Assembly (NCBI GenBank): GCA_902513955.1
Contig: CABXOW010000006.1
Coordinates: 1 to 62,284 of the forward strand
DNA: 62,284 nt
Direction: 5' to 3'
Source: an uncultured Pelagibacteraceae bacterium
Lineage (GTDB): Bacteria; Pseudomonadota; Alphaproteobacteria; Pelagibacterales; Pelagibacteraceae
Shown piece by piece: positions 1 to 62,284 of the stretch (within the stretch, counting starts at the first letter, position 1; every line of letters starts with the position of its first letter). A model generated the notes under the pieces. The model was not told the DNA's origin and did no database searches. It saw only the letters and a list, made by a program, of their open reading frames with translations. The position numbers were made by a program, and so were the translations under genes.

Positions 1-104
1 CAGTTAAAGGTTAATATTTCAAATAAATCACAAAGAATTAATTAAATATGGTTATTCAAACTAAAGATATTTTTTATACTAACTTAAAAAATTTATTTAT
101 TCTT

Positions 105-518
105 TTAAAAATTTAATTTTAAAATTTTTACTAAATAAAATCCAAAAAACATAGAAATAACAAATGAGATAGAGCTTATATTCAAAAGTGCAATTGATGC
201 TATAGCTGGACCAGGACAAAGTCCTCCAAGCCCCCAACCAGCACCAAATAATACAGATCCAATAATTAAGTTATTATTAATTTCTTTATTTTTTGAATAG
301 TTAAAACTGTCAACAAATAAGGGTTTTTCTTTTTTTTTAATTAAATGAAACATAGGTGAAGAAACAATTAAAGCTCCAATCATCACAAATGCTAAAGAAG
401 GATCCCAATTTCCAAATAAATCTAAAAATCCTAATACTTTTTCAGGATTAATCATTTGAGAAATAACCAATCCAATTCCAAAGATAATACCAGAAATTAG
501 AGAAATTAATTTGTTCAT
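105..518 (-). CDS. YeeE/YedE-type (DUF6691-like) membrane protein, second half
   Basis: A 137-aa integral membrane protein with hydrophobic segments at about residues 4-22, 42-60, 84-100 and 105-132. It carries the short Gly-rich turn GGLCPGP with Cys101, typical of the YeeE/YedE (TsuA-like) family, which moves thiosulfate or other sulfur species using intramembrane cysteines. The family is often encoded as two half-size proteins, and the partner half lies directly upstream with a 4-bp overlap. Import of reduced sulfur fits SAR11 cells, which lack assimilatory sulfate reduction, but the substrate is an inference. Nothing recognisable lies between this gene and the left window edge. Confidence 0.75.
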   Translation of the reverse strand: MNKLISLISGIIFGIGLVISQMINPEKVLGFLDLFGNWDPSLAFVMIGALIVSSPMFHLIKKKEKPLFVDSFNYSKNKEINNNLIIGSVLFGAGWGLGGLCPGPAIASIALLNISSISFVISMFFGFYLVKILKLNF

Positions 519-934
519 ATAAAATTTTTAATCAGCACAGTTAATACCCCGACTATCATAAATGTTATAGTTGCAGTAATTGATCTTAATGAAAATCTTC
601 CAATACCGCTTATCCCATGGCCACTGGTACAACCTCCGCTTATTCTTGTTCCTAAACCAACTAACAAGCCAGCAAATATTAATAAAATAAAAGAATTTGA
701 AATTGTGATACTTATATCTTTGTTAGTAAATAAGCTAAAAATAATAGGACCTATTATTAATCCAAGCAAAAATAATAAATTATCAAACTTATTTTCTTTT
801 TCAGTTAAGGCATTTGCAGCTATACCACTAATTCCAACTAATCGCCCATTAAATAAAAAAAATATTACAACGGCTAAACCAATTATCATTCCCCCTAGGG
901 TTGCTGTTACAGGTGTAAAATTTACTATATTCAT
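515..934 (-). CDS. YeeE/YedE family transporter, first half
   Basis: A 139-aa membrane protein with about four hydrophobic stretches (residues 12-28, 53-69, 81-97, 118-135). It has the two YeeE hallmarks: an N-terminal GRLVGISGI turn and the conserved Cys102 in GGCTSGHG. It is the first half of a two-gene YeeE/YedE sulfur transporter. Its ATG overlaps the end of the CoA-binding gene by one base, and its 3' end overlaps the next half by 4 bp, so the three genes are probably translated from one transcript. Thiosulfate or sulfide-like substrates are likely by family but cannot be read from the sequence. Confidence 0.8.
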   Translation of the reverse strand: MNIVNFTPVTATLGGMIIGLAVVIFFLFNGRLVGISGIAANALTEKENKFDNLLFLLGLIIGPIIFSLFTNKDISITISNSFILLIFAGLLVGLGTRISGGCTSGHGISGIGRFSLRSITATITFMIVGVLTVLIKNFI

Positions 935-1368
935 TAATCACTTAAAACTGGAAATGCTTGCCTCTTCTTTAAAAAAAATTTTTGATATTCCATTTTCGTG
1001 CATTTATTTTCTACATAATCAATATTGTTTTTATCCATTAATCTTTTCGCCTCTTCATCTCTAATACCTAATTGAAGCCATAGAACTTTTGCTCCAATTT
1101 TTACTGTATCCTCTGCTATTCCATACACTTCTTCTGAAGGTCTAAATACATCTACTATCTCTACAGGTTCTTTAATGTCAGTTATTTTTTCATAGACTTC
1201 CTCTCCTAAAATTTTTTCACCTTTTGCTCTTGGATTAACTGGAATAACTTTAAATCCATATTTTTGCATATATTTCATAACTATCGTTGATGTTTTTTTA
1301 GGATCCTTACTAACTCCAATCATTGCAATAGTTTTATATTTTGAGAGAATATCTTTTATCTCAAACAT
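934..1368 (-). CDS. CoA-binding domain protein (YccU-like)
   Basis: A 144-aa protein of the CoA-binding (succinyl-CoA-synthetase-like Rossmann) family. The N-terminal strand-turn IAMIGVSKDPKKTS (about residues 14-27) and the downstream VIPVNPRAKGEKILG segment match small stand-alone proteins such as E. coli YccU. These proteins bind CoA; their physiological role is not settled. It sits first in a block with the two YeeE halves, which could hint at CoA-persulfide or sulfur handling, but that is speculation from position only. Length is normal for the family (about 140 aa). Confidence 0.8.
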   Translation of the reverse strand: MFEIKDILSKYKTIAMIGVSKDPKKTSTIVMKYMQKYGFKVIPVNPRAKGEKILGEEVYEKITDIKEPVEIVDVFRPSEEVYGIAEDTVKIGAKVLWLQLGIRDEEAKRLMDKNNIDYVENKCTKMEYQKFFLKKRQAFPVLSD

Positions 1369-1371
1369 AAA

Positions 1372-1569
1372 TTATTTATTTTTTTTAATCTGATCTTCAC
1401 AAAATTTTCGAGCTTCCTCTAAATCTGTGATTTTAGATTCTGATAATTTCTGACTTCCAGCTAGACATGCATCTACTGCTCTTTTGAAATTATGATCATT
1501 AAAACTCATAATAAAATACATTCCTGAAATAATAAATATGATGATTAAAATATTCTTTTTATTTAACAT
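1372..1569 (-). CDS. Small membrane-anchored protein, unknown
   Basis: A 65-aa protein with one N-terminal hydrophobic helix (about residues 6-23) followed by a polar, charged, partly helical tail with two cysteines. No family recognised. Its ATG overlaps the last base of the crotonase gene stop (TAATG arrangement), and only 3 bp separate it from the CoA-binding gene, so it belongs to this minus-strand operon. The topology suggests an inner-membrane anchored periplasmic tail or a signal-anchored small protein. Confidence 0.6.
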   Translation of the reverse strand: MLNKKNILIIIFIISGMYFIMSFNDHNFKRAVDACLAGSQKLSESKITDLEEARKFCEDQIKKNK

Positions 1570-2348
1570 TATTTATTTTTCCAATTTGGTTTACGTTTTT
1601 CCAAAAATGCTGATATCCCCTCTTTGGCATCCATGGCCATCATGTTTATTGTCATCATTTTACTAGTATAAGCATAAGCTTTTTTTAATGGCATTTCTAA
1701 TTGTTTATAAAAAGCTTGTTTACCAATTTTAATTGTTAAGTTTGATTTTGAAGCAATAATTTTAGCAACTTTTAATACTTCGTAATTTAATTTTGATTTT
1801 GAATAACAATCATTAATTAATCCAATTTCTTTTGCGTAATTTGCTTTAATCGGCTCTCCTGTAAGCAACATTTTCATCATTGGTTTTCTATTAATTTTTC
1901 TACTAATAGCAACCATAGGAGTACTACAAAATAATCCTATATTAACTCCAGGTGTAGCAAACAAAGTATCTTTGGTACTGTAAGCTAAATCACAACTTGC
2001 AACTAATTGACAACCTGCTGCGAATGCAGCTCCATGAACCTTTGCTATTACTGGCTTTCTTCCTTCAACGATTTGAAGCATTACTTTTGAGCAAAGATTA
2101 AACAGTTTTTGATATTTTTCTTTTTTATTCAGTTCTCTTACTTCTTTTAAATTATGTCCTGCGCTAAATCCTTTACCAGCTCCTTCCAAAATAATTACTT
2201 TTATCTTTTTATCTGTATCAAGTTTTTTAAAAGCTTTAAGTAAATCAATTAAATTTTTAAATGATAAGGAATTATATGTTTTTGGTTCATCAATTATGAT
2301 TGACGCAATTTCATTAGTTATTTTTTTTGTTTTAATGTTACTTGTCAT
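1569..2348 (-). CDS. Crotonase-superfamily protein, ECHDC3-like, not a standard enoyl-CoA hydratase
   Basis: 259 aa, the usual crotonase length. The oxyanion-hole segments are present: KGFSAGHNL around residues 59-67 and HGAAFAAGCQL around residues 103-113. At the positions of the two hydratase glutamates (Glu144 and Glu164 of rat enoyl-CoA hydratase) the sequence reads TPGVNIGLFC and RKPMMKM, so both acids appear to be absent. The TPGVNIGLFCSTP pattern resembles ECHDC3-type proteins. It therefore probably binds an acyl-CoA but does something other than simple beta-hydration. It lies in one minus-strand run with a PhyH-type oxygenase 2 bp upstream. Confidence 0.75.
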   Translation of the reverse strand: MTSNIKTKKITNEIASIIIDEPKTYNSLSFKNLIDLLKAFKKLDTDKKIKVIILEGAGKGFSAGHNLKEVRELNKKEKYQKLFNLCSKVMLQIVEGRKPVIAKVHGAAFAAGCQLVASCDLAYSTKDTLFATPGVNIGLFCSTPMVAISRKINRKPMMKMLLTGEPIKANYAKEIGLINDCYSKSKLNYEVLKVAKIIASKSNLTIKIGKQAFYKQLEMPLKKAYAYTSKMMTINMMAMDAKEGISAFLEKRKPNWKNK

Positions 2349-2350
2349 GT

Positions 2351-3235
2351 TTAATTTTTTTGAAGTTCATAAATTGATACAAAATGTTTCTTTTTTGGCA
2401 ATGGTATGATTGTAGGAACTTTTGTTAATCTTGGTTTTACAGGGTTCTTTCCAACTATAATATTTTTATTGTAATTATCTAGATCTACCTCTGGATGAGG
2501 ATTACCATCATTGATTAATGGCCATGCATCAGAAGCTCTATATCCAAATAAAATTAAAGGCCTTGAACCATTCATTTGATTTTGACCCGACCCATGTATT
2601 GATCTACAATGAAAAAAAACTACTGTTCCTGCTGAACCAGTTATAGAAATACTATTTTTAATTCCAATTTTATTTTTTTTTGTATCTATTTTTCCAACAA
2701 AAAAATTTTCATTATTGTGATGGCTATATAATTTTTCTTTATGTGAATTTTTTACTATTTTAAGAGGTCCATTCTTTTCATGGCAATCGTCTAAATATAT
2801 ACCAACAGTAACCAAATCATCGTTAGTATGAGGATAAAAAGCCCAGTCTTGATGCCATCCAATTTCGCTTCCTTTTTTTTTATTAGGAAGTTTAAAGTTT
2901 AATTTGCCCAAATGAAATCTTACAGAACCTCCTAGCAACTTTTTTACTATAGATATTATTTTTTTATCTCTAGATAAATCGTAAAAAACTTTATGTCTAT
3001 TTTGAGGATTGTTTAACCTTAAAATTTCTTTATTTTGTAATGTGTTTGAATTGTAAACAAAGTGATAATTGTCATAGGATTGAGTTTCATTTGCATCATT
3101 TTTTTTATTTTTTTTTTTTTTTTTTGATACAACTTCATTAACAATTTTATTTATCTTGTTTATCGTTTTTTGATTAATAAAATTTTTTTTTACTAGATAT
3201 CCATTTTTTTTATAAAAATTTAAATCTGAATTCAT
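2351..3235 (-). CDS. Phytanoyl-CoA dioxygenase (PhyH) family Fe(II)/2-oxoglutarate oxygenase
   Basis: 294 aa, normal for PhyH-type non-haem iron hydroxylases. The iron triad is visible: the HxD pair in GWHQDWAF, and a distal His in the SIHGSGQN region, followed by the 2-oxoglutarate-binding Arg in GSRPLILFGY. These enzymes hydroxylate a small organic substrate at the expense of 2-oxoglutarate and O2; the substrate is unknown here. Residues 38-47 are almost entirely Lys/Asn, encoded by an 18-base homopolymer (3108-3125), which is an unstable site. Tight spacing to the crotonase gene downstream and the nucleotidyltransferase-like gene upstream suggests cotranscription. Confidence 0.8.
   Translation of the reverse strand: MNSDLNFYKKNGYLVKKNFINQKTINKINKIVNEVVSKKKKKNKKNDANETQSYDNYHFVYNSNTLQNKEILRLNNPQNRHKVFYDLSRDKKIISIVKKLLGGSVRFHLGKLNFKLPNKKKGSEIGWHQDWAFYPHTNDDLVTVGIYLDDCHEKNGPLKIVKNSHKEKLYSHHNNENFFVGKIDTKKNKIGIKNSISITGSAGTVVFFHCRSIHGSGQNQMNGSRPLILFGYRASDAWPLINDGNPHPEVDLDNYNKNIIVGKNPVKPRLTKVPTIIPLPKKKHFVSIYELQKN
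3108..3125. repeat. 18-base T homopolymer inside the PhyH gene
   Basis: Eighteen consecutive T on the plus strand (A18 in the coding sense), preceded by another run of six or more T separated by a single A. It encodes a Lys-rich stretch. It is the longest mononucleotide run I saw. A one-base length change would shift the reading frame after about 40 residues, so it is a potential slippage site or a place where a sequencing error would matter. Confidence 0.9.
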
Positions 3236-3241
3236 TGTAAT

Positions 3242-3616
3242 TTATTTTAATTTTCCTTCTTCTCTCATTTTAGCTCTAATTTTAGTTGCAGAAATTTCTT
3301 GAACTTCTTTTGAAAGTTCAATTTCTTCAATTTTATATCCGACACCACGCCCGTAACAAATATTTGTAATATTAGGTACAAGCATTACTTTAAATTGCCC
3401 TTCAAACTCAGGATTTAATCTGTCTTCAATATTTTTTTTAACTGTTTCAAAATCAAATGGATTATCATCAACTCCTTGAACGTCTCTAATTTGAATACAA
3501 ACTTGGCCTGTTTTTTTTATAATCTCTTTAAATAAAGTGTAATGACCATCGTGAAATGGTTGCCATCTTCCTAGCATCTGTGCAGTTGGCTTTTTATTAT
3601 CCCATTTATAAGACAT
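3242..3616 (-). CDS. Cytidylyltransferase-like nucleotidyltransferase
   Basis: A 124-aa protein of the HxGH nucleotidyltransferase superfamily. The nucleotide-binding HDGH motif is at about residues 22-25 (GRWQPFHDGHYTLF) and the C-terminal ISATKIR motif is near residues 108-114, the two signatures of NMN/nicotinate adenylyltransferases and cytidylyltransferases. At 124 aa it is shorter than NadD/NadM-type enzymes (about 170-210 aa), so it looks like a minimal core. The next gene downstream is an APS-kinase-like P-loop protein, a pairing suggesting one activates or phosphorylates a molecule that the other handles. The substrate cannot be told from sequence. Confidence 0.75.
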   Translation of the reverse strand: MSYKWDNKKPTAQMLGRWQPFHDGHYTLFKEIIKKTGQVCIQIRDVQGVDDNPFDFETVKKNIEDRLNPEFEGQFKVMLVPNITNICYGRGVGYKIEEIELSKEVQEISATKIRAKMREEGKLK

Positions 3617-3639
3617 GAGTTTACCCCTTTTAAAATTAA

Positions 3640-4044
3640 TTAGATCTTATTAAATATTTTTGGTGCCCAATTTTTAGCATCTTGTGATGTAACATGAAAG
3701 TCATACTTATCAGGCTTAACAAACATTTTATTAGTATCGTCAAACCTTCCTTCTTTTATAGTATCAACCCACACAACAAAATCTGCAGGAAACAAAGTTC
3801 TTGCTTCAGGTGTTGGACAAATAAAATCTGCTACAACAAAATTTCCTTCTTGTTTTAATTTTAATGCAAAATCTGCCATTCTTGTTGCCTGTCTTTTTCT
3901 TCCTTCTTCAGAAAAATCCCAATCATTTGCTTCTTTTCTAACTTCATCAGCATTTAATCTTTTGGCATTTAGCAAAGGTGCCAATTCATTAGATAAAGTT
4001 GTTTTTCCTGAGCCGGGCAGACCCATTATTAAAATTATTTTCAT
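3640..4044 (-). CDS. APS-kinase-like P-loop kinase
   Basis: A 134-aa P-loop protein starting with MKIILIMGLPGSGKTTLS, a Walker A motif at residues 8-15, and an NADEVR segment like the substrate-binding region of adenylylsulfate kinases (CysC). Full-length CysC is about 200 aa, so this is a short form, and no ATP-sulfurylase gene is nearby. It may phosphorylate a nucleotide-linked or alcohol substrate rather than APS. It lies 23 bp from the nucleotidyltransferase-like gene downstream and abuts the Rieske gene region on the other side. Confidence 0.7.
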   Translation of the reverse strand: MKIILIMGLPGSGKTTLSNELAPLLNAKRLNADEVRKEANDWDFSEEGRKRQATRMADFALKLKQEGNFVVADFICPTPEARTLFPADFVVWVDTIKEGRFDDTNKMFVKPDKYDFHVTSQDAKNWAPKIFNKI

Positions 4045-4045
4045 T

Positions 4046-5239
4046 TTATATTAAATTGTTAACTACCCATTTATGAAATTGATGGGTTGGTTGATCCATA
4101 ACTGGTGAAAAAATTCCACCATTATATACTGGTGAGCTTCTTCCCTCTTGCATTCCTTCTATTGCTTTTATGTCTTCTAACATTACATCCTTCCAAAACC
4201 TTGCGTTTTCTTTCCTTAATTCTTTCAATCCATCTCCATTAGCACTTTTATCTCCAACATAATACATTTGCATATGTTCTTTTGTTTTATTGGTTGCTAG
4301 TGGCTCTAACCAAAATACATAAAAATGATCTAAGTGCAAACCAATCATTACATTAGGAAATAATGCAATATATTCAGAATTTTTGAAAGATTTTTTTTCC
4401 CAATTACTAAATGTGTCAAATTTATTATTTCCTTTTACTGGCTGTTCATATTTTTCACTTCCTTGTCCTGCAAATCGATTTGGTAGCCCTTGTATGTGAT
4501 AATGATCATTAATATTTGATACTTTATTTAATTCTGGATGAATAGTTGGTAGATGGTAACTTTCACAATAATTTTCTATAGCAAATTTCCAATTACATTT
4601 AACTTCTAAATCAAAAGAACCGTAATCATTAGAATGAACTAATAGTTTTTGATCTTCGTGATTAATGAATTTAGACCATCTTTGTTCAAGTGGTTTAATA
4701 TAGTCTTCAAACTCTATTTCATTTTCATTAATATTCACAAAGATAATATCCATCCATATTTTAGATCTGACTTCTTTTAGGTTGCTACGATTCTTTTCAA
4801 ATTTATCTGAATTATGAATATTTAGACCTCCTATATGAGGAGTGGCCACTAAATTTCCTTTAAGATCATAAGACCAAGAATGATAAGGGCATCTAATTAC
4901 ATTTTTTAAAGTGCAAGATTCATCCAAAAGCTTGAAACCTCTGTGGCTACAAACATTATGAAATACTCTTATTTTAAGATCCTTGTCTCTTACAATAATT
5001 AAAGGAATCCCGAGTAGATTGTATGGTTTAGCATCTCCAGCGTTAGGTACTAAACTGCCAACCCCAATTACTGTCCATTTATCACAAAAAATCTTATCTC
5101 TTTCATACTCTAAATATTGTTCACTAGTGTAACATTGGTTTGGGAGCCCATTTGCAGCCCCAATAGGTTTATCTACATTCATCAATTTCTTAATATCCAA
5201 TATCTCTGAGAGAGGTTTATTTTTATGATTTTGATCCAT
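4046..5239 (-). CDS. Rieske [2Fe-2S] oxygenase alpha subunit, quaternary-amine-type candidate
   Basis: An upstream extension to 5416 overlaps the divergent MetF-like gene, so I place the start at the ATG at 5239 (397 aa), where homology to the family begins soon after. The Rieske centre is C97-x-H99 (CSHRG) and C117-x2-H120 (CPYHSW). The mononuclear iron site is H229 and H234 (SYHLPTIHPE). The bridging position three residues before H229 is Glu226, not the usual Asp. Glu here is known from carnitine monooxygenase CntA and related N-demethylating oxygenases. No reductase gene is adjacent. Divergent placement next to folate-dependent genes fits oxidative demethylation of a methylated compound, but the substrate is inferred. 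Confidence 0.8.
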   Translation of the reverse strand: MDQNHKNKPLSEILDIKKLMNVDKPIGAANGLPNQCYTSEQYLEYERDKIFCDKWTVIGVGSLVPNAGDAKPYNLLGIPLIIVRDKDLKIRVFHNVCSHRGFKLLDESCTLKNVIRCPYHSWSYDLKGNLVATPHIGGLNIHNSDKFEKNRSNLKEVRSKIWMDIIFVNINENEIEFEDYIKPLEQRWSKFINHEDQKLLVHSNDYGSFDLEVKCNWKFAIENYCESYHLPTIHPELNKVSNINDHYHIQGLPNRFAGQGSEKYEQPVKGNNKFDTFSNWEKKSFKNSEYIALFPNVMIGLHLDHFYVFWLEPLATNKTKEHMQMYYVGDKSANGDGLKELRKENARFWKDVMLEDIKAIEGMQEGRSSPVYNGGIFSPVMDQPTHQFHKWVVNNLI

Positions 5240-5342
5240 GAAAAAAATTACCATGGACATAATTTTTGGCAACAATTTTCCATATATAGCTATGCTGAAT
5301 TTCTTTGACAGCTTTTTCAAATAAGATAATGATCTGGAAAAA

Positions 5343-6071
5343 ATGAATTTTTCATTAGAAATTGGTCCACACACTGACCTTGAAACATTGCCTTCTGTAA
5401 AAGATGTATATGTCACAATGTTACCTGGTGGAGATTATAAAGAAACTGCTGACAAATCAGGAAACCTTGTTAAAAAAGGTTTTAATCCAGTTCCTCATTT
5501 TCCAGCAAGATCAATTAACAATGAGGAAGAATTAAAAGATTATGTTTCAAGATGTAAAGATCATGGTGTTAAACAGGCTTTAGTTATTGGTGGAAGTAGA
5601 GAACCAATAGGAAAGTTTGATAGTTCATATCAAATATTAGAAACAGGTTTTTTTGAAGGAATTAAAATTGGTATAGCAGGTCATCCAGAAGGAAGTCCCG
5701 ATATACCAGAACAGAATTTAGAAAAAGCAATGATAGATAAGAAGCCTTATGCTGATTATATAGTAACGCAATGGTTATTAGATAGTCAACCTATTGTTGA
5801 TTTCATTTCTAAACAAAGCGTACCAGTGCATGTTGGAATTACTGGGCCAATGAAAATATCTAGCTTAATAAAATTTGCTAATATTGTTGGGGCGAAAAAT
5901 TCCATTAACTTTCTTAAGTCTAATTTTACTAAGGCGTTAGATTTATTGAAACCTAAAGACCCTAATGATTTAATTGGGAAAGTTAAATCACATACTGATA
6001 ACTTCCACATTTATACATTCGGCGGCTTGAAGGAAACAAACAAGTGGTTGAAGGAGAATAGTTATGTCTAA
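5343..6071 (+). CDS. Methylenetetrahydrofolate reductase (MetF-like)
   Basis: A 242-aa TIM-barrel protein with MTHFR family marks: GHPEGSP at about residues 117-123, the TQWLLD segment (equivalent to the TQFFFD region of MetF) near 144, and the C-terminal HIYTFGG. It is shorter than typical MetF (about 290 aa). It would interconvert 5,10-methylene-THF and 5-methyl-THF. Its 3' end overlaps the next gene by 8 bp, and the next gene is a DmdA/GcvT-like methyltransferase that would make methyl- or methylene-THF, so this protein most likely processes the methyl group released by its partner, as metF does beside ligM or dmdA in other bacteria. Confidence 0.8.
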   Translation: MNFSLEIGPHTDLETLPSVKDVYVTMLPGGDYKETADKSGNLVKKGFNPVPHFPARSINNEEELKDYVSRCKDHGVKQALVIGGSREPIGKFDSSYQILETGFFEGIKIGIAGHPEGSPDIPEQNLEKAMIDKKPYADYIVTQWLLDSQPIVDFISKQSVPVHVGITGPMKISSLIKFANIVGAKNSINFLKSNFTKALDLLKPKDPNDLIGKVKSHTDNFHIYTFGGLKETNKWLKENSYV

Positions 6072-7422
6072 TGAATTTGACTATACTAAGTTAAAACATG
6101 TTACTTCAGTTGATCAATCAGATCGTGAAGTACCATACAATTTAAGACAAAGTGGGCCAACAAAAGTTGAAATGCTTATTTCAACAAGGGTAAGAAAATC
6201 ACCTTATTGGCATTTATCAATGCAGGCAGGTTGTTGGAGAGCAACCGTTTACAATCGTATTTATCACCCAAGAGGATATGTAAAACCAGAAGATGGTGGA
6301 GCAATGGTAGAGTATGATGCAATTGTAAATCACGTTACTATGTGGAACGTAGCTGTTGAAAGACAAATTAGAGTTAAGGGTCCTGATGCAGAAAAATTTA
6401 CTGACTACGTAATAACAAGAGACGCAACAAAAATTTCTCCAATGAGAGCAAGATACGTAATCTTGTGTAATGCGTATGGTGGAGTTTTAAATGATCCGAT
6501 TCTTCTAAGAATTTCTGAAGATGAATTTTGGTTTTCATTATCAGATTCTGATATTGGTATGTACCTTCAGGGTGTAAATGCTGATGGAAGATTTGATTGT
6601 ACTATTGAAGAAATTGATGCTTGTCCTGTACAAATTCAAGGACCTAAATCAAAAGCACTAATGAAAGATTTACTTGGTGATCAAGTTGATTTAGACAACA
6701 TGCCTTTTTATGGATTAGCTGAAGTTAAGGTTGCTGGAAGAAGTTGTGTTATTTCTCAATCAGGTTTCTCAGGTGAAGCTGGTTATGAAATATATTTAAG
6801 AAATGCTACTTTATATGCTGATGATATGTGGAATGCTGTTCTTGATGCTGGAAAAAAACATAACTTAATGGTTATTGCCCCTGCTCACCATAGAAGAATT
6901 CAAGCAGGAATTCTTTCATGGGGACAAGACATGGATCAACAACATAATCCATTTCAGTGTAACCTTGGTTATCAAGTTTCATTATCTGGTAAAGGTGAAT
7001 GGGATAAGAAAGCCGACTATGTTGGTAAAGCTGCATTAGAGAAAATGGGTGCTGAAATCAAAGATGGTAAAAAACCCTACAAACTTCAATTGGTTGGACT
7101 TGAATTAGGTGGCAAACCTATTGAAGAGTATGCTCCTGATTTTTGGTTAGTATCACCTGAAAGTGGTGGAGATCCAGTAGGATTCATTACATCCCCTTGG
7201 TATCACCCAGAGAAGAAGCAAAACATTGCAATGGGATATGTGCCGTTTGATGGAACTTTAAACTCGAATGGTTTTCCAAAAGGTAAAGTTGGAACTAAAT
7301 ATAAAGTTCATTTACCTGAAAAATACTCTGACACTCCAGGAACACCTGTTGATGCAGTAGTGGTGGATATTCCATTCAAAGAGTCTTTCAATGCAAATAC
7401 AAGGGAAGTTGTAAAAGGCTAA
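6064..7422 (+). CDS. DmdA/GcvT-like tetrahydrofolate-dependent demethylase
   Basis: A 452-aa protein of the GcvT fold. The region around residues 95-200 (MWNVAVERQIRVKGPDA, GGVLNDPILL, VQIQGPKS) resembles SAR11 DmdA, the THF-dependent DMSP demethylase, but the protein is about 80 aa longer than DmdA (about 370 aa) and has a different N-terminus with SPYWHLSMQAGCWRATVYN. It probably transfers a methyl group from a methylated substrate to THF; the substrate could be DMSP or another methylated compound. It overlaps the MetF-like gene upstream and is followed by a GC-rich hairpin terminator. I leave the symbol blank because true DmdA identity cannot be decided by eye. Confidence 0.75.
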   Translation: MSNEFDYTKLKHVTSVDQSDREVPYNLRQSGPTKVEMLISTRVRKSPYWHLSMQAGCWRATVYNRIYHPRGYVKPEDGGAMVEYDAIVNHVTMWNVAVERQIRVKGPDAEKFTDYVITRDATKISPMRARYVILCNAYGGVLNDPILLRISEDEFWFSLSDSDIGMYLQGVNADGRFDCTIEEIDACPVQIQGPKSKALMKDLLGDQVDLDNMPFYGLAEVKVAGRSCVISQSGFSGEAGYEIYLRNATLYADDMWNAVLDAGKKHNLMVIAPAHHRRIQAGILSWGQDMDQQHNPFQCNLGYQVSLSGKGEWDKKADYVGKAALEKMGAEIKDGKKPYKLQLVGLELGGKPIEEYAPDFWLVSPESGGDPVGFITSPWYHPEKKQNIAMGYVPFDGTLNSNGFPKGKVGTKYKVHLPEKYSDTPGTPVDAVVVDIPFKESFNANTREVVKG

Positions 7423-7433
7423 ATTAATTATTT

Positions 7434-7460
7434 TGGGGGAGTAAAATCAAAGCTCCCCCA
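7434..7460 (+). terminator. Hairpin terminator after the DmdA-like gene
   Basis: An 8-bp perfect stem, TGGGGGAG pairing with CTCCCCCA, with an 11-base loop, followed by a T-rich stretch. It stands out as a GC-rich element in an AT-rich region 11 bp after the stop codon of the DmdA-like gene. Confidence 0.75.
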
Positions 7461-7468
7461 TTTATTTA

Positions 7469-7579
7469 ATGACTAAAGGTTTTTTAATCGTAATTTGCAT
7501 TATCATTGCGATTGCTTTAATATTATTTCCACTATTAGTTTCGTATAAAGCGCAAAAAAATAAAAAGAATAAAAGTTAA
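7469..7579 (+). CDS. 36-aa single-pass membrane micropeptide
   Basis: A short frame from the ATG at 7469 to TAA at 7577-7579. It encodes about 20 hydrophobic residues (FLIVICIIIAIALILFPLLV) followed by a strongly basic tail rich in Lys and Asn. The stop codon overlaps the ATG of the YIP1-family gene (TAATG), the same coupling used by real gene pairs in this window. The positive-inside rule puts the basic tail in the cytoplasm. No family recognised. Its position right after a terminator suggests it opens the next transcription unit. Confidence 0.55.
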   Translation: MTKGFLIVICIIIAIALILFPLLVSYKAQKNKKNKS

Positions 7580-8121
7580 TGTTTGGTGAATTTTTAAATA
7601 TAGTTTTTAAATCAATTAAATTAGATAAATCTCTATACACAGATAAAAACTTTGGCGAAGCCTCAATTTATTTTGCTGGACTTATAATGATCTTAGATGG
7701 AATTGCAGGTGCTGTAGCAGCAAATACGGTTATCAAAACTGCAGTTGCAATGTCTGGACTTACATCAATTCTAACTTGGTTAGTTTGGGCTATCTTTATA
7801 TATGTTATTGGTGTTAAACTTTTTCCAGATAAGAAAACAAAAGTTCCCTTTAAAAAAGTGTTAACTGCTGTTGGCTTTGCTCATGCACCAGGTTTGCTAA
7901 GATTTTTTGCAGTAACACCTAATATGATGATTCCTATAATTTTTCTTACACAATTTTGGATTTTTGCAGGATTAATTATTTCTACCAAACAAGTACTAGG
8001 TCTAAAATCAAATATTAAATCTTTTGGAATAGTGTTTCTATCATTCTTAATAATAGCATTTTTATCTATTTCTTTTGTAATGAGTAGAATGAATATGCTG
8101 CCTGTAAATCAGCTAAGCTAA
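7579..8121 (+). CDS. YIP1-family membrane protein
   Basis: A 180-aa integral membrane protein with about five hydrophobic helices (around residues 28-50, 58-80, 92-112, 115-135, 145-167). The layout and the LFPDKKTKVPFKKVLTAVGF region, followed by HAPGLLRF, match bacterial Yip1-domain proteins. Function in bacteria is unknown. Translation is probably coupled to the 36-aa peptide gene. The stop overlaps the end of the convergent 55-aa gene by 4 bp. Confidence 0.65.
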   Translation: MFGEFLNIVFKSIKLDKSLYTDKNFGEASIYFAGLIMILDGIAGAVAANTVIKTAVAMSGLTSILTWLVWAIFIYVIGVKLFPDKKTKVPFKKVLTAVGFAHAPGLLRFFAVTPNMMIPIIFLTQFWIFAGLIISTKQVLGLKSNIKSFGIVFLSFLIIAFLSISFVMSRMNMLPVNQLS

Positions 8122-8285
8122 ATTGGAAAAATGGTCTTAGAAACTCTACAAGATGAACACAATTTATAACTAGTTAAAATTAAATTTTGAGAAACACTTT
8201 CGTCCTCCTTCTTGCACTCTTCACATATATTATTTAGCTCTTTAATAACTTCTTCGCCATATTTATCTTCTGATTTATCAGTCAT
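8118..8285 (-). CDS. 55-aa double-CxxC small protein
   Basis: A longer frame begins upstream, but the ATG at 8285 sits in an ATGACTGA overlap with the stop of the DUF3726-like gene, so I take it as the start. The 55-aa product is acidic in its first half and has two CxxC pairs (CEEC at about residues 20-23 and CSSC at 43-46), the layout of a small zinc-ribbon or a redox/iron-binding protein. No family recognised. It is the last gene of a four-gene minus-strand operon with an M19-like protein, a 553-aa unknown and a DUF3726-like protein. Confidence 0.6.
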   Translation of the reverse strand: MTDKSEDKYGEEVIKELNNICEECKKEDESVSQNLILTSYKLCSSCRVSKTIFPI

Positions 8286-8889
8286 TATCTGTAAGTCCTG
8301 CCCCTGCTGCACCTTGTTTTAGGCTTTCGCTTTCCTCAACAAAAGTATTTTCAGCCAGTTTGTAAAGGCTATTCCACTCTGTCTCAGTGAAATTATCTTG
8401 ATTATTAACAAATTTGATCTCAATTTCATTTGCAAATTCAGGAAACTCTTGATTTAAAAAACTTGAAAAAATATTTACATTTAAGTTAAGTAAAATTTCA
8501 TTTTGATCAAATCTGGCATGAATTTTTTTTCCACTAATTTCTGAAGCTCTACTTAAGAATGATAAAAAAAGAATTGGGTATGCAATATTTTTAAAGTTAA
8601 TTGTCTTTAAATTTTCTAATGATTTTATTTGATCTAAAAAACTAATACCAAGTATAATTGGGCAATAGGGTTCTGATGATGCTACATTTTTTTCACTAAT
8701 TAAATTTAAATCTTCAAATTTTTTTGTCGTTTTATCTTTATAATATTTATTTAAGTTTTTAATTCCCTCTAATCCAAACAACTCTAACTGTCGTACTGAT
8801 TTTCCAACTTCTTCAGAGACACCCCATGAAAAACCAGTTGCTTTACTTGCTCTTTTAACTGCAGTTTCAATTTCGCTTAAAGATCTCAT
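8278..8889 (-). CDS. DUF3726-like protein
   Basis: A 203-aa cytosolic protein. The N-terminus (MRSLSEIETAVKRASKATGF, then SWGVSEEVGKSVRQLE) resembles the DUF3726 family of marine alphaproteobacteria as I recall it; function unknown. No signal peptide or membrane helix. It lies 2 bp downstream of the 553-aa unknown and overlaps the 55-aa CxxC gene, so the three are almost certainly one operon with the M19-like gene. Confidence 0.55.
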   Translation of the reverse strand: MRSLSEIETAVKRASKATGFSWGVSEEVGKSVRQLELFGLEGIKNLNKYYKDKTTKKFEDLNLISEKNVASSEPYCPIILGISFLDQIKSLENLKTINFKNIAYPILFLSFLSRASEISGKKIHARFDQNEILLNLNVNIFSSFLNQEFPEFANEIEIKFVNNQDNFTETEWNSLYKLAENTFVEESESLKQGAAGAGLTDND

Positions 8890-8891
8890 TA

Positions 8892-10553
8892 TTAATTAAT
8901 AGTTTTGTATACCCATTGCTCATCATGGTTTTTTAATTCACTTGGTAATGGTGCTCCTTGAAACATACAAATTCTTAACCATTTATCTGATCTTGGATCA
9001 AACTTTAATGCTCCAAAAAATGACAATTTAAGTCTAAGCATATCAATAGGTACAATACTTTTACCAATTGTATTGTCTTGAATTTCAGAATATGGAAATT
9101 TTTCTATGATAAAAGCTCTTCTTACTACGTGTCTTAGTTCTGAGTTTGCAGATAAAAATTGAGCAATTGTTGAGTCATTTTTTTCTGATAATAATTTTTC
9201 ATACAATTTTTTCACATCTCTTGCAATTGCAAGTGGTTGCTCAAGTTCAGACCCATGTTCCTCAAATCTATCTGCTAATCTAGGTTCCTCTTTATTTTTA
9301 GATATAAACCAAAAATTTTGATAATTTTCTTTTTGATCAAAATTAATTTTTAAAATACTTGAATATCTAGTTTCAATTATATCCATTAATTCTTTTGTTG
9401 TTCGATTAGCTGGAATATTAAAATACTTATCTTCATCAGAACTCATATTAGCAACTAAAGGCTTAATTATGTTGTTATAAGGCTCCATCATAATAGATAC
9501 AATGTATTCTATACATTCTTCACATGAATTTTTTTCTAACCACAAATATATTTCATTAAATGCATATTTAATTTTAAAATCAAAATTATTTTCAATATAA
9601 TTTATAAATTTCTCAACATCTTTTAATAATGCTTTAATCTTTATTTGCTGGTATTCGCTATCTGTATTCCAGCTAGTAATATTTTTTAAAGACTTTTTTA
9701 CACAATCAATAAAAAGTTCACTGTCTTTATTTTTAACAACTTTAATTTCTCTAATTTTCTTTAACGCTGTTTCTCTGCTTAAAATCCAATTATTTAATAA
9801 TGTTGGATGATTAACTATAAAAGGAGCCATCCCAAGGCCAGTCGAGTTACCAATACCTAAATTTTTACAAATTTGCTCGTCTAATTTAACTGCTTTTTTA
9901 GGGTTTTTATAATGAGCCACGTGATTGACCTGATCAAACGTAAATTGTCTTACGAGATAAACTAACATCATTTCTAATCTGAAAGGACCATTAATTTCTT
10001 CTCTATTTTTAATTCTAAATCTATCAGCAAGCCCAAATTTTCCAGATCCATAAACTGCTGTAGTTCTGTATAAATAACCAACTTTTGATAATAAATCTAA
10101 ATCAGGCTGATTACCTTCGCTCAAACTTTCTACAACATGATTGAAAACTCTTACAGATTTATTAGCTCTTGATAAAGTTAATTCCTTAAACGAAAGTCTG
10201 CCTACTTCCTGTTTTGGAACCTCATTTTTTAATCTTTTAATATCATCTGAACTTGGAATGCCATCATGTAATGTAAATGCTGAATCCCACTTAGTAGCTA
10301 TAACTCTATCAGATCTTTCTTCATCTTTAATTTCATTAGCAAAACAAACTAATGAATAAACTCTACTCTTTTTTTTAAATGAGTAGACTGCTTCTCCGAA
10401 TCCATTTTGATCAAGATTAAATAAATCTCTTTTATAATCCCAATCTTTAAACTCGCTGAGAAAACTTCTTAAAAATGATAATTTTGACTGATGGAATGAT
10501 CCCAATCTTGATAATTTCATTATTGTATTTGGATCTCTTAGCTCAACTTTCAT
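8892..10553 (-). CDS. Conserved 553-aa protein of unknown function
   Basis: I do not recognise this protein. It is soluble, without signal peptide or membrane helix, and looks mainly alpha-helical with several charged stretches. Segments that look conserved are GYLYRTTAVYGSGKFGLADR (about residues 166-185), GNSTGLGMAPFIVNHPTLLN (about 236-255) and a C-terminal LRHVVRRAFIIEKFPYSEIQ. The start ATG lies 2 bp downstream of the M19-like stop, and the DUF3726-like gene follows after 2 bp. Such spacing argues for a shared pathway, possibly one acting on a peptide or amide substrate. No nucleotide-binding or metal motif could be assigned with confidence. Confidence 0.7.
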   Translation of the reverse strand: MKVELRDPNTIMKLSRLGSFHQSKLSFLRSFLSEFKDWDYKRDLFNLDQNGFGEAVYSFKKKSRVYSLVCFANEIKDEERSDRVIATKWDSAFTLHDGIPSSDDIKRLKNEVPKQEVGRLSFKELTLSRANKSVRVFNHVVESLSEGNQPDLDLLSKVGYLYRTTAVYGSGKFGLADRFRIKNREEINGPFRLEMMLVYLVRQFTFDQVNHVAHYKNPKKAVKLDEQICKNLGIGNSTGLGMAPFIVNHPTLLNNWILSRETALKKIREIKVVKNKDSELFIDCVKKSLKNITSWNTDSEYQQIKIKALLKDVEKFINYIENNFDFKIKYAFNEIYLWLEKNSCEECIEYIVSIMMEPYNNIIKPLVANMSSDEDKYFNIPANRTTKELMDIIETRYSSILKINFDQKENYQNFWFISKNKEEPRLADRFEEHGSELEQPLAIARDVKKLYEKLLSEKNDSTIAQFLSANSELRHVVRRAFIIEKFPYSEIQDNTIGKSIVPIDMLRLKLSFFGALKFDPRSDKWLRICMFQGAPLPSELKNHDEQWVYKTIN

Positions 10554-10555
10554 AA

Positions 10556-11521
10556 TTAGATTAATTTATAAAAATTATACCAGTTGTTTCCTAGTATTCC
10601 TTGTGTCTCACTGTCTGAAAAACCTACTTTTTTAAGGCCGCTTTCAATATTTTTAAATCCTCTAGCATCTTCAAACCATTCTGGTTGTTTAGGAAAACCA
10701 GGTTTATTTTTAGATCCCTCTCCATAATTTTTACTTTTAGACCAAGTACCATTTCTCATCCATTCAACAACAGTATCAGGTTGATCCAAACAAAGATCGG
10801 AGCCAATGCCAATATTTTTTAAATCCATAATTTCAGCTGTTCTAGCAACCATTTCACAAAAACTTTCAATTGTGCAATTAGTGTTATCTTTTAAATGATG
10901 AGGATATAAGGATAACCCCAACATACCACCACTTTCACTTAGTGTTTTTAAAAGATCATTAGATTTATTTCTTTTTGCTGCATGCCAAAATGAAGGGTTT
11001 GCATGAGTGATTGCAATTGGCTTTTCACTTAATTCAATTGCATCAAATGTACTTTTTTCTGCTGAATGAGACATGTCAACAACTATACCTACTCTATTCA
11101 TTTCTTTTATCGCTTCACGACCAAAATTTGTTACTCCACTATCTATTTTTTCGTAACATCCCGTTGCAAGTAATGATTGGTTATTATAAGTAAGCTGCAT
11201 AAACCTACATCCTAAATCATGAACTTTTTCTACTAAATTAATATCATCTTCAATTGGTGAACAGTTTTGAAAACCAAAAAAAATTGCTGTTTTGTTTTCA
11301 GAATTTGCTTTTTCAATATCCTTATAGTCTCTTCCAAGGAATATTAAGTCGGTATTTTCAGAAAAAAGTACTTCCCATTTTTTAATTTCCTCTAAAAGTT
11401 CATGATAATCTTCATGATAAACAATTGTTATATGAACCGCATCAAGTCCAGCTGATCTATTATATTTAAATATTTTTCTAGACCAATTACAGTATTGTAG
11501 ATTATCAATTTTAAAATTCAT
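10556..11521 (-). CDS. Membrane-dipeptidase (M19)-like amidohydrolase with an incomplete metal site
   Basis: The frame opens at a TTG at 11542, but the ATG at 11521 is a better start (321 aa). The M19 fold is supported by DMSH (H152), ITHAN (H173), GIGSDLCLD and the C-terminal GNNW. In renal dipeptidase these His residues bind zinc, and the other ligands are an N-terminal HxD and a bridging Glu. Here the N-terminus reads IDNLQYCNW with no HxD, and the Glu position is Gln85 in GFQNCSPI. The binuclear centre is therefore at best partial. It is first in the 11.5-8.1 kb operon. It could have a single metal, an altered reaction, or a binding role. Confidence 0.75.
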   Translation of the reverse strand: MNFKIDNLQYCNWSRKIFKYNRSAGLDAVHITIVYHEDYHELLEEIKKWEVLFSENTDLIFLGRDYKDIEKANSENKTAIFFGFQNCSPIEDDINLVEKVHDLGCRFMQLTYNNQSLLATGCYEKIDSGVTNFGREAIKEMNRVGIVVDMSHSAEKSTFDAIELSEKPIAITHANPSFWHAAKRNKSNDLLKTLSESGGMLGLSLYPHHLKDNTNCTIESFCEMVARTAEIMDLKNIGIGSDLCLDQPDTVVEWMRNGTWSKSKNYGEGSKNKPGFPKQPEWFEDARGFKNIESGLKKVGFSDSETQGILGNNWYNFYKLI

Positions 11522-11614
11522 ATTATGAGTAACTTTAATCAAAATGATTTTTAAATACTATTAATTTTATTGAAATTTTAAGCTAATTTTGAAATAAGAC
11601 TTTTAGTATCTTTC

Positions 11615-12106
11615 ATGAAAAAAAATAAACCTTTAAAAGTTTCAATAGTAATGGGTAGCCAATCTGACTACAAAACCATGCAACTTGCTGAAAAAACTCT
11701 CAAAAGAATTGGAGTTTCTTTTGAAACAAAAATTATATCAGCACACAGAACTCCTAAAAAAATGTATGAATTTGCTTCTTCTGCTGAAAAAAAAAATATT
11801 GGTGTAATTATTGCTGGTGCAGGAGGATCAGCTCATTTACCTGGAATGATTGCTGCTTTGTCACCTTTACCGGTGTTAGGTGTGCCAATAGAAAGTAAAA
11901 AACTTAAAGGCTTAGACAGCCTACTGTCTATTGCTCAAATGCCAAAAGGTATACCTGTTGGCACACTAGCCATAGGTGAAGATGGTGCAATAAATGCTGC
12001 TTTATTAGCCGCCTCTATAATTGCAAATAGCAATCCTGCTATTAAAAAAAATTTAAATAATTTAAGAATATTACAAACAAAATCTGTAAAAAAAAAACCT
12101 AAATAA
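11615..12106 (+). CDS. purE: N5-carboxyaminoimidazole ribonucleotide mutase PurE
   Basis: A 163-aa class I PurE. The substrate-binding SIVMGSQSDYKTM (residues 10-22), the catalytic-region SAHRTP (44-49) and the GAGGSAHLPGM loop with its His (about 68-78) are all present. It converts N5-CAIR to CAIR in purine biosynthesis, acting after PurK. purK follows after one base, the classical purEK operon. The gene is divergent from the M19-like operon across 93 bp. Confidence 0.95.
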   Translation: MKKNKPLKVSIVMGSQSDYKTMQLAEKTLKRIGVSFETKIISAHRTPKKMYEFASSAEKKNIGVIIAGAGGSAHLPGMIAALSPLPVLGVPIESKKLKGLDSLLSIAQMPKGIPVGTLAIGEDGAINAALLAASIIANSNPAIKKNLNNLRILQTKSVKKKPK

Positions 12107-12107
12107 A

Positions 12108-13154
12108 ATGTCAGAAATAACTCTTGGTATTATTGGTGGTGGCCAACTCGGAAGTATGCTTGCTATTTCAGCAAATAAATTAAATATCAAAACTGTAATT
12201 TATAGTGATGATCCTGATGCACCAGCTCAAAATTTTTGCAATAAATTTATTTCCGGCAGCTACAAAGATAAAGAAAATATTATTGAATTTGTAAAATTAG
12301 TTAATTTTGTCACTTATGAATTTGAAAATATACCTTTTAAAACATTAAATGAAATAAACAAATTAAAACCTGTTTTACCTAAACCCTCAGTTAATAGACT
12401 TATCCAGCATAGATTAGCAGAAAAAGATTTTATAAATAATTTGAATATTAGAACTACAAGATATGCATCTGTAGAAAACGCTTCTGAAATCGAAGCTCTT
12501 GAAGATCTTTTACCAGGTATTTTAAAGACAACTACTCTTGGATATGATGGCAAAGGACAATATCCTATAAATTCTATTGAGGAATTTAATTCATTAAATA
12601 TTGATTTTTCAAAAGGATATATTTTAGAGAAGTTAGTTAAATTAAAAAAAGAGATTTCAATTATTATTACTAGATTTAAATTCCAGAAATATGAAATTTA
12701 TGAGCCAATAGAAAACAATCATGAAGATCAAATATTAAAGTTTTCAACAATTCCTGCAGATATTGATAAAAAAATTTATGATCAATCTAAAGATTGGGCA
12801 ATGTTAATAGCGGAAGAGCTAAAATATATAGGAACTTTATGTGTAGAATTCTTTATTGATAGAAATGACAATTTATACGTTAATGAAATTGCTCCAAGAG
12901 TTCATAATTCTGGTCATCTTACAATTAATGCATATAACGTCAGTCAATTTGAAAATCATGTAAGAGCTGTATGCGGTTTAGAACAGATATCATTAAAAAA
13001 ATTGTCTAATGCAAAGATGATTAATTTAATTGGAGATCAGATTTCTTTTTATAGAAAATTTACTAAATTTAAAGAAAATGAATTCTTTTTTGATTATTTA
13101 AAAAAAGAGATAAAAGAAAAAAGAAAAATGGGTCATATCACAACTTTAATATAA
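12108..13154 (+). CDS. purK: N5-carboxyaminoimidazole ribonucleotide synthase PurK
   Basis: A 348-aa ATP-grasp enzyme. It begins with the PurK-type GIIGGGQLGSML Rossmann turn (residues 8-19), has TTLGYDGKGQ in the ATP-grasp lid (about 142-151) and the metal-binding C-terminal NEIAPRVHNSGHLT (about 260-273). It makes N5-CAIR from AIR, bicarbonate and ATP for PurE. One base separates it from purE and the next gene starts immediately after its stop. Confidence 0.95.
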   Translation: MSEITLGIIGGGQLGSMLAISANKLNIKTVIYSDDPDAPAQNFCNKFISGSYKDKENIIEFVKLVNFVTYEFENIPFKTLNEINKLKPVLPKPSVNRLIQHRLAEKDFINNLNIRTTRYASVENASEIEALEDLLPGILKTTTLGYDGKGQYPINSIEEFNSLNIDFSKGYILEKLVKLKKEISIIITRFKFQKYEIYEPIENNHEDQILKFSTIPADIDKKIYDQSKDWAMLIAEELKYIGTLCVEFFIDRNDNLYVNEIAPRVHNSGHLTINAYNVSQFENHVRAVCGLEQISLKKLSNAKMINLIGDQISFYRKFTKFKENEFFFDYLKKEIKEKRKMGHITTLI

Positions 13155-13613
13155 ATGTTAAAATCAATAGAAGATAATTTTGATAATCCAGAGGTTCACG
13201 AACTACTCACAAAGCATTTTATTGAATTAAGAGCTGCTTCTCCTGAAGGAAGTGCTCATGTATTAGATATTCCTGGATTAAAAGATCAATCAATTAAATT
13301 TTGGAGTTTATGGCAAGATAAAATGTTAATGGGATGTGGTGCTTTAAAATTTTTAGATAAAGCACACGGAGAATTTAAATCAATTAGAATTCATGACAAT
13401 TTTAGAAGAATGGGTAATGGTATTAATGTAATTAATCATTTAATTAATAAGGCAAAAAAACTAAATGTCAAAAAATTAAGTATAGAAACTGGCGCTGGTG
13501 ACTTCTTTAAACCTGCTAGAAAGCTATTTAAACAGTGTGGTTTTAAAACATGTGGTCCTTTCGCTCATTATAAGGAAGACTTAAATTCTGTTTATTTGAC
13601 AAAGGAAATATAA
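13155..13613 (+). CDS. GNAT-family N-acetyltransferase
   Basis: A 152-aa GNAT fold protein. The acetyl-CoA binding motif A is visible as IRIHDNFRRMGNGINVINHL (about residues 76-95), followed by a KKLSIETG strand and an FKQCGFKTCGPF motif B typical of YjgM/ElaA-like acetyltransferases. Substrate unknown. The ATG follows purK without a gap, so it is cotranscribed with purEK, but no functional link to purine synthesis is evident. Confidence 0.8.
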   Translation: MLKSIEDNFDNPEVHELLTKHFIELRAASPEGSAHVLDIPGLKDQSIKFWSLWQDKMLMGCGALKFLDKAHGEFKSIRIHDNFRRMGNGINVINHLINKAKKLNVKKLSIETGAGDFFKPARKLFKQCGFKTCGPFAHYKEDLNSVYLTKEI

Positions 13614-13725
13614 AATAATTAATATTTAATCAATTTAGTTGACAAAACCCTAATAAATCTAAACAAAGCCAGAATTACTTAATTATAAGTAATAAATTAA
13701 TATAACGAAAAGTAAGAAGATAAAT

Positions 13726-13932
13726 ATGAGTCTACAAGGAAAAGTAAAATGGTTCAATCCAACCAAAGGTTTTGGTTTTATTGAAAGAGAAGACAAAGAA
13801 AAAGATGTGTTTGTACATGTTTCAGCAGTAAGAGATGCTGGTATGAACGGTTTAGATGAGGGTCAAGCTTTGACTTTCGATGTTGAAGATGGTCCTAAAG
13901 GTCCTTCAGCAGTTAACTTAAAAACTGCATAA
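13726..13932 (+). CDS. Cold-shock protein, CspA family
   Basis: A 68-aa cold-shock domain protein with RNP1 (KGFGFIER, residues 14-21) and RNP2 (VFVHVSAV, about 28-35). It binds single-stranded RNA/DNA and acts as an RNA chaperone. It has its own upstream region of 112 bp, with a TTGACA-like box at 13639-13644 but no good matching -10 at standard spacing, so I do not call the promoter. A long hairpin follows the stop codon, so it is a monocistronic unit with probably high expression. Confidence 0.95.
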
Positions 13933-13945
13933 TATTCACACTTCC

Positions 13946-14004
13946 TATTGGCTGAAATAATAAATTTTAAAACTAAGGTTTTAAATATTTTATTTTAGCC
14001 AATA
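13946..14004 (+). terminator. Long hairpin downstream of the cold-shock gene
   Basis: The outer stem is 15 bp: TATTGGCTGAAATAA pairs with TTATTTTAGCCAATA with one G-U pair. The inner part (TTTTAAAAC / GTTTTAAA) extends it around a short TAAG-type loop, giving a hairpin of 59 bases. It starts 13 bases after the cold-shock stop codon. It lacks a strong U-tract, so it may stabilise the 3' end of an abundant mRNA as well as, or instead of, terminating transcription. Confidence 0.65.
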
Positions 14005-14076
14005 CCAAAAAATCAAATCAAGCTTTAAACACAATTTTCAATTATGTAAATTAATTGTACAATACGTATTATTAAT

Positions 14077-14424
14077 ATGACTGAAAGATTCATTAAAAAT
14101 ATAAACGATTTAAAATTCGAACCATTTGATAATTATGGTAAGCCTGTCGAAGGTATGAGTTGGCATAAAATAAGTTACAATAAAAGTAATGGTGGTTTTG
14201 GCACTTACATACTTAAAATGGATGCTGGTGCTCGGAGTTTGCCTCATATCCATCAAGGTTATGAAGAATTTTATGTAATAGATGGCGAACTTCAAGATGC
14301 AGATGGTAAAATATTTAAAAAGGGTGATTTTGTAACTTTTGAACCTGGAACAGAGCATAGCTCCCACACTAAAAATGGTTGCCTACTTATTGTTTTTATG
14401 AGAGGTATAAATAAACCAATCTAA
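14077..14424 (+). CDS. Small cupin-domain protein
   Basis: A 115-aa single-domain cupin. Motif 1 is visible as the HIHQGYEEFYVIDGEL region with two His and Glu residues (about residues 56-71) and motif 2 as FEPGTEHSSHTKNG (about 88-101). Metal-binding residues are intact. Function unspecified: such cupins are often metal-dependent isomerases, dioxygenases or sensor domains (ChrR-like). It lies between the cold-shock unit and a racemase-family gene 21 bp downstream, with which it may be cotranscribed. Confidence 0.75.
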   Translation: MTERFIKNINDLKFEPFDNYGKPVEGMSWHKISYNKSNGGFGTYILKMDAGARSLPHIHQGYEEFYVIDGELQDADGKIFKKGDFVTFEPGTEHSSHTKNGCLLIVFMRGINKPI

Positions 14425-14445
14425 TATTAATTATTCAAAGAAAAT

Positions 14446-15192
14446 ATGATCGGCATTTTAGGTGGAATGGGAACACAAGCAGGTTTAGATTTTTGTAATA
14501 AACTTGCAATTTTAAATAGAGGGAAAATTGATCAAGAATACCCTTTATTTATTCTTTACAACAAATCCAATATACCAGGAAGACCAGAGTCTATAGGGGT
14601 ACAAACTAAAAATTTATTAAATAAATCTTCAAATAACTCAAGTAAAAAGAAATATAATAATGTTTTAAAAAGTTTACTTCATGGATGCAAGTTGCTTGAA
14701 AAAAATAAATGTAAATTTATTGTTATACCGTGCAATACAGCTCATTATTGGTTAGAAGATTTACAAAAAAAAATTAATATTCCTATTATAAATATGCCAA
14801 AAGAAGTTTTTAAATTTACAAAAAAAAATTGTAAGAAAAATTCAAAAGTCGGATTATTGGCTACTGAAGGAACTTTAAAAACTGGTGTGTATGATAAAAT
14901 TTTTAATAAAAATTATAATTTATTACAGCCATCACAAAAACTTCAAAAAAAATCAGTAAATAAAGCCATAAAATTAGTTAAGATGGGCAAAATTAAAGCA
15001 GCTGCAAAAGTAATAAAACCTGCGATTAACGAATTGATCAAAATGAAATGTAAAAAAATAATACTAGGCTGTACGGAGCTTCCAATTGCAATTTTTGCAT
15101 TTAAATCATTTAATAATGTAAAAACTTCTAAAATTTTTTTAGATCCTAATTTAATACTTGCAAATTCTGCAATGGCAAAACACAAAAGTTAA
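14446..15192 (+). CDS. Aspartate/glutamate racemase family protein
   Basis: 248 aa. The GILGGMGTQAGLDF start (residues 3-16), the first catalytic Cys in IPCNTAHYW (about residue 99) and the second in LGCTELPIAIF (about residue 208) match the Asp/Glu racemase family. It probably racemises or isomerises an acidic amino acid; exact specificity cannot be told. It is lysine-rich, as are many SAR11 proteins. A 146-aa unknown follows after 3 bp. Confidence 0.85.
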   Translation: MIGILGGMGTQAGLDFCNKLAILNRGKIDQEYPLFILYNKSNIPGRPESIGVQTKNLLNKSSNNSSKKKYNNVLKSLLHGCKLLEKNKCKFIVIPCNTAHYWLEDLQKKINIPIINMPKEVFKFTKKNCKKNSKVGLLATEGTLKTGVYDKIFNKNYNLLQPSQKLQKKSVNKAIKLVKMGKIKAAAKVIKPAINELIKMKCKKIILGCTELPIAIFAFKSFNNVKTSKIFLDPNLILANSAMAKHKS

Positions 15193-15195
15193 TTC

Positions 15196-15636
15196 ATGTC
15201 AGTAAATAGCGATAAGCCTTATGTTTTAAGAGTGGCAGAATTAATTTATTCTAAAGTTGTTAATATAAAAAAAGAAAACTCAGAAATGACTAATATCCAA
15301 GCATTTGAAGTTTTTATGACAACAAAAGATTATGATTTAATTAGTTCAGGAGAATTTCATGACAAGTGGTTTATAGAACTAAAGAATAATAATTTTATCG
15401 ACAAAATCTCTGGTAAAAAAATTAATGATGAAACTATGAAGCTTTTAGAGATACAAAAAGACTCTATGGTTAAGTTTTTAATGAAAATACCTAAACTATA
15501 TTACACAAAAAGTCATTTTCCCTTAGAAATATCTCAAAGAGCATTTGATCACCTGTGGAGAATTTGTGAAAGTTACGAAATGTGGTGTAAAGAAACAAAA
15601 CAAGAAAAACTTATTACTTTAGATATTTTAGGTTAA
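15196..15636 (+). CDS. Conserved hypothetical protein (146 aa)
   Basis: I do not recognise this soluble, probably helical 146-aa protein. It has no signal sequence, and it shows aromatic-rich segments near the C-terminus (ISQRAFDHLWRICESYEMWC) that may be conserved. It starts 3 bp after the racemase-family gene and its 3' end overlaps the convergent lipoprotein gene by 9 bp. Confidence 0.6.
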   Translation: MSVNSDKPYVLRVAELIYSKVVNIKKENSEMTNIQAFEVFMTTKDYDLISSGEFHDKWFIELKNNNFIDKISGKKINDETMKLLEIQKDSMVKFLMKIPKLYYTKSHFPLEISQRAFDHLWRICESYEMWCKETKQEKLITLDILG

Positions 15637-15927
15637 TTTATTAATAAATTTTTTTATTTTTTCAATTGTATTTTCAGCTATATTTTTTATTTTTTTTTCA
15701 AGTTTTTGGCTATCTTGTTCTTCATCCACAGCATTTTTTAGATGTTCAAGTGCGTCTTTACCAGTTTCTTTTTTAATTGCCGAGTTGGCTCCATATTGCA
15801 ATCCAGCTTGCAAAACATTACCTGTTGTTGCTATTGTAACACCAGGACCAAGTAAAGCTGACGACTGAATACATCCAGATAAAAATATAAAAATTAGAAC
15901 TAAAAAATATATTTTTTTAAATTTCAT
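15628..15927 (-). CDS. Small lipoprotein, unknown
   Basis: A 99-aa protein with a clear lipoprotein signal: basic MKFKK, a hydrophobic core and the lipobox LSGC with Cys19. The mature part is a Gly/Ala-rich stretch (LGPGVTIATTGNVLQAGLQYG) followed by a charged amphipathic helix of about 45 residues. It is likely anchored in the outer or inner membrane facing the periplasm. It converges with the 146-aa gene and diverges from the EamA gene. Confidence 0.7.
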   Translation of the reverse strand: MKFKKIYFLVLIFIFLSGCIQSSALLGPGVTIATTGNVLQAGLQYGANSAIKKETGKDALEHLKNAVDEEQDSQKLEKKIKNIAENTIEKIKKFINKLT

Positions 15928-16036
15928 AAATAGTTTATTTGATTAATACTGATTATGAGAATCAACTCAAGGTAGAATTAGTTCATTTTAGTTATTATTT
16001 GTAATACTAATTAAATATTTAAACTATAAGTCAAAA

Positions 16037-16885
16037 ATGGTTAAAATTTTTCCATTCATTTTTATTTTATTATGGTCTTCTGCTTTTATTACTACAAAAC
16101 CAATCATAGACAATAGCGATCCTTTTTCAGCACTTGCTTTCAGATTTGCTTTGGTAGCTTTTGGATTTTTTATATTCTCACTTTATTCAAAACAAAAAAT
16201 TTTTGTTAATAGAAAAAATTTAATTGAGTCTTTCTTTAGTGGAGTACTTTTTCATGGTGTTTATTTAGGTGGAGTTTTTTTTTCAATTTCAAAAGGAATG
16301 CCCACAGGTATAGCTGCATTAATAGTTACACTTCAACCAATACTCACTAATGCCTTAAGCGGACCAATTTTAAATGAAAAAGTAACAATTAAACAATGGA
16401 TTGGTGTTTTATTAGGTTTTATTGGAGCAACATTAGTTTTAGGTTTAGATATTGGTTCAGAAATTCCTATAGCTGGTTTAGTTGCAACTGTAATAGCTTT
16501 AATTGCAATTACATCTTCAACTATCTGGCAAAAGAAACTTAGTAATAATTTACCTTTATCAGTAAGTAATATGTATCAAGCTATAGGTGGTGCAACATTT
16601 CACTTTTTAGTTATAATATTTTTTGTCGAACCATACATTGTTTTTTCACAAACATTTATAATTGCAATGGGTCATCAAGTATTTTTGGTATCATTTGGCG
16701 CTTTTACAATATTGATGTATTTAATTAAAAATAATTCTGCAAGTAAAACAGTTTCGATATTTTTTTTAATCCCAGCCACTTCTGCTTTTATGGCATGGCT
16801 CTTCTTAAATGAAAGTTTAACTAATTTAGATCTTTTAGGTTTTTTAATAACTACAATTGGTGTTTATATTGCCACAAGAGATTAA
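16037..16885 (+). CDS. EamA/DMT-family transporter
   Basis: A 282-aa inner-membrane protein with about ten hydrophobic helices in two EamA repeats (about residues 5-135 and 145-280). The first repeat opens with FILLWSSAFITTKPIID, a common form of the DMT/RhaT superfamily start. These proteins usually export amino acids or other metabolites; substrate unknown. It is a lone gene with its own upstream region. Confidence 0.85.
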   Translation: MVKIFPFIFILLWSSAFITTKPIIDNSDPFSALAFRFALVAFGFFIFSLYSKQKIFVNRKNLIESFFSGVLFHGVYLGGVFFSISKGMPTGIAALIVTLQPILTNALSGPILNEKVTIKQWIGVLLGFIGATLVLGLDIGSEIPIAGLVATVIALIAITSSTIWQKKLSNNLPLSVSNMYQAIGGATFHFLVIIFFVEPYIVFSQTFIIAMGHQVFLVSFGAFTILMYLIKNNSASKTVSIFFLIPATSAFMAWLFLNESLTNLDLLGFLITTIGVYIATRD

Positions 16886-16895
16886 AGATATTTAA

Positions 16896-17051
16896 TTAGA
16901 ATGCTTTTGAATAGTAAATATATAAATTTGTTTGTGTCATATTTTCATAGGCTAATTCTTGATACTGAATAATAGAAGAAAATCTATTATTTGAAGATAA
17001 ATCATAATCAAAACCTAGGGAAACTACTGGACGAGTTTTTTTTACAAAGAT
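16896..17051 (-). pseudogene. Possible C-terminal fragment of an outer-membrane beta-barrel protein
   Basis: In the gap between the EamA gene and soxG, one minus-strand frame stays open for 51 codons and ends in TAA. It has no start codon. The translation has the alternating polar/hydrophobic pattern of beta strands (VVSLGFDYDL, RFSSIIQYQELAYEN, NLYIYYSKAF) and ends with Phe, as outer-membrane barrels do. It is in a different frame from soxG, whose stop it overlaps. It may be the remnant of a deleted porin-like gene or a chance open frame; I lean weakly to a remnant. Confidence 0.25.
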
Positions 17052-17629
17052 TTAAAACCAAACTCTAAGGATGCATCTGTAATAGAATGATAAAAAGATT
17101 CACCAAAACTTCTAAGAGCAAATAATCTTACTTTATCAGGATTGTCATCAAGCATATCAGCTGTGAATGCTATTCCATTATAAGTAGAATTTATTGAATT
17201 ATTTTTTTCTAAAGTGTTAAAATTAAAAGGACACCCTTTCTTTAAAACTTCTTTAGCATCTTGCCCTTCTATTTCAATTATAGCTTTTGAATGAGACAAG
17301 TCAGTTACAGCAAAATCTGTTTCTTTAAAATTTTGTGAAATATTTTTAAGTAAATCTTTTTTTGTTGAAACCAAAAGCCAATTTTTTGGTCCATTCCATA
17401 AAATTCTTGTATCATTATTGCTTATTACACTTAATGGCTCATCTTTTAATTTTAAACCATCCATATCAATACTTTCAAATGAAACTGTAGAATTTTTATA
17501 CTGAACTATTTGAACTATTAATAAATTCTTTATCTCAGATATTTTTAATAAATTATTTTCATTTTTACCTTCATGATCACCAAATTGACCTGTTGAATGA
17601 ACGTTTGCTAAAGCTGATATTAAACTCAT
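17042..17629 (-). CDS. soxG: Sarcosine oxidase gamma subunit (SoxG / MgdD-like)
   Basis: A 195-aa subunit of heterotetrameric sarcosine oxidase. The GcvT-like fold segment [16 protein letters not shown] and the [23 protein letters not shown] stretch are typical. It starts inside the end of soxA (ATGA overlap), the usual B-D-A-G order. It helps bind the folate-linked part of the enzyme. Because gmaS and mgsABC also occur in this window, the complex could be N-methylglutamate dehydrogenase (MgdABCD), which is built from the same subunits. Confidence 0.85.
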
Positions 17630-20622
17630 GATCTAACCCTTTCACCTTTTGGATCAACATAATGTGATGAAATTATCTCAACTGGGATTACTTTATTTTT
17701 AAGCGGAGACATCGCAAATAACTTTTCACCAATCATGTTTTTTCCATCTTTTAATATTGCTAAAGAAAATGGATTATCATGTTCAACACTCCAACAAGAA
17801 GCTGAAATATAACCTAATTTTGGATTTGGTAGTGGTGCATTTGAGTCTTTAACTAAATGCGATCCTTCTGGAATACTTGTTTTTTTATCTAAAGGAACAA
17901 CACCAACAACTTTTTGTCTATCTTCCGCTATAAATGCTTCTCTGTTTAAAGATCTTTTTCCAATAAAATCTTTCTTTTTACTTAATAAACCTTCAAGAGA
18001 ATTATCATAAGGTATTGTTCTTCCATCAAGTTCTGAACCTGCAACGTGTCCCATTTCAATTCTAAGGGTTGATAGTGCTTCTGTTCCATATGGTTGCACT
18101 TTAAATTCTTCTCCAATTTCCATAATTTTTTTCCACATAAAGTTTCCATTATCAGACTCAACATTCACTTCATAGGCAAGCTCGCCAGAAAAGGAAATTC
18201 TAAAAATTCTAGCTTTTACACCAAACAAGTCTCCTTCCATGTAACCCATAAAAGGTAAACCTTCATTTGAAACATCGGAATTTGGAAATAATTTTTGCAA
18301 TAAATCTCTTGATTTAGGACCAGCAATTGCAGCTCCTGCCCATTGCTCAGTAGTAGAGACCACATTTACATTTAATTCTGGCCAAACTAGTTGCAAATAA
18401 TATTCTAAATGTGAGAGCACATTTGCTGCTTGAGCGGTTGTTGTAGTCATATGATAGTGATTTTCTGAAATTCTTGTAGTTGTCCCATCATCCATAACAA
18501 TTCCATCTTCTCTCAACATCACACCGTATCTAGCTTTACCAACAGGTAATTTTAACCATGCATTGGTATAAACTCTATTAAGCAACTCTGCTACATCTGG
18601 TCCTTTAATATCTATTTTACCTAGTGTAGTTACATCACAAACACCTACATTTGTTCTTACATTTTTAGCTTCTCTTTTAGATCCTTCAAATAAATTTTCA
18701 TTTCCTTGTTTATAATAACGAGGTCTTAACCAAACTCCTGCATCAACAAATACAGCATTGTTTTTTTCATGCCATGAATGCATTGGAGATTTTCTTGTTG
18801 GTTTTGAATGTTTTCCAACCTCTCTTCCAACAATTGCACCTATTGATACTGGTGTATATGGTGGTCTAAAAGTAGTGTGACCAACAGCTGGCACAATTTT
18901 ATTTTCAATACTAGATACTAATTGTAAGCCATTTAAATTACTTGTTTTACCTTGGTCAGTTGCCATTCCAAGCGTGGTGTATCTTTTTACATGCTCAATT
19001 GATCGATAACCTTCTTTAAGCGCTATCTCAACATCTGAAACCGCTACATCATTTTGAAAATCTAAAAATCTTTTATAATTTTTTCCTTCAGGTAATGGTA
19101 CGCACCAAAATTTATCATGTGTTGTTGATTTTTTCTCAACAACGTTTGGAAAAGAAATTTTATTATCGTTGTTTGTAATTTTTTTCGATAATTCATGACC
19201 GGTTTCAAAAGAACTCTTTAATGTTTCATCTAAAGTATAAGTTCCATTTGCAGCGCCTAATGTTATTTCGTTTTGCTTTGATGTTCCTGAAACAAATGCA
19301 TCAATATCTTCATTAAATTTTGTTTTATTTCCTGATTGTGAAGCCAAATGAATTGTTGGTGTCCAAAAACCTGAAACACATATGCAATCACACTTAATAT
19401 TTTCTACAGCTCCAAGCTGTTCTTTATCATCTGAAATCTTTGCTACATCTGCTGATTTTACTTTTTTATAACCTTGAGCAGCTACTACTACATAAGAAAA
19501 CTTAATGTTTATTCCTAAATTTTTTGCTTCATCAACTATTTCAGATTGAGGATCCTTTCTTGTATCTAAGATAATTGGATCAACACCATTTTTTTTAAAT
19601 TCAATTGCAGTTTCATAACCACTATCATTGTTGGTAAATATTAAAGGATTTCTTCCAACTAATACTCCATAAACTTTAAGATATTCTTTCGCTGCCGATG
19701 AAAGTATTACGCCTGGCGTGTCATTGTTACCAAAAACTATAGGTCTTTCAATTGAACCTGAAGAAATTAAAACTTCTTTTGCTCTGATATACCAAAGTCT
19801 TTGTTTTGGATGAAACTTTTTAGTTTTTGGTAAATGATCGCTAATTCTTTCAGACATCACCAACATATTATGATCATAATAACCAAAGACCTGTGATCTA
19901 TTTTTAACAGTCACATTTGGCATTTCTTTAAGTTCGGCAATAATTCCTTCAGCCCATTCTTTTCCTGATTGATTACCAATATTTACTTCACTTGTAAGCA
20001 GCGTTCCGCCAAATCTAGGTTTGTCTTCAGCTAAGATAACTCGAGCTCCATTTTTTGCTGCAGCATATGCGCTTGCAAGCCCTGATGGTCCTGAACCTAC
20101 AATTAATAAATCACAATACTCATATTTGTGTTCGTATCTTTCTTTGTCATGTTTGGTAGATACAACACCAAAACCTGCTGCTTTTCTAATGAATGGTTCA
20201 TAAACTTTATACCAAAAGCTTTTTGGCCACATAAATGTCTTGTAATAAAACCCTGCATGAAGAAATATTCTAAAAAAATTATTTATCGCTCCAATGTCAA
20301 AATTGACACTTGGCCAGCAATTTACACTTGTTGCCTCTAAACCTTCAAAAAGTTCTTGTTCTGTAGCTTTTATATTAGGTTCAGTCTCACCATTTCTATA
20401 TAATTGAACAACTGCATAAGGTTCGTCTACACCAGCACCAAAAAAACCTCTTGGTCTATGATATTTAAAACTTCTGCCAACTAAGTGAACTCCATTTGCT
20501 ATTAATGCTGATGCTAGAGTGTCTCCTTCATAACCATAATAAGTTTTACCATTAAATTTAAATGAAAGTTTTTTATCTTTATTAATTAATCCAACATTTT
20601 CTAATCTAAAACTTTGAGTCAT
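17626..20622 (-). CDS. soxA: Sarcosine oxidase alpha subunit (SoxA / MgdC-like)
   Basis: A 998-aa multidomain subunit. Order: an N-terminal ferredoxin-like segment (about residues 15-100), an NAD/FAD-binding domain with [18 protein letters not shown] (about 175-192), and a C-terminal GcvT-type folate domain from about residue 610 ([20 protein letters not shown]) to the end. It takes electrons and the methyl carbon from the beta subunit and yields 5,10-methylene-THF. Length matches the family (about 970-1000 aa). It is coupled to soxD (TAATG) and soxG (ATGA). The substrate may be sarcosine or N-methylglutamate. Confidence 0.92.
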
Positions 20623-20891
20623 TATGAAATATCCTCATTAGCTTTTAATGTGTTAAAAATTTCATGAGTAGCTGTGTCTCTTTCAACTTTTATCCACTGT
20701 CTGCACCCTGATAAATGTTGCCATAACTCTAAATGTTTTCCTCTTAAACTTTTTCTATTGTAAACAAAATTATTCCAATCTTGATCTGATATTTCTTTGT
20801 TAAGTTCAGGTCTTTTAACAGTTGCATCTCCTCCATAAGAAAACTCATTTTGTGATCTTATTCCACAGTGAGGACATTTAATATGAAGCAT
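20622..20891 (-). CDS. soxD: Sarcosine oxidase delta subunit (SoxD / MgdB-like)
   Basis: An 89-aa protein starting MLHIKCPHCGIRSQNEF, with the CxxC zinc-binding pair at residues 6-9 and the C-terminal region containing GCRQWIKVERDTATHEI that is typical of SoxD. It binds zinc and stabilises the tetramer. Its stop overlaps the soxA start (TAATG), and its ATG directly follows the soxB stop. Confidence 0.92.
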   Translation of the reverse strand: MLHIKCPHCGIRSQNEFSYGGDATVKRPELNKEISDQDWNNFVYNRKSLRGKHLELWQHLSGCRQWIKVERDTATHEIFNTLKANEDIS

Positions 20892-22148
20892 TTATGAAAT
20901 CCAAGTTTTAGTACCAAGTCCTTTTTCATCAAGTAAGTGACCTGTGTTAAATCTATTTAAACTATAACCGGCATTTAATTTATGAACTCTATCTTGTGCT
21001 ATAGTATGTGCAAATGTCCAGCCTGATGCTGGAGTTGCTTTAAATCCACCGTAACACCAACCACAATTTAAATATAATCCTTCAATATGTGTTTTATCTA
21101 TTATTGGTGAACCATCCATAGACATATCCATAATACCGCCCCATGTTCTAAGCATTTTTAATTTGCTTAAAAATGGCATCATCGCAATTCCCTCTGTTAA
21201 TACATGTTGTAAAGTTGGTAAGTTTCCTCTTTGAGCATAACTATTGTAACCATCTAAGTCACCACCCATCACCATTTCACCCTTGTCTGATTGACTTATA
21301 TAAAAATGTCCAGCTCCAAAAGTAACTACTCTATCTAAAACTGGTTTAACTGGTTCTGAAACACAAGCTTGAAGTAAATGAGTTTCTACTGGCAGTGTCA
21401 TATTTAATTTTTCAGCAAGTATATTTGTACTTCCTGCAACACATAATCCAATTTTTTTAACTTTAATGTCTCCTCTTGAAGTTCTTACTCCATTAATTTT
21501 TCCTCCACTTATATCAAAACCTGTTACTTCACAGTTTTGAATTATATCCACACCCATAGAGTCAGCCTGACGCGCATAACCCCAAGCTACAGCATCGTGT
21601 CTTGCAGTTCCTGCACTAGGTTGCATCAAACCTCCAAATATAGGAAATCTTACGTTTTCTGAAAAATCTGCCATTGGAATGATTTCTTTTACCTGCTCTC
21701 TATTTAACAATATTGCATCTATTCCATTCAATCGCATAGAGTTTCCTCTTCTAGCATAAACATTCATTTGAGCATCTGAATGTGCAAGATTGATAATTCC
21801 TCTTGGAGAAAACATTACATTGTAGTTTAAATCTTGACTCATCTTTCTCCAGAGATCCATTCCAAACTCACTGAAGTGAGCGTTATCGTCATACATGTAA
21901 TTTGATCGAATAATAGTAGTATTTCGCCCTACGTTTCCACCACCTATCCAGCCTTTTTCTATAATTGCAACGTTAGTAATGTTGTGCTCTTTGGCTAAAT
22001 AATATGCTGTTGCTAAACCATGACCTCCACCTCCAATGATCACAACATCATATTCTTTCTTAGGTGTGGGATCTTTCCAAGCTAAATCCCAATTTTGATC
22101 TTTGAAAAATGCATTTTTAACTAAATTAAATATAGAATATTTTTGCAT
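20892..22148 (-). CDS. soxB: Sarcosine oxidase beta subunit (SoxB / MgdA-like)
   Basis: A 418-aa FAD-dependent amine oxidase. The dinucleotide-binding IIGGGGHGLATAYYLAKEHN is at about residues 36-55, RNTTIIRSNY (about 75-84) is the FAD-binding region seen in SoxB, and CGWCYGGFKATPASGW near residue 372 contains the C-terminal active-site segment. It oxidises the N-methyl group of sarcosine, or of N-methylglutamate in MgdA. First gene of the operon, divergent from fhs across 128 bp, so amine oxidation and formyl-THF synthesis may share a control region. Confidence 0.92.
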   Translation of the reverse strand: MQKYSIFNLVKNAFFKDQNWDLAWKDPTPKKEYDVVIIGGGGHGLATAYYLAKEHNITNVAIIEKGWIGGGNVGRNTTIIRSNYMYDDNAHFSEFGMDLWRKMSQDLNYNVMFSPRGIINLAHSDAQMNVYARRGNSMRLNGIDAILLNREQVKEIIPMADFSENVRFPIFGGLMQPSAGTARHDAVAWGYARQADSMGVDIIQNCEVTGFDISGGKINGVRTSRGDIKVKKIGLCVAGSTNILAEKLNMTLPVETHLLQACVSEPVKPVLDRVVTFGAGHFYISQSDKGEMVMGGDLDGYNSYAQRGNLPTLQHVLTEGIAMMPFLSKLKMLRTWGGIMDMSMDGSPIIDKTHIEGLYLNCGWCYGGFKATPASGWTFAHTIAQDRVHKLNAGYSLNRFNTGHLLDEKGLGTKTWIS

Positions 22149-22276
22149 GTCTTAATTTTATATAAAAGAATATAAATAGTTATTATTTTTTTTATATATA
22201 TTTTTTAGAAGTTTCCAAAGTTGGTAAAAAAGGATAAGAAGTCTTCAGTAAAAATTTATAACTTATAGGATTCTAA

Positions 22277-23962
22277 ATGAGCGAAGTTAAGTCAGATATT
22301 CAAATAGCTAGAGAAGCTAAAATGCAACCTATAAATGATGTTTTGGCAAAGATAAATGTGCCAGATGAAAGTGCTGCTTTCAGCCCTATGGGCCGACATA
22401 TAGCTAAAATTAATTTAGAATACTTAAATACTTTAAAAGATAAACCAGATGGTAAACTTATTCTAGTTACTGCAATTACACCTACTCCTGCAGGAGAAGG
22501 TAAAACCACTACTTCAGTTGGATTAAATGATGGTCTTAATAAAATAGGTAAAAAATCTATTGTTTGTTTAAGAGAGCCAAGTCTTGGGCCATCTTTTGGA
22601 ATGAAAGGTGGTGCTGCTGGTGGAGGTTATGCTCAAGTAATCCCAATGGAGCAAATTAATTTACATTTCACTGGAGACTTTCATGCAATAACTTCTGCAC
22701 ATAATTTGTTATCAGCTTTAATTGATAATCATATCTATTGGGGAAATAAATTAGATATAGATATTAGAAGAATTGTTTGGAAAAGAGTGATGGATATGAA
22801 TGATCGTTCTTTAAGAGCTATAAATATAAATTTAGGTGGTGTAGCAAATGGTTTTCCAAGGGAAGATGGATTCGACATAACTGTTGCTTCAGAAATCATG
22901 GCTATCTTTTGTTTATCAAACGACCTTGAAGATTTAGAAAAAAGAATTGGAAATATTACAATCGCATATACAAGAGATAAAAAACCTGTTTATGCAAAAG
23001 ATTTAAAGGCACAGGGTCCAATGACCGTATTATTAAAAGATGCGATTAGACCTAATGTTACACAAACTTTAGAAAACAATCCTGCAATTATTCATGGCGG
23101 ACCCTTTGCGAATATTGCACATGGATGTAATTCTGTAATCGCAACAAAAACTGGATTAAAACTATCGGACTATGTTGTTACTGAAGCTGGCTTTGGTGCA
23201 GATTTAGGTGCTGAAAAATTTCTTGATATAAAATGTAGAAAATCAAATTTAAAACCAAGCTGTGTAGTAATTGTTGCAACAATCAGGGCATTAAAAATGC
23301 ATGGTGGAGTTGCTAAAGATGATTTAAAAAATGAGAATGTTGATGCTCTTAAAAAAGGATTGATTAATCTTGAAAGACATATCGAAAATGTTAAAAAATT
23401 TAAATTACCAGTAGCTGTAGCTGTTAACCATTTCGTAAAAGATACTGACAGTGAAGTTAAAGCTTTAATAGAATTTTGTGATAGTTTAGGAGTTAAAGCA
23501 AGTCTTTGTACTCATTGGTCCAATGGTGGTGAAGGAACAAAAGAACTAGCCGCTCATGTTGTTGATTTATGTGAAAAAAATGAAGGTAAATTTCAATTTT
23601 TATATGAAAGTAAAACACCTTTATTTAAAAAGATTGAAACAATAGCTAAAGAGATTTATAGAGCAGACGAGGTTATTGCTGATACAAAAATTAGAGATCA
23701 ACTAAAAAGTTTTGAAGAAGCTGGCTATGGAGAATTACCTATATGTGTTGCTAAAACTCAATACAGTTTCTCAACTGACCCAAGTCTTAAAGGGGCTCCA
23801 ACTGGGCACGCACTACCGATTAGAGAAATTAGACTTTCATCAGGTGCAGAATTTATAGTTGTTGTCTGTGGAGCCATCATGACAATGCCAGGTTTACCAA
23901 GAGTGCCTGCTGCTGACTCAATTAAACTTAATAAAGATGGTGAAATAGAAGGTTTATTTTAA
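22277..23962 (+). CDS. fhs: Formate-tetrahydrofolate ligase
   Basis: A 561-aa Fhs, the usual length. The ATP-binding loop [16 protein letters not shown] is at about residues 68-83, followed by the [25 protein letters not shown]-type region and the C-terminal [12 protein letters not shown]. It forms 10-formyl-THF from formate, THF and ATP, or runs in reverse to release formate and ATP during methyl oxidation. Divergent placement from soxBDAG matches its use in oxidising methyl groups from amines. Ends 3 bp before the convergent amidotransferase gene. Confidence 0.96.
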
Positions 23963-23965
23963 AAA

Positions 23966-24757
23966 CTAACTAATTATATCTAGCCAGTTTTTTAACTCTA
24001 GCATTCTAGAGTTCTTCTCTGATAATTTTATTTCTTCTTCAATAAAACTGATATGGTTGTTAATTTCCTCTTCATTTGCAAATCTTTTTCTTTTTTCTAT
24101 TAAAGTGTTTTTTCTAAATTTTATTATACTAATCATTTTTTCATAAGTTATCTCTGGATGATATTGAATCCCCCAAACTTCACTTACTCCAACTTTAAAA
24201 TTAAGTCCTTGAATATTGTTTATTTTATTTGAAGCTAAGTGAGTTGTATCAGTTGGAACTGTAACAACTTCATCAAAATTGAAAGCTGGCGTATTAAATT
24301 TATTATTTTTATGTTTATAAAATGGATTGTTAAGTCCTTGATTAGTTAATTCAATATCGTTTGCAATTCCAATATGAGAACCTTTAACTCCTTTTTTAAC
24401 TTCACCTCCAGCTGCTGTAACTGCAACCTGCATTCCCCAACAAATAGCTAGAATTTTTTTAATATTTTTAAAACTTTCTTTCATAAAAGAGATTTGTCGT
24501 CTTATTTCAGGAGTATCATTATAAATATTTAAGCTACTACCTCCCCAAATAAGCCCATCATATTTTTTTAATTCGGGCATAATCTTATTAAGATTTAGTT
24601 CTAGACAAGGGTTTAAAACATCAATTTTAAGTTTATTATCATAATAAGCTAAACTTTCTTTCAAGCTCTCAGTATGTGTGGGGATCCCGACGTCTTGAAA
24701 AACCTTGCCTTCTTCTGGAGTGTTTCCTTCACAAATTAGAATATTTAATTCTTTCAT
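23966..24757 (-). CDS. Class I glutamine amidotransferase-like protein
   Basis: A 263-aa protein of the GATase1 fold. The nucleophile elbow ICWGMQVAVTAAGG (Cys about residue 107) and the C-terminal IQYHPEITYEK with catalytic His-Glu (about residues 196-198) are intact. It resembles stand-alone GMP-synthase-like amidotransferases, which hydrolyse glutamine or gamma-glutamyl compounds. Its ATG overlaps the alcohol dehydrogenase stop (TAATG), making it the last gene of the glpK-gpsA-ADH operon. Function within that operon is unknown. Confidence 0.8.
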   Translation of the reverse strand: MKELNILICEGNTPEEGKVFQDVGIPTHTESLKESLAYYDNKLKIDVLNPCLELNLNKIMPELKKYDGLIWGGSSLNIYNDTPEIRRQISFMKESFKNIKKILAICWGMQVAVTAAGGEVKKGVKGSHIGIANDIELTNQGLNNPFYKHKNNKFNTPAFNFDEVVTVPTDTTHLASNKINNIQGLNFKVGVSEVWGIQYHPEITYEKMISIIKFRKNTLIEKRKRFANEEEINNHISFIEEEIKLSEKNSRMLELKNWLDIIS

Positions 24758-25914
24758 TAAAATAAGTCTCCCGAAATACTATGTTGGTACATAATTTTCA
24801 TATCATCTATCGTTAATTTTTTAGGATTACTACCTGTTGAAGGATCTTCAAATGCCATTTCAGATAATTTATCTAAATCTATTTTTTGTTCATCCACAAC
24901 TTCTGTAAGTTTATGTGGAATATTAAATTCTTTTCTAAGATCTATTATCCAATTAACAAAACTTTCAAATGATTTTTCCAAACCAAGATAATCACATGCT
25001 GAAATAATTTTTTTAGAAATTTCTTTTTTATTAAAGGTTAAAACATAAGGCATAAAAATTGCATTGGATAAGCCGTGATGAACATTAAATTGAGCATTTA
25101 TAGGATGACTTAGTGAATGAATTGCACCTAATCCTTTTTGAAAAGCTGTAGATCCCATGCTAGCGGCGGCTAACATCTCAGATCTTGCTATAATATTTTG
25201 ACCATTGTTAACTGCTTCGGGTAAAGAATTTTTAATTAATTTCATTCCTTCTAGAGCTATTCCGTCAGCCATAGGATGAAACCCGGGAGCACAAAAAGCC
25301 TCTAAGTTATGTGCTAATGCATCCATTCCAGTTGCAGCAGTAATTCTTGGTGGCAAATCCGTGGTCAAGTTTGGATCAAGAATTACGATTGTTGGCATAA
25401 ATTTTGGATGAAAAATTATTTTTTTGATGCCTGTTTCCTCATTTATTATCGCTGAAGCTCTGCCAGTTTCAGATCCTGTTCCAGCAGTGGTCGGTACAGC
25501 AATAATTGGTGAAATTCTAGTTTCGTTTGCTCTCTTCCAGTAATCACCAATATCTTCAAAATCCCATATTGGTCTTGTTTGACCACACATAAACGCTATT
25601 GCTTTTCCAACGTCTAAAGCGCTACCTCCTCCAAATGCAATAACACCATCACATTTGTATTGATTATATACACTAACACCTTCTGTAATATTTTTGCCAA
25701 CTGGGTTTCCAGAAAAATTAGAAAAAACTTTTAATACATTAAATTTTTTTTTAAGATCATTAATAACTTTGATTGTCATTGGTAAAGAAATTAAATCTTT
25801 ATCAGTTACAAATAATGGATTTTTAATATTAGAAGTAATACATGCTTCTTTAAGGTCATTTGATCTATTTTCTCCAACCCAAACAGTTGTGGGATAATTC
25901 CAATTTACTTTCAT
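24757..25914 (-). CDS. Iron-containing (group III) alcohol dehydrogenase
   Basis: 385 aa, normal for the family. NAD(P)-binding GGGSALDVGKAIAF is at about residues 96-109; the metal ligands fit D198 and the His residues of the conserved HSLSHPINAQFNVHHGLSNA region (about 266-285). The family oxidises or reduces small alcohols and aldehydes (for example glycerol, 1,3-propanediol, lactaldehyde). It starts right after the gpsA stop. In this setting a glycerol- or glyceraldehyde-type substrate is plausible but inferred from neighbours only. Confidence 0.88.
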   Translation of the reverse strand: MKVNWNYPTTVWVGENRSNDLKEACITSNIKNPLFVTDKDLISLPMTIKVINDLKKKFNVLKVFSNFSGNPVGKNITEGVSVYNQYKCDGVIAFGGGSALDVGKAIAFMCGQTRPIWDFEDIGDYWKRANETRISPIIAVPTTAGTGSETGRASAIINEETGIKKIIFHPKFMPTIVILDPNLTTDLPPRITAATGMDALAHNLEAFCAPGFHPMADGIALEGMKLIKNSLPEAVNNGQNIIARSEMLAAASMGSTAFQKGLGAIHSLSHPINAQFNVHHGLSNAIFMPYVLTFNKKEISKKIISACDYLGLEKSFESFVNWIIDLRKEFNIPHKLTEVVDEQKIDLDKLSEMAFEDPSTGSNPKKLTIDDMKIMYQHSISGDLF

Positions 25915-26943
25915 TTACCAATTAATTTCTAATTTCTTATTTTCGCAAATAGTTTGTAGCATACTAAACATTAGTGGGAAATGTTTCGGATTCAAATCTT
26001 GTAAAATTTTTGGACCTATCTCCAAAGCTAATTGAGCTCCCTCTACTGTTGTATCTTTCATAAATTTTTCTTTAGCATCATTATATAAATATCCTTCTCC
26101 AAGATATTTACCCATTAAACTATTTCTTCCACCAATTGCACTTACATATAAATCACCAAGACCTGCTAAACCATAAACAGTTTCAGGTTTACCTCCATAA
26201 TGAGAAACAAATTCAACCATTTCTGAAATAGATCTATGAATAAGCGATGCAGCAGTGTTTAAAAAATATTTAGACTGAATTTCTTTTGGAGCTTTAAAAT
26301 TACTTAATCCTTCTGATGCACCAATTAACATAGAATAAATATTTTTAATTGCACCTGATAATTCAACTCCAATTATATCTTCGGATATTTCAGTAGAGTA
26401 ATAATTTGTTGAAATAATTTCTTTTAATAATTGAGACTCTTTAATATTTTGATTTGCAATAACAGTTCCTGTTCGCATTTTATTTGCTAACCCTGCAGCA
26501 AGACAAGGTCCTTTTATAGCTGAAATATTAATTTCTGAATGACTTTCTTTTTTTAGTAGATTTTTAATTTTATCTGAAAGTGTTGTGAGTTCATTATCTA
26601 ATATAGATAATCCTTTTGTTAATAATATAATTGGTAAATTTTTTTTATAATTTTTAGATATTTGTTTAACAAACCACTCAATCCCAACAGAGCTTACTCC
26701 ACAAACAATAATATCTAAATCTTGTTTTAAAATAGTTTGTAATTTTTCAAATTTTGCAAATTTAATTTCTTTAGGTAATTGAGTTTTTAAAGCTGGATGA
26801 ATTTGATTGTTAGATTTTATTTTTTCTATTAAATTATCTTCTAAATGAGTTCCTACTATAGTTACATCATTTTTATTCTCAATACATGGCACTGCAAAAG
26901 CAGATCCCATTGCACCAGCACCTATAATTATTATTTTTTTCAT
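25915..26943 (-). CDS. gpsA: NAD(P)-dependent glycerol-3-phosphate dehydrogenase
   Basis: 342 aa. The nucleotide-binding start KKIIIIGAGAMGSAFAVP (residues 2-19), the catalytic Lys region GVELSGAIKNIYSMLIG (about 198-214) and the GLAGLGDLYVSAIGGRNSLMG segment (about 258-278) match GpsA. It interconverts DHAP and sn-glycerol-3-phosphate. gpsA usually serves phospholipid synthesis, but here it follows glpK by 9 bp, which suggests it works in the oxidising direction after glycerol phosphorylation, or that glycerol is used to make G3P. Confidence 0.88.
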   Translation of the reverse strand: MKKIIIIGAGAMGSAFAVPCIENKNDVTIVGTHLEDNLIEKIKSNNQIHPALKTQLPKEIKFAKFEKLQTILKQDLDIIVCGVSSVGIEWFVKQISKNYKKNLPIILLTKGLSILDNELTTLSDKIKNLLKKESHSEINISAIKGPCLAAGLANKMRTGTVIANQNIKESQLLKEIISTNYYSTEISEDIIGVELSGAIKNIYSMLIGASEGLSNFKAPKEIQSKYFLNTAASLIHRSISEMVEFVSHYGGKPETVYGLAGLGDLYVSAIGGRNSLMGKYLGEGYLYNDAKEKFMKDTTVEGAQLALEIGPKILQDLNPKHFPLMFSMLQTICENKKLEINW

Positions 26944-26952
26944 AAGCTATAA

Positions 26953-28431
26953 TTAAGCTAAAGTTTTTCTAATTGCTTGTTGCCACCCTTGCAATAAGTT
27001 ATTTCTTAATTTTTTGTTAATTTTAGGGATAAAAATGGCTTCTTTTTTCCATTTATATTTTATTTCCTTAAGGGATTTAAATTCACCTGCCTGGTATCCA
27101 GCAAAGAAAGCTGCACCTAAAGCTGTAGTTTCTTGGATAGCTGGTCTTAATACTTTGGTGTTTAAAATATCACACAAAAACTGTGCAAACCAATTATTAG
27201 CAACCATACCTCCATCAACTTTAATAATTTTAGTTTTAGATCCATCTTTTCTCATAGCCTCAAATAAATCATAACTTTGATAAGCAACAGACTCTAATAC
27301 AGCTCTAACTAAATTTTTCCAGTCTGTGTTTCTGGTTAATCCAGTGATTATCCCTCTAGACTCAGCGCTCCAATAAGGAGCTCCTAAACCTGTGAATGCT
27401 GGAACAATATAAACTCCATCATTATTTATTTTAGATTTTGCTATTTTCTCAGTCTCGTAAGCATTATTAATTAGTTTCATTTTATCTCTTAACCACTGAA
27501 CACCTGCGCCAGCTATAAAGATTGAACCTTCTAATGCGTATGTATTTTTATTTTTTAATCTATAACAAATTGTAGTTAGTAATTTATTTTTTGATAAAAT
27601 TTTTTTATTTCCAATGTTCATTATAGCAAACGCGCCTGTTCCATATGTACTTTTAATAGAACCTTTATCAAAACAAGCCTGTCCGACAGCTGCAGCCTGC
27701 TGATCACCTAATACTGCATAAATTGGTATTTCTTCACCTATAATTTTTTTTGATGTTGTCCCAAAATTATCAGCAGAATTTTTTACTTCTGGTAAAATTG
27801 ATTTTGGAATATTTAATCTCTTTAGAATTTCATCATCCCACTTATTTGATTTTATATTATACATCAAAGTTCTGCTTGCATTAGTTGCATCAGTTAAATG
27901 ATTTTTTTTATTTGTTAATCTCCAAATTAAAAAAGTATCTATTGTTCCAAACATTAATCGTTTATTTTTTACAAGTTTCTTAGTCACTGAAACATTGTCT
28001 AATATCCATTTTACTTTTGTTGCAGAAAAATAAGGATCAATGAATAGTCCAGTTTTTTTTCTAAATAAATTTTCTAATTTTCTTTTTTTTAAATTTTCAC
28101 AAATTTTGTGAGTTCTTCTATCTTGCCAAACAATTGCATTGTAAACTGGCTTACCAGTATTTTTGTCCCAAAGTATAGTTGTTTCTCTTTGATTAGTTAT
28201 TCCAATTGAAATAATTTTTGCTTTTAATCTTTTACTTTTTTTTATTGCTTTCTTTATAGTTTTTAAAGTTACTTTCCAAATTTCTTCTGGATTATGTTCA
28301 ACCCATCCTAGATTTGGAAATATTTGTTTAAATTCATATTGTGATGAAAAAATTTTTTTTCCTTTAAGATCAAATAAAATGGATCTTGATGAAGTTGTTC
28401 CTTGATCTATAGACAATATTATTTTTTTCAA
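26953..28431 (-). CDS. glpK: Glycerol kinase
   Basis: 492 aa, FGGY family. The N-terminal phosphate-binding LSIDQGTTSSRSILFD (residues 6-21), GWVEHNPEEIW (about 43-53), the TNQRETTILWDKNTGKP region (about 79-95) and the C-terminal VDGGMVANNWFAQFLCDIL (about 402-420) are diagnostic of GlpK. The only reasonable start is a TTG at 28431 preceded by an AGAGAG sequence; no in-frame ATG fits. It is the first gene of a four-gene operon with gpsA, an Fe-alcohol dehydrogenase and an amidotransferase, divergent from tmm. No glycerol facilitator gene is adjacent. Confidence 0.92.
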   Translation of the reverse strand: MKKIILSIDQGTTSSRSILFDLKGKKIFSSQYEFKQIFPNLGWVEHNPEEIWKVTLKTIKKAIKKSKRLKAKIISIGITNQRETTILWDKNTGKPVYNAIVWQDRRTHKICENLKKRKLENLFRKKTGLFIDPYFSATKVKWILDNVSVTKKLVKNKRLMFGTIDTFLIWRLTNKKNHLTDATNASRTLMYNIKSNKWDDEILKRLNIPKSILPEVKNSADNFGTTSKKIIGEEIPIYAVLGDQQAAAVGQACFDKGSIKSTYGTGAFAIMNIGNKKILSKNKLLTTICYRLKNKNTYALEGSIFIAGAGVQWLRDKMKLINNAYETEKIAKSKINNDGVYIVPAFTGLGAPYWSAESRGIITGLTRNTDWKNLVRAVLESVAYQSYDLFEAMRKDGSKTKIIKVDGGMVANNWFAQFLCDILNTKVLRPAIQETTALGAAFFAGYQAGEFKSLKEIKYKWKKEAIFIPKINKKLRNNLLQGWQQAIRKTLA

Positions 28432-28524
28432 AAATTCTCTCTTTAGTTAGATTTTTTCATTGTAATTTTCAGAAAATTGTTAGTAAAGTAGATTTATAAA
28501 ATTATTAAATTGGAGATCATATTT

Positions 28525-29856
28525 ATGACTAAAGTTGCTATAATTGGAGCTGGACCTTGTGGTTTATCAATGCTTAGATCATTTGAACAAGCTGAAAAAA
28601 AAGGCGAAAAAATACCTGAAATAGTTTGTTTTGATAAACAAGAAGATTGGGGTGGTCTTTGGAATTATAGCTGGAGAACAGGCTCTGATCAATATGGAGA
28701 TCCAGTTCCTAATAGCATGTATAGATATCTTTGGTCAAATGGACCTAAAGAATGTTTAGAATTTGCTGATTATTCATTTGATGAACATTTTGGAAAACCA
28801 ATTCCTTCCTTTCCTCCAAGAGAAGTTTTATATGATTATATATTGGGAAGAGTCAAAAAAGGTAATCTTAAAAATAAAGTAAAATTTAATCATAGCGTAA
28901 CTAATACTTCTTTTGATGGTAAAAAATTTGAAGTCACTTATCGTGATAAAAAAAATAATACAATTTCAAAAGATATTTTTGATTATGTTGTTGTTTCAAC
29001 TGGTCACTTCTCAGTTCCATTTATTCCTGAATATGCGGGAATGAAATCTTTTCCTGGAAGAATTATGCATTCTCATGATTTTAGAGATGCAGAAGAATTT
29101 AGAGATAAGAATGTTGTAGTTTTAGGAAGCAGTTACTCTGCTGAAGATGTTGCTCTTCAATGTCATAAGTATGGAGCAAAAAGTGTAACTATAGGTTACA
29201 GACATAATGCGATGGGTTTTAAATGGCCTAAAGGCATGAAAGAAGTTTTTCATCTTGATAGGCTTGAGGGTGCTAAAGCAATTTTTAAAGATGGTCATGA
29301 ACAAGAAGTTGATGCGATAATTTTATGTACTGGTTATCTTCATCATTTTCCATTTTTATCAGAAGAATTAAAACTTCAAACAACCAATAGATTGTATCCA
29401 CCAATGTTATACAAGGGTGTTCTGTGGCAAAACAATCACAAACTTTTATATCTTGGCATGCAAGACCAATTTCACACATTCAACATGTTCGATTGTCAAG
29501 CTTGGTTTGCAAGAGATGTAATAATGGAAAAAATTAAAATTCCAAATAAATCAGAAATAGAAAAAGATATTAATAAATGGGTATCAATGGAAGAAAAATT
29601 AGAAAACCCAGATCAAATGATTGATTTTCAAACTGAATACACAAAAGAACTTCACAGTTTATCAGACTATCCAAAAATTGATTTTGAATTAATAAGGAAG
29701 CATTTTAAAGAATGGGAGCACCATAAAGTTGAAGATATAATGACTTATAGAAATAAATCTTTTTCTTCACCTGTTACTGGTTCTGTTGCTCCTGTGCATC
29801 ACACTCCTTGGGAAACAGCAATGGACGATTCTTTAAAAACTTTTTTAAATAAATAG
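28525..29856 (+). CDS. tmm: Trimethylamine monooxygenase
   Basis: The frame opens at a TTG (28510), but the ATG at 28525 has a GGAG ribosome-binding site nine bases upstream (28512-28515), so I use it (443 aa). FAD-binding GAGPCGLS is at about residues 8-15, the FMO signature reads FPGRIMHSHDF (about 174-184), and the NADPH loop is LGSSYSAEDVALQ (about 202-214). The whole protein matches bacterial Tmm, which oxidises trimethylamine to TMAO with NADPH and O2. The neighbouring TMAO transporter and tdm on the other side confirm the assignment. Confidence 0.93.
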   Translation: MTKVAIIGAGPCGLSMLRSFEQAEKKGEKIPEIVCFDKQEDWGGLWNYSWRTGSDQYGDPVPNSMYRYLWSNGPKECLEFADYSFDEHFGKPIPSFPPREVLYDYILGRVKKGNLKNKVKFNHSVTNTSFDGKKFEVTYRDKKNNTISKDIFDYVVVSTGHFSVPFIPEYAGMKSFPGRIMHSHDFRDAEEFRDKNVVVLGSSYSAEDVALQCHKYGAKSVTIGYRHNAMGFKWPKGMKEVFHLDRLEGAKAIFKDGHEQEVDAIILCTGYLHHFPFLSEELKLQTTNRLYPPMLYKGVLWQNNHKLLYLGMQDQFHTFNMFDCQAWFARDVIMEKIKIPNKSEIEKDINKWVSMEEKLENPDQMIDFQTEYTKELHSLSDYPKIDFELIRKHFKEWEHHKVEDIMTYRNKSFSSPVTGSVAPVHHTPWETAMDDSLKTFLNK

Positions 29857-29879
29857 ATTAAATTTATAACAATTTTATT

Positions 29880-32033
29880 TTAACTTATTCCAAGATGTTT
29901 TTTTCTTTGGTTTACCCAGGTTCGAATTAGATTATCAAAAATCAAACCTATAAAAGCAACACAAAACCCTAGTGTTAATCCTATACCAGCACCTTTTTTG
30001 TCAGACAAAGCTTTTAAAATATATTGTCCTAGATCTTCTGTTCCAATAAATGCCCCAATAATCACCATAAATAAGGCAAAAACTATCGTTTGATTTAAAC
30101 CAAGCATCATATGAGGAAAAGCTAGAGGAAATTCTATTTTAAATAATCTTTGGAATTTCGTTACACCTGACATTGTTGCGGCATCATGTAATGCAGCAGG
30201 AACACTTCTTAAGCCCTCAATTGTGTATCTTGTTGCAGGTATAGTTGCGTAAACTATCACTGCAATTAACACCGATGTATCTGTTATACCAAAAAGCATC
30301 ATTACAGGGATTAAATATACAAATGACGGAAAAGTTTGAAAAATATCACAAACTGCTAACATAAAACTTGCAGAATGTTTATTTTGAAAACACAAAGTTC
30401 CAACTGTAAATCCAATTATACAAGATATGATAACTCCAAAAGTTGCCATGTATGTTGTTACTAATGCTCTATCCCACCATGGACTTAAAGCTATAAATAA
30501 TGTCAATCCACAAACGACTAAAGCTGAACGAATTCCGCCAATTATATATCCAGCTCCAACAACCAAAACTAGTGTAGCTACTGCAGGCATTCTTAAATAT
30601 AAAGCTCTCATTGGTTGAAGCACTTCAACAATTAACCAGGTATTAAATGCTTTTATATATATAAAGAACGCATCGAAAATCCAATCAACTCCTTTGTTCC
30701 AAAAATCAGCTGTTGATATTCCTTTATTGTGTGGAACTTCAAATAAGTAATTATATCCTTCCTTAAAATAAAAAGATCCAAAATAAGCAAATATAATTCC
30801 TAAAATTACTGCAAAGCCAAAAAAATATGTATTTTTATGACGTTGAAAAAAAGTTAGGTTACCAAAATAATCAATTTGTTTATTCGCCCAGGCCAAAGAC
30901 ATTTTGTCCAATAATATTGCTATCAAACTAATACATAAGCCTGCTTCTAATGCTAAACCAATATCCAATCTATTTAACGCTAATAGTAAATTATACCCTA
31001 AACCTTTTGCGGCTATAAAGGCTGAAATAACTGCCATAGAAAAACACACCATTATGACCTGGTTTACGCCAATCAAAATATCCCTTCTTGCTGTTGGAAT
31101 TAATACTTTGAACATCAATTGCCAATTATTGCATCCACTCATTTTACCTGCTTCAATAACTTCTGGAGGTATTGCTCTTAAACCTAATAAAGTTAATAAT
31201 ATCATTGGTGGAATAGCGACAACCATAGTTATAATTACTGCAGCATGATCACCAACTCCAAACAAAACCATTGCAGGAACTAACACCGCGTATTGTGGCA
31301 TAGTTTGCATAACTAAAATTATTGGATATAAAGCTTTCTCAACACGTTTACTTTTAAATGCCGCAATACCCAAACCTAAACCAAAAATAAATGACAGCGG
31401 TGCCGCAATTAATATAAAAGAAAGAGTTTGCATAGAAGGTTTCCATTGACCAAAAATGGAAATATAAATCATAACCAAACCCGCAAATAAAGCTAAACCC
31501 TTACCACTTAGTTTATAACCCAGGATTGCAGCACCTGCTGCAACAATTGTCCAAGGTAGCCCTGGTAACTCTGCCCAAGGATTTTCACTAATCCACTCCC
31601 AACTCGTAAATGCAACAACGGTATTTTTTCCACCTATTAAAATTTCTCTAATTAACTCTATTAAAAACGTCATAAAATAAGTTAAATTTCTACTTATTTG
31701 TAATAGCAAAGGTCGGGTTTTAAATTCTTGAGTATCCTCGTTCCAAAACTCCATCGGCATCCATTCATTCATTAAGAAAAACAAAGAGTCATTTATCCAG
31801 ATAGGCAACCATCCAAGCAATGGAGGGAGTCTCCAAAAGACATCAAAGGCATAATATCTTACCTCTTTACCAAATAGAACGTATGTACTTTGATTTGGAT
31901 CTTTAATGAATTCTGCTTGGCCTCTTATAAATTTGTATGTTTCAGGAACATCTATTGCAAAACATAGCGCAAAAAATACAATTAATAAAAATAACCATTG
32001 AAATAACTTTGGATATTTTTTTATTAATTCCAT
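29880..32033 (-). CDS. tmoW: TMAO-type ABC transporter permease, fused double permease
   Basis: A 717-aa membrane protein containing two complete BPD-transport permease modules (about residues 190-390 and 490-710). Each carries the cytoplasmic EAA-type loop: IPPEVIEAGKMSGCNNWQLM and VPAALHDAATMSGVTKFQRL. It belongs to the ProW/OpuA glycine-betaine type. TmoW of TMAO transporters has this fused form. It follows tmoV by 3 bp and converges with tmm. The 36-residue N-terminal region includes a membrane helix. Ligand TMAO is inferred from gene context. Confidence 0.88.
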   Translation of the reverse strand: MELIKKYPKLFQWLFLLIVFFALCFAIDVPETYKFIRGQAEFIKDPNQSTYVLFGKEVRYYAFDVFWRLPPLLGWLPIWINDSLFFLMNEWMPMEFWNEDTQEFKTRPLLLQISRNLTYFMTFLIELIREILIGGKNTVVAFTSWEWISENPWAELPGLPWTIVAAGAAILGYKLSGKGLALFAGLVMIYISIFGQWKPSMQTLSFILIAAPLSFIFGLGLGIAAFKSKRVEKALYPIILVMQTMPQYAVLVPAMVLFGVGDHAAVIITMVVAIPPMILLTLLGLRAIPPEVIEAGKMSGCNNWQLMFKVLIPTARRDILIGVNQVIMVCFSMAVISAFIAAKGLGYNLLLALNRLDIGLALEAGLCISLIAILLDKMSLAWANKQIDYFGNLTFFQRHKNTYFFGFAVILGIIFAYFGSFYFKEGYNYLFEVPHNKGISTADFWNKGVDWIFDAFFIYIKAFNTWLIVEVLQPMRALYLRMPAVATLVLVVGAGYIIGGIRSALVVCGLTLFIALSPWWDRALVTTYMATFGVIISCIIGFTVGTLCFQNKHSASFMLAVCDIFQTFPSFVYLIPVMMLFGITDTSVLIAVIVYATIPATRYTIEGLRSVPAALHDAATMSGVTKFQRLFKIEFPLAFPHMMLGLNQTIVFALFMVIIGAFIGTEDLGQYILKALSDKKGAGIGLTLGFCVAFIGLIFDNLIRTWVNQRKKHLGIS

Positions 32034-32036
32034 AAT

Positions 32037-33068
32037 TTAATTGCTATTTTTTCTTCCTCCAAAAACTGTATTAATTATTTTTGACGGATTAATAGAACCT
32101 ACGATTTGATTGTTATTATCTATTACAGCTACTGTTTTTTCTTGAGTTAGAATTTTTTCTGCAACATTTTCAATAATCTCATCTTTTGAAACTTTTAAAT
32201 CACTTAAATTATCAGAAGTAGCAGCCTCCATCACATCTTCAATTAATAAAACTTTTTCTCTAGGAACTTCTTCTGTAAATTTTCTCACATATTCGGTTGC
32301 TGGGTTAAGCACAATATTTGCTGGTGTGTCTAACTGTTCGATAATACCATCTTTCATAATTGCAATTCGATCAGCAAGCTTTAAAGCTTCATCAAAATCA
32401 TGGGTAATAAACATAATTGTTTTTTGCAATTTTTCTTGAAGTCTTAAAAACTCATCCTGCATTTCTTTTCGAATTAATGGATCTAATGCAGAAAAAGGTT
32501 CGTCCAAAAACCAAATATCTGGTTCTACAGCTAATGATCTTGCAATACCTACTCTTTGCTGTTGACCTCCCGAAAGCTCTCTTGGAAAATAGTTTTCTCT
32601 TCCATCAAGACCAACGAGCTTAACCATATCCATGGCTTTACTAATACTGTCCTCAGTTTTTATCCCCTTAATTTGGAGTGGAAATGCAATATTTTCTACA
32701 ACTGTTTTGTGAGGTAGTAGAGCAAAACTTTGAAAAACCATTCCCATTTTATTTCTTCTAAGATCAATTAGTTCTTTGTTATTTAATTGAAGTAAATCTT
32801 GACCCTCTATAAAAATTTTTCCACCCGTTGCATCTGTTAATCTAGAAATGCATCTAAGTAATGTAGATTTACCGGAGCCAGATAAACCCATTACAACTAG
32901 CATTTCTCCTTTTGAAACTTCAAAAGAGGCATTGTTGACTCCTACAATACAACCATTTTCTTGAAAAGTTTTTGCGTCTACATTACCATTTGCTTCTTCA
33001 AGCATTTTTTTAGAGTTTTCTCCAAAAATTTTGTAAACAGATTCACATTTGATTACGGGTTCAGACAT
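32037..33068 (-). CDS. tmoV: TMAO-type ABC transporter ATPase with CBS region
   Basis: A 343-aa ProV-type ATPase. Walker A GLSGSGKST is at about residues 61-69, the signature LSGGQQQRVGIARSLA at about 165-180, Walker B IWFLDEPFSALD at about 185-196. The C-terminal 90 residues have the shape of a CBS-type regulatory region, as in osmoprotectant transporters. It energises TmoW. Three bp separate it from tmoW and 61 bp from the upstream 183-aa gene. Confidence 0.9.
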   Translation of the reverse strand: MSEPVIKCESVYKIFGENSKKMLEEANGNVDAKTFQENGCIVGVNNASFEVSKGEMLVVMGLSGSGKSTLLRCISRLTDATGGKIFIEGQDLLQLNNKELIDLRRNKMGMVFQSFALLPHKTVVENIAFPLQIKGIKTEDSISKAMDMVKLVGLDGRENYFPRELSGGQQQRVGIARSLAVEPDIWFLDEPFSALDPLIRKEMQDEFLRLQEKLQKTIMFITHDFDEALKLADRIAIMKDGIIEQLDTPANIVLNPATEYVRKFTEEVPREKVLLIEDVMEAATSDNLSDLKVSKDEIIENVAEKILTQEKTVAVIDNNNQIVGSINPSKIINTVFGGRKNSN

Positions 33069-33129
33069 AATTTATAATCAGGTTATACGAAATTAAGATA
33101 AAATAAAATCTATATAATCTTCTTTCTCC

Positions 33130-33681
33130 TTAAAAATTTTTAATAAAATAAACTCTTGTGTCAATTCCAGTACTTAAAAAACTTAAAGCCTCACCACTTA
33201 CTGTGATTGTTTCATCTACACCTACATTTTTCCCACTAACCACAAACCCAGCAAGGCATTTATTTTTTTCTTCGTCCCATTTAACAAAAGTTTCACTAAT
33301 TTTATTACCATTCATTGTATAAATTTCATGAGCTCTATAATTTAAAAAATTTGCCCCCATAATTGCACGCTGTGGAATAAGTTTTGTGGCATTGCAAACT
33401 TTCTCATACACTTCATCGGTTAATCTAAAATGATCAGTTCCATCAAAAGATACTAAAATTCCTGAAGGCAAACTTGAGATTAGTTTATTGAGCTTTCTCT
33501 CTTGTGCTATTCTCTCTTCTTCTATTTTCATTTTAGCAACTAATTCATCTCCTTCTCCAAAAATATTATTTAATACAAAAAAAGATAAAAATATAATCAT
33601 CATTATTGCAACTAAACCTAAAAGTTGCTTAATAGCTTCCGGTAACTCTTTTATTTTATCTAAATAGTTTTCGTTTGACAT
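33130..33681 (-). CDS. Membrane-anchored periplasmic protein, unknown
   Basis: An extended frame begins at TTG 33708, but the ATG at 33681 overlaps the stop of the MORN gene (TAATG), so I take 183 aa. One transmembrane helix at about residues 20-40 follows a short cytoplasmic part; then a charged helical linker and a probable globular periplasmic domain with cysteines (CNAT, CLAGF). No family recognised. It lies within the tmoX-tmoV interval with the MORN and the 153-aa genes, and is the last of the three before tmoV. Confidence 0.65.
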   Translation of the reverse strand: MSNENYLDKIKELPEAIKQLLGLVAIMMIIFLSFFVLNNIFGEGDELVAKMKIEEERIAQERKLNKLISSLPSGILVSFDGTDHFRLTDEVYEKVCNATKLIPQRAIMGANFLNYRAHEIYTMNGNKISETFVKWDEEKNKCLAGFVVSGKNVGVDETITVSGEALSFLSTGIDTRVYFIKNF

Positions 33682-34058
33682 TATTCTTGTAATTTTCCAT
33701 TTTTCCAAATTCCAGTTATTTGCTTTCCATTAGCCCATGTAAAAGTTCCCTTCCCATTCATAAAACCATTAACCCACTCTCCTTCATATGTTGAGCTATC
33801 AGGGAAGCTTAAGGTTCCCATGCCACTCCACAAACTATTTTTAAATTCGCCTTTGTAAATATATCCATTTGGCCAAGTTTCAGTTCCTTGACCATGTTTT
33901 TTTGTTCCTACCCATTCACCTTCATAAGTTGTTTTATCTGTATAAACCCATTTACCGTAACCATTTTCACAATTACCTTCTTTGCATCCTGTACTACGAG
34001 CTAAAGCTGCTGATGTAATTAACAGTCCTAAAATTATACTTATAAGATATTTTTTCAT
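33681..34058 (-). CDS. Secreted MORN-repeat protein
   Basis: A 125-aa protein with an N-terminal signal peptide (KKYLISIILGLLITSAALA, cleavage after about residue 20) and four MORN-type repeats of about 23 residues: YEGEWVGTKKHGQGTETW, YKGEFKNSLWSGMGTLSF, YEGEWVNGFMNGKGTFTW and a last ITGIWKNGKLQ. MORN repeats form beta-hairpin stacks that bind lipids or proteins. A periplasmic location is likely. It is coupled to the 183-aa membrane protein gene by a TAATG overlap. Confidence 0.8.
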   Translation of the reverse strand: MKKYLISIILGLLITSAALARSTGCKEGNCENGYGKWVYTDKTTYEGEWVGTKKHGQGTETWPNGYIYKGEFKNSLWSGMGTLSFPDSSTYEGEWVNGFMNGKGTFTWANGKQITGIWKNGKLQE

Positions 34059-34092
34059 TTTAACATTTTACACAAATTTATTTAAAAAAAAA

Positions 34093-34554
34093 TCAGACTT
34101 TTTTCTCCTTTTTACTACATAAATAAAAAGAAATATCTTTTTCAGAATTTTCACTTTTAATATTTCTGGTAATTTCATGAATTAATTCACCGGATTTTCT
34201 ATCTATAATAGCTGACTCTGAATACTTTCTTTCTTGATCAGTAGCTTTAAACAAAACTACATCCTTATTAACTATTTTAACATTTAATTTTTCTGACTCA
34301 GAAAGAAATAATGACAATCCATCTATAAAAAGTGTTTCAGGTTTTATTGCTTCAATTTTAAATTTATCCAAACTCTTTTCATTTAAATCTTTAGCTAAAA
34401 AAGTTTTATAATTATATTCTGAGTTTTTAATTATTTTTTTATCTAGCTCACACACAAAGCTAAGATTAATATTTTCTTGTATGTTTATATCTTTTGCTAA
34501 TGATAAATTAAAAAATGATAAGCTTAAAAAAATATAAATAAAATACTTTATCAT
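34093..34554 (-). CDS. Secreted protein, unknown (153 aa)
   Basis: A 153-aa protein with a signal peptide (MIKYFIYIFLSLSFFNLSLA) and a mature part with two Cys residues (residues about 34 and 147), a possible disulfide, and mostly beta-strand and charged segments. I do not recognise a family. It lies between the tmoX terminator and the MORN gene, so it starts the three-gene cassette that ends before tmoV. Confidence 0.6.
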   Translation of the reverse strand: MIKYFIYIFLSLSFFNLSLAKDINIQENINLSFVCELDKKIIKNSEYNYKTFLAKDLNEKSLDKFKIEAIKPETLFIDGLSLFLSESEKLNVKIVNKDVVLFKATDQERKYSESAIIDRKSGELIHEITRNIKSENSEKDISFYLCSKKEKKV

Positions 34555-34595
34555 CAGGCTAATTTTTCATTTTTATTTCACTTAATGTAATCTTT

Positions 34596-34627
34596 AAAAA
34601 AAAATCCCCCCCAACATTGTTGGGGGA
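34596..34627 (-). terminator. Rho-independent terminator after tmoX
   Basis: In the direction of tmoX transcription a run of G/C pairs forms the stem: TCCCCC, then AACAATGTT, then GGGGGGG and A, followed by nine T. It sits about 28 bp after the tmoX stop. It ends tmoX transcription strongly, so the binding protein can be made at much higher level than the downstream tmoV and tmoW. Confidence 0.9.
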
Positions 34628-34654
34628 GATCTATTAATTTGTTTGCTTTTAACC

Positions 34655-35602
34655 TTACTTAGTAAAAGCTTGCCAAACACTCTTGTTGTCAGCTAACCAT
34701 TTTTTAGCTGCGTCTTGGTGAGTCATTTTGTCAACGTCAACTAAAGCTGCCATTGCACCAATTTGACTTGTAGAGAATGACATTTTTTTGAACGCCGCAG
34801 CTGCAGCCGGATGAGTTTTTGGAAAATCACCTGTAACAGCTTTTTTCAAGTAACCATCTGGTGAACCACATTTTCCATCACCACCATCTTCTGGTCTACA
34901 ACCAGCAGTGTATGGTGGAAAGTCGATAAATGTAAAACCAGCACCATCAGTAAAGTTTGGTGTCCAGTTAAAGATAATTGTTCCTCTTCCTTCTTTTTCA
35001 GCTGCAGATAACTCTGCCCAAAGTGCATCAGCACTTCCAGCAAATTTAACTGTCCAAAGATCTCCTAAACCTAAAGCATCAACCCTTTGAGGTATTAAAT
35101 CTCCATGCCAAGTTTGTGGACCTTCTAGCATTCTTCCTTTTCCACCAGAGTCAGGTGTTACGAAATTTTTCGCACAATCAGGATTTTTTAAAGCAGTCCA
35201 GTCAGGTAGACCTGGGCATAAACCTTTGTCAGCAACCCAGTTTGGATATCCCATATCTTCAAGAGTTCTTGCTTCATGATCACCCCAATCAAGTAAACCA
35301 CCTTTGTCTAATGCAGTAGTAAATGACTTACCAAAAGCAGATTCCCAAACTTCGTGTGATATAGATACATCGCCAATTCTAATAGACTCATAAACTCCTT
35401 GTGAATCTACTCCTTCAGCGTATGAAACGTTATTGCCCATACTTTCAAAAATTCCACCGATAACGTAAGCCATAACAATTTGACTTGACCAGTTATGAGT
35501 TGGAATTACGATAGGCTTTTTACTATCTGCTGCGTTGGATACTCCTGTAAAACTTACTAGAGTAATAACTATAGCAGATATCAATGATATTATTTTTCTC
35601 AT
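34655..35602 (-). CDS. tmoX: TMAO-binding ABC transporter substrate-binding protein
   Basis: A 315-aa periplasmic binding protein of the OpuAC/ProX class with a signal peptide (residues 1-24, cleavage after SNA). Tryptophan-rich segments (HNWSSQ, PNWVAD, QTWHGD, FNWTPNF) supply the aromatic cage expected for a quaternary amine or TMAO, and several Cys residues (PGLPDWTALKNPDCAKN, CRPEDGGDGKCG) could form disulfides. It has its own promoter candidate and terminator. It is divergent from tdm. TMAO as ligand is inferred from tdm/tmm neighbours and TmoX similarity. Confidence 0.9.
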   Translation of the reverse strand: MRKIISLISAIVITLVSFTGVSNAADSKKPIVIPTHNWSSQIVMAYVIGGIFESMGNNVSYAEGVDSQGVYESIRIGDVSISHEVWESAFGKSFTTALDKGGLLDWGDHEARTLEDMGYPNWVADKGLCPGLPDWTALKNPDCAKNFVTPDSGGKGRMLEGPQTWHGDLIPQRVDALGLGDLWTVKFAGSADALWAELSAAEKEGRGTIIFNWTPNFTDGAGFTFIDFPPYTAGCRPEDGGDGKCGSPDGYLKKAVTGDFPKTHPAAAAAFKKMSFSTSQIGAMAALVDVDKMTHQDAAKKWLADNKSVWQAFTK

Positions 35603-35638
35603 TTTTTCTCCCCTATGTATTAATATATTAATTCAAAA

Positions 35639-35667
35639 AGTATGGTCTTATTTAATCTTCTAGTCAA
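35639..35667 (-). promoter_or_regulatory. Sigma-70-type promoter candidate for tmoX
   Basis: On the minus strand, TTGACT (35667-35662) and CATACT (35644-35639) are separated by 17 bp, matching five and four of six consensus bases. It lies 37 bp upstream of the tmoX ATG, which is preceded by a GGGGAGA ribosome-binding site. The tdm gene on the other strand has a 116-bp intergenic region in common with it. Confidence 0.45.
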
Positions 35668-35718
35668 CTCATTTTGATTATATTATGTTTAATAAAAATA
35701 TTAAAAAAAGGGTATTAG

Positions 35719-38046
35719 ATGTTAGGAACTAGTAACGAAATTAGAAATCCAGGTCTAAGAACTTTACTACCTGGAGTTGAAAGATACTTTGTAAAAGGTG
35801 GTGGTTTATCAGTAATAGAAGTTTCTTCTGAAGATAAAATTGAAATTATTAATGATGAGGGAAAACAAATTTGTGAAGTAATTGTATTTGATGCAAAAGG
35901 CAAACCAGATTTATCAATTTTAAATTTAAAAGAAAATGCTAACGCTGATTTCTCTAAAAGAGCTATTGCAAAAGATGAAAAAATCGTAAGAATTTTTAAA
36001 AAAAGAAATTTAGATCTTAATAAAGCTAAATCATCAATAATATTTAATGAAGATTGTTTAATGGGAGAAAAAATAACTCTCACTTCAAAAGATAAATGTT
36101 TTGTTCTAATTGCTGCACCTGGTGATCCGCTAAATGTTCATGAACAAAATCCACCAACTGATTTAACAATTTTTTTAAATAAAGCAAATTTTTCAGAAAG
36201 TGATGAGCAATTTGTTCTGCCTGATCCTTTAAGTGATCCTATTGTAGAGCAACTTGTTAAAAGAAGAACTGCAGAAACTTATGAGGTTAAAGCTGGAGAG
36301 TATATTCAAATTATCGATACAGGTGGAAGACAATGCTCTGATTTTCTAGCTTTTGATACCCATAAATTAAATGATGGTATTGAAAGTATTATTGACGACA
36401 AAGCAACAAGAACATTTATGGGTAGCGCCTATCCAGGCCCAGGGTTATTTTCAAAATTTTATGATGGAAATCATGAAGCTATGGTTGAAGTAGTAAGAGA
36501 TACAGTTGGAAGACATGACACATTTAATTTAGCATGTACTTCAAAATATTATGAAGACCTTGGATACATGGGTCATATTAATTGCACTGATAACTTTAAT
36601 AAAGGATTAGAGAAATATGATATCAATGCTCGAAAAAGTTGGTCAGCTATAAATCTTTTTTTTAATACTGCAATTGATGCAAATAATGTTGCTACATTTG
36701 ACGAGCCTTGGTCAAGACCAGGCGATTATGTTTTATTTAGAGCTCTTAAAGATCTAACTTGTGTGTCTTCTGCTTGTCCTTGTGATGTTGATGCTGCAAA
36801 TGGCTGGAACCCTACAGACATATTTGTTAGAACTTATGGAAAAAATAATAAATATTCAAAAGCAATAGCATTTAGAATGAAAACGGACTCTGAACCAAAA
36901 TTAACTCAAGAAACTGGTTTTCATAAAAAGACATCTGAACTGACAAGAAATTTTATTGAATACAAAGGTTTTTGGTTAGCAAATAATTTTACAAATTCAG
37001 GAACAATAAAAGAATACAATGCTTGTAGAGAAAGTGCGATTGCAACTGATCTTTCTCCACTTAGAAAATTTGAAATTCTAGGTCCTGATGCTGAAAATCT
37101 AATGCAATACACTTTAACAAGAAATGTTAAAAAATTATCAGTAGGTCAAGTCGTTTACACTGCAATGTGTTATGAAAATGGATGTATGTTAGATGACGGT
37201 ACTTTGTTTAAATTTGGACAAGATAATTTTAGATGGATTGGTGGAGACGAATACAGTGGTGAATGGTTAAAAGAACAAGCTAAAAAGAAAAATTATAAAG
37301 TATGGATAAAATCTGCAACAGATCATATACACAATATTGCTGTCCAAGGTCCTAATAGTAGAAAAATTTTAGAAAAATTTGTATGGACAGCTCCTATCCA
37401 GCCTTCAATAACTGAGCTTGAATGGTTTAGATTTAACATTGCCAGAATAGACCATGAAACAGGAACACCAATTGTTATTTCAAGAACAGGTTACACTGGT
37501 GAACTTGGTTATGAAATTTGGTGTCATCCAAAAGATGCTAGTGAAGTTTGGGATAAAGTTTGGGAAGCAGGAGAAGAATTCAATATCACGCCTTTGGGTT
37601 TGGAAGCTTTAGATATGGTGCGTATTGAAGCAGGACTTATATTTTACGGATATGAATTTAATGATCAAACAGATCCGTTCGAAGCTGGTATTGGTTTTAC
37701 TGTTCCGCTTAAAACTAAAGAAGATGATTTTATTGGTAAAGAAGAATTAATAAAAAGAAAAGCTAATCCACAAAAAAAACTAGTTGGTCTAGAACTTATT
37801 GGTCATGAGCCAGCTGTTAACGGCGATTGTGTTCATGTTGGTCGTGCTCAAATTGGCGTAATAACTAGCGGGATGTTATCTCCAAAACTTGGAAAAAATA
37901 TTGCTTTATGTAGAATAGATATAAAGTATTCTGAAATTGGAACTGATGTTGAGATTGGAAAATTAGACGGACATCAAAAAAGAATTGGTGCAAAAGTTGT
38001 ATCTTTTCCTTTTTATGATCCAACAAAATCGAAAGTTAGAGCTTAA
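35719..38046 (+). CDS. tdm: Trimethylamine N-oxide demethylase
   Basis: A 775-aa fusion. The N-terminal 400 residues hold a DUF1989-type domain; Cys residues in GGRQCSDF and SSACPCDVD match the zinc site described for Tdm. The C-terminal part (about residues 430-770) is a GcvT-like folate-binding domain with CMLDDGTLFK and SRTGYTGELGYEIW. Tdm splits TMAO into dimethylamine and formaldehyde, and the folate domain captures formaldehyde as methylene-THF. It sits divergent from tmoX, and a small unknown gene starts right after its stop. Confidence 0.93.
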   Translation: MLGTSNEIRNPGLRTLLPGVERYFVKGGGLSVIEVSSEDKIEIINDEGKQICEVIVFDAKGKPDLSILNLKENANADFSKRAIAKDEKIVRIFKKRNLDLNKAKSSIIFNEDCLMGEKITLTSKDKCFVLIAAPGDPLNVHEQNPPTDLTIFLNKANFSESDEQFVLPDPLSDPIVEQLVKRRTAETYEVKAGEYIQIIDTGGRQCSDFLAFDTHKLNDGIESIIDDKATRTFMGSAYPGPGLFSKFYDGNHEAMVEVVRDTVGRHDTFNLACTSKYYEDLGYMGHINCTDNFNKGLEKYDINARKSWSAINLFFNTAIDANNVATFDEPWSRPGDYVLFRALKDLTCVSSACPCDVDAANGWNPTDIFVRTYGKNNKYSKAIAFRMKTDSEPKLTQETGFHKKTSELTRNFIEYKGFWLANNFTNSGTIKEYNACRESAIATDLSPLRKFEILGPDAENLMQYTLTRNVKKLSVGQVVYTAMCYENGCMLDDGTLFKFGQDNFRWIGGDEYSGEWLKEQAKKKNYKVWIKSATDHIHNIAVQGPNSRKILEKFVWTAPIQPSITELEWFRFNIARIDHETGTPIVISRTGYTGELGYEIWCHPKDASEVWDKVWEAGEEFNITPLGLEALDMVRIEAGLIFYGYEFNDQTDPFEAGIGFTVPLKTKEDDFIGKEELIKRKANPQKKLVGLELIGHEPAVNGDCVHVGRAQIGVITSGMLSPKLGKNIALCRIDIKYSEIGTDVEIGKLDGHQKRIGAKVVSFPFYDPTKSKVRA

Positions 38047-38394
38047 ATGAAAGGAACAAAAGATTTATTGGAATTTTGGGAAGATCAAGTGAGACGCTCT
38101 CATAGTTCTAGTAATTATTTTTTTCGAAAATCTCCATCACATTATCACATGATGTTATTGGTTATGAATTCATTTAAACGGAATGAAAAATTATCGGTAG
38201 AAGAACTTAAAACAAAATTGTTTAAAACTTCTAGACCTAAATCTGCATTGATAATTAATGAAGCATGTGAAAATAATTTTTTCTTTTTAGAAAAAACATC
38301 AACAGATCAAAGAAAAAAAAATATTAAACCAACAGATTCATTTGTAAAAGAATTTGATGAATACATGCAAAAATTAAAAAATTTAGAACTTTAA
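38047..38394 (+). CDS. Small protein, possible winged-helix, downstream of tdm
   Basis: A 115-aa basic protein starting at the base after the tdm stop. It has a helical pattern (MMLLVMNSFKRNEKLSVEELKTKLF, then SKSALIINEACENNFFF) that resembles a small winged-helix DNA-binding fold of the kind found in MarR-like regulators, but I cannot confirm it. Direct abutment makes cotranscription with tdm likely. It might regulate the TMA genes, but this is an inference from position. Confidence 0.5.
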   Translation: MKGTKDLLEFWEDQVRRSHSSSNYFFRKSPSHYHMMLLVMNSFKRNEKLSVEELKTKLFKTSRPKSALIINEACENNFFFLEKTSTDQRKKNIKPTDSFVKEFDEYMQKLKNLEL

Positions 38395-38424
38395 GTTTTT
38401 AGTATATTTGTCTTTGATATAATA

Positions 38425-39318
38425 TCAGTTTATTTGACTACTTAAGACTTGTTTTACTGTTTCACCCATAACCGAAGGATTCTTAGAAATCGTTACACCA
38501 CATTCTTTTAAAAGTTCTACCTTCTCAACCGCACTCTCCCCATAAGCTGAAACTATTGCACCAGCATGTCCCATTACTCTTCCTTTTGGAGCAGTTAATC
38601 CTGCTATGTAACCTACTATAGGTTTTTTCATATTTTCTTTTGCAAACTCTCCTGCTGCAACTTCTTGTGGGCCACCAATCTCGCCAATCATTAAAATCAC
38701 ATCTGTTTCATCGTCAGTTTCAAATTTTTCGATAATGTCTCTAAAAGAACTTCCATTAATTGGATCGCCTCCGATACCAACGCTTGTCGAAACCCCTATA
38801 TTTAAATTCTTCAATTGTTGTGCAGCTTCATATCCTAAAGTTCCAGATCTACTAATTATTCCAACTCTTCCCTCCTTATAAATATGTCCCGGCATAATTC
38901 CTAACATTGATTTACCTGGGCTTATTATTCCTGCGCAATTAGGACCAACTAAAGTCATTTTTTCTTTTCTTGAATATCTACGCATATATCTTTTAATTCT
39001 AATCATGTCATGCGAAGGAATCCCGTCGACAATAGCGACACAAGTTTTAATACCTGCATCAGCAGCCTCCATTGCTGAATCAGCAGCAAAAGCTGGAGGA
39101 ACAAATAATATTGATGCAGTTGCTCCAGTATGTTTTACTGCATCTTTAACTGTATTGAATACTGGTCTATTTAAATGTTTTTGACCTCCTTTTCCAGGTG
39201 TAACGCCTCCCACAACATTAGATCCATATTTTATCATTTCTTCAGCATGAAAAGTTCCCATTTTACCGGTAAACCCTTGAATTAAAATTTTTGTATCTTT
39301 TCTAATAAATACTGCCAT
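38425..39318 (-). CDS. mtkB: Malate-CoA ligase alpha subunit (MtkB), SucD paralogue
   Basis: A 297-aa succinyl-CoA synthetase alpha-type protein. It carries the CoA-binding GFTGKMGTFHAEEMIKYG region, the active-site His in AGHAGAI (about residue 251), and the GPNCAGIISPGKSMLGIMPGHIY segment that I associate with MtkB of methylotrophs rather than the SucD form. Together with mtkA it makes malyl-CoA from malate, CoA and ATP. mcl directly upstream supports malate thiokinase over the TCA-cycle enzyme. Confidence 0.78.
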   Translation of the reverse strand: MAVFIRKDTKILIQGFTGKMGTFHAEEMIKYGSNVVGGVTPGKGGQKHLNRPVFNTVKDAVKHTGATASILFVPPAFAADSAMEAADAGIKTCVAIVDGIPSHDMIRIKRYMRRYSRKEKMTLVGPNCAGIISPGKSMLGIMPGHIYKEGRVGIISRSGTLGYEAAQQLKNLNIGVSTSVGIGGDPINGSSFRDIIEKFETDDETDVILMIGEIGGPQEVAAGEFAKENMKKPIVGYIAGLTAPKGRVMGHAGAIVSAYGESAVEKVELLKECGVTISKNPSVMGETVKQVLSSQIN

Positions 39319-39322
39319 TTAA

Positions 39323-40483
39323 TTATTTTAATGCTGCCACTGCTTTATTTGCAGCATCCTCCAAAGTATCTGCTTCAATATAATTTAACTTACTATCTTG
39401 AAGAATTTTGTTTCCTTTTTCAACATTTGTTCCAGCTAGTCTTATTACTAATGGAACTTTAATTTCAATCTTTTCTAATGCTTGCACTATACCTTCTGCG
39501 ACCCAATCACACCTATTTATTCCAGCAAAAATATTTACTAAAATTACTTTTACTTTTTTATCCATTGTAATTAACTTAAAAGCTTTTACTATTTTTTCGG
39601 GGGTCGCTCCTCCACCAACATCGAGAAAATTAGCTGGCTCTCCTCCTGCTAATTTAATCATATCCATTGATGCCATAGCTAAACCAGCACCGTTTATAAT
39701 ATTTCCAATATTGCCGTCTAAACTCACGTAATTTAAGCCTCTATCAGATGCGTAAACTTCTTTTTCGTCTTCTTGAGTTTTATCTCTTAATTCAGAAACT
39801 TTATCTCTTCTAAACATTGCATTATTATCAAAGCTCATTTTGCAATCTAAAGCTAAAATTTGTTTTTGTTTCGAAATCACTAATGGATTTACCTCAACCA
39901 TTGTAGCGTCTAATTCACTAAATGCTTTTGCGCATCCAACAATTGTTTCTGATGCTCTTCTTATTAACTCTGGCTCAATACCTAATCCAAATGCAAGCTC
40001 TCTTGCTTGAAAATTCTGAATACCAACAGCAACTTCAATTTTTGATCTAATGATTGATTCAGGTTTTTCTTTAGCAATTTCTTCAACACTCATTCCTCCC
40101 TCGGTTGAAGCTACGACCATTATACTTTCTGAAATTCTATCAAAAACTAGTCCTAGATATAATTCTTTTTCAATATCTGTTGCTTCCTCAATATAAATTC
40201 TATTTACTATTTTGCCCTCAGGTCCTGTTTGATTTGTTACAAGTTTCTTGCCCAACAATTTATCTGTTGCTTGCGCAACTTCCAAAGGAGAATTGCAAAC
40301 AATTATCCCGCCTGCTTTTCCTCTTGCACCAGAATGAATTTGTGCCTTAACAACCCATTTTGATCCACCAATTTCTCTAGCCTTATTTTCAGCGGTCTCT
40401 GGGCTATAAACAATTCCACCTCTAGGTATTGTTACTCCGAAACTAGATAAAATTTCTTTTGCTTGATACTCGTGTATATCCAT
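39323..40483 (-). CDS. mtkA: Malate-CoA ligase beta subunit (MtkA), SucC paralogue
   Basis: A 386-aa ATP-grasp protein. It opens with MDIHEYQAKEILSSFGVTIPRG, then VKAQIHSGARGKAGGI, and has GGGATPEKIV and FAGINRCDWVAEGIV near the C-terminus. The latter, with INRCDWVAEG, corresponds to the MtkA form of methylotrophs (SucC has INRCDxIA-type variants too, so this alone is not decisive). It lies 2 bp downstream of mcl and 4 bp upstream of mtkB. Product with MtkB is malyl-CoA. Confidence 0.8.
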   Translation of the reverse strand: MDIHEYQAKEILSSFGVTIPRGGIVYSPETAENKAREIGGSKWVVKAQIHSGARGKAGGIIVCNSPLEVAQATDKLLGKKLVTNQTGPEGKIVNRIYIEEATDIEKELYLGLVFDRISESIMVVASTEGGMSVEEIAKEKPESIIRSKIEVAVGIQNFQARELAFGLGIEPELIRRASETIVGCAKAFSELDATMVEVNPLVISKQKQILALDCKMSFDNNAMFRRDKVSELRDKTQEDEKEVYASDRGLNYVSLDGNIGNIINGAGLAMASMDMIKLAGGEPANFLDVGGGATPEKIVKAFKLITMDKKVKVILVNIFAGINRCDWVAEGIVQALEKIEIKVPLVIRLAGTNVEKGNKILQDSKLNYIEADTLEDAANKAVAALK

Positions 40484-40485
40484 AT

Positions 40486-41424
40486 TTATTTTTTATTAAT
40501 TAGTTTATCAATATTCACAACATTCTCTGCCATTCTAGCAGATGCTGCATCAATCATTCTTCCATCAAGTTGAGCAGCTCCCTTACCTTCTTTAGCTGCT
40601 TTTTCTAATTCTTCTAAAATTCTTTTAGCTTTGTTAACTTCTGTTTCTGGAGGTGAAAAAACTTTATTAGCAAGTTCAATTTGAGATGGATGTATTGCCC
40701 ATTTGCCTTCTATACCTATAGCAGCTCCACGTTTTGCAGCGGCGATATAAGCATCAGGATCATTAAAATCTCCAAAAGGTCCATCGATTGCTCTTAATCC
40801 ATAGGCTCTACAAGTCATAACTAATTCTGATAATCCATGGTGCCACTGGTCTCCAGGGTAATCAGGATTTAATCCTCCAATCACAACTGTTCTTGCTCTT
40901 AAACTAGCTGCGTAGTCTGCAACACCAAAATGCAAAGCCTCTAATCTTTCACTTGATTTTGCAATTTCTTTTATATTCGACATTCCTAAAGCAGTTTCAA
41001 TTAAACACTCTATTCCAATTTTATTTTTTAATTTTTTATTAACTTCTATTTGTGTCAATAGACAATCAACCATATACACATCGCTAGCAGTTCCTGCTTT
41101 AGGCACCAATATAGTGTCAACATTTTCACCAGCTTGTTCAACAATTTCTACCAAATCACTATACATATAATGTGTATCAAGACTATTAATTCTAACTGAA
41201 ATTGTTTTTCCATTTTCTCTCCAATTCATTTCATTAAGAGCTTTAATAATATTTGCTCTTGCTGATATTTTGTCATTGGGAGAAACTGCGTCCTCTAAAT
41301 CTAAGAAAATATAATCTGCTGCAGAGTTTAAAGCTTTCTCAAACATTTTTGGTGAAGAGCCTGGAACTGCAAGTTCACTTCTTTGTAGTCTAGATCTAGC
41401 AGGTTTATAATATTGATGGCTCAT
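40486..41424 (-). CDS. mcl: L-malyl-CoA lyase
   Basis: A 312-aa HpcH/HpaI-CitE-type TIM barrel. The start ARSRLQRSELAVPGSSPKMFEKA, the metal-site FLDLEDAV (about residues 40-47), the IECLIETALGMSNIKEIA Glu segment and the C-terminal GKWAIHPSQIELANKVF match malyl-CoA lyase. It cleaves malyl-CoA to acetyl-CoA and glyoxylate, or condenses them. mtkA and mtkB follow in an operon, giving a malate to glyoxylate plus acetyl-CoA module as in the serine cycle; other serine-cycle genes are not in the window. Confidence 0.88.
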   Translation of the reverse strand: MSHQYYKPARSRLQRSELAVPGSSPKMFEKALNSAADYIFLDLEDAVSPNDKISARANIIKALNEMNWRENGKTISVRINSLDTHYMYSDLVEIVEQAGENVDTILVPKAGTASDVYMVDCLLTQIEVNKKLKNKIGIECLIETALGMSNIKEIAKSSERLEALHFGVADYAASLRARTVVIGGLNPDYPGDQWHHGLSELVMTCRAYGLRAIDGPFGDFNDPDAYIAAAKRGAAIGIEGKWAIHPSQIELANKVFSPPETEVNKAKRILEELEKAAKEGKGAAQLDGRMIDAASARMAENVVNIDKLINKK

Positions 41425-41592
41425 AATTATTAAAAAATATGTCTTTTTTATATTTATTTATATTATATTTTTTATAAACATTTTTATTGTATGAAATATA
41501 TATATATTTTATAGAACTAAAAATAATCCTTTCTCTATCTCTTTTTTTTGTTATAGATTCAAAAAATGATTAAAGCGGAGAACAATTAAATT

Positions 41593-42936
41593 ATGTCTTT
41601 TCCAACTAAAGCAAAATATGTAATTATTGGTGCAGGAATTCACGGTTTAAGCACTGCATGGCAGTTAGCAGAAAAAATTAAAAAAAATGGAAACGGTAGC
41701 AATAACGATATTGTAGTTATTGACAAAGGTGGAATATCTTCAGGAGCAAGCGGAATAGCTTGTGGTGTTGTAAGAAATAATTATTACCAACCTGCTATGA
41801 GAGAACTTATGGCTCACAGTGTGAATATTTGGGAAAGTGATCCAAAAAAATTTAGTTATCATCCTGTTGGCTACATGCAAATTAGTCCTGAAAGCATGAG
41901 AAAAGATGTAACTACAATTTATGAGCAACAAAAAGCAATCGATTATGAATCTACATTTATCGAAGGAGAAAAAGATTCAACAGAATACATGAAAGGTATA
42001 TTTGACGATTGGCAAGCACAAGGTATTACTTCTGTATTGCATGAAAAAAGAGGTGGTTATGCAAATAACTCAGCGGCTATTTATGGATTAGCTGATAAAG
42101 CAGAAGCTTTAGGAGTAAAAATAATTACTGGCACAGAAGTTACAGGATTTAAAAGAGGAAGCAATAGCAAAGCAGTAACGGGTGTTGAAACTTCAAAAGG
42201 CACCATTGATTGTGAACAAGTAGTAATTGGAGCTGGTCCTTGGGTTAAAACTTTTTGGGATAAACTTGAGCTACCTAACAAAATTTCAATTAAAGATGAA
42301 AAAGGAAATATGCATAACGATTTGCCAATGTGGAAGTATTGGTTTTTAACTGAAGGAGTTTTAGGAGTTGATCCAAACTTTCTAAAAACTAATGATGGTA
42401 AAATGCCTCCTGTAATTCATGTTGATAGTGATGCACCTTTATATTCTGATGTAGATAAATCTCTAATAACAGACAAGATGTGGGGAATATATTACAAACC
42501 AGATTTTAATTTTAACGGAGTTCAAGGTGGAGCCTCTCCTTATGAATTAAATAAACCTGCAGATGAAGTTAAAGTAGATCCATATGGTATTGATTCACCT
42601 GAATATCAAACAACGGATGAATTTGCTCACATGTGGTGTTCAGCATTAGCACACTGTCAAAAAAGATTTGAAGGAAAGATAAATGTTTATCATAAAGGTC
42701 CTTCCGGTGGATTGGGATGTTTCACGCCAGATTCTTTTCCAGTTTTTGATCGTTTTTGTGAAAATGTATATTTCATTGCAGACTCGAACCATGGATACAA
42801 AATGATTGGTGTGGGAGAATTAGTTGCAGATGAAATGTTAGGTAAAGAAAGAGATTTACTTAAACCTTTTAGATTCAACCGATACGAGAAAGGTGAACTT
42901 CACCCTACTTCGAGCAGTCCATTCCCCTGGAGCTAA
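41593..42936 (+). CDS. FAD-dependent amine oxidoreductase (SoxB/DadA-like)
   Basis: A 447-aa flavoprotein. FAD-binding IIGAGIHGLSTAWQLAEK is at about residues 12-29, the flavin-region SGASGIACGVVRNNYYQP follows at about 50-67, and the C-terminal HGYKMIGVGELVADEML closes the FAD domain. It resembles the oxidoreductase often found beside GlnT/GlxBCD clusters, and is likely to oxidise an N-methyl amino acid. Substrate unknown. A GCGGAGAAC sequence upstream acts as the ribosome-binding region. It is 115 bp upstream of the GlnT-like gene, on the same strand. Confidence 0.8.
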   Translation: MSFPTKAKYVIIGAGIHGLSTAWQLAEKIKKNGNGSNNDIVVIDKGGISSGASGIACGVVRNNYYQPAMRELMAHSVNIWESDPKKFSYHPVGYMQISPESMRKDVTTIYEQQKAIDYESTFIEGEKDSTEYMKGIFDDWQAQGITSVLHEKRGGYANNSAAIYGLADKAEALGVKIITGTEVTGFKRGSNSKAVTGVETSKGTIDCEQVVIGAGPWVKTFWDKLELPNKISIKDEKGNMHNDLPMWKYWFLTEGVLGVDPNFLKTNDGKMPPVIHVDSDAPLYSDVDKSLITDKMWGIYYKPDFNFNGVQGGASPYELNKPADEVKVDPYGIDSPEYQTTDEFAHMWCSALAHCQKRFEGKINVYHKGPSGGLGCFTPDSFPVFDRFCENVYFIADSNHGYKMIGVGELVADEMLGKERDLLKPFRFNRYEKGELHPTSSSPFPWS

Positions 42937-43051
42937 TTTCTAAACTACTACTTATAAAAATTATATATAATTATTATAATCAAGAATCCTAGACACTATT
43001 ATATTTTTCAGTTAACGTTCAATATAAAAAATTTCATTGAAGGGGAATAAA

Positions 43052-44521
43052 ATGACTGACCTAGAAAAACACGTTAACCAACCAGGTAGATCTAAACTAG
43101 TAAAACAAGTTAGAGCTAAAATTAACGAGCTTGGAATAGAATATATTTTTTTTCAATTCATATCTGTAACAGGTAGAGTTGTAGGAAAAGGAATTCCTAC
43201 TGATCACTGGGAGAGAACTTGTGAAAAAGGTTTTCAATTAGTTTATGGAGCAACAGCAAACTTATTTGTTGATCGTCATGGTAATTACATTGGGTACGGT
43301 CCTGAAGCAAAAGAGTTAGTAGGAATCCCTGATCCAGAAACTTTTTGTCAATTACCTTGGGATAAAAAAGTTGCAAGAGTATTTGTTACTTGTTTTAGAA
43401 ATAGAGAAGAAAGAGAAAATCCTGGAGCTCATTTAACTTCAGACTGCCGTGGTAATTTAAGAATACACGCTCAAGAATTTAAGAAAAAACATGGTTACCA
43501 ATTAAGAGTTGGAACTGAACCAGAAATGATGTGGTTAACTAAAAATGAAGATGGCACACCAACTGGTAAAGGTTTTTCAAAACCATATTGTTATCATATT
43601 GATCAATTTGAATCCCTAAGACCAGTTTTCATGAAAGTTTTTGAATACGCTAGAGCAATGGGTTTTGATATGATTCAAGGTGATCATGAAGATGCACCTG
43701 GACAACTAGAATTAAACTGGATGTATGATGATGTTTTAAGAAATGCAGATAGACTGTCAACTTATAGACAAATTTGTGCACAAGTTGCTAGAGAATTTAA
43801 TTTAATAGCTTGTTTTATGACAAAACCTTTTATGGGTGTATCAGCAAGTGGCTGTCATACAAATATGTCTCTATGGACAGGTGGAAAAGATGTCGTTAAT
43901 AAATTGTCTCATAAGTCTATACCAGCAATGGATCATGTATTCACTTATGTTGAGGGTGGAAAAAATACTTTCATGCCAGACACTAAAGATGTTCAATTGC
44001 CAGGTAAAATTGGTTTGAAAGCTATTGGTGGTGTTATGAAACATTTAGGTGCTTTAACTGCAATAGGATCTTCTACTGTAAACTCTTATAGAAGATTATG
44101 GGATACAGGTTTTTGGGCACCAGTTTATGCAGACTGGGGATACCAAAATAGAACTTGTGGATTAAGAGTATCAGCACCAGGAAGATTTGAATATCGTTCA
44201 GTTGATTCAATGCATAATCCTTATTTGATGGGTTCTGGTTTGTTAAAATGTTTTGATGATGGTATTTCAAATAATATTGATCCAGGAAAACCAGAGTCTA
44301 GAAGTATGTATGAAGCTCAAGCAGCAGGTAAAGAAGTTAAAAAATTACCTTTAAGTCTTGGTGAAGCACTTGATCGTTTAGCTGAGGATGAAGTGATTAA
44401 ATCAGCTATGCCAGATGAAATGTACAAAGTCTTTCATTGGTATAAAAATGATGAGTGGGAAAAGTTTTTAGGTGCAACAACTCAATGGGATCTAGATACT
44501 TATCTGGATTGTCTACCATAA
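43052..44521 (+). CDS. glnT: Type III glutamine-synthetase-like enzyme (GlnT)
   Basis: A 489-aa glutamate-ammonia ligase-fold enzyme. A longer frame opens at TTG 43037, but the ATG at 43052 has the GAAGGGGAATAAA ribosome-binding site. The Glu metal ligands (GTEPEMMW, QGDHEDAPGQLELNW), the GCHTNMSLW nucleotide-binding loop and the NSYRRLW arginine region are present. GlnT-like proteins sit upstream of glxBCD in alphaproteobacteria and may act as glutamine synthetase or glutamylmethylamide synthetase. A second enzyme of this family (gmaS, 50157) is 6 kb downstream, so the two probably have different amine substrates. Confidence 0.85.
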   Translation: MTDLEKHVNQPGRSKLVKQVRAKINELGIEYIFFQFISVTGRVVGKGIPTDHWERTCEKGFQLVYGATANLFVDRHGNYIGYGPEAKELVGIPDPETFCQLPWDKKVARVFVTCFRNREERENPGAHLTSDCRGNLRIHAQEFKKKHGYQLRVGTEPEMMWLTKNEDGTPTGKGFSKPYCYHIDQFESLRPVFMKVFEYARAMGFDMIQGDHEDAPGQLELNWMYDDVLRNADRLSTYRQICAQVAREFNLIACFMTKPFMGVSASGCHTNMSLWTGGKDVVNKLSHKSIPAMDHVFTYVEGGKNTFMPDTKDVQLPGKIGLKAIGGVMKHLGALTAIGSSTVNSYRRLWDTGFWAPVYADWGYQNRTCGLRVSAPGRFEYRSVDSMHNPYLMGSGLLKCFDDGISNNIDPGKPESRSMYEAQAAGKEVKKLPLSLGEALDRLAEDEVIKSAMPDEMYKVFHWYKNDEWEKFLGATTQWDLDTYLDCLP

Positions 44522-44551
44522 GTCTTTAATAAAATAAAAGGGGTAAATTAT

Positions 44552-45496
44552 ATGTGTGGAATTGCAGGTTTAATTCATAGAGGTAAATCTTCTAATGTTG
44601 GAAGTGAACTTCAAGGTATGCTTCAAGCATTAAAACATAGAGGTGAAGACTCAACAGGTTACGCTTTATATGGTGATACAGATGGTAAAAACTTTGTCAT
44701 GCGTTTTAAAGTTGGAGAGAATGTTGGTGAAGGAAGTTCATCGGTTATGGAAGATGTTTCGGTTTATGATGAAAGAAAAAAAATTGTTGATCAATATCTT
44801 GCTGAAATGGGAGCAAAAATTGTTAAAGAAGAAAGAACACTTCCTTACTCATTAAGATATGAAATCGATTATAATACAAAAGACTTGTTAGAATTTTCTC
44901 AAAAAATTGAAAGTATTCCAGGTGTAGAAATCCTTTCAATGGGTAAATCTTTAGAAGTAATTAAAGATCTAGGTAATGCGAAAATGGTTTGTGATAGATA
45001 CAGTTTAGATAAAGTTGTAGGAACACATGCTATTGGTCATGCTAGAATGGCAACAGAGTCAGGTGTTGATATTAAATCTGCTCACCCTTTCTGGGGATAT
45101 CCTTTTAGTGATGTATCGGTTGTTCATAATGGACAACTTACAAACTACTGGAATAACAGAAGAGCTTTAGAGAATAAAGGAATGAGATTTATGTCTGAAT
45201 GTGACTCTGAATTAATCGCAGTTTATATTGCACAAAAAATGAGAGAAGGAGCTTCTCTTGAAGAAGGTATGAAAGAATCTTTATCTGGTCTTGATGGAGT
45301 GTTTACATACTTTGTGGCAACCAAAGATTCATTAGGAATGGCAAAAGATACTATGGCAGCAAAACCTTTAGTTCTTTACGAGTCAGATGATTTAGTTGCA
45401 ATGGGTTCTGAAGAAATAGCAATCAGATCAGTTCTTCCACAAGAAATTGATACATATGATCCATTTGATGGGGAGGTTAAAGTATGGCAAATCTAA
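44552..45496 (+). CDS. mgsA: Glutamate-synthase-like amidotransferase subunit (MgsA / GlxB)
   Basis: A 314-aa Ntn-hydrolase amidotransferase of class II. The catalytic N-terminal Cys is at MCGIAG; GHARMATESGVDIKSAHPF, and VVHNGQLTNYWN are the glutaminase signature regions. It is the first subunit of N-methylglutamate synthase (or of the related GlxBCD), which transfers an N-methyl-amine from gamma-glutamylmethylamide to 2-oxoglutarate. Its 3' end overlaps mgsB by 13 bp. Confidence 0.85.
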   Translation: MCGIAGLIHRGKSSNVGSELQGMLQALKHRGEDSTGYALYGDTDGKNFVMRFKVGENVGEGSSSVMEDVSVYDERKKIVDQYLAEMGAKIVKEERTLPYSLRYEIDYNTKDLLEFSQKIESIPGVEILSMGKSLEVIKDLGNAKMVCDRYSLDKVVGTHAIGHARMATESGVDIKSAHPFWGYPFSDVSVVHNGQLTNYWNNRRALENKGMRFMSECDSELIAVYIAQKMREGASLEEGMKESLSGLDGVFTYFVATKDSLGMAKDTMAAKPLVLYESDDLVAMGSEEIAIRSVLPQEIDTYDPFDGEVKVWQI

Positions 45497-46338
45497 AAAC
45501 TAGTGAGAAAAAATCTAAATCCCAATCAATGGGTATGCACACTGAAGTTTTAACAGGAAGAACTCAACAAAAATTTTTTAACCCTGATGAAGCTGAAAAC
45601 TTTTATTATTTTGGTACATACGATGTTGATTTCAACAAAAGAACAGATCTTGATGTAAAAGATATGACTGCTCCTGAGGCTAATAAAGAAATCGATAATT
45701 TAATGAGTCAAGGTTATGGAACAATTGTTATTAAAAATCCTCAAGGAAAACATAGTTTAGGTGTTGGTATTTTAAATAAATTAAACTTAATTTTTGAAGG
45801 AAGTTTAGGTTATTTTGGTATGGGTTCGTGTGATGGTCCAATTGTTAGAATTAACGGTAGAGTTGGTTGGTCTTGTGCTGAAAACTTAATGGCTGGAAAA
45901 GTTGTTATTGAAAAAAATGCTGGATCTTGTTTTGGAGCAGCTATTAGAGGTGGAGATTTAATTTGCAAAGGAAGTGTTGGCGCTAGAACAGGCATAGATA
46001 TGAAAGGTGGATCTATTATTGTTGGTGGTGACGCTGGAGCATTCACAGGTTTCATGATGCAACGGGGAAGAATAATTGTTTTAGGAGACGTTGGAATAAA
46101 CTTAGGTGACTCTATGTACGATGGTACAATTTTTGTTGGAGGAAAAATAGGATCTTACGGAAGTGATGCTGTAGATGCCGAATTAACAAAGAGTGATCAA
46201 GATTGGTTAAAAAGAAAATTAAAAGTAGCAGAAATTGGTGAAAAGTTTGATGTAAGTAAAATGAAAAAGATAGTTGCTGGTAAAAAACTTTGGAATTATG
46301 ACAACTTAGAGCCTACTGAAAAGAAAGGAGCAATTTAA
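45484..46338 (+). CDS. mgsB: GltB-type beta-helix subunit (MgsB / GlxC)
   Basis: A 284-aa protein with a right-handed beta-helix (GXGXG) domain like the C-terminal domain of glutamate synthase alpha: repeated segments LGVGILNKLNLI, GSCDGPIVRINGRVGW, GSVGARTGIDMKGGSIIVGGD and GMMQRGRIIVLGDVGINLG-like turns. It follows a Lys/Ser-rich N-terminal tail of about 20 residues. It scaffolds MgsA and MgsC. It ends with a TAATG overlap with mgsC. Confidence 0.85.
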   Translation: MANLKTSEKKSKSQSMGMHTEVLTGRTQQKFFNPDEAENFYYFGTYDVDFNKRTDLDVKDMTAPEANKEIDNLMSQGYGTIVIKNPQGKHSLGVGILNKLNLIFEGSLGYFGMGSCDGPIVRINGRVGWSCAENLMAGKVVIEKNAGSCFGAAIRGGDLICKGSVGARTGIDMKGGSIIVGGDAGAFTGFMMQRGRIIVLGDVGINLGDSMYDGTIFVGGKIGSYGSDAVDAELTKSDQDWLKRKLKVAEIGEKFDVSKMKKIVAGKKLWNYDNLEPTEKKGAI

Positions 46339-47741
46339 TGCCTAAGAAAAAATCTAAAAAAAATGGAAAAGGTGTTGGTGGAAAAGCAGACGTTCATGCT
46401 CATGAAGAAGGTAAAAGAAACAAAAGTTTACTCGGTTATAATGCTATTTTCACTCCTGAAGTTATAGACGATATTCATATTAAATCTCAATTGGGAAGAT
46501 ACAGAATGCGTGGAATGGCATTAATGAAAAAAATTCCTACTTTTGATGATTTAGTTTTCTTACCAGGTACTCTTACAAGATTTGTAATTGAAGGTTACAG
46601 AGAAAAATGTGAAACTAAAACTGTAATTGGTCCAAGATGTGAAAATCCAATTGAGTTAGATATTCCTGTTTACATTACTGGTATGAGTTTTGGTGCGCTT
46701 TCTTATGAAGCTAAAACAGCTTTAGCAAGAGGAGCAACAATGGCTGGAAGTGCAACATGTTCTGGCGAAGGTGGAATGATACCTGATGAAAGAAGATATT
46801 CAGAAAAATGGTATTACCAATGTATTCAATCAAGATATGGTTTTAACCCACATCATGCTCAACTTGCTGACGCGATAGAGGTCTTTATTGGTCAAGGACA
46901 AAAAGTTGGAATGGGTGGTCATTTAATGGGGCAAAAGGTTACTGATCAAGTTGCAGAAATGAGATCTTTACCTTCTGGAATTGATCAAAGATCTCCAGCA
47001 AGACACCCTGATTGGTTAGGTCCGGATGACTTAGCTCTAAAAGTTCAAGAATTAAGACAACTAACAAAAAACAAAGTACCAATTCAATTAAAATTAGGTG
47101 CTTCAAAAGTTTATGATGATGTTCGTATGGCTGCAAAGTGTGACCCTGACTCTATCTTTTTAGATGGAATGGAAGGTTCAACTGGTGCAGGACCTCACAT
47201 AGCTGCTGCAAATACTGGTATTCCAGGTATTGCTGGCATAAGAGAAGCTAGAAGAGCTTTGGACGATGTTGGTAAAACAGGAAAAGTAACATTAATTTAC
47301 GCTGGTGGTGTTAGGGATGGCGCTGATATGGCGAAAGCTTTAGCGTTAGGTGCTGATGCAATAGCAATTGGAACAGGAGCATTAATGGCTTTGAATTGTA
47401 ACAAAGATATCCCAGAAGCAAACTTTGAAAAAGAAATGGGAGTAAAAGCTGGTGAATGTTATCATTGTCATACTGGTCGTTGTCCAGTAGGTGTTGCTAC
47501 TCAAGATACCAAGTTAAGAAAAAGATTAAATCCTGATGATGCTGCATTAAGAGTTTATAACTATTTACATTCAATGACGTTAGAAGCTCAACTGCTAGCT
47601 AGAGCATGTGGTAAAACAAATATCCATTCGTTAGAACCAGAAGATTTAGCTGCATTAACATCTGAAGCATCTGCTTTAGCAAAAGTGCCGCTAGCAGGAA
47701 CTAATTACACTGTTGGTGTTGATAACTTTCATAAAATATAG
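46338..47741 (+). CDS. mgsC: FMN-dependent glutamate-synthase-like subunit (MgsC / GlxD)
   Basis: A 467-aa TIM-barrel of the glutamate-synthase FMN domain. FMN/substrate segments YITGMSFGALSYEAK, GEGGMIPDERRYS and GTGALMALNCNK are seen, plus the [3Fe-4S]-type Cys set in GECYHCHTGRCPVGVATQD (Cys in positions 1, 4, 9). It makes N-methylglutamate (or glutamate) from 2-oxoglutarate with MgsA and MgsB. The first about 25 residues are Lys-rich and probably disordered. A 138-aa unknown follows after 8 bp. Confidence 0.88.
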   Translation: MPKKKSKKNGKGVGGKADVHAHEEGKRNKSLLGYNAIFTPEVIDDIHIKSQLGRYRMRGMALMKKIPTFDDLVFLPGTLTRFVIEGYREKCETKTVIGPRCENPIELDIPVYITGMSFGALSYEAKTALARGATMAGSATCSGEGGMIPDERRYSEKWYYQCIQSRYGFNPHHAQLADAIEVFIGQGQKVGMGGHLMGQKVTDQVAEMRSLPSGIDQRSPARHPDWLGPDDLALKVQELRQLTKNKVPIQLKLGASKVYDDVRMAAKCDPDSIFLDGMEGSTGAGPHIAAANTGIPGIAGIREARRALDDVGKTGKVTLIYAGGVRDGADMAKALALGADAIAIGTGALMALNCNKDIPEANFEKEMGVKAGECYHCHTGRCPVGVATQDTKLRKRLNPDDAALRVYNYLHSMTLEAQLLARACGKTNIHSLEPEDLAALTSEASALAKVPLAGTNYTVGVDNFHKI

Positions 47742-47749
47742 AGGTAAAT

Positions 47750-48166
47750 ATGGCTAAGAAAAAAAATAAAAAAATTAAAAGCAAACCAAAAAAAGAGAAA
47801 AAAATGAAGCTTGGTACTTTTAAAGAAACTGCTAGAGAAAAATTAATTGGTCAGCATATTGGTTACCGATATGATGTTAACTTACTTCCAGACTATAAAA
47901 AGATCACACCATTTCTTAAAAAATATGTAGAAGTTATGGGTTGGGATGATCTAAATTGGTTAGAAGATGTACATATGGGTTATGAAGAAGGAAGACCAGC
48001 GGTGTTTTGTAGAAACGCAAATGGCTGGGTAACTATTCCTAAATCAATTAAACTACCAAACAACCAACAAGATAGAGATATGATTGCAAGAGAGCTTTTG
48101 ATTAAGTTTCAAATGTCTCCAAAACACCCTCTTGTTGATTTAAAAAAAGCTTACTTAAAATTCTAA
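47750..48166 (+). CDS. Conserved protein linked to the mgsABC/glxBCD cluster
   Basis: A 138-aa protein, unknown. The N-terminal 20 residues are almost all Lys/Asn/Lys-Glu and look disordered; the remaining part is a compact domain with WDDLNWLEDVHMGYEEGRPAVFCRN and NGWVTIPKSIKLP. A GAGGTAAAT ribosome-binding site precedes the ATG at 47750; a later ATG (47804) is possible. It is 8 bp after mgsC, so probably cotranscribed and connected to that enzyme. No catalytic motif is seen. Confidence 0.6.
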   Translation: MAKKKNKKIKSKPKKEKKMKLGTFKETAREKLIGQHIGYRYDVNLLPDYKKITPFLKKYVEVMGWDDLNWLEDVHMGYEEGRPAVFCRNANGWVTIPKSIKLPNNQQDRDMIARELLIKFQMSPKHPLVDLKKAYLKF

Positions 48167-48195
48167 AACTACAATCAAGAGTTGATTTAATTTTT

Positions 48196-48223
48196 AAAAA
48201 CCTAGTGTTCACAATGGGTTTTT
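48196..48223 (+). terminator. Hairpin with U-tract before amt
   Basis: AAAAACCTA and TGGGTTTTT pair through nine bases with one G-U pair around a 10-base loop, ending in five T. It lies 29 bp after the 138-aa gene stop and 70 bp before amt. It separates the mgs cluster from amt. A TTGTCA (48238) and TATAGG (48259) follow with a 15-bp spacer, a weak promoter for amt. Confidence 0.55.
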
Positions 48224-48293
48224 AAGGTTCGTTTTGTTTGTCACGTCTCTTAAAATTTTATAGGGTTTCTTAAACTAATATGGAGAGAGAAAT

Positions 48294-49694
48294 ATGACTG
48301 ATCAGTTAGGTGCTCTTACAACCATATTTACAGAATTTTACTACTGGGTAACAGTGGTACTGATGTTTTTAATTCACGTCGGTTTCTGTATGTATGAAGT
48401 TGGAGCTTCTCGATACAAACACCATCAACATACTCTTATGAAAAATACAATGCTGATACCTTTAGTAACAGTAACTTGGTTTTTCTTTGGTTGGTGGATT
48501 TACTGGGCGTTCCCAACAGGACCGGGAATAGCTCCTTCAATAATGAATGAAAGCGCAGCTTTAATTACAGATGAAAGTACTTTTAGCGCCAAGTGGTATA
48601 TGCCAAATACGGAATTTATGGCAGTTAACTTAGGCGATCATATAAGCGGAGTATTCTGGGCAGCGTTTTTACTATTCTCATGGACAGCTGCTTCTATCGT
48701 TTCAGGAGCAATCATTGAAAGAATTACAACTTTTGCATTTGGAATTTTAGCAATTGCAATAGGTTCGTGTTTCTGGGTAATTGATGCTGCTTGGGGATGG
48801 CACTTCGATGGATGGATGCTTAAAATTTTAGGATATCATGATGCTTATGCATCAGGCGTAATTCACGCAATTGCGGGTGGATTTGCTTTAGGTGTTCTAA
48901 TGGTTTTAGGACCAAGAATTGGAAAATTCTCATCAAGTGGTGAACCAAGAAATATAGGACCAAGAAATCCTTGGCTAGTTACAGTTGGATTATTTTTAAT
49001 TTATACTGGTTTCTGGGGATTCTATGCGGCATGTAATATACCGATATTTGATCTTGGGCCTGAATATGGAATGGAAGGTGTAACATACTGGACAGCTACA
49101 AACATATACGTAACCCCTACTACACTTAGTGGTATTACTTTTAACTTCTTGATGTCATTATCAGGTGGTTTATTAGCCGGTTATTGGATTGCTAAAGGTG
49201 ATCCTTTCTGGACATACTCAAGTGGACTAGCAGGTGTTATCTGTGCTTCAGCTGGAAATGATTTATATCATCCAATTCAAGCAATGATTATTGGTATGAT
49301 CGGTGTTGTGATTGCATACAAACTACATTACTGGGTTGAACGTAAGTTCAAAATCGATGATGCGGTTGGTGCGGTAGCAGTACACGGTTATGCTGGTTTT
49401 GTTGGTCTTGTGATTTGTGGATTTGTTTTAAATGGCTATCCTTCATCTGGTTACAGTGTTGGAGCTATGTGGGACGGATCAACATACGCAACAATTAATC
49501 CATTAGGACAATTCCTAGGAGCAATAATAATGTTCGTAGTACTTGGACTAATACCAGGCTACGTCATAGCTAAGATACTAAACGGAATGGGTAAATTAAG
49601 AATCCCTCGTGATGTAGAAATAGCTGGACTAGACTATGAAATGATGGAATCTGCTAAATCTGATGAAAAAGCAGTTTCATCTGCAACTAGGTAA
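48294..49694 (+). CDS. amt: Ammonium (methylammonium) transporter
   Basis: A 466-aa AmtB/Rh-type channel with about 11-12 hydrophobic helices. Motifs such as FCMYEVGASRYKHHQHTLMKN at the N-terminus, the GGFALGVLMVLGPRIGKF region, and AVHGYAGFVGLVICGFVL with the conserved pore His are present. The GGAGAGAG ribosome-binding site precedes the ATG. Placed between mgsABC and gmaS, it may import methylammonium or recapture ammonium. A 74-aa gene follows after 11 bp. The usual partner glnK is absent. Confidence 0.93.
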   Translation: MTDQLGALTTIFTEFYYWVTVVLMFLIHVGFCMYEVGASRYKHHQHTLMKNTMLIPLVTVTWFFFGWWIYWAFPTGPGIAPSIMNESAALITDESTFSAKWYMPNTEFMAVNLGDHISGVFWAAFLLFSWTAASIVSGAIIERITTFAFGILAIAIGSCFWVIDAAWGWHFDGWMLKILGYHDAYASGVIHAIAGGFALGVLMVLGPRIGKFSSSGEPRNIGPRNPWLVTVGLFLIYTGFWGFYAACNIPIFDLGPEYGMEGVTYWTATNIYVTPTTLSGITFNFLMSLSGGLLAGYWIAKGDPFWTYSSGLAGVICASAGNDLYHPIQAMIIGMIGVVIAYKLHYWVERKFKIDDAVGAVAVHGYAGFVGLVICGFVLNGYPSSGYSVGAMWDGSTYATINPLGQFLGAIIMFVVLGLIPGYVIAKILNGMGKLRIPRDVEIAGLDYEMMESAKSDEKAVSSATR

Positions 49695-49705
49695 AGGAGA
49701 AATAT

Positions 49706-49930
49706 ATGGCTACAGTAACAAACTGGATAGATCATTTAAGTGCTAAAGAAGTTGTCGGAGCAGTTTATCCGGGAGCCGGATCTAGCGAAACTTTACTAGT
49801 TATTCTTGGTATAGTTTTGTGGCTTGGTTGGCATGTTTTGACTGCAAAATCTGAAAGTGAAGAACTTTCAAGATTAGCTAGAAAGAAACATGGTGCTAAT
49901 GATCATAAAAGCAATATTACCGATTGGTAA
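49706..49930 (+). CDS. Small single-pass membrane protein after amt
   Basis: A 74-aa protein with one hydrophobic helix (LLVILGIVLWLGWHVLTA, about residues 29-46) and a charged tail with a His/Lys cluster. It starts 11 bp after amt and ends before a strong terminator, so it is transcribed with amt. Possibly an accessory subunit of the transporter; no family recognised. Confidence 0.7.
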   Translation: MATVTNWIDHLSAKEVVGAVYPGAGSSETLLVILGIVLWLGWHVLTAKSESEELSRLARKKHGANDHKSNITDW

Positions 49931-49945
49931 TTAAAAGAAAAATTT

Positions 49946-49978
49946 GGGCGCTACTTAATTGTGGCGCCCTTTTTTTTT
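49946..49978 (+). terminator. Rho-independent terminator after the amt operon
   Basis: GGGCGC (49946-49951) pairs with GCGCCC (49964-49969) around a 12-base loop, followed by nine T (49970-49978). A strong intrinsic terminator 15 bp after the stop of the 74-aa gene. Confidence 0.92.
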
Positions 49979-49986
49979 GAAAAAAT

Positions 49987-50139
49987 ATGACAGATAAAAA
50001 TAACGAAGAACTTCGACCTACCAAAATGAGAGGAGTAGCTTTTCCTAAAGCTAGGTATGGTGTGGTGCTTGCTATAATTATCATAATACTTGTAAATTTA
50101 ATTTATTATAAAGAAACTATTTTTTCTTTTTTTAAATAA
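49987..50139 (+). CDS. 50-aa single-pass membrane micropeptide before gmaS
   Basis: A short frame from ATG at 49987 to TAA at 50137-50139. It has a charged N-terminus (about 24 residues) and a hydrophobic helix (GVVLAIIIIILVNLIYY) near residues 25-41. It starts right after the amt terminator and stops 17 bp before gmaS. It may be a leader peptide or a real small membrane protein; I cannot tell which. Confidence 0.5.
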   Translation: MTDKNNEELRPTKMRGVAFPKARYGVVLAIIIIILVNLIYYKETIFSFFK

Positions 50140-50156
50140 TTGTGATAACCTAAATC

Positions 50157-51482
50157 ATGTCTAAAAACTTATTCAAAATAGCTAAGGAAAAAAAAATAAA
50201 ATATTTTTTAATTAGTTTTGTAGATTTATTTGGTGTACTTAGATCAAAATTAGTTCCTGCTCATGCAATAAAAGAGATGCAAAGTGCTGGTGCAGGATTT
50301 GCAGGATTTGCTGCATGGCTAGACATGTCTCCTGCTGACTCGGATATGTTTGGTATCCCAGATCCAGATAGCTTAATTCAATTACCCTGGAATAAAGAAG
50401 TAGGATGGTTGGCGTCTGACTTATGGATGAATGGTAAGCCTGTTGAAGCATCTCCAAGAGTGATGCTTAAAAAGCAAATTAAAATACTTAAAGAACAAAA
50501 TTTAACGATGAAATCAGGTGTTGAATGTGAATATTTTTTAATTTCTCAAGATGGTAATTCTATTGCTGATCCTAGAGATACTCAGTCTAAACCATGCTAC
50601 GATCAATCAGCATTAATGAGAAGGTACGATTTAATTAAAGAAATTTGTGACTGTATGATTGAAATGGGATGGGGTCCTTATCAAAACGACCATGAAGATG
50701 CTAACGGTCAATTTGAAATGAATTGGGATTACTCAGATTGTTTAAAAACTGCTGATAGACATACTTTTTTTAAATATATGGTAAAAACTATTGCAGAAAA
50801 ACATGGTTTAAGAGCAACGTTTATGCCTAAACCATTTGAAAATTTAACCGGTAACGGATGTCATGCTCATATATCGGTATGGCAAGGAAAAAAAAATAAA
50901 TTTTTAGATAAATCAGATAAACTTGGTTTGAGCAAAATGGCTTATAATTTTTTAGGCGGCGTTATTAAGAACGCTTCTTCTTTATCAGCTTTTTTTAATC
51001 CGACAATTAATAGTTATAGAAGAATAAATGCTCCACCAACAAAATCTGGCGCAACATGGTCTCCAAGTAGCATTTCCTATACTGGAAATAACAGAACACA
51101 TATGATCCGAATCCCTGATCCAGGTAGATTTGAATTAAGATTAATGGATGGATCTGTTAATCCATATTTATTACAAGCCAGTGTATTAGCCGCAGGATTA
51201 TATGGTTTAAAAAATAAAATTGATCCAGGAAAACCACTTTATTGTAATATGTATGAAGATCATGCTAAATATCCAAATCTACCAAAACTTCCTGATGAGT
51301 TAGAACAGTCATTAGAACAATTAAGAAATAATAAAGAAATGAATAATGCTTTTGGTAAAGAAGTGATCAAAAGTTATATTGAATTAAGAAGTTCGGAAAT
51401 TAAAGAATTTAAATTAAAAGAAAATTTTAGCAAAAAACAAAGCATTACAAAGTGGGAAAAAAATAATACTTTAGACTGTTAG
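50157..51482 (+). CDS. gmaS: Gamma-glutamylmethylamide synthetase
   Basis: A 441-aa glutamine-synthetase-like enzyme. ISFVDLFGVLRSKLVP, GAGFAGFAAWLDMSPADSDMF and the metal-site CEYFLISQDG and QNDHEDANGQFEMNW segments match GmaS/type III GS of marine methylamine users; GCHAHISVW is the nucleotide loop, and NPTINSYRRINAPPTKSG contributes the arginine region. It ligates methylamine to glutamate with ATP, the entry step of the N-methylglutamate pathway. mgsABC 3-6 kb upstream and a soxBDAG/mgd cluster elsewhere in the window fit this. Confidence 0.85.
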   Translation: MSKNLFKIAKEKKIKYFLISFVDLFGVLRSKLVPAHAIKEMQSAGAGFAGFAAWLDMSPADSDMFGIPDPDSLIQLPWNKEVGWLASDLWMNGKPVEASPRVMLKKQIKILKEQNLTMKSGVECEYFLISQDGNSIADPRDTQSKPCYDQSALMRRYDLIKEICDCMIEMGWGPYQNDHEDANGQFEMNWDYSDCLKTADRHTFFKYMVKTIAEKHGLRATFMPKPFENLTGNGCHAHISVWQGKKNKFLDKSDKLGLSKMAYNFLGGVIKNASSLSAFFNPTINSYRRINAPPTKSGATWSPSSISYTGNNRTHMIRIPDPGRFELRLMDGSVNPYLLQASVLAAGLYGLKNKIDPGKPLYCNMYEDHAKYPNLPKLPDELEQSLEQLRNNKEMNNAFGKEVIKSYIELRSSEIKEFKLKENFSKKQSITKWEKNNTLDC

Positions 51483-51485
51483 ATT

Positions 51486-52613
51486 ATGACAATTTTATCT
51501 AACGGTCATCAATGGAAATATTCTGAGTTCATTGATAATAAAAATTATTCTTTTGATAAAAATCAAATATTAAGTTCACTCTCTAAAAAAGAAATAGACG
51601 ATGCTTATTCTAGTATTTCAAAATGGGAAGGATACGCTCCTACTCCATTGATATCTTTAAATAAATTGTCAAAAGAGTTAAGTCTTAAAAATATTTACTA
51701 TAAAGATGAAAGTAAAAGATTTAATTTAAAATCATTTAAAGCATTAGGAGGTGCTTATGCAGTTGAAAAAGTAACTCAAGGAAATAAAGATATCACTGTT
51801 GCTACTGCAACTGCTGGAAATCATGGAAGATCTGTTGCCTGGGGTGCAAGAAGACTAGGTTTAAAGTGTAAAATTTTTATCAGTGAATTTGTAAGCAATG
51901 CAAGAGGTCAGGCTATGGCTGATCTTGGTGCAGATGTTATTAAAGTAAAAGGAAATTATGAAAAATCATTAATTGAATGTATTAAACAATCTACAGAAAA
52001 TAATTGGCAAATAGTTCAAGATGTTGCTTGGAAAAATTATATGGTAGTTCCTAAATATACAATGGCTGGGTACACCGTTATGATGAAAGAAATTATAGAT
52101 CAAATCAAAAATGAAGAAATTACTCATATAATATTGCAGGCTGGAGTCGGAGGTATGGCAGGAGCAATGATTGCGGGTATCGCAAGATACTTAGATAATA
52201 TTCCGGTTACTTTAGTAGTTGAACCTGACAGTGCTGCTTGTGTTATGGAGAGTATTAAAACTGGAAGAATAGAAAAAATTGATATTAAAAGAGAAAGTTT
52301 AATGGGTGGAATGTCTTGTGGAGAAGTATCATTAGTCCCATGGGAAATTCTAAAAAATTCAGTTAAACATTGTATTAGTCTACCAGATGATGATATTGCA
52401 AAAACTATGAAATTACTTGGAAACTCAAACTTTAGTGAAGAAAAAATTATAGCAGGAGAAAATTCGGCGCCTGGTGTAATAAGTTTAATCACCAGTTGTG
52501 AAGATCAAAATATTAAAGAAAATTTACATCTAGATGAAAAATCTAACGTCCTAGTTATTGGATGTGAGGGTGATACTGACAAAGAAATGTATAAAAAGCT
52601 TATAAATCAATAA
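51486..52613 (+). CDS. dpaL: Diaminopropionate ammonia-lyase-type PLP enzyme
   Basis: A 375-aa fold-type II PLP enzyme. EGYAPTPLISL, then YKDESKRFNLKSFKALGGAYAV containing the Schiff-base Lys (SFKALGG, about residue 81), then TATAGNHGRSVAWGARRLG are typical of 2,3-diaminopropionate ammonia-lyase; GVGGMAGAMIAG is the phosphate loop. It releases ammonia from an amino acid to form pyruvate. It follows gmaS by 3 bp, so it may feed on a compound linked to amine nitrogen metabolism; a serine/threonine dehydratase role is the alternative. Confidence 0.8.
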   Translation: MTILSNGHQWKYSEFIDNKNYSFDKNQILSSLSKKEIDDAYSSISKWEGYAPTPLISLNKLSKELSLKNIYYKDESKRFNLKSFKALGGAYAVEKVTQGNKDITVATATAGNHGRSVAWGARRLGLKCKIFISEFVSNARGQAMADLGADVIKVKGNYEKSLIECIKQSTENNWQIVQDVAWKNYMVVPKYTMAGYTVMMKEIIDQIKNEEITHIILQAGVGGMAGAMIAGIARYLDNIPVTLVVEPDSAACVMESIKTGRIEKIDIKRESLMGGMSCGEVSLVPWEILKNSVKHCISLPDDDIAKTMKLLGNSNFSEEKIIAGENSAPGVISLITSCEDQNIKENLHLDEKSNVLVIGCEGDTDKEMYKKLINQ

Positions 52614-52627
52614 GCTTATTAAATTCA

Positions 52628-53089
52628 ATGAAAAAAATTTTCAAAAAAAAAATTATTAATTTAGATTTTTATAAAATTTTTAAACCTGAATTAACTCCTA
52701 AAAGAATGATGGAGCTAGGTGTTTTTGGTGGTTCTTATTTTGGTCTAAATGTTAAAGAATATCCCAAATCATGGTTTAAAAATGCAAAAATAAGTAAAAT
52801 TTTTGATATGAATTTAAATAGATTTAAAGTTGCCTCAGGTTTATCAAGAGAGCATTGGATAAAAAAAGGTTGGATTTTTAAAGAAGATCCTTTGGGTTGG
52901 TTTCAATGGTATTGCAGATACACTAATGGAAGAAGAATTTCTCATATAGATGAAATACAGATTAAAAGATGGAAAAATTTCAGAAGACATGTGCTAGCTA
53001 TTGAAAAAAATTGTGAAAAAGGTGATCTGGGATGCAGAAGAAGACAAAGGCAGGCTATATTGCAATGGGCTTATGATCCTTATAGATAG
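52628..53089 (+). CDS. Conserved protein of unknown function (153 aa)
   Basis: A basic 153-aa protein without signal peptide. The C-terminal part is unusually rich in Trp, Tyr, Arg and Cys: DPLGWFQWYCRYTNGRR, DEIQIKRWKNFRRHV, CRRRQRQAILQWAYDP. Similar WFQWYCR proteins occur, as I recall, in many bacteria and some eukaryotes, with no known function. It starts 14 bp after dpaL and overlaps the end of the convergent zapE-type gene by 10 bp. Confidence 0.65.
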   Translation: MKKIFKKKIINLDFYKIFKPELTPKRMMELGVFGGSYFGLNVKEYPKSWFKNAKISKIFDMNLNRFKVASGLSREHWIKKGWIFKEDPLGWFQWYCRYTNGRRISHIDEIQIKRWKNFRRHVLAIEKNCEKGDLGCRRRQRQAILQWAYDPYR

Positions 53090-54138
53090 TTATATTTAAT
53101 TGATGTCAGCTCATGAATTCTGCTTAGTGTTCTTTTGAATACATCTTTTAAGTTTTTTGAAGAAGTAATTAGATCTAATTTAGATTTAGACGATATCAAT
53201 AATGGTATATTTTTTTCATAAAGAATATCAATTAAAGTTACAAATCTTTGTTGTAGATTAGAATTATTATTACTAAAGTTAGGAATATTTTCTATAATTA
53301 TAAAGACACTTGCTTCAGCAATTTTTATATAATCTTCAGCACCAATATTTTTGGCACATAAATCTTTAAAATCAAATCTAGAAATACCATCAAAATAATT
53401 TTTGATAATAAATTTTCTTCCTTTTATAATTAAAATTTTTTCTTTGAGTGTTAAATATTTGGTGATTTTTCTAAAATATTTATTAACTTTAAAATTAGTA
53501 GTTTCATTTAAAGGATAAAAAAATCTTTCGTTTTTTGTATTTTGAGATTTTCTATAATCTTCTTCAATAGTAAGATTTTTTTGATAACATTCATTTTTCA
53601 TTATTTTAATAAAGGGAAGAAACTGATCCCTTTGTAATCCATCTTTATAAAGATCATTAATTTTTATATTAGAAGAAAATAAAACTTTTATGTTTTCATC
53701 AAATATTTTCTTAAAAAGGTTACCTAAAATCATTGCATCAACAATATTTGTAACCTGAAATTCATCAAAATAAATTAATTTGTACTTTTTTTTTAATTTA
53801 TTAACAAATTGATCGATAATATTTTCTTGTTTATCACCTTTGTTTTTAAATACGAAATCATGAAAGCCAATCATAAATTCATTGAAATGGAGTCTTTCCT
53901 TTGAAAACTCAAAATTTTCATAAAAAAAATTCAAGATCATTGTTTTGCCTACACCAACATCACCCTGTAAATAAAATCCAATTTTAGAGTTCTTTTTAGA
54001 AAATATTTTTTTAAAAAAAGATTTATTAAAATTTAAATTATAAAAACTACTAAGCTCTTCTATTAAATCTAATTGGTTAGGGTTAATCTCTAGATTATTT
54101 TTTTTACAATGATTGAGAAATAATTTATTTAAATTCAT
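53080..54138 (-). CDS. zapE: AFG1/ZapE-family ATPase
   Basis: A 352-aa P-loop ATPase of the AFG1/ZapE type. Walker A GDVGVGKTMI (about residues 62-71), the Walker B LIYFDEFQVTN (about 124-134), and the arginine-region FSSNIKINDLYKDGLQRDQF (about 160-179) match. ZapE acts in cell division under stress or respiration-limited growth in E. coli. The gene overlaps the upstream cupin-like gene by 4 bp and shares its 3' end with the unknown 153-aa gene. Confidence 0.85.
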   Translation of the reverse strand: MNLNKLFLNHCKKNNLEINPNQLDLIEELSSFYNLNFNKSFFKKIFSKKNSKIGFYLQGDVGVGKTMILNFFYENFEFSKERLHFNEFMIGFHDFVFKNKGDKQENIIDQFVNKLKKKYKLIYFDEFQVTNIVDAMILGNLFKKIFDENIKVLFSSNIKINDLYKDGLQRDQFLPFIKIMKNECYQKNLTIEEDYRKSQNTKNERFFYPLNETTNFKVNKYFRKITKYLTLKEKILIIKGRKFIIKNYFDGISRFDFKDLCAKNIGAEDYIKIAEASVFIIIENIPNFSNNNSNLQQRFVTLIDILYEKNIPLLISSKSKLDLITSSKNLKDVFKRTLSRIHELTSIKYNYL

Positions 54139-54563
54139 TTTTTAGTCTTAAAATCTATACCATATTCAGATCTAGAACCTCTTCTTAACCCAAAAGGTCC
54201 TGGTATAAAAATTGTCATAGTTTTCGTGCCTTCTTTTAAATCTACTCTATGATGAGCATTTGCTGAACGAAATCCTATGTAACCAGGTTTTCTCCAAAAT
54301 TTACCTTTTTTAGTAGTCTCCCAATACCCTCCTCTTAAAATTATTGTTATATATGGGCATAAATGGTTATGTACACCTTCGCCATGATCATCAGCGAGCA
54401 TTTCATGGATCAAAATATTAAAAGGGAACCATTTAGGTCTATATCTAAACAAAACATAATATCTATTCATCCAAGGTTTAGCTTCATTATATCTTGAGTG
54501 AGAAGGTCCTCTATCTAAAACTACTTTTTTTCTACCAATCTTATCTAAAAATTTTAAGAACAT
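54135..54563 (-). CDS. Cupin-like protein, unknown
   Basis: A 142-aa protein with a cupin-type core: DDHGEGVHNHLCPYITIILRG provides HNH metal ligands with a following RGGYWE, and GFRSANAHHRVD gives the second histidine site. It probably binds a metal ion; substrate unknown. It lies between zapE (4-bp overlap) and the end of the bamB region; its ATG is two bases after the TAA at 54566 that ends the out-of-frame BamB tail. Confidence 0.65.
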   Translation of the reverse strand: MFLKFLDKIGRKKVVLDRGPSHSRYNEAKPWMNRYYVLFRYRPKWFPFNILIHEMLADDHGEGVHNHLCPYITIILRGGYWETTKKGKFWRKPGYIGFRSANAHHRVDLKEGTKTMTIFIPGPFGLRRGSRSEYGIDFKTKK

Positions 54564-54565
54564 TC

Positions 54566-54754
54566 TTAGTTATATTGAATGATAGATCCATTTCTAATTA
54601 TAAATAAACTTTTATTAAAAATAAAAGGTTCAGACATAAAATTATTTGAGACTTTAATAGTATTAATTGTTTTTCCAGTTATTAAATCTGCTATTATCAT
54701 TTTTCCATCATCATTTGTTAAATATAAAGATTTGTTATTCTTATTATATTTCCA
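54566..54754 (-). pseudogene. Out-of-frame C-terminal tail of BamB
   Basis: Beyond the A10 tract the bamB frame stops at 54718, yet another frame stays open for 62 codons to TAA at 54566-54568. Its translation (SLYLTNDDGKMIIADLITGK, then KVSNNFMSEPFIFNKSLF) is a normal last blade of a BamB beta-propeller. The stop is two bases before the start of the next gene, as expected for a genuine gene end. One extra A in the tract would join the two parts into about 406 aa, near the usual BamB length. Confidence 0.7.
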
Positions 54755-55794
54755 TTTTTTTTTTCTAATACATACAAATAACCTTCATTAGATACAGTAA
54801 AAATCAAATTTCCGGTAACAGAAGGTGTGATATTGGAATTAATTTCGTTAATCCAATTTGTAACTCCTGTTTTAACATCAATAGAATAAAATTCACCTTT
54901 ATTATTTGAAAAAAAAATTGACCGTCCGTCAGAAACTAATTTTGAAGTTTTTAAATTATAAGATTCATTAATTATATTGCTACTTTGAGTTGGAAGTTGC
55001 CAGGTTATTAAACCAGTTTTTTTATCAACTGCAGTAATATCTCCAATTGAATTATTAAAAATGACCAAATTATCAACAATAATAATAGAGTTTTTAGTGT
55101 CTGACATTACAAAAGAGTCCTCTGATTGGAAGTTCCATAATTCAGTCCCATCATTTAAACTAAAAGATCTTAGGGTATTTTTATAATCAATAACAAAAAA
55201 TTTATTTCCATCTTTCTTTACTTCTGAATTGAAAGAATAATTACCATTATTTGACCAGTTTAATTCACCAGATTTAATGTTAATAGAATAATATTTTGCA
55301 ATACTATCTGCTATTAATAAATCTTGCTCGTGTTGTAAAAAATATAATTTAGGTCTTAATTTTTTTTCAGATTTTTTATAATGGTTTTTTTTCCAAATAA
55401 TCTTACTATTTTTATCATACTTAGTAATAGCTCCTTTTCTATCAAAAAATATAATTCCATCATTTAAAAAAATTGGTTTATAGTTTAATTGATTTGTGTC
55501 TTCTATTTTAGAAAATTTATAAGTACCATTTTTTTTGTTTAAACCATTATAATTTTGTGCTCCTAAATTATTTTGATTATTTATAATACTCTCATTAATT
55601 TTGATTTTTGACAAATCTAACTTTAATTTGGGATTTAATTCTTTAATTATTTTTTTTTTTTCGGTAAATAACTTTTTTATATTTTTTTGGTTCTCTATTT
55701 TTTTCTCTTTGTCATTCCAAATACGAGAGGTCTCGCTAATAGAACAATTGGATAAAAAAAATAATGTAAAAATTAATAAAATTAATCTAATCAC
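54718..55794 (-). CDS. bamB: BamB-like outer-membrane assembly lipoprotein, frameshifted near its 3' end
   Basis: 358 aa in the uninterrupted frame. A GTG start overlaps the YfgM-like gene, and the signal sequence ends in a lipobox FLSNC with Cys17. From about residue 90 the protein consists of PQQ-like beta-propeller blades (for example IFFDRKGAITKYD, GELNWSNNG, GTELWNFQSED, GLITWQLPTQSS, GVTNWINEINS). BamB helps the BAM complex insert barrels. The frame ends early at ITNLYI; the rest continues in another frame (54566-54754), so either an assembly error, a true frameshift mutation, or slippage at the A10 tract is involved. Confidence 0.8.
   Translation of the reverse strand: MIRLILLIFTLFFLSNCSISETSRIWNDKEKKIENQKNIKKLFTEKKKIIKELNPKLKLDLSKIKINESIINNQNNLGAQNYNGLNKKNGTYKFSKIEDTNQLNYKPIFLNDGIIFFDRKGAITKYDKNSKIIWKKNHYKKSEKKLRPKLYFLQHEQDLLIADSIAKYYSINIKSGELNWSNNGNYSFNSEVKKDGNKFFVIDYKNTLRSFSLNDGTELWNFQSEDSFVMSDTKNSIIIVDNLVIFNNSIGDITAVDKKTGLITWQLPTQSSNIINESYNLKTSKLVSDGRSIFFSNNKGEFYSIDVKTGVTNWINEINSNITPSVTGNLIFTVSNEGYLYVLEKKNGNIIRITNLYI
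54755..54764. repeat. T10 homopolymer at the bamB frame break
   Basis: Ten T on the plus strand (A10 in the coding sense, codons GAA AAA AAA AAT). It lies 46 bp upstream of the premature bamB stop. Changing it to eleven would restore the frame through to the natural stop at 54566. Confidence 0.8.
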
Positions 55795-56431
55795 TAAAAT
55801 CTCTATTCAATCTTTTTTGCACCTGAAGCTTTATTTCAGAGTTAGCATCTTCTAATTTGACAATTTGATTGAAAAATTCTTTTGATTTTTGTTTTTGATC
55901 TTTGGAATAGAAATATTCAGCCATTAAATATAAAGCATGCGATTTCCATACACTTTCAGAATTGATTAATGGATTTAAAATATTTAGTAAATCGCTTTCT
56001 TGAGCTTGGTCAGCGTTAAATAATGCTTTTTTATATATTACTAAGTTCTTTATTTCTTTATCTAAAGACGTTTTTTCAATCAAAATATCGAAGTAATTAT
56101 TAATCTTGCTCTGATTTGTAATCAATTTATTGTCAATGATAAAATACAAAGATAAAGTTGAATACGTTGGGTCTTGCTCATTAATAATTTTAATTAAATT
56201 TTGAACTGTTTTTTCTTTCGTTTTTTTTGAATGACTTAAAGTAATTGAATTAAATTTATTAGAGATTTCTTTTTTCTTATTAGTTTTATATTTATCAAAA
56301 CTGTAAGCTCCTACTAGGATAATAATCAAAAATACTATTGTTGAGATAATCTTATTTTTATTATTAACAAAAAAGTTTCTTACTTTTTCATTTCTTGTAT
56401 TATTATTTATGATTGAAATATCTTCGTCCAT
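55787..56431 (-). CDS. YfgM-like TPR-fold membrane protein
   Basis: A 214-aa protein with one transmembrane helix near residues 30-47 (IISTIVFLIIILVGAYSF) and a periplasmic helical domain of TPR type (SLYFIIDNKLI, LVIYKKALFN, HALYLMAEYFYSKDQKQKSKEFFNQI). The order yfgM-bamB is common in proteobacteria, and YfgM works as a periplasmic chaperone associated with SecYEG. It overlaps the start of bamB by 8 bp. Confidence 0.75.
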   Translation of the reverse strand: MDEDISIINNNTRNEKVRNFFVNNKNKIISTIVFLIIILVGAYSFDKYKTNKKKEISNKFNSITLSHSKKTKEKTVQNLIKIINEQDPTYSTLSLYFIIDNKLITNQSKINNYFDILIEKTSLDKEIKNLVIYKKALFNADQAQESDLLNILNPLINSESVWKSHALYLMAEYFYSKDQKQKSKEFFNQIVKLEDANSEIKLQVQKRLNRDFSD

Positions 56432-56433
56432 AA

Positions 56434-59103
56434 CTAAATCATATTCCTTAAAACGTATTGGAGTATGCCTCCATTCTTATAGTATTCTAATTCATTTTTA
56501 GTATCAATTCTGCATAAAGTTTTAACTTTTTTAATATCACCTGAGGCATATTTTATCTCTAAAATTACTTCTTCTGATGGATTAATGCCTTTTTCAACAT
56601 CAAGAACACTGATCAATTCTGAGCCGATTAAATTTAGGTTTTTTCTATTTACATCATTTGTAAATTGTAAAGGTAGAATTCCCATTCCTATTAAATTTGA
56701 CCGATGAATTCGCTCAAAGCTTTCAGCGATAACTGCTTTAACACCTAATAATTTTGTTCCCTTAGCCGCCCAATCTCTTGAAGAGCCAGTGCCATATTCT
56801 TTACCTCCTATAACAACTAAATCAGTTCCTCTTTTTTTATATTCCACAACGGCATCATAAACTGGCAATACTTTCTCTTCAGGGTATATCTTGGTAAACC
56901 CACCTTCTGTTCCTGGTGCCATCTCATTTCTAATTCTGATATTTGCAAAAGTTCCTCTCATCATTACTTCGTGATTTCCTCTTCTTGACCCGTAAGAATT
57001 ATAATCTTTTGGAAGTATTTGATGTTTCATAAAATATTCTCCAGTTGGACTTTCTTTTTGGATGTTTCCTGCTGGTGAAATGTGATCTGTAGTAACCATA
57101 TCACCTAAAATTAATAATGGTCTTGCGTCTTTAATTTCTTTAAATCCTTCTGGTTCATCCGATAAATCATCAAAGAAAGGAGGTTTTTTTACATATGTTG
57201 ATCCTTCATCCCAACTGTAAATACTACTTTCCTCTGTTTTAATTTTTTGCCATTGGCTAGGTCCTTCTGAAACATTTGAGTATCTCTCAATAAACATTTC
57301 AGCATTTAAAGATTGTTTTAAAGTGTCTTCGATTTCTTTATTTGTAGGCCAGATATCTTTTAAGAAAATATCATTACCATCTTTGTCTTTGCCAAGTGCA
57401 TCTTTATACAAATCAACTTCCATATGACCAGCTAAAGCATAAGCAACAACTAGTGGAGGCGAAGCCAAATAATTCGCTTTAATATGTGGAGATATTCTTC
57501 CTTCAAAATTTCTATTGCCAGATAAAACGGATACTGCATAAATATTTTTTTTTTGAATTGCATCTACAATACTTTCAGGCAATGGACCTGAATTACCAAT
57601 ACATGTTGTGCAACCATAGCCTACAAGATTAAAACCAAGTTTATCAAGATAAGTATTTAATCCTGCTTTTTCCAAGTAATCAGTTACTACCTGAGAGCCT
57701 GGTGCTAAAGATGTCTTTATCCAAGGTTTTACTTCTAATCCTAACTCAACTGCTTTTTTGGCAAGTAGTCCAGCTCCAATTAAAACATTTGGATTTGAAG
57801 TATTAGTACAAGAGGTTATTGCTGCAATTAAAATTGAACCATCTCTGATTTCATAATCGGTATTTAAAACTTTTGAAACAGAGTGATCTTTTTTATTTGT
57901 TGCTTGCTCTAAAACTTTTTTAAATGAAGTTGGAGCATCTGTTAATAAAACTTTATCCTGTGGTCTTTTCGGTCCAGAGATGGTTGGAACTACTGTAGAC
58001 ATATCTAAAGATATAGTATCTGTAAATTCTATACTATCACTTGCCCATAAACCTTGTTCTTTAGCATAATGTTCAACAACATCAACTGTATGTTGATCTC
58101 TTCCAGAAAATTTTAAATATTTTAATGTTTCGTCATCAATCGGAAAAAAACCACATGTTGCGCCATACTCTGGGGCCATGTTTGCTATTGTTGCTCTATC
58201 AGCAAGAGTTAAGTTTTTTAAACCTTCTCCATAAAATTCAACAAACTTTCCAACAACACCTTTATCTCTTAACATTTTTACTACTGTTAAAACTAAATCA
58301 GTTGCCGTTGTCCCCTCTGGCATTTTATTTTTAACTTCAAAACCTATAACTTCAGGGATTAACATTGAAATTGGTTGACCCAACATACCTGCTTCAGCTT
58401 CTATTCCGCCAACACCCCAACCTAATACAGACAATCCATTAACCATTGTAGTATGACTATCAGTGCCCACTAAAGTATCTGGAAACAAATATTCATCTCC
58501 CTGAAAATCTTCTGACCAAACTACTTTTGATAGATACTCTAAGTTTACTTGATGACAAATTCCAGTTCCAGGAGGAACTATTCTAAAATTATTAAATGCT
58601 TGTTGTCCCCATTTTAAAAAAGAATACCTTTCTCCATTTCTTTCAAATTCTATATCAACATTATTTTCAAATGAATCTGATTTTGCAGATTGATCAACTT
58701 GAACAGAGTGATCGATTACAAGATCAACAGTTGATAATGGGTTAATAGTATTTGGATCTTTATTTTTATCTTTTACAGCCTCTCTCATTGCAGCTAAGTC
58801 AGCAACTGCAGGTATGCCTGTATAATCTTGAAGCAGAACTCTTGCTGGTCGATATGCTATTTCGGTATTTGATTTTTTTGATTTTAACCACTCTTTAATT
58901 GAGTCAATTTGATTTTTATTTACTGACAGATCATCTTCGTATCTTAATAAATTCTCAAGAAGAACTTTTAAAGATTTTGGTAATTTAGAAATATTTTCAA
59001 GACCATTTTCTTCAGCTTTCTTAAGTGAATAATATTTATAATTTTTACCTCTAATAGATATATCTGATAAAGATTTATAAGAATTTTTTGTTCCTGGTTT
59101 CAT
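56434..59103 (-). CDS. acnA: Aconitate hydratase A
   Basis: An 889-aa AcnA. Cys ligands of the [4Fe-4S] cluster are seen in AITSCTNTSNPNVLIGAG and GYGCTTCIGNSG; the active-site arginine region GSRRGNHEVMMRGTFANIRI and GKEYGTGSSRDWAAKGTKLLG follow. It isomerises citrate to isocitrate in the TCA cycle. It lies 2 bp upstream of the YfgM-like gene and 7 bp downstream of the LysE gene, an unusual operon neighbour set. Confidence 0.96.
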   Translation of the reverse strand: MKPGTKNSYKSLSDISIRGKNYKYYSLKKAEENGLENISKLPKSLKVLLENLLRYEDDLSVNKNQIDSIKEWLKSKKSNTEIAYRPARVLLQDYTGIPAVADLAAMREAVKDKNKDPNTINPLSTVDLVIDHSVQVDQSAKSDSFENNVDIEFERNGERYSFLKWGQQAFNNFRIVPPGTGICHQVNLEYLSKVVWSEDFQGDEYLFPDTLVGTDSHTTMVNGLSVLGWGVGGIEAEAGMLGQPISMLIPEVIGFEVKNKMPEGTTATDLVLTVVKMLRDKGVVGKFVEFYGEGLKNLTLADRATIANMAPEYGATCGFFPIDDETLKYLKFSGRDQHTVDVVEHYAKEQGLWASDSIEFTDTISLDMSTVVPTISGPKRPQDKVLLTDAPTSFKKVLEQATNKKDHSVSKVLNTDYEIRDGSILIAAITSCTNTSNPNVLIGAGLLAKKAVELGLEVKPWIKTSLAPGSQVVTDYLEKAGLNTYLDKLGFNLVGYGCTTCIGNSGPLPESIVDAIQKKNIYAVSVLSGNRNFEGRISPHIKANYLASPPLVVAYALAGHMEVDLYKDALGKDKDGNDIFLKDIWPTNKEIEDTLKQSLNAEMFIERYSNVSEGPSQWQKIKTEESSIYSWDEGSTYVKKPPFFDDLSDEPEGFKEIKDARPLLILGDMVTTDHISPAGNIQKESPTGEYFMKHQILPKDYNSYGSRRGNHEVMMRGTFANIRIRNEMAPGTEGGFTKIYPEEKVLPVYDAVVEYKKRGTDLVVIGGKEYGTGSSRDWAAKGTKLLGVKAVIAESFERIHRSNLIGMGILPLQFTNDVNRKNLNLIGSELISVLDVEKGINPSEEVILEIKYASGDIKKVKTLCRIDTKNELEYYKNGGILQYVLRNMI

Positions 59104-59110
59104 ATTTTTA

Positions 59111-59701
59111 TTAGTAATAAAAGGTTGCTATACAACTTATTAGAAGCGTTGACATAACATAATTAAACCATTTAATAAATTTCTCATTTGTCGCGAATTT
59201 CCTCATAAATTTACCTAAAAAAGTCCAAAATATAATACTTATGATTGCGAATAAAAAAGCAATTCCCAACATCCATAAAGAATAATTTAAAAAATTTATT
59301 CCAGATTCTGTATAGGTCGAGACAGCTATAACGGCTACAATAACACCTTTTGGGTTTAAAAACTGATAAAGAAATGTTTCTATAAAATTAACTGGTTTTA
59401 AATTTTCATTTTTATTTGAAGATTTAGAAAATGAGATTTTATAAGATAAATAAATTAAAAATATAGTTCCAGTTCCTATTAAAATCTTTTGAATTATTGG
59501 ATAAAGATTAAAAATATTTATTAATCCAAAATTAACTATAGCTAACATGGTTGTAAAACCAAAAATGACACCCATCATCAATGGGATTGATTTTTTTATT
59601 CCATGATTAAAGCCTGAGTGAGAAGCAACAACATTGTTTGGTCCTGGTGAACAACTAGTTACAAACATAAATAAAGAAAGCGATAAAATTTCAGGGTGCA
59701 T
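59111..59701 (-). CDS. LysE-family exporter
   Basis: A 196-aa membrane protein with about six hydrophobic helices. The start LFMFVTSCSPGPNNVVASHSG, with SPGPN after the first helix, is the LysE/RhtB family mark. It likely exports an amino acid or related compound. The gene ends 7 bp before acnA and starts 2 bp from the csaA stop. Confidence 0.88.
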   Translation of the reverse strand: MHPEILSLSLFMFVTSCSPGPNNVVASHSGFNHGIKKSIPLMMGVIFGFTTMLAIVNFGLINIFNLYPIIQKILIGTGTIFLIYLSYKISFSKSSNKNENLKPVNFIETFLYQFLNPKGVIVAVIAVSTYTESGINFLNYSLWMLGIAFLFAIISIIFWTFLGKFMRKFATNEKFIKWFNYVMSTLLISCIATFYY

Positions 59702-59703
59702 TA

Positions 59704-60045
59704 TTATGCTATTGGCAAACCATTCTTAGATTCATGAGAAGGATGAACTAAAATTACTTTACCCTCTTTATCAATTGATCCTAAAATAAGGGCTTGTGAA
59801 ATTACTCCAGCTATGTTTTTTTCAGCAAAGTTACATACTCCTATTACTTGCTTTCCTTTTAAATTCTCTTCGTTATAGTAATGAGTAATTTGAGCTGAAG
59901 ATTGTTTTATTCCTATTTCCTCTCCAAAATCAACCTCAACGACCAATGATGGTTTTCTGGCTTTTTCATTTTTTTTAACAGAAATTACTGTGCCAACACG
60001 AATATCAACTTTGTCAAAAATATCATAGGTAATTTGTTCTTTCAT
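59704..60045 (-). CDS. csaA: tRNA-binding domain protein CsaA
   Basis: A 113-aa OB-fold protein of the EMAP/CsaA tRNA-binding family. FDKVDIRVGTVISVKKNEKARKPS opens the domain and VIGVCNFAEKNIAGVISQALILG is its typical centre. CsaA is a tRNA-binding, possibly chaperone-like protein. Divergent from argE with only 27 bp in between. Confidence 0.9.
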   Translation of the reverse strand: MKEQITYDIFDKVDIRVGTVISVKKNEKARKPSLVVEVDFGEEIGIKQSSAQITHYYNEENLKGKQVIGVCNFAEKNIAGVISQALILGSIDKEGKVILVHPSHESKNGLPIA

Positions 60046-60072
60046 ATATTTAATATATAATAAAAAATAAAT

Positions 60073-61263
60073 ATGAGTACAGAAAATAATTCAGAACTTT
60101 TATTCAACAACTCTGTTAAAATTCTAACAGACTTAATAGGTTTTAAAACTATTTCAGGAGAAGACAATAGTACATTGATTAATTACTGTGATGAAATTTT
60201 AAAAAAACTTGGCGCTACCTCTTTTAGAACATTTGATGACGCTAAAAAAAGAGTAAATCTATTTGCAACTCTCAAAGCTAAAAATTCAAATAATAAAAAA
60301 CCTATCATACTTTCTGGGCATACTGATGTGGTTCCAGTTTCAAAAGGTTGGAGCTCAGATCCTTTTACCGCAACAGTTAAAGGGGATAAATTATATGGAA
60401 GAGGTTCATGTGACATGAAAGGATTTATTGCATGCGCTTTAGCTTATGCTCCTATTTATTCTAAATCAAATTTAGATAGAGATATTCATTTTTCTTTTAC
60501 ATTTGATGAAGAAACTGCGTGTCAAGGAGCTCCTATATTAATAGAAGAATTAAAAAAAAGAGATATTAAAGATGGTATTTGTATTATTGGTGAGCCAACT
60601 AATATGAAAATTATTGATGCTCATAAAGGTTGTTATGAGTATACAACTTATTTTAAAGGCTTAGCGGGACATAGCTCAGCACCTCATAAAGGTGTAAGTG
60701 CTGTTGAATATGCATCTAAATATGTAAACAAGTTAATTGAATTAAGAGAAAAACTTAAAGAAAGGGCGCCAAAAGACTCCATTTTTGATCCACCACATTC
60801 AACACTATCAATAGGAGGAATATTTGGAGGCATAGCACATAATGTTATAGCTGATAAATGCCATGTTGATTGGGAAACGAGACCAGTAGTAAAAGAAGAT
60901 GCTGTATTTTTAAATCAAGAATTAGATAAATTTACAAATGAAGTATTATTAACTGAAATGAAAAAAGTTTTTCCAAACTCTTCAATTGAAAAAAATGTTA
61001 TTGGAGAGATAGTTGGTTTTGATAGAGAAGAAAAATCAGAAGCTTGTGAATTAATTTCAAGTTTAACTGGAGATAATTCAAGACAAGTTGTTTCTTTTGG
61101 AACTGAAGCAGGTTTGTTTCAAGAGATTGGTATTAGCACTGTTGTATGTGGACCTGGTTCAATTGAACAAGCTCATAAAATTGACGAGTTTATTATTTTA
61201 GAAGAACTAAAAAAATGCTTAAAACTACTTGAGGGAATAAAAACAAATTCTATTTCAAAATAA
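60073..61263 (+). CDS. argE: Acetylornithine deacetylase (M20)
   Basis: A 396-aa M20 metallopeptidase. The zinc ligands are His83/Asp85 in GHTDVVPV, the bridging Asp114 in GRGSCDMKG and catalytic Glu in FDEETACQGA (about residues 144-153). It removes acetate from N-acetylornithine in arginine synthesis, although a closely related deacylase cannot be excluded. It ends two bases before the palindromic terminator. Confidence 0.85.
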   Translation: MSTENNSELLFNNSVKILTDLIGFKTISGEDNSTLINYCDEILKKLGATSFRTFDDAKKRVNLFATLKAKNSNNKKPIILSGHTDVVPVSKGWSSDPFTATVKGDKLYGRGSCDMKGFIACALAYAPIYSKSNLDRDIHFSFTFDEETACQGAPILIEELKKRDIKDGICIIGEPTNMKIIDAHKGCYEYTTYFKGLAGHSSAPHKGVSAVEYASKYVNKLIELREKLKERAPKDSIFDPPHSTLSIGGIFGGIAHNVIADKCHVDWETRPVVKEDAVFLNQELDKFTNEVLLTEMKKVFPNSSIEKNVIGEIVGFDREEKSEACELISSLTGDNSRQVVSFGTEAGLFQEIGISTVVCGPGSIEQAHKIDEFIILEELKKCLKLLEGIKTNSISK

Positions 61264-61264
61264 T

Positions 61265-61294
61265 AAAGCCCGCTACATTAATGTAGCGGGCTTT
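61265..61294. terminator. Bidirectional palindromic terminator
   Basis: A perfect 30-bp inverted repeat: a 14-bp stem AAAGCCCGCTACAT with its complement, centred on TA. It separates convergent argE and the NCS1 permease gene. Both sides have short T or A runs, so it can terminate transcription from either direction. Confidence 0.9.
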
Positions 61295-61312
61295 GTTATA
61301 TAACTAAAAAAT

Positions 61313-62284
61313 TTACTTATTATTATTAGATATTGCTAGATGAACAACAGCACCTAATGATGCTCCAATTATCCAAGCATAACCTCCACCGCCACCTAAG
61401 TTAGCGAAGAAGTCATCTAAACCTAAAATTAAGATGTTTGGCCAAACAGTACCAACAGCAATATAACCTGAAAGTACCCATGCTAAAATTGCTTTATGGT
61501 TAAAGCCATCATTGTAATGATACTTAGCTTTTGGACCAGCATCAAACAATGCATCAACATTTAATTTTTCTTTTTTAATGATGTAGTAGTCAGTAATCAT
61601 AATACCAAATACTGGGGCAAGAATTGCACCTAAAGTATTAACAAATGGAAATAAACCCATTTGAGTAATAACAGCAACCCACATACCACCAATTACAAAA
61701 CCAAAACCAGCAGTTATTAATCCACCAGTTTTAAAATTAATTTTGCTTGGCATTAAATTAGCTAAGTCATACGCTGGAGGTATAAAGTTTGCAACCATGT
61801 TAATACCAACTGTTGCAGCAAAAAATGCAAATGCAGCAATTATTGTTAAACCTAGGTTATCTACTTTAGCAACCATATCTGTTGGACTTGCAACGTACTC
61901 ACCAAAAATGGCGATTGTTCCACCTGTTATCATTAAAGTAATGAAAGAGAATAAGATCACGTTTCCTACTAATCCCCATAGGTTACCTTTTCTCATTTCT
62001 TTTTCATTTTTAACAAATCTAGCAAAGTCACCGAAATTGATTACTACAGCAGCGAAATAACCAACCATAATTGAAAATACTGCTAAGAAAGCTCCAAATG
62101 ATCCTAAACCTTCAAAACCACCTGTTCTTTTTCCACCAGAAAATATATTTCCAACTTCAGAAAATAATCCTCCACCAGCTTTAGCCCAGATAACTATCAT
62201 TAATAGTATCATAACTGCATAAACTGCAGGTCCTGCGAAGTTTAAAAATCTTTTAACAAGATCTATACCTTGCCAAAATAGATA
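61313..62284 (-). CDS. NCS1-family nucleobase/hydantoin permease, truncated by window end
   Basis: A 3'-complete, 5'-incomplete gene. The frame remains open to the window edge beyond the first internal ATG (62212), with FWQGIDLVKRFLNFAGPAVY preceding it, so the protein continues upstream. At least 323 aa and about eight hydrophobic helices are seen. NSC1-type segments include GYFAAVVINFGDFARFVKN, FIPPAYDLANLMPSKIN and GIMITDYYIIKK. The family imports cytosine, uracil, allantoin or hydantoins with a cation. Substrate unknown. Confidence 0.88.
   Translation of the reverse strand, partial: YLFWQGIDLVKRFLNFAGPAVYAVMILLMIVIWAKAGGGLFSEVGNIFSGGKRTGGFEGLGSFGAFLAVFSIMVGYFAAVVINFGDFARFVKNEKEMRKGNLWGLVGNVILFSFITLMITGGTIAIFGEYVASPTDMVAKVDNLGLTIIAAFAFFAATVGINMVANFIPPAYDLANLMPSKINFKTGGLITAGFGFVIGGMWVAVITQMGLFPFVNTLGAILAPVFGIMITDYYIIKKEKLNVDALFDAGPKAKYHYNDGFNHKAILAWVLSGYIAVGTVWPNILILGLDDFFANLGGGGGYAWIIGASLGAVVHLAISNNNK

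Follow-up and report, generated by a model that had tools for sequence, protein, structure and literature searches.

A conserved gene module with a zinc-less M19 protein as the probable core of homarine catabolism in SAR11 bacteria

Do four closely packed genes around an M19-like protein act together and, if so, in which pathway? The question is raised by an operon in a 62,284-nucleotide contig from an uncultured member of the Pelagibacteraceae, the whole of which (the window) was analyzed here. All four genes are on the minus strand. The first (positions 10556 to 11521) encodes a protein of the Pfam family Peptidase_M19, 321 amino acids (aa) long from the ATG codon, with an alternative upstream TTG start possible at position 11542. 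It is followed by the genes for a 553-aa protein of no recognized family (8892 to 10553), a 203-aa protein of the Pfam family DUF3726 (8278 to 8889), and a 55-aa double-CxxC protein (8118 to 8285).

Gene spacing and conservation of the module

As the first-pass annotation had described, these genes are separated by 2 bp or overlap: the gaps are 2 bp between the M19-like and 553-aa genes and 2 bp between the latter and the DUF3726 gene, which overlaps the CxxC gene by 8 bp. The CxxC gene also shares 4 bp with the convergent gene at 7579 to 8121. The comparison set consisted of the best 80 of at least 570 related loci, all of which come from Pelagibacteraceae/Pelagibacterales (SAR11) because only the best 80 were taken. 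With the SAR11 start codons picked by a script as those nearest to the starts in the window, the M19-to-553 spacing was between -4 and +3 bp in all 80 loci, the 553-to-DUF3726 spacing was between -4 and +10 bp in 78 of 79 and 35 bp in the remaining locus, and the DUF3726-to-CxxC spacing was -8 bp in 73 of 74 (-14 bp in one). The tight packing of these genes is not due to chance.

The M19-like and 553-aa genes are present in every one of these best 80 loci, and the DUF3726 gene is present in 79. In a survey of 240 genomes of the class, the 553-aa gene was found in 33 and was absent from 207. Gene neighborhoods were examined in 29 of these 33 genomes (30 loci; all but G000, which is the source genome of the window, G104, G117, and G128). 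The M19 gene immediately adjoins the 553-aa gene in 23 of the 30 loci and was not found near it in three (L159, L179, and L185). All 27 DUF3726 genes in the class genomes lie directly 3' of the 553-aa gene; in 6 of the 33 genomes with the 553-aa gene, there was no DUF3726 match. The distribution of the module is patchy: the 553-aa gene is absent from 15 of 41 genomes (the source genome and 40 relatives, many of them incomplete) and from 6 of the 16 near-complete ones, among them G009, which belongs to the same genus and is 92% complete. Beyond SAR11, the module is found in Phaeobacter, Sulfitobacter, and Ruegeria, and a divergent second form, with 28 to 32% identity over the 553-aa protein and with other transporters and regulators, is encoded in Sinorhizobium, Bosea, and Variovorax. 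The 262-kb plasmid of Phaeobacter inhibens DSM 17395 has two sites with the 553-aa gene. Outside the class, the phylum survey covered the neighborhoods in 5 of 9 genomes.

The CxxC gene behaves differently. Two CxxC motifs are retained in all 74 CxxC proteins from the best 80 of at least 570 SAR11 loci, and the gene is present in 13 of 14 loci from the same genus (the window included) and in none of the six loci from the other family of the order, two of which end too early. The CxxC protein was dismissed as a core component, being restricted to loci of this SAR11 genus; its gene is a lineage-specific addition outside the wider module. Accordingly, the joint function initially proposed for all four genes is supported for the M19-like, 553-aa, and DUF3726 proteins, whose genes, across the alphaproteobacteria, do not occur separately in most genomes, and does not extend to the fourth one.

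The three core proteins

The M19-like protein shows a strong match to Peptidase_M19 (240.5 bits; cut-off, 26), and its best structure match is 2i5g, an "amidohydrolase" (181.5 bits over query residues 6 to 323); it shares the M19 fold with that protein and with the renal dipeptidases. The metal-ligand positions, which we take from work on renal dipeptidase, are occupied in this protein by Leu8/Tyr10, Gln85, His173, and Ala182, so that only one of the five ligands is kept: the HxD motif is lost, the bridging Glu is replaced by Gln, and the second metal His is gone. The characterization of this protein as a degraded M19 dipeptidase was thus accurate. The same changes mark the 41 module-linked M19 proteins, with Leu for the HxD His in all 40 that cover this region, Gln for the bridging Glu in all 41, and His never found at the second metal position. 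Compared with membrane (renal) dipeptidases, the canonical two-zinc site is gone; 2i5g has the same HxD loss and Glu-to-Gln change, whereas the additional replacement of the second metal His (Ala182) sets the protein from the window apart from 2i5g. The residues that are retained include His152, His173, and Asp242, which in M19 enzymes polarize the carbonyl, bind metal, and act in catalysis, respectively.

The 553-aa protein had no Pfam family at an E value of ≤1, only a single chance-level row in NCBIfam, and nothing credible among the PDB sequences, whether searched as a single sequence or as a profile. Structure prediction, which had been proposed as a check, provided a model and no structural relative (Foldseek best E value, 1.1; VIA best Z score, 3.2). 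The mean pLDDT of this model is 74, with several of the most conserved stretches having the lowest confidence, which limits the outcome of the fold search to the absence of a hit. Both structure-model alignments comprised solely proteins from the window and related loci and were of low diversity (70 to 91% and 49 to 80% identity to the first row).

The DUF3726 label has been borne out by a Pfam match of 70.6 bits (cut-off, 22.1), and the modeled structure points further. VIA gave Z scores of 8.6 to 10.6 for Ldh_2 (type-2 malate/lactate dehydrogenase) structures, with the first unrelated row at 4.5; among these were 3uoe (Z score, 10.6; root mean square deviation [rmsd], 3.4; 160 aligned residues) and the delta1-piperideine-2-carboxylate reductase 1wtj (Z score, 9.1; rmsd, 3.9; 163 aligned residues). 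The best Foldseek E value was 0.011, there was no Pfam Ldh match, and hhalign of DUF3726 versus Ldh_2 yielded a probability of 21% with an E value of 0.001 over 61 N-terminal columns. In Ldh_2 enzymes, the SHG motif is catalytic and the GGxKG motif binds NAD(P). Both motifs are present in all 10 Ldh enzymes encoded in the operons and in none of the 22 DUF3726 proteins. With a similar modeled fold and 203 residues versus about 335, DUF3726 appears to resemble a truncated Ldh_2 dehydrogenase without SHG and GGxKG. The literature that was searched contained no mention of "DUF3726" or "PA5396." Taken singly, the M19-like, 553-aa, and DUF3726 proteins still have no clear known reaction, as had been noted from the outset.

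Gene neighborhoods and the likely substrate

Further evidence comes from the gene content of the more complete clusters in other bacteria. All four roseobacter and Aminobacter plasmid loci encode a LysR-type regulator, an aldehyde dehydrogenase (ALDH), and the M19-like, 553-aa, and DUF3726 proteins; a BCCT transporter and an Ldh enzyme are each encoded in two of the four and a betaine ABC transporter in one. On a Vibrio plasmid and in five genomes from other classes of the phylum (L191 and L194 to L198), ALDH, M19, BCCT, and the 553-aa protein are found in six of six loci and a RidA-like protein in four, while G070 carries the Ldh, ProXWV, ALDH, M19, 553-aa, and DUF3726 genes within one stretch. 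The betaine carriers suggest a zwitterionic N-methyl substrate, and the presence of ALDH, Ldh, and RidA suggests aldehyde and imine intermediates. The set of accessory enzymes varies considerably: the 30 class-survey loci include ALDH in 8, Ldh in 11, and a betaine transporter in 5 cases. In the window, no LysR or accessory enzyme genes adjoin the module. A search for SAR11 orthologs of the ALDH and Ldh encoded in these clusters found no close counterpart: in the source genome (83% complete), the best matches reached 33% for the cluster ALDH (28 to 36% for the 11 cluster ALDHs) and 30% for the cluster Ldh, and G025, a relative at the order level, had no Ldh match at all, so these steps must be covered otherwise in SAR11. 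In three relatives from the SAR11 order (L108 to L110), an ALDH gene lies beside the DUF3726 gene; the one that was compared, from L108, is 33 to 36% identical to the cluster ALDHs.

A further link leads to an operon of the sarcosine oxidase/N-methylglutamate dehydrogenase (sox/mgd) type (17042 to 22148, minus strand), which is located outside the module and 5.5 kb from it. It consists of the beta (20892 to 22148), alpha (17626 to 20622), and gamma (17042 to 17629) genes, all on the minus strand, the last one assigned by position and size only. At ≥50% identity, the threshold used for the SoxA, GcvT, and Rieske flank tallies alike, alpha and gamma are each found in the flanks of 62 of the best 80 of at least 570 SAR11 loci. 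In the class survey, the 33 genomes with the 553-aa gene include 31 in which the soxA family (TIGR01372 at an E value of ≤1e-150, a match that cannot separate sarcosine oxidase from N-methylglutamate dehydrogenase) was detected, whereas the 207 genomes lacking the 553-aa gene include 61 (Fisher P = 8e-13). Two or more copies were detected in 29 genomes of the former group and 28 of the latter (P = 2e-17); these statistics ignore kinship, and shared ancestry or a marine lifestyle could contribute. The source genome has two copies, one in the window (17626 to 20622) and one on contig C20. The two 553-aa-carrying genomes without a soxA match are 84% (G076) and 67% (G114) complete. According to a passage in PMC13390433, citing Ferrer-Gonzalez 2026, Mgd takes part in homarine catabolism. 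Taken together, the module probably represents the enzymatic core of a catabolic operon for homarine (N-methylpyridinium-2-carboxylate), in a form pared down in SAR11.

A different N-methylated betaine as the substrate (trigonelline, proline betaine, or another pyridinium or pyrrolidinium betaine), degraded likewise through attack on the ring, oxidation of an aldehyde, and reduction of an imine, is a considerably less likely option. The betaine transporters, ALDH, Ldh, and RidA would suit several betaines, and the other transporters and regulators of the Sinorhizobium/Bosea/Variovorax form suggest that substrates may vary. However, no two-component TgnA/TgnB oxygenases were noticed among the annotated neighbors in the roseobacter and Aminobacter plasmid clusters, and the soxA/mgdC link fits an N-methyl amino acid product. 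To our knowledge, the trigonelline route yields no such product. Abundance does not decide the matter: the corrected average values for particulate homarine, 0.07 and 0.6 nM (PMC10134881), either match those given for trigonelline in a section of PMC8269262 (0.07 and 0.14 nM) or exceed them only about fourfold. The correction cuts the homarine values of PMC8269262 25-fold and withdraws the remark on the growth of Ruegeria with homarine (PMC10134881). Portions of PMC8269262 state that trigonelline is opened by TgnA/TgnB and argue that homarine is an unlikely substrate of this oxygenase; opening of the homarine ring would therefore be expected to involve other enzymes.

It is improbable that the module serves the adjacent one-carbon genes, for example in the demethylation of glycine betaine or dimethylglycine. 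Such genes do recur in the flanks of the best 80 of at least 570 SAR11 loci (at ≥50% identity, GcvT-like in 70, MTHFR-like in 68, and Rieske oxygenase in 43), and a predicted dipeptidase gene upstream of dgcAB in Vibrio natriegens and Pseudomonas aeruginosa is mentioned in a part of PMC12093977. In other bacteria, however, the module is found without GcvT, MTHFR, or Rieske genes and with a LysR/ALDH/transporter set of its own, and in the window the GcvT-like (6064 to 7422) and MTHFR-like (5343 to 6071) genes are convergent to the operon, with the gene at 7579 to 8121 in between; the Rieske oxygenase gene occupies positions 4046 to 5416. A working M19 dipeptidase that degrades a peptide or another ordinary amide, as the strong Pfam match might suggest, was dismissed as highly improbable on account of the metal-ligand losses across the 41 module-linked proteins and the betaine, rather than peptide, transporters that accompany the M19-like gene in annotated clusters.

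A proposed route and its relation to known pathways

For homarine as the substrate, we infer the following order of steps and protein roles. Homarine would be imported by a betaine-type transporter, and its aromatic N-methylpyridinium ring would be attacked by the 553-aa protein together with DUF3726, its small and constantly associated partner. The M19-like protein could finish the ring or C-N cleavage of an enamine, imine, or N-formyl intermediate, using its retained His and Asp without the two-zinc site. Where present, RidA may remove the reactive enamine or imine, the ALDH would oxidize a semialdehyde, and the Ldh-family enzyme would reduce an N-methylimino acid to N-methylglutamate, which the sox/mgd-type dehydrogenase could convert to glutamate. 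A more tentative possibility is that the 553-aa protein, a catalytically dead, truncated Ldh-like DUF3726, and a zinc-less M19 protein form a new enzyme system that dearomatizes and opens N-methylpyridinium carboxylates without a recognizable oxygenase; the rhizobial form would perhaps act on other N-heterocyclic carboxylates, transporters and regulators would vary by substrate across the Alpha-, Beta-, and Gammaproteobacteria, and SAR11 would need only the three genes.

Homarine is a nitrogen-containing plankton metabolite, and few groups of marine heterotrophs are as abundant as SAR11. If the module is indeed the homarine core, a set of genes labeled "hypothetical," "DUF3726," and "dipeptidase" gains a role in the ocean carbon and nitrogen flow, and the chemistry of the zinc-less M19 protein, the 553-aa family, and the DUF becomes directly testable. 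After correction, particulate homarine in surface seawater amounts to 0.02 to 2.7 nM and to as much as 0.25% of particulate carbon on the studied transect (PMC10134881).

The initial suggestion of an undescribed pathway is probably not supported, because the fuller cluster in other bacteria fits the homarine operon reported in 2026. The TgnABCDE pathway, reportedly described by Perchat in 2018, is said to combine the ring opening of an N-methylpyridinium carboxylate with aldehyde oxidation and hydrolysis; its logic is similar to that proposed here, but the protein families differ. The closest counterpart is the operon homABCDER, which Ferrer-Gonzalez et al. (2026, Nat Microbiol 11:1531-1546, doi 10.1038/s41564-026-02313-7) are said to have described in SAR11, SAR116, and Rhodobacterales, with N-methylglutamate and glutamate as the reported products. 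The two seem to agree in gene number plus a regulator, may share the final use of N-methylglutamate dehydrogenase, and correspond in range, since the module covers both SAR11 (the top 80 of at least 570 loci) and Rhodobacterales (Phaeobacter, Sulfitobacter, and Ruegeria). They differ in that the window groups only the three core genes, and its operon lacks LysR, ALDH, Ldh, and transporter genes.

An operon conserved in SAR11 genomes

The operon lies on the minus strand and comprises genes for an M19-like protein (10556-11521, 321 aa), a 553-aa protein (8892-10553), a DUF3726 protein (8278-8889, 203 aa), and a double-CxxC protein (8118-8285, 55 aa). The first three genes are separated by gaps of 2 bp each, and the DUF3726 and CxxC genes overlap by 8 bp. 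Upstream, the operon is flanked by the divergently transcribed purE (AIR carboxylase); downstream, a convergent gene (180 aa) matched no Pfam family. The source genome (1.2 Mb, 38 contigs, 83% complete) contributes the window as its contig 6, and the closest named relatives are Pelagibacteraceae/Pelagibacterales, i.e., SAR11.

Within this SAR11 genus, the distribution of the module (the M19-like, 553-aa, and DUF3726 genes) is patchy. The source genome and 40 relatives were compared, and the 553-aa gene was found in 26 of these 41, including 10 of the 16 near-complete ones. A complete 1.2-Mb genome from another genus of the same family (G138) had no match to the 553-aa gene, DUF3726, soxA-type genes, or an Ldh enzyme. 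All 20 loci recovered in this comparison carry the M19 and DUF3726 genes next to the 553-aa gene in unchanged order, with DUF3726 truncated by contig ends in two of them. The CxxC gene is present in 13 of 14 same-genus loci versus none of the 6 from a second family, although two of these 6 stop too early. Scanning 84,980 genomes at the species level gave at least 570 loci; the best 80 were analyzed, and all are from SAR11. These 80 loci all contain the M19 and 553-aa genes, 79 contain DUF3726 (the remaining one is cut off at a contig end), and 74 contain the CxxC gene, with almost invariant intergenic spacings.

Other genes accompany the module in the same 80 loci (best of at least 570). Overlapping MTHFR-like and GcvT/DmdA-like genes (5343-7422, overlap 8 bp) have counterparts in 68 and 70 of them, respectively, and a Rieske oxygenase gene (4046-5416) in 43. 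With the DMSP demethylase model, the GcvT-like protein reaches 231 bits, under the cut-off of 410, and the model nearest to the oxygenase, glycine betaine monooxygenase, gives 121 bits versus a cut-off of 670. Elsewhere in the window, an amino acid racemase-like protein (14446-15192) passes the general racemase model's cut-off and scores 149 bits against the cysteate racemase model (cut-off 190); it may have a link to organosulfur metabolism.

Distribution in other bacteria and a divergent form

In a survey of 240 genomes of the class, the 553-aa gene was detected in 33 (E ≤ 1e-20) and DUF3726 in 27, all among those 33; the other 6 had no DUF3726 match, nor did any of 14 control genomes. Each DUF3726 match follows the 553-aa match on the same strand, at most 75 bp from its 3' end. 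Neighborhoods were inspected for 30 loci from 29 of the 33 genomes. The M19 gene is on the same strand within 250 bp of the 553-aa gene in 23 loci, behind a BCCT gene in two, 55 bp away on the opposite strand in one, and 4.5 kb away in one; it was not found near the 553-aa gene in three. Within 8 kb of the module, 8 loci encode the cluster-type ALDH (≥45% identical), 11 the Ldh enzyme (≥40% identical), and 5 a betaine transporter. Close counterparts of these ALDH and Ldh enzymes were sought in SAR11 and not found. In three loci from another family of the order (L108-L110), only 3 bp separate DUF3726 from an aldehyde dehydrogenase gene on the opposite strand, which is followed by what is read here as a polyamine-type ABC transporter; the L108 enzyme is only 33-36% identical to roseobacter-type cluster ALDHs. 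Among 398 genomes of the phylum, 29 encode the 553-aa protein, 9 of them from other classes. Five of those 9, together with a Vibrio plasmid locus, were examined: ALDH, M19, and BCCT genes accompany the 553-aa gene in all six, and a DUF3726-like protein is encoded in five (three are weak matches).

A second form of the module, with a 553-like protein only 28-32% identical, is found in Sinorhizobium meliloti pSymB (L188), Variovorax (L190), Bosea (L192), Neorhizobium, and locus L199. It combines an IclR regulator (seen in named records) with the 553-like protein, a small protein of 221-242 aa, an M19-like protein (in two pieces in Neorhizobium), and transporter genes; in a Mesorhizobium locus, genes for the 553-like and small proteins occur with no M19 match. 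In a search of five sequences, the small protein matched the DUF3726 profile weakly (E 6e-6 to 2e-3), with a shared C-terminal motif. The M19 proteins of this form have likewise lost HxD and carry Gln in place of Glu; the second metal His is retained in two of three aligned sequences (L188 and L192). The three-protein module thus appears to predate any single pathway. The second form probably serves a different substrate.

Properties of the module proteins

The M19-like protein, described as degraded in the first-pass annotation, is 59-61% identical to homologs from roseobacters and Aminobacter and is therefore conserved rather than decaying. At the positions that we take to be metal ligands, Leu replaces the HxD His in all 40 module-linked proteins with this position present, Gln replaces the bridging Glu in 41 of 41, and the position of the second metal His never holds His; Glu37, His152, His173, Asp242, Cys244, and Arg256 are invariant. 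HxD and Glu are also lost in its closest structural relative, 2i5g, presumably the dgcAB-linked dipeptidase-like protein of P. aeruginosa. One study reports a predicted dipeptidase gene ahead of dgcAB in P. aeruginosa as well as in Vibrio natriegens (PMC12093977).

The predicted DUF3726 structure (pLDDT 86.6) resembles type-2 malate/lactate dehydrogenases (VIA Z 8.6-10.6 versus 4.5 for the first unrelated row), with rmsd of 3.4 over 160 residues for 3uoe and 3.9 over 163 for 1wtj; the best Foldseek E value was 0.011. In hhalign, its N-terminal helices align in register with those of the operon Ldh enzymes at low probability. The SHG and GGxKG motifs occur in all 10 of these enzymes but in none of 22 DUF3726 proteins. 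DUF3726 is read here as a shortened, probably inactive Ldh relative that serves the 553-aa protein. The latter matched no Pfam or NCBIfam family and no structure in PDB sequence and fold searches.

Methylated amines and the likely substrate

The window holds a methylated-amine island, with genes that exceed the NCBIfam cut-offs for trimethylamine monooxygenase (28510-29856) and for TMAO demethylase (35719-38046), a glutamine synthetase-like gene read as gmaS-like (43037-44521), and glutamate synthase-like genes read as mgsABC-like (44552-47741). A putative betaine/TMAO-type ABC transporter also lies within 28510-47741. A sox/mgd-type operon (17042-22148), counted with the island, has alpha and beta subunits scoring 1306.6 and 670 bits, both above cut-off. 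The 553-aa gene is strongly associated with soxA-type genes, sarcosine oxidase and N-methylglutamate dehydrogenase (Mgd) types taken together: they occur in 31 of 33 genomes with it versus 61 of 207 without, and in two or more copies in 29 of 33 versus 28 of 207, counts that ignore shared ancestry and allow at most three candidates per genome.

In other bacteria, the fuller cluster includes, in varying subsets, a betaine carrier, ALDH, an Ldh-type imine reductase, RidA, and LysR. Together with the link to sarcosine/N-methyl amino acid dehydrogenases, it suggests an N-methylated heterocyclic betaine whose ring is opened and whose end product is N-methylglutamate. One such compound in the sea is homarine, the likely substrate of the module. 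Mgd is reported to function in homarine catabolism (PMC13390433, citing Ferrer-Gonzalez 2026). Particulate homarine is given as 0.02 to 2.7 nM after correction (PMC10134881), the earlier figures being 25-fold higher (PMC8269262), so that abundance alone does not strongly favor homarine over trigonelline. The 553-aa/DUF3726 pair, as the part lacking any known reaction type, is the best candidate for ring opening, and the M19-like protein for a hydrolytic step. A homarine catabolic operon, homABCDER, has reportedly been described by Ferrer-Gonzalez in 2026 from SAR11, SAR116, and Rhodobacterales, with N-methylglutamate in the pathway. It fits the module and its cluster in gene number and distribution; the genes here are putative hom genes.
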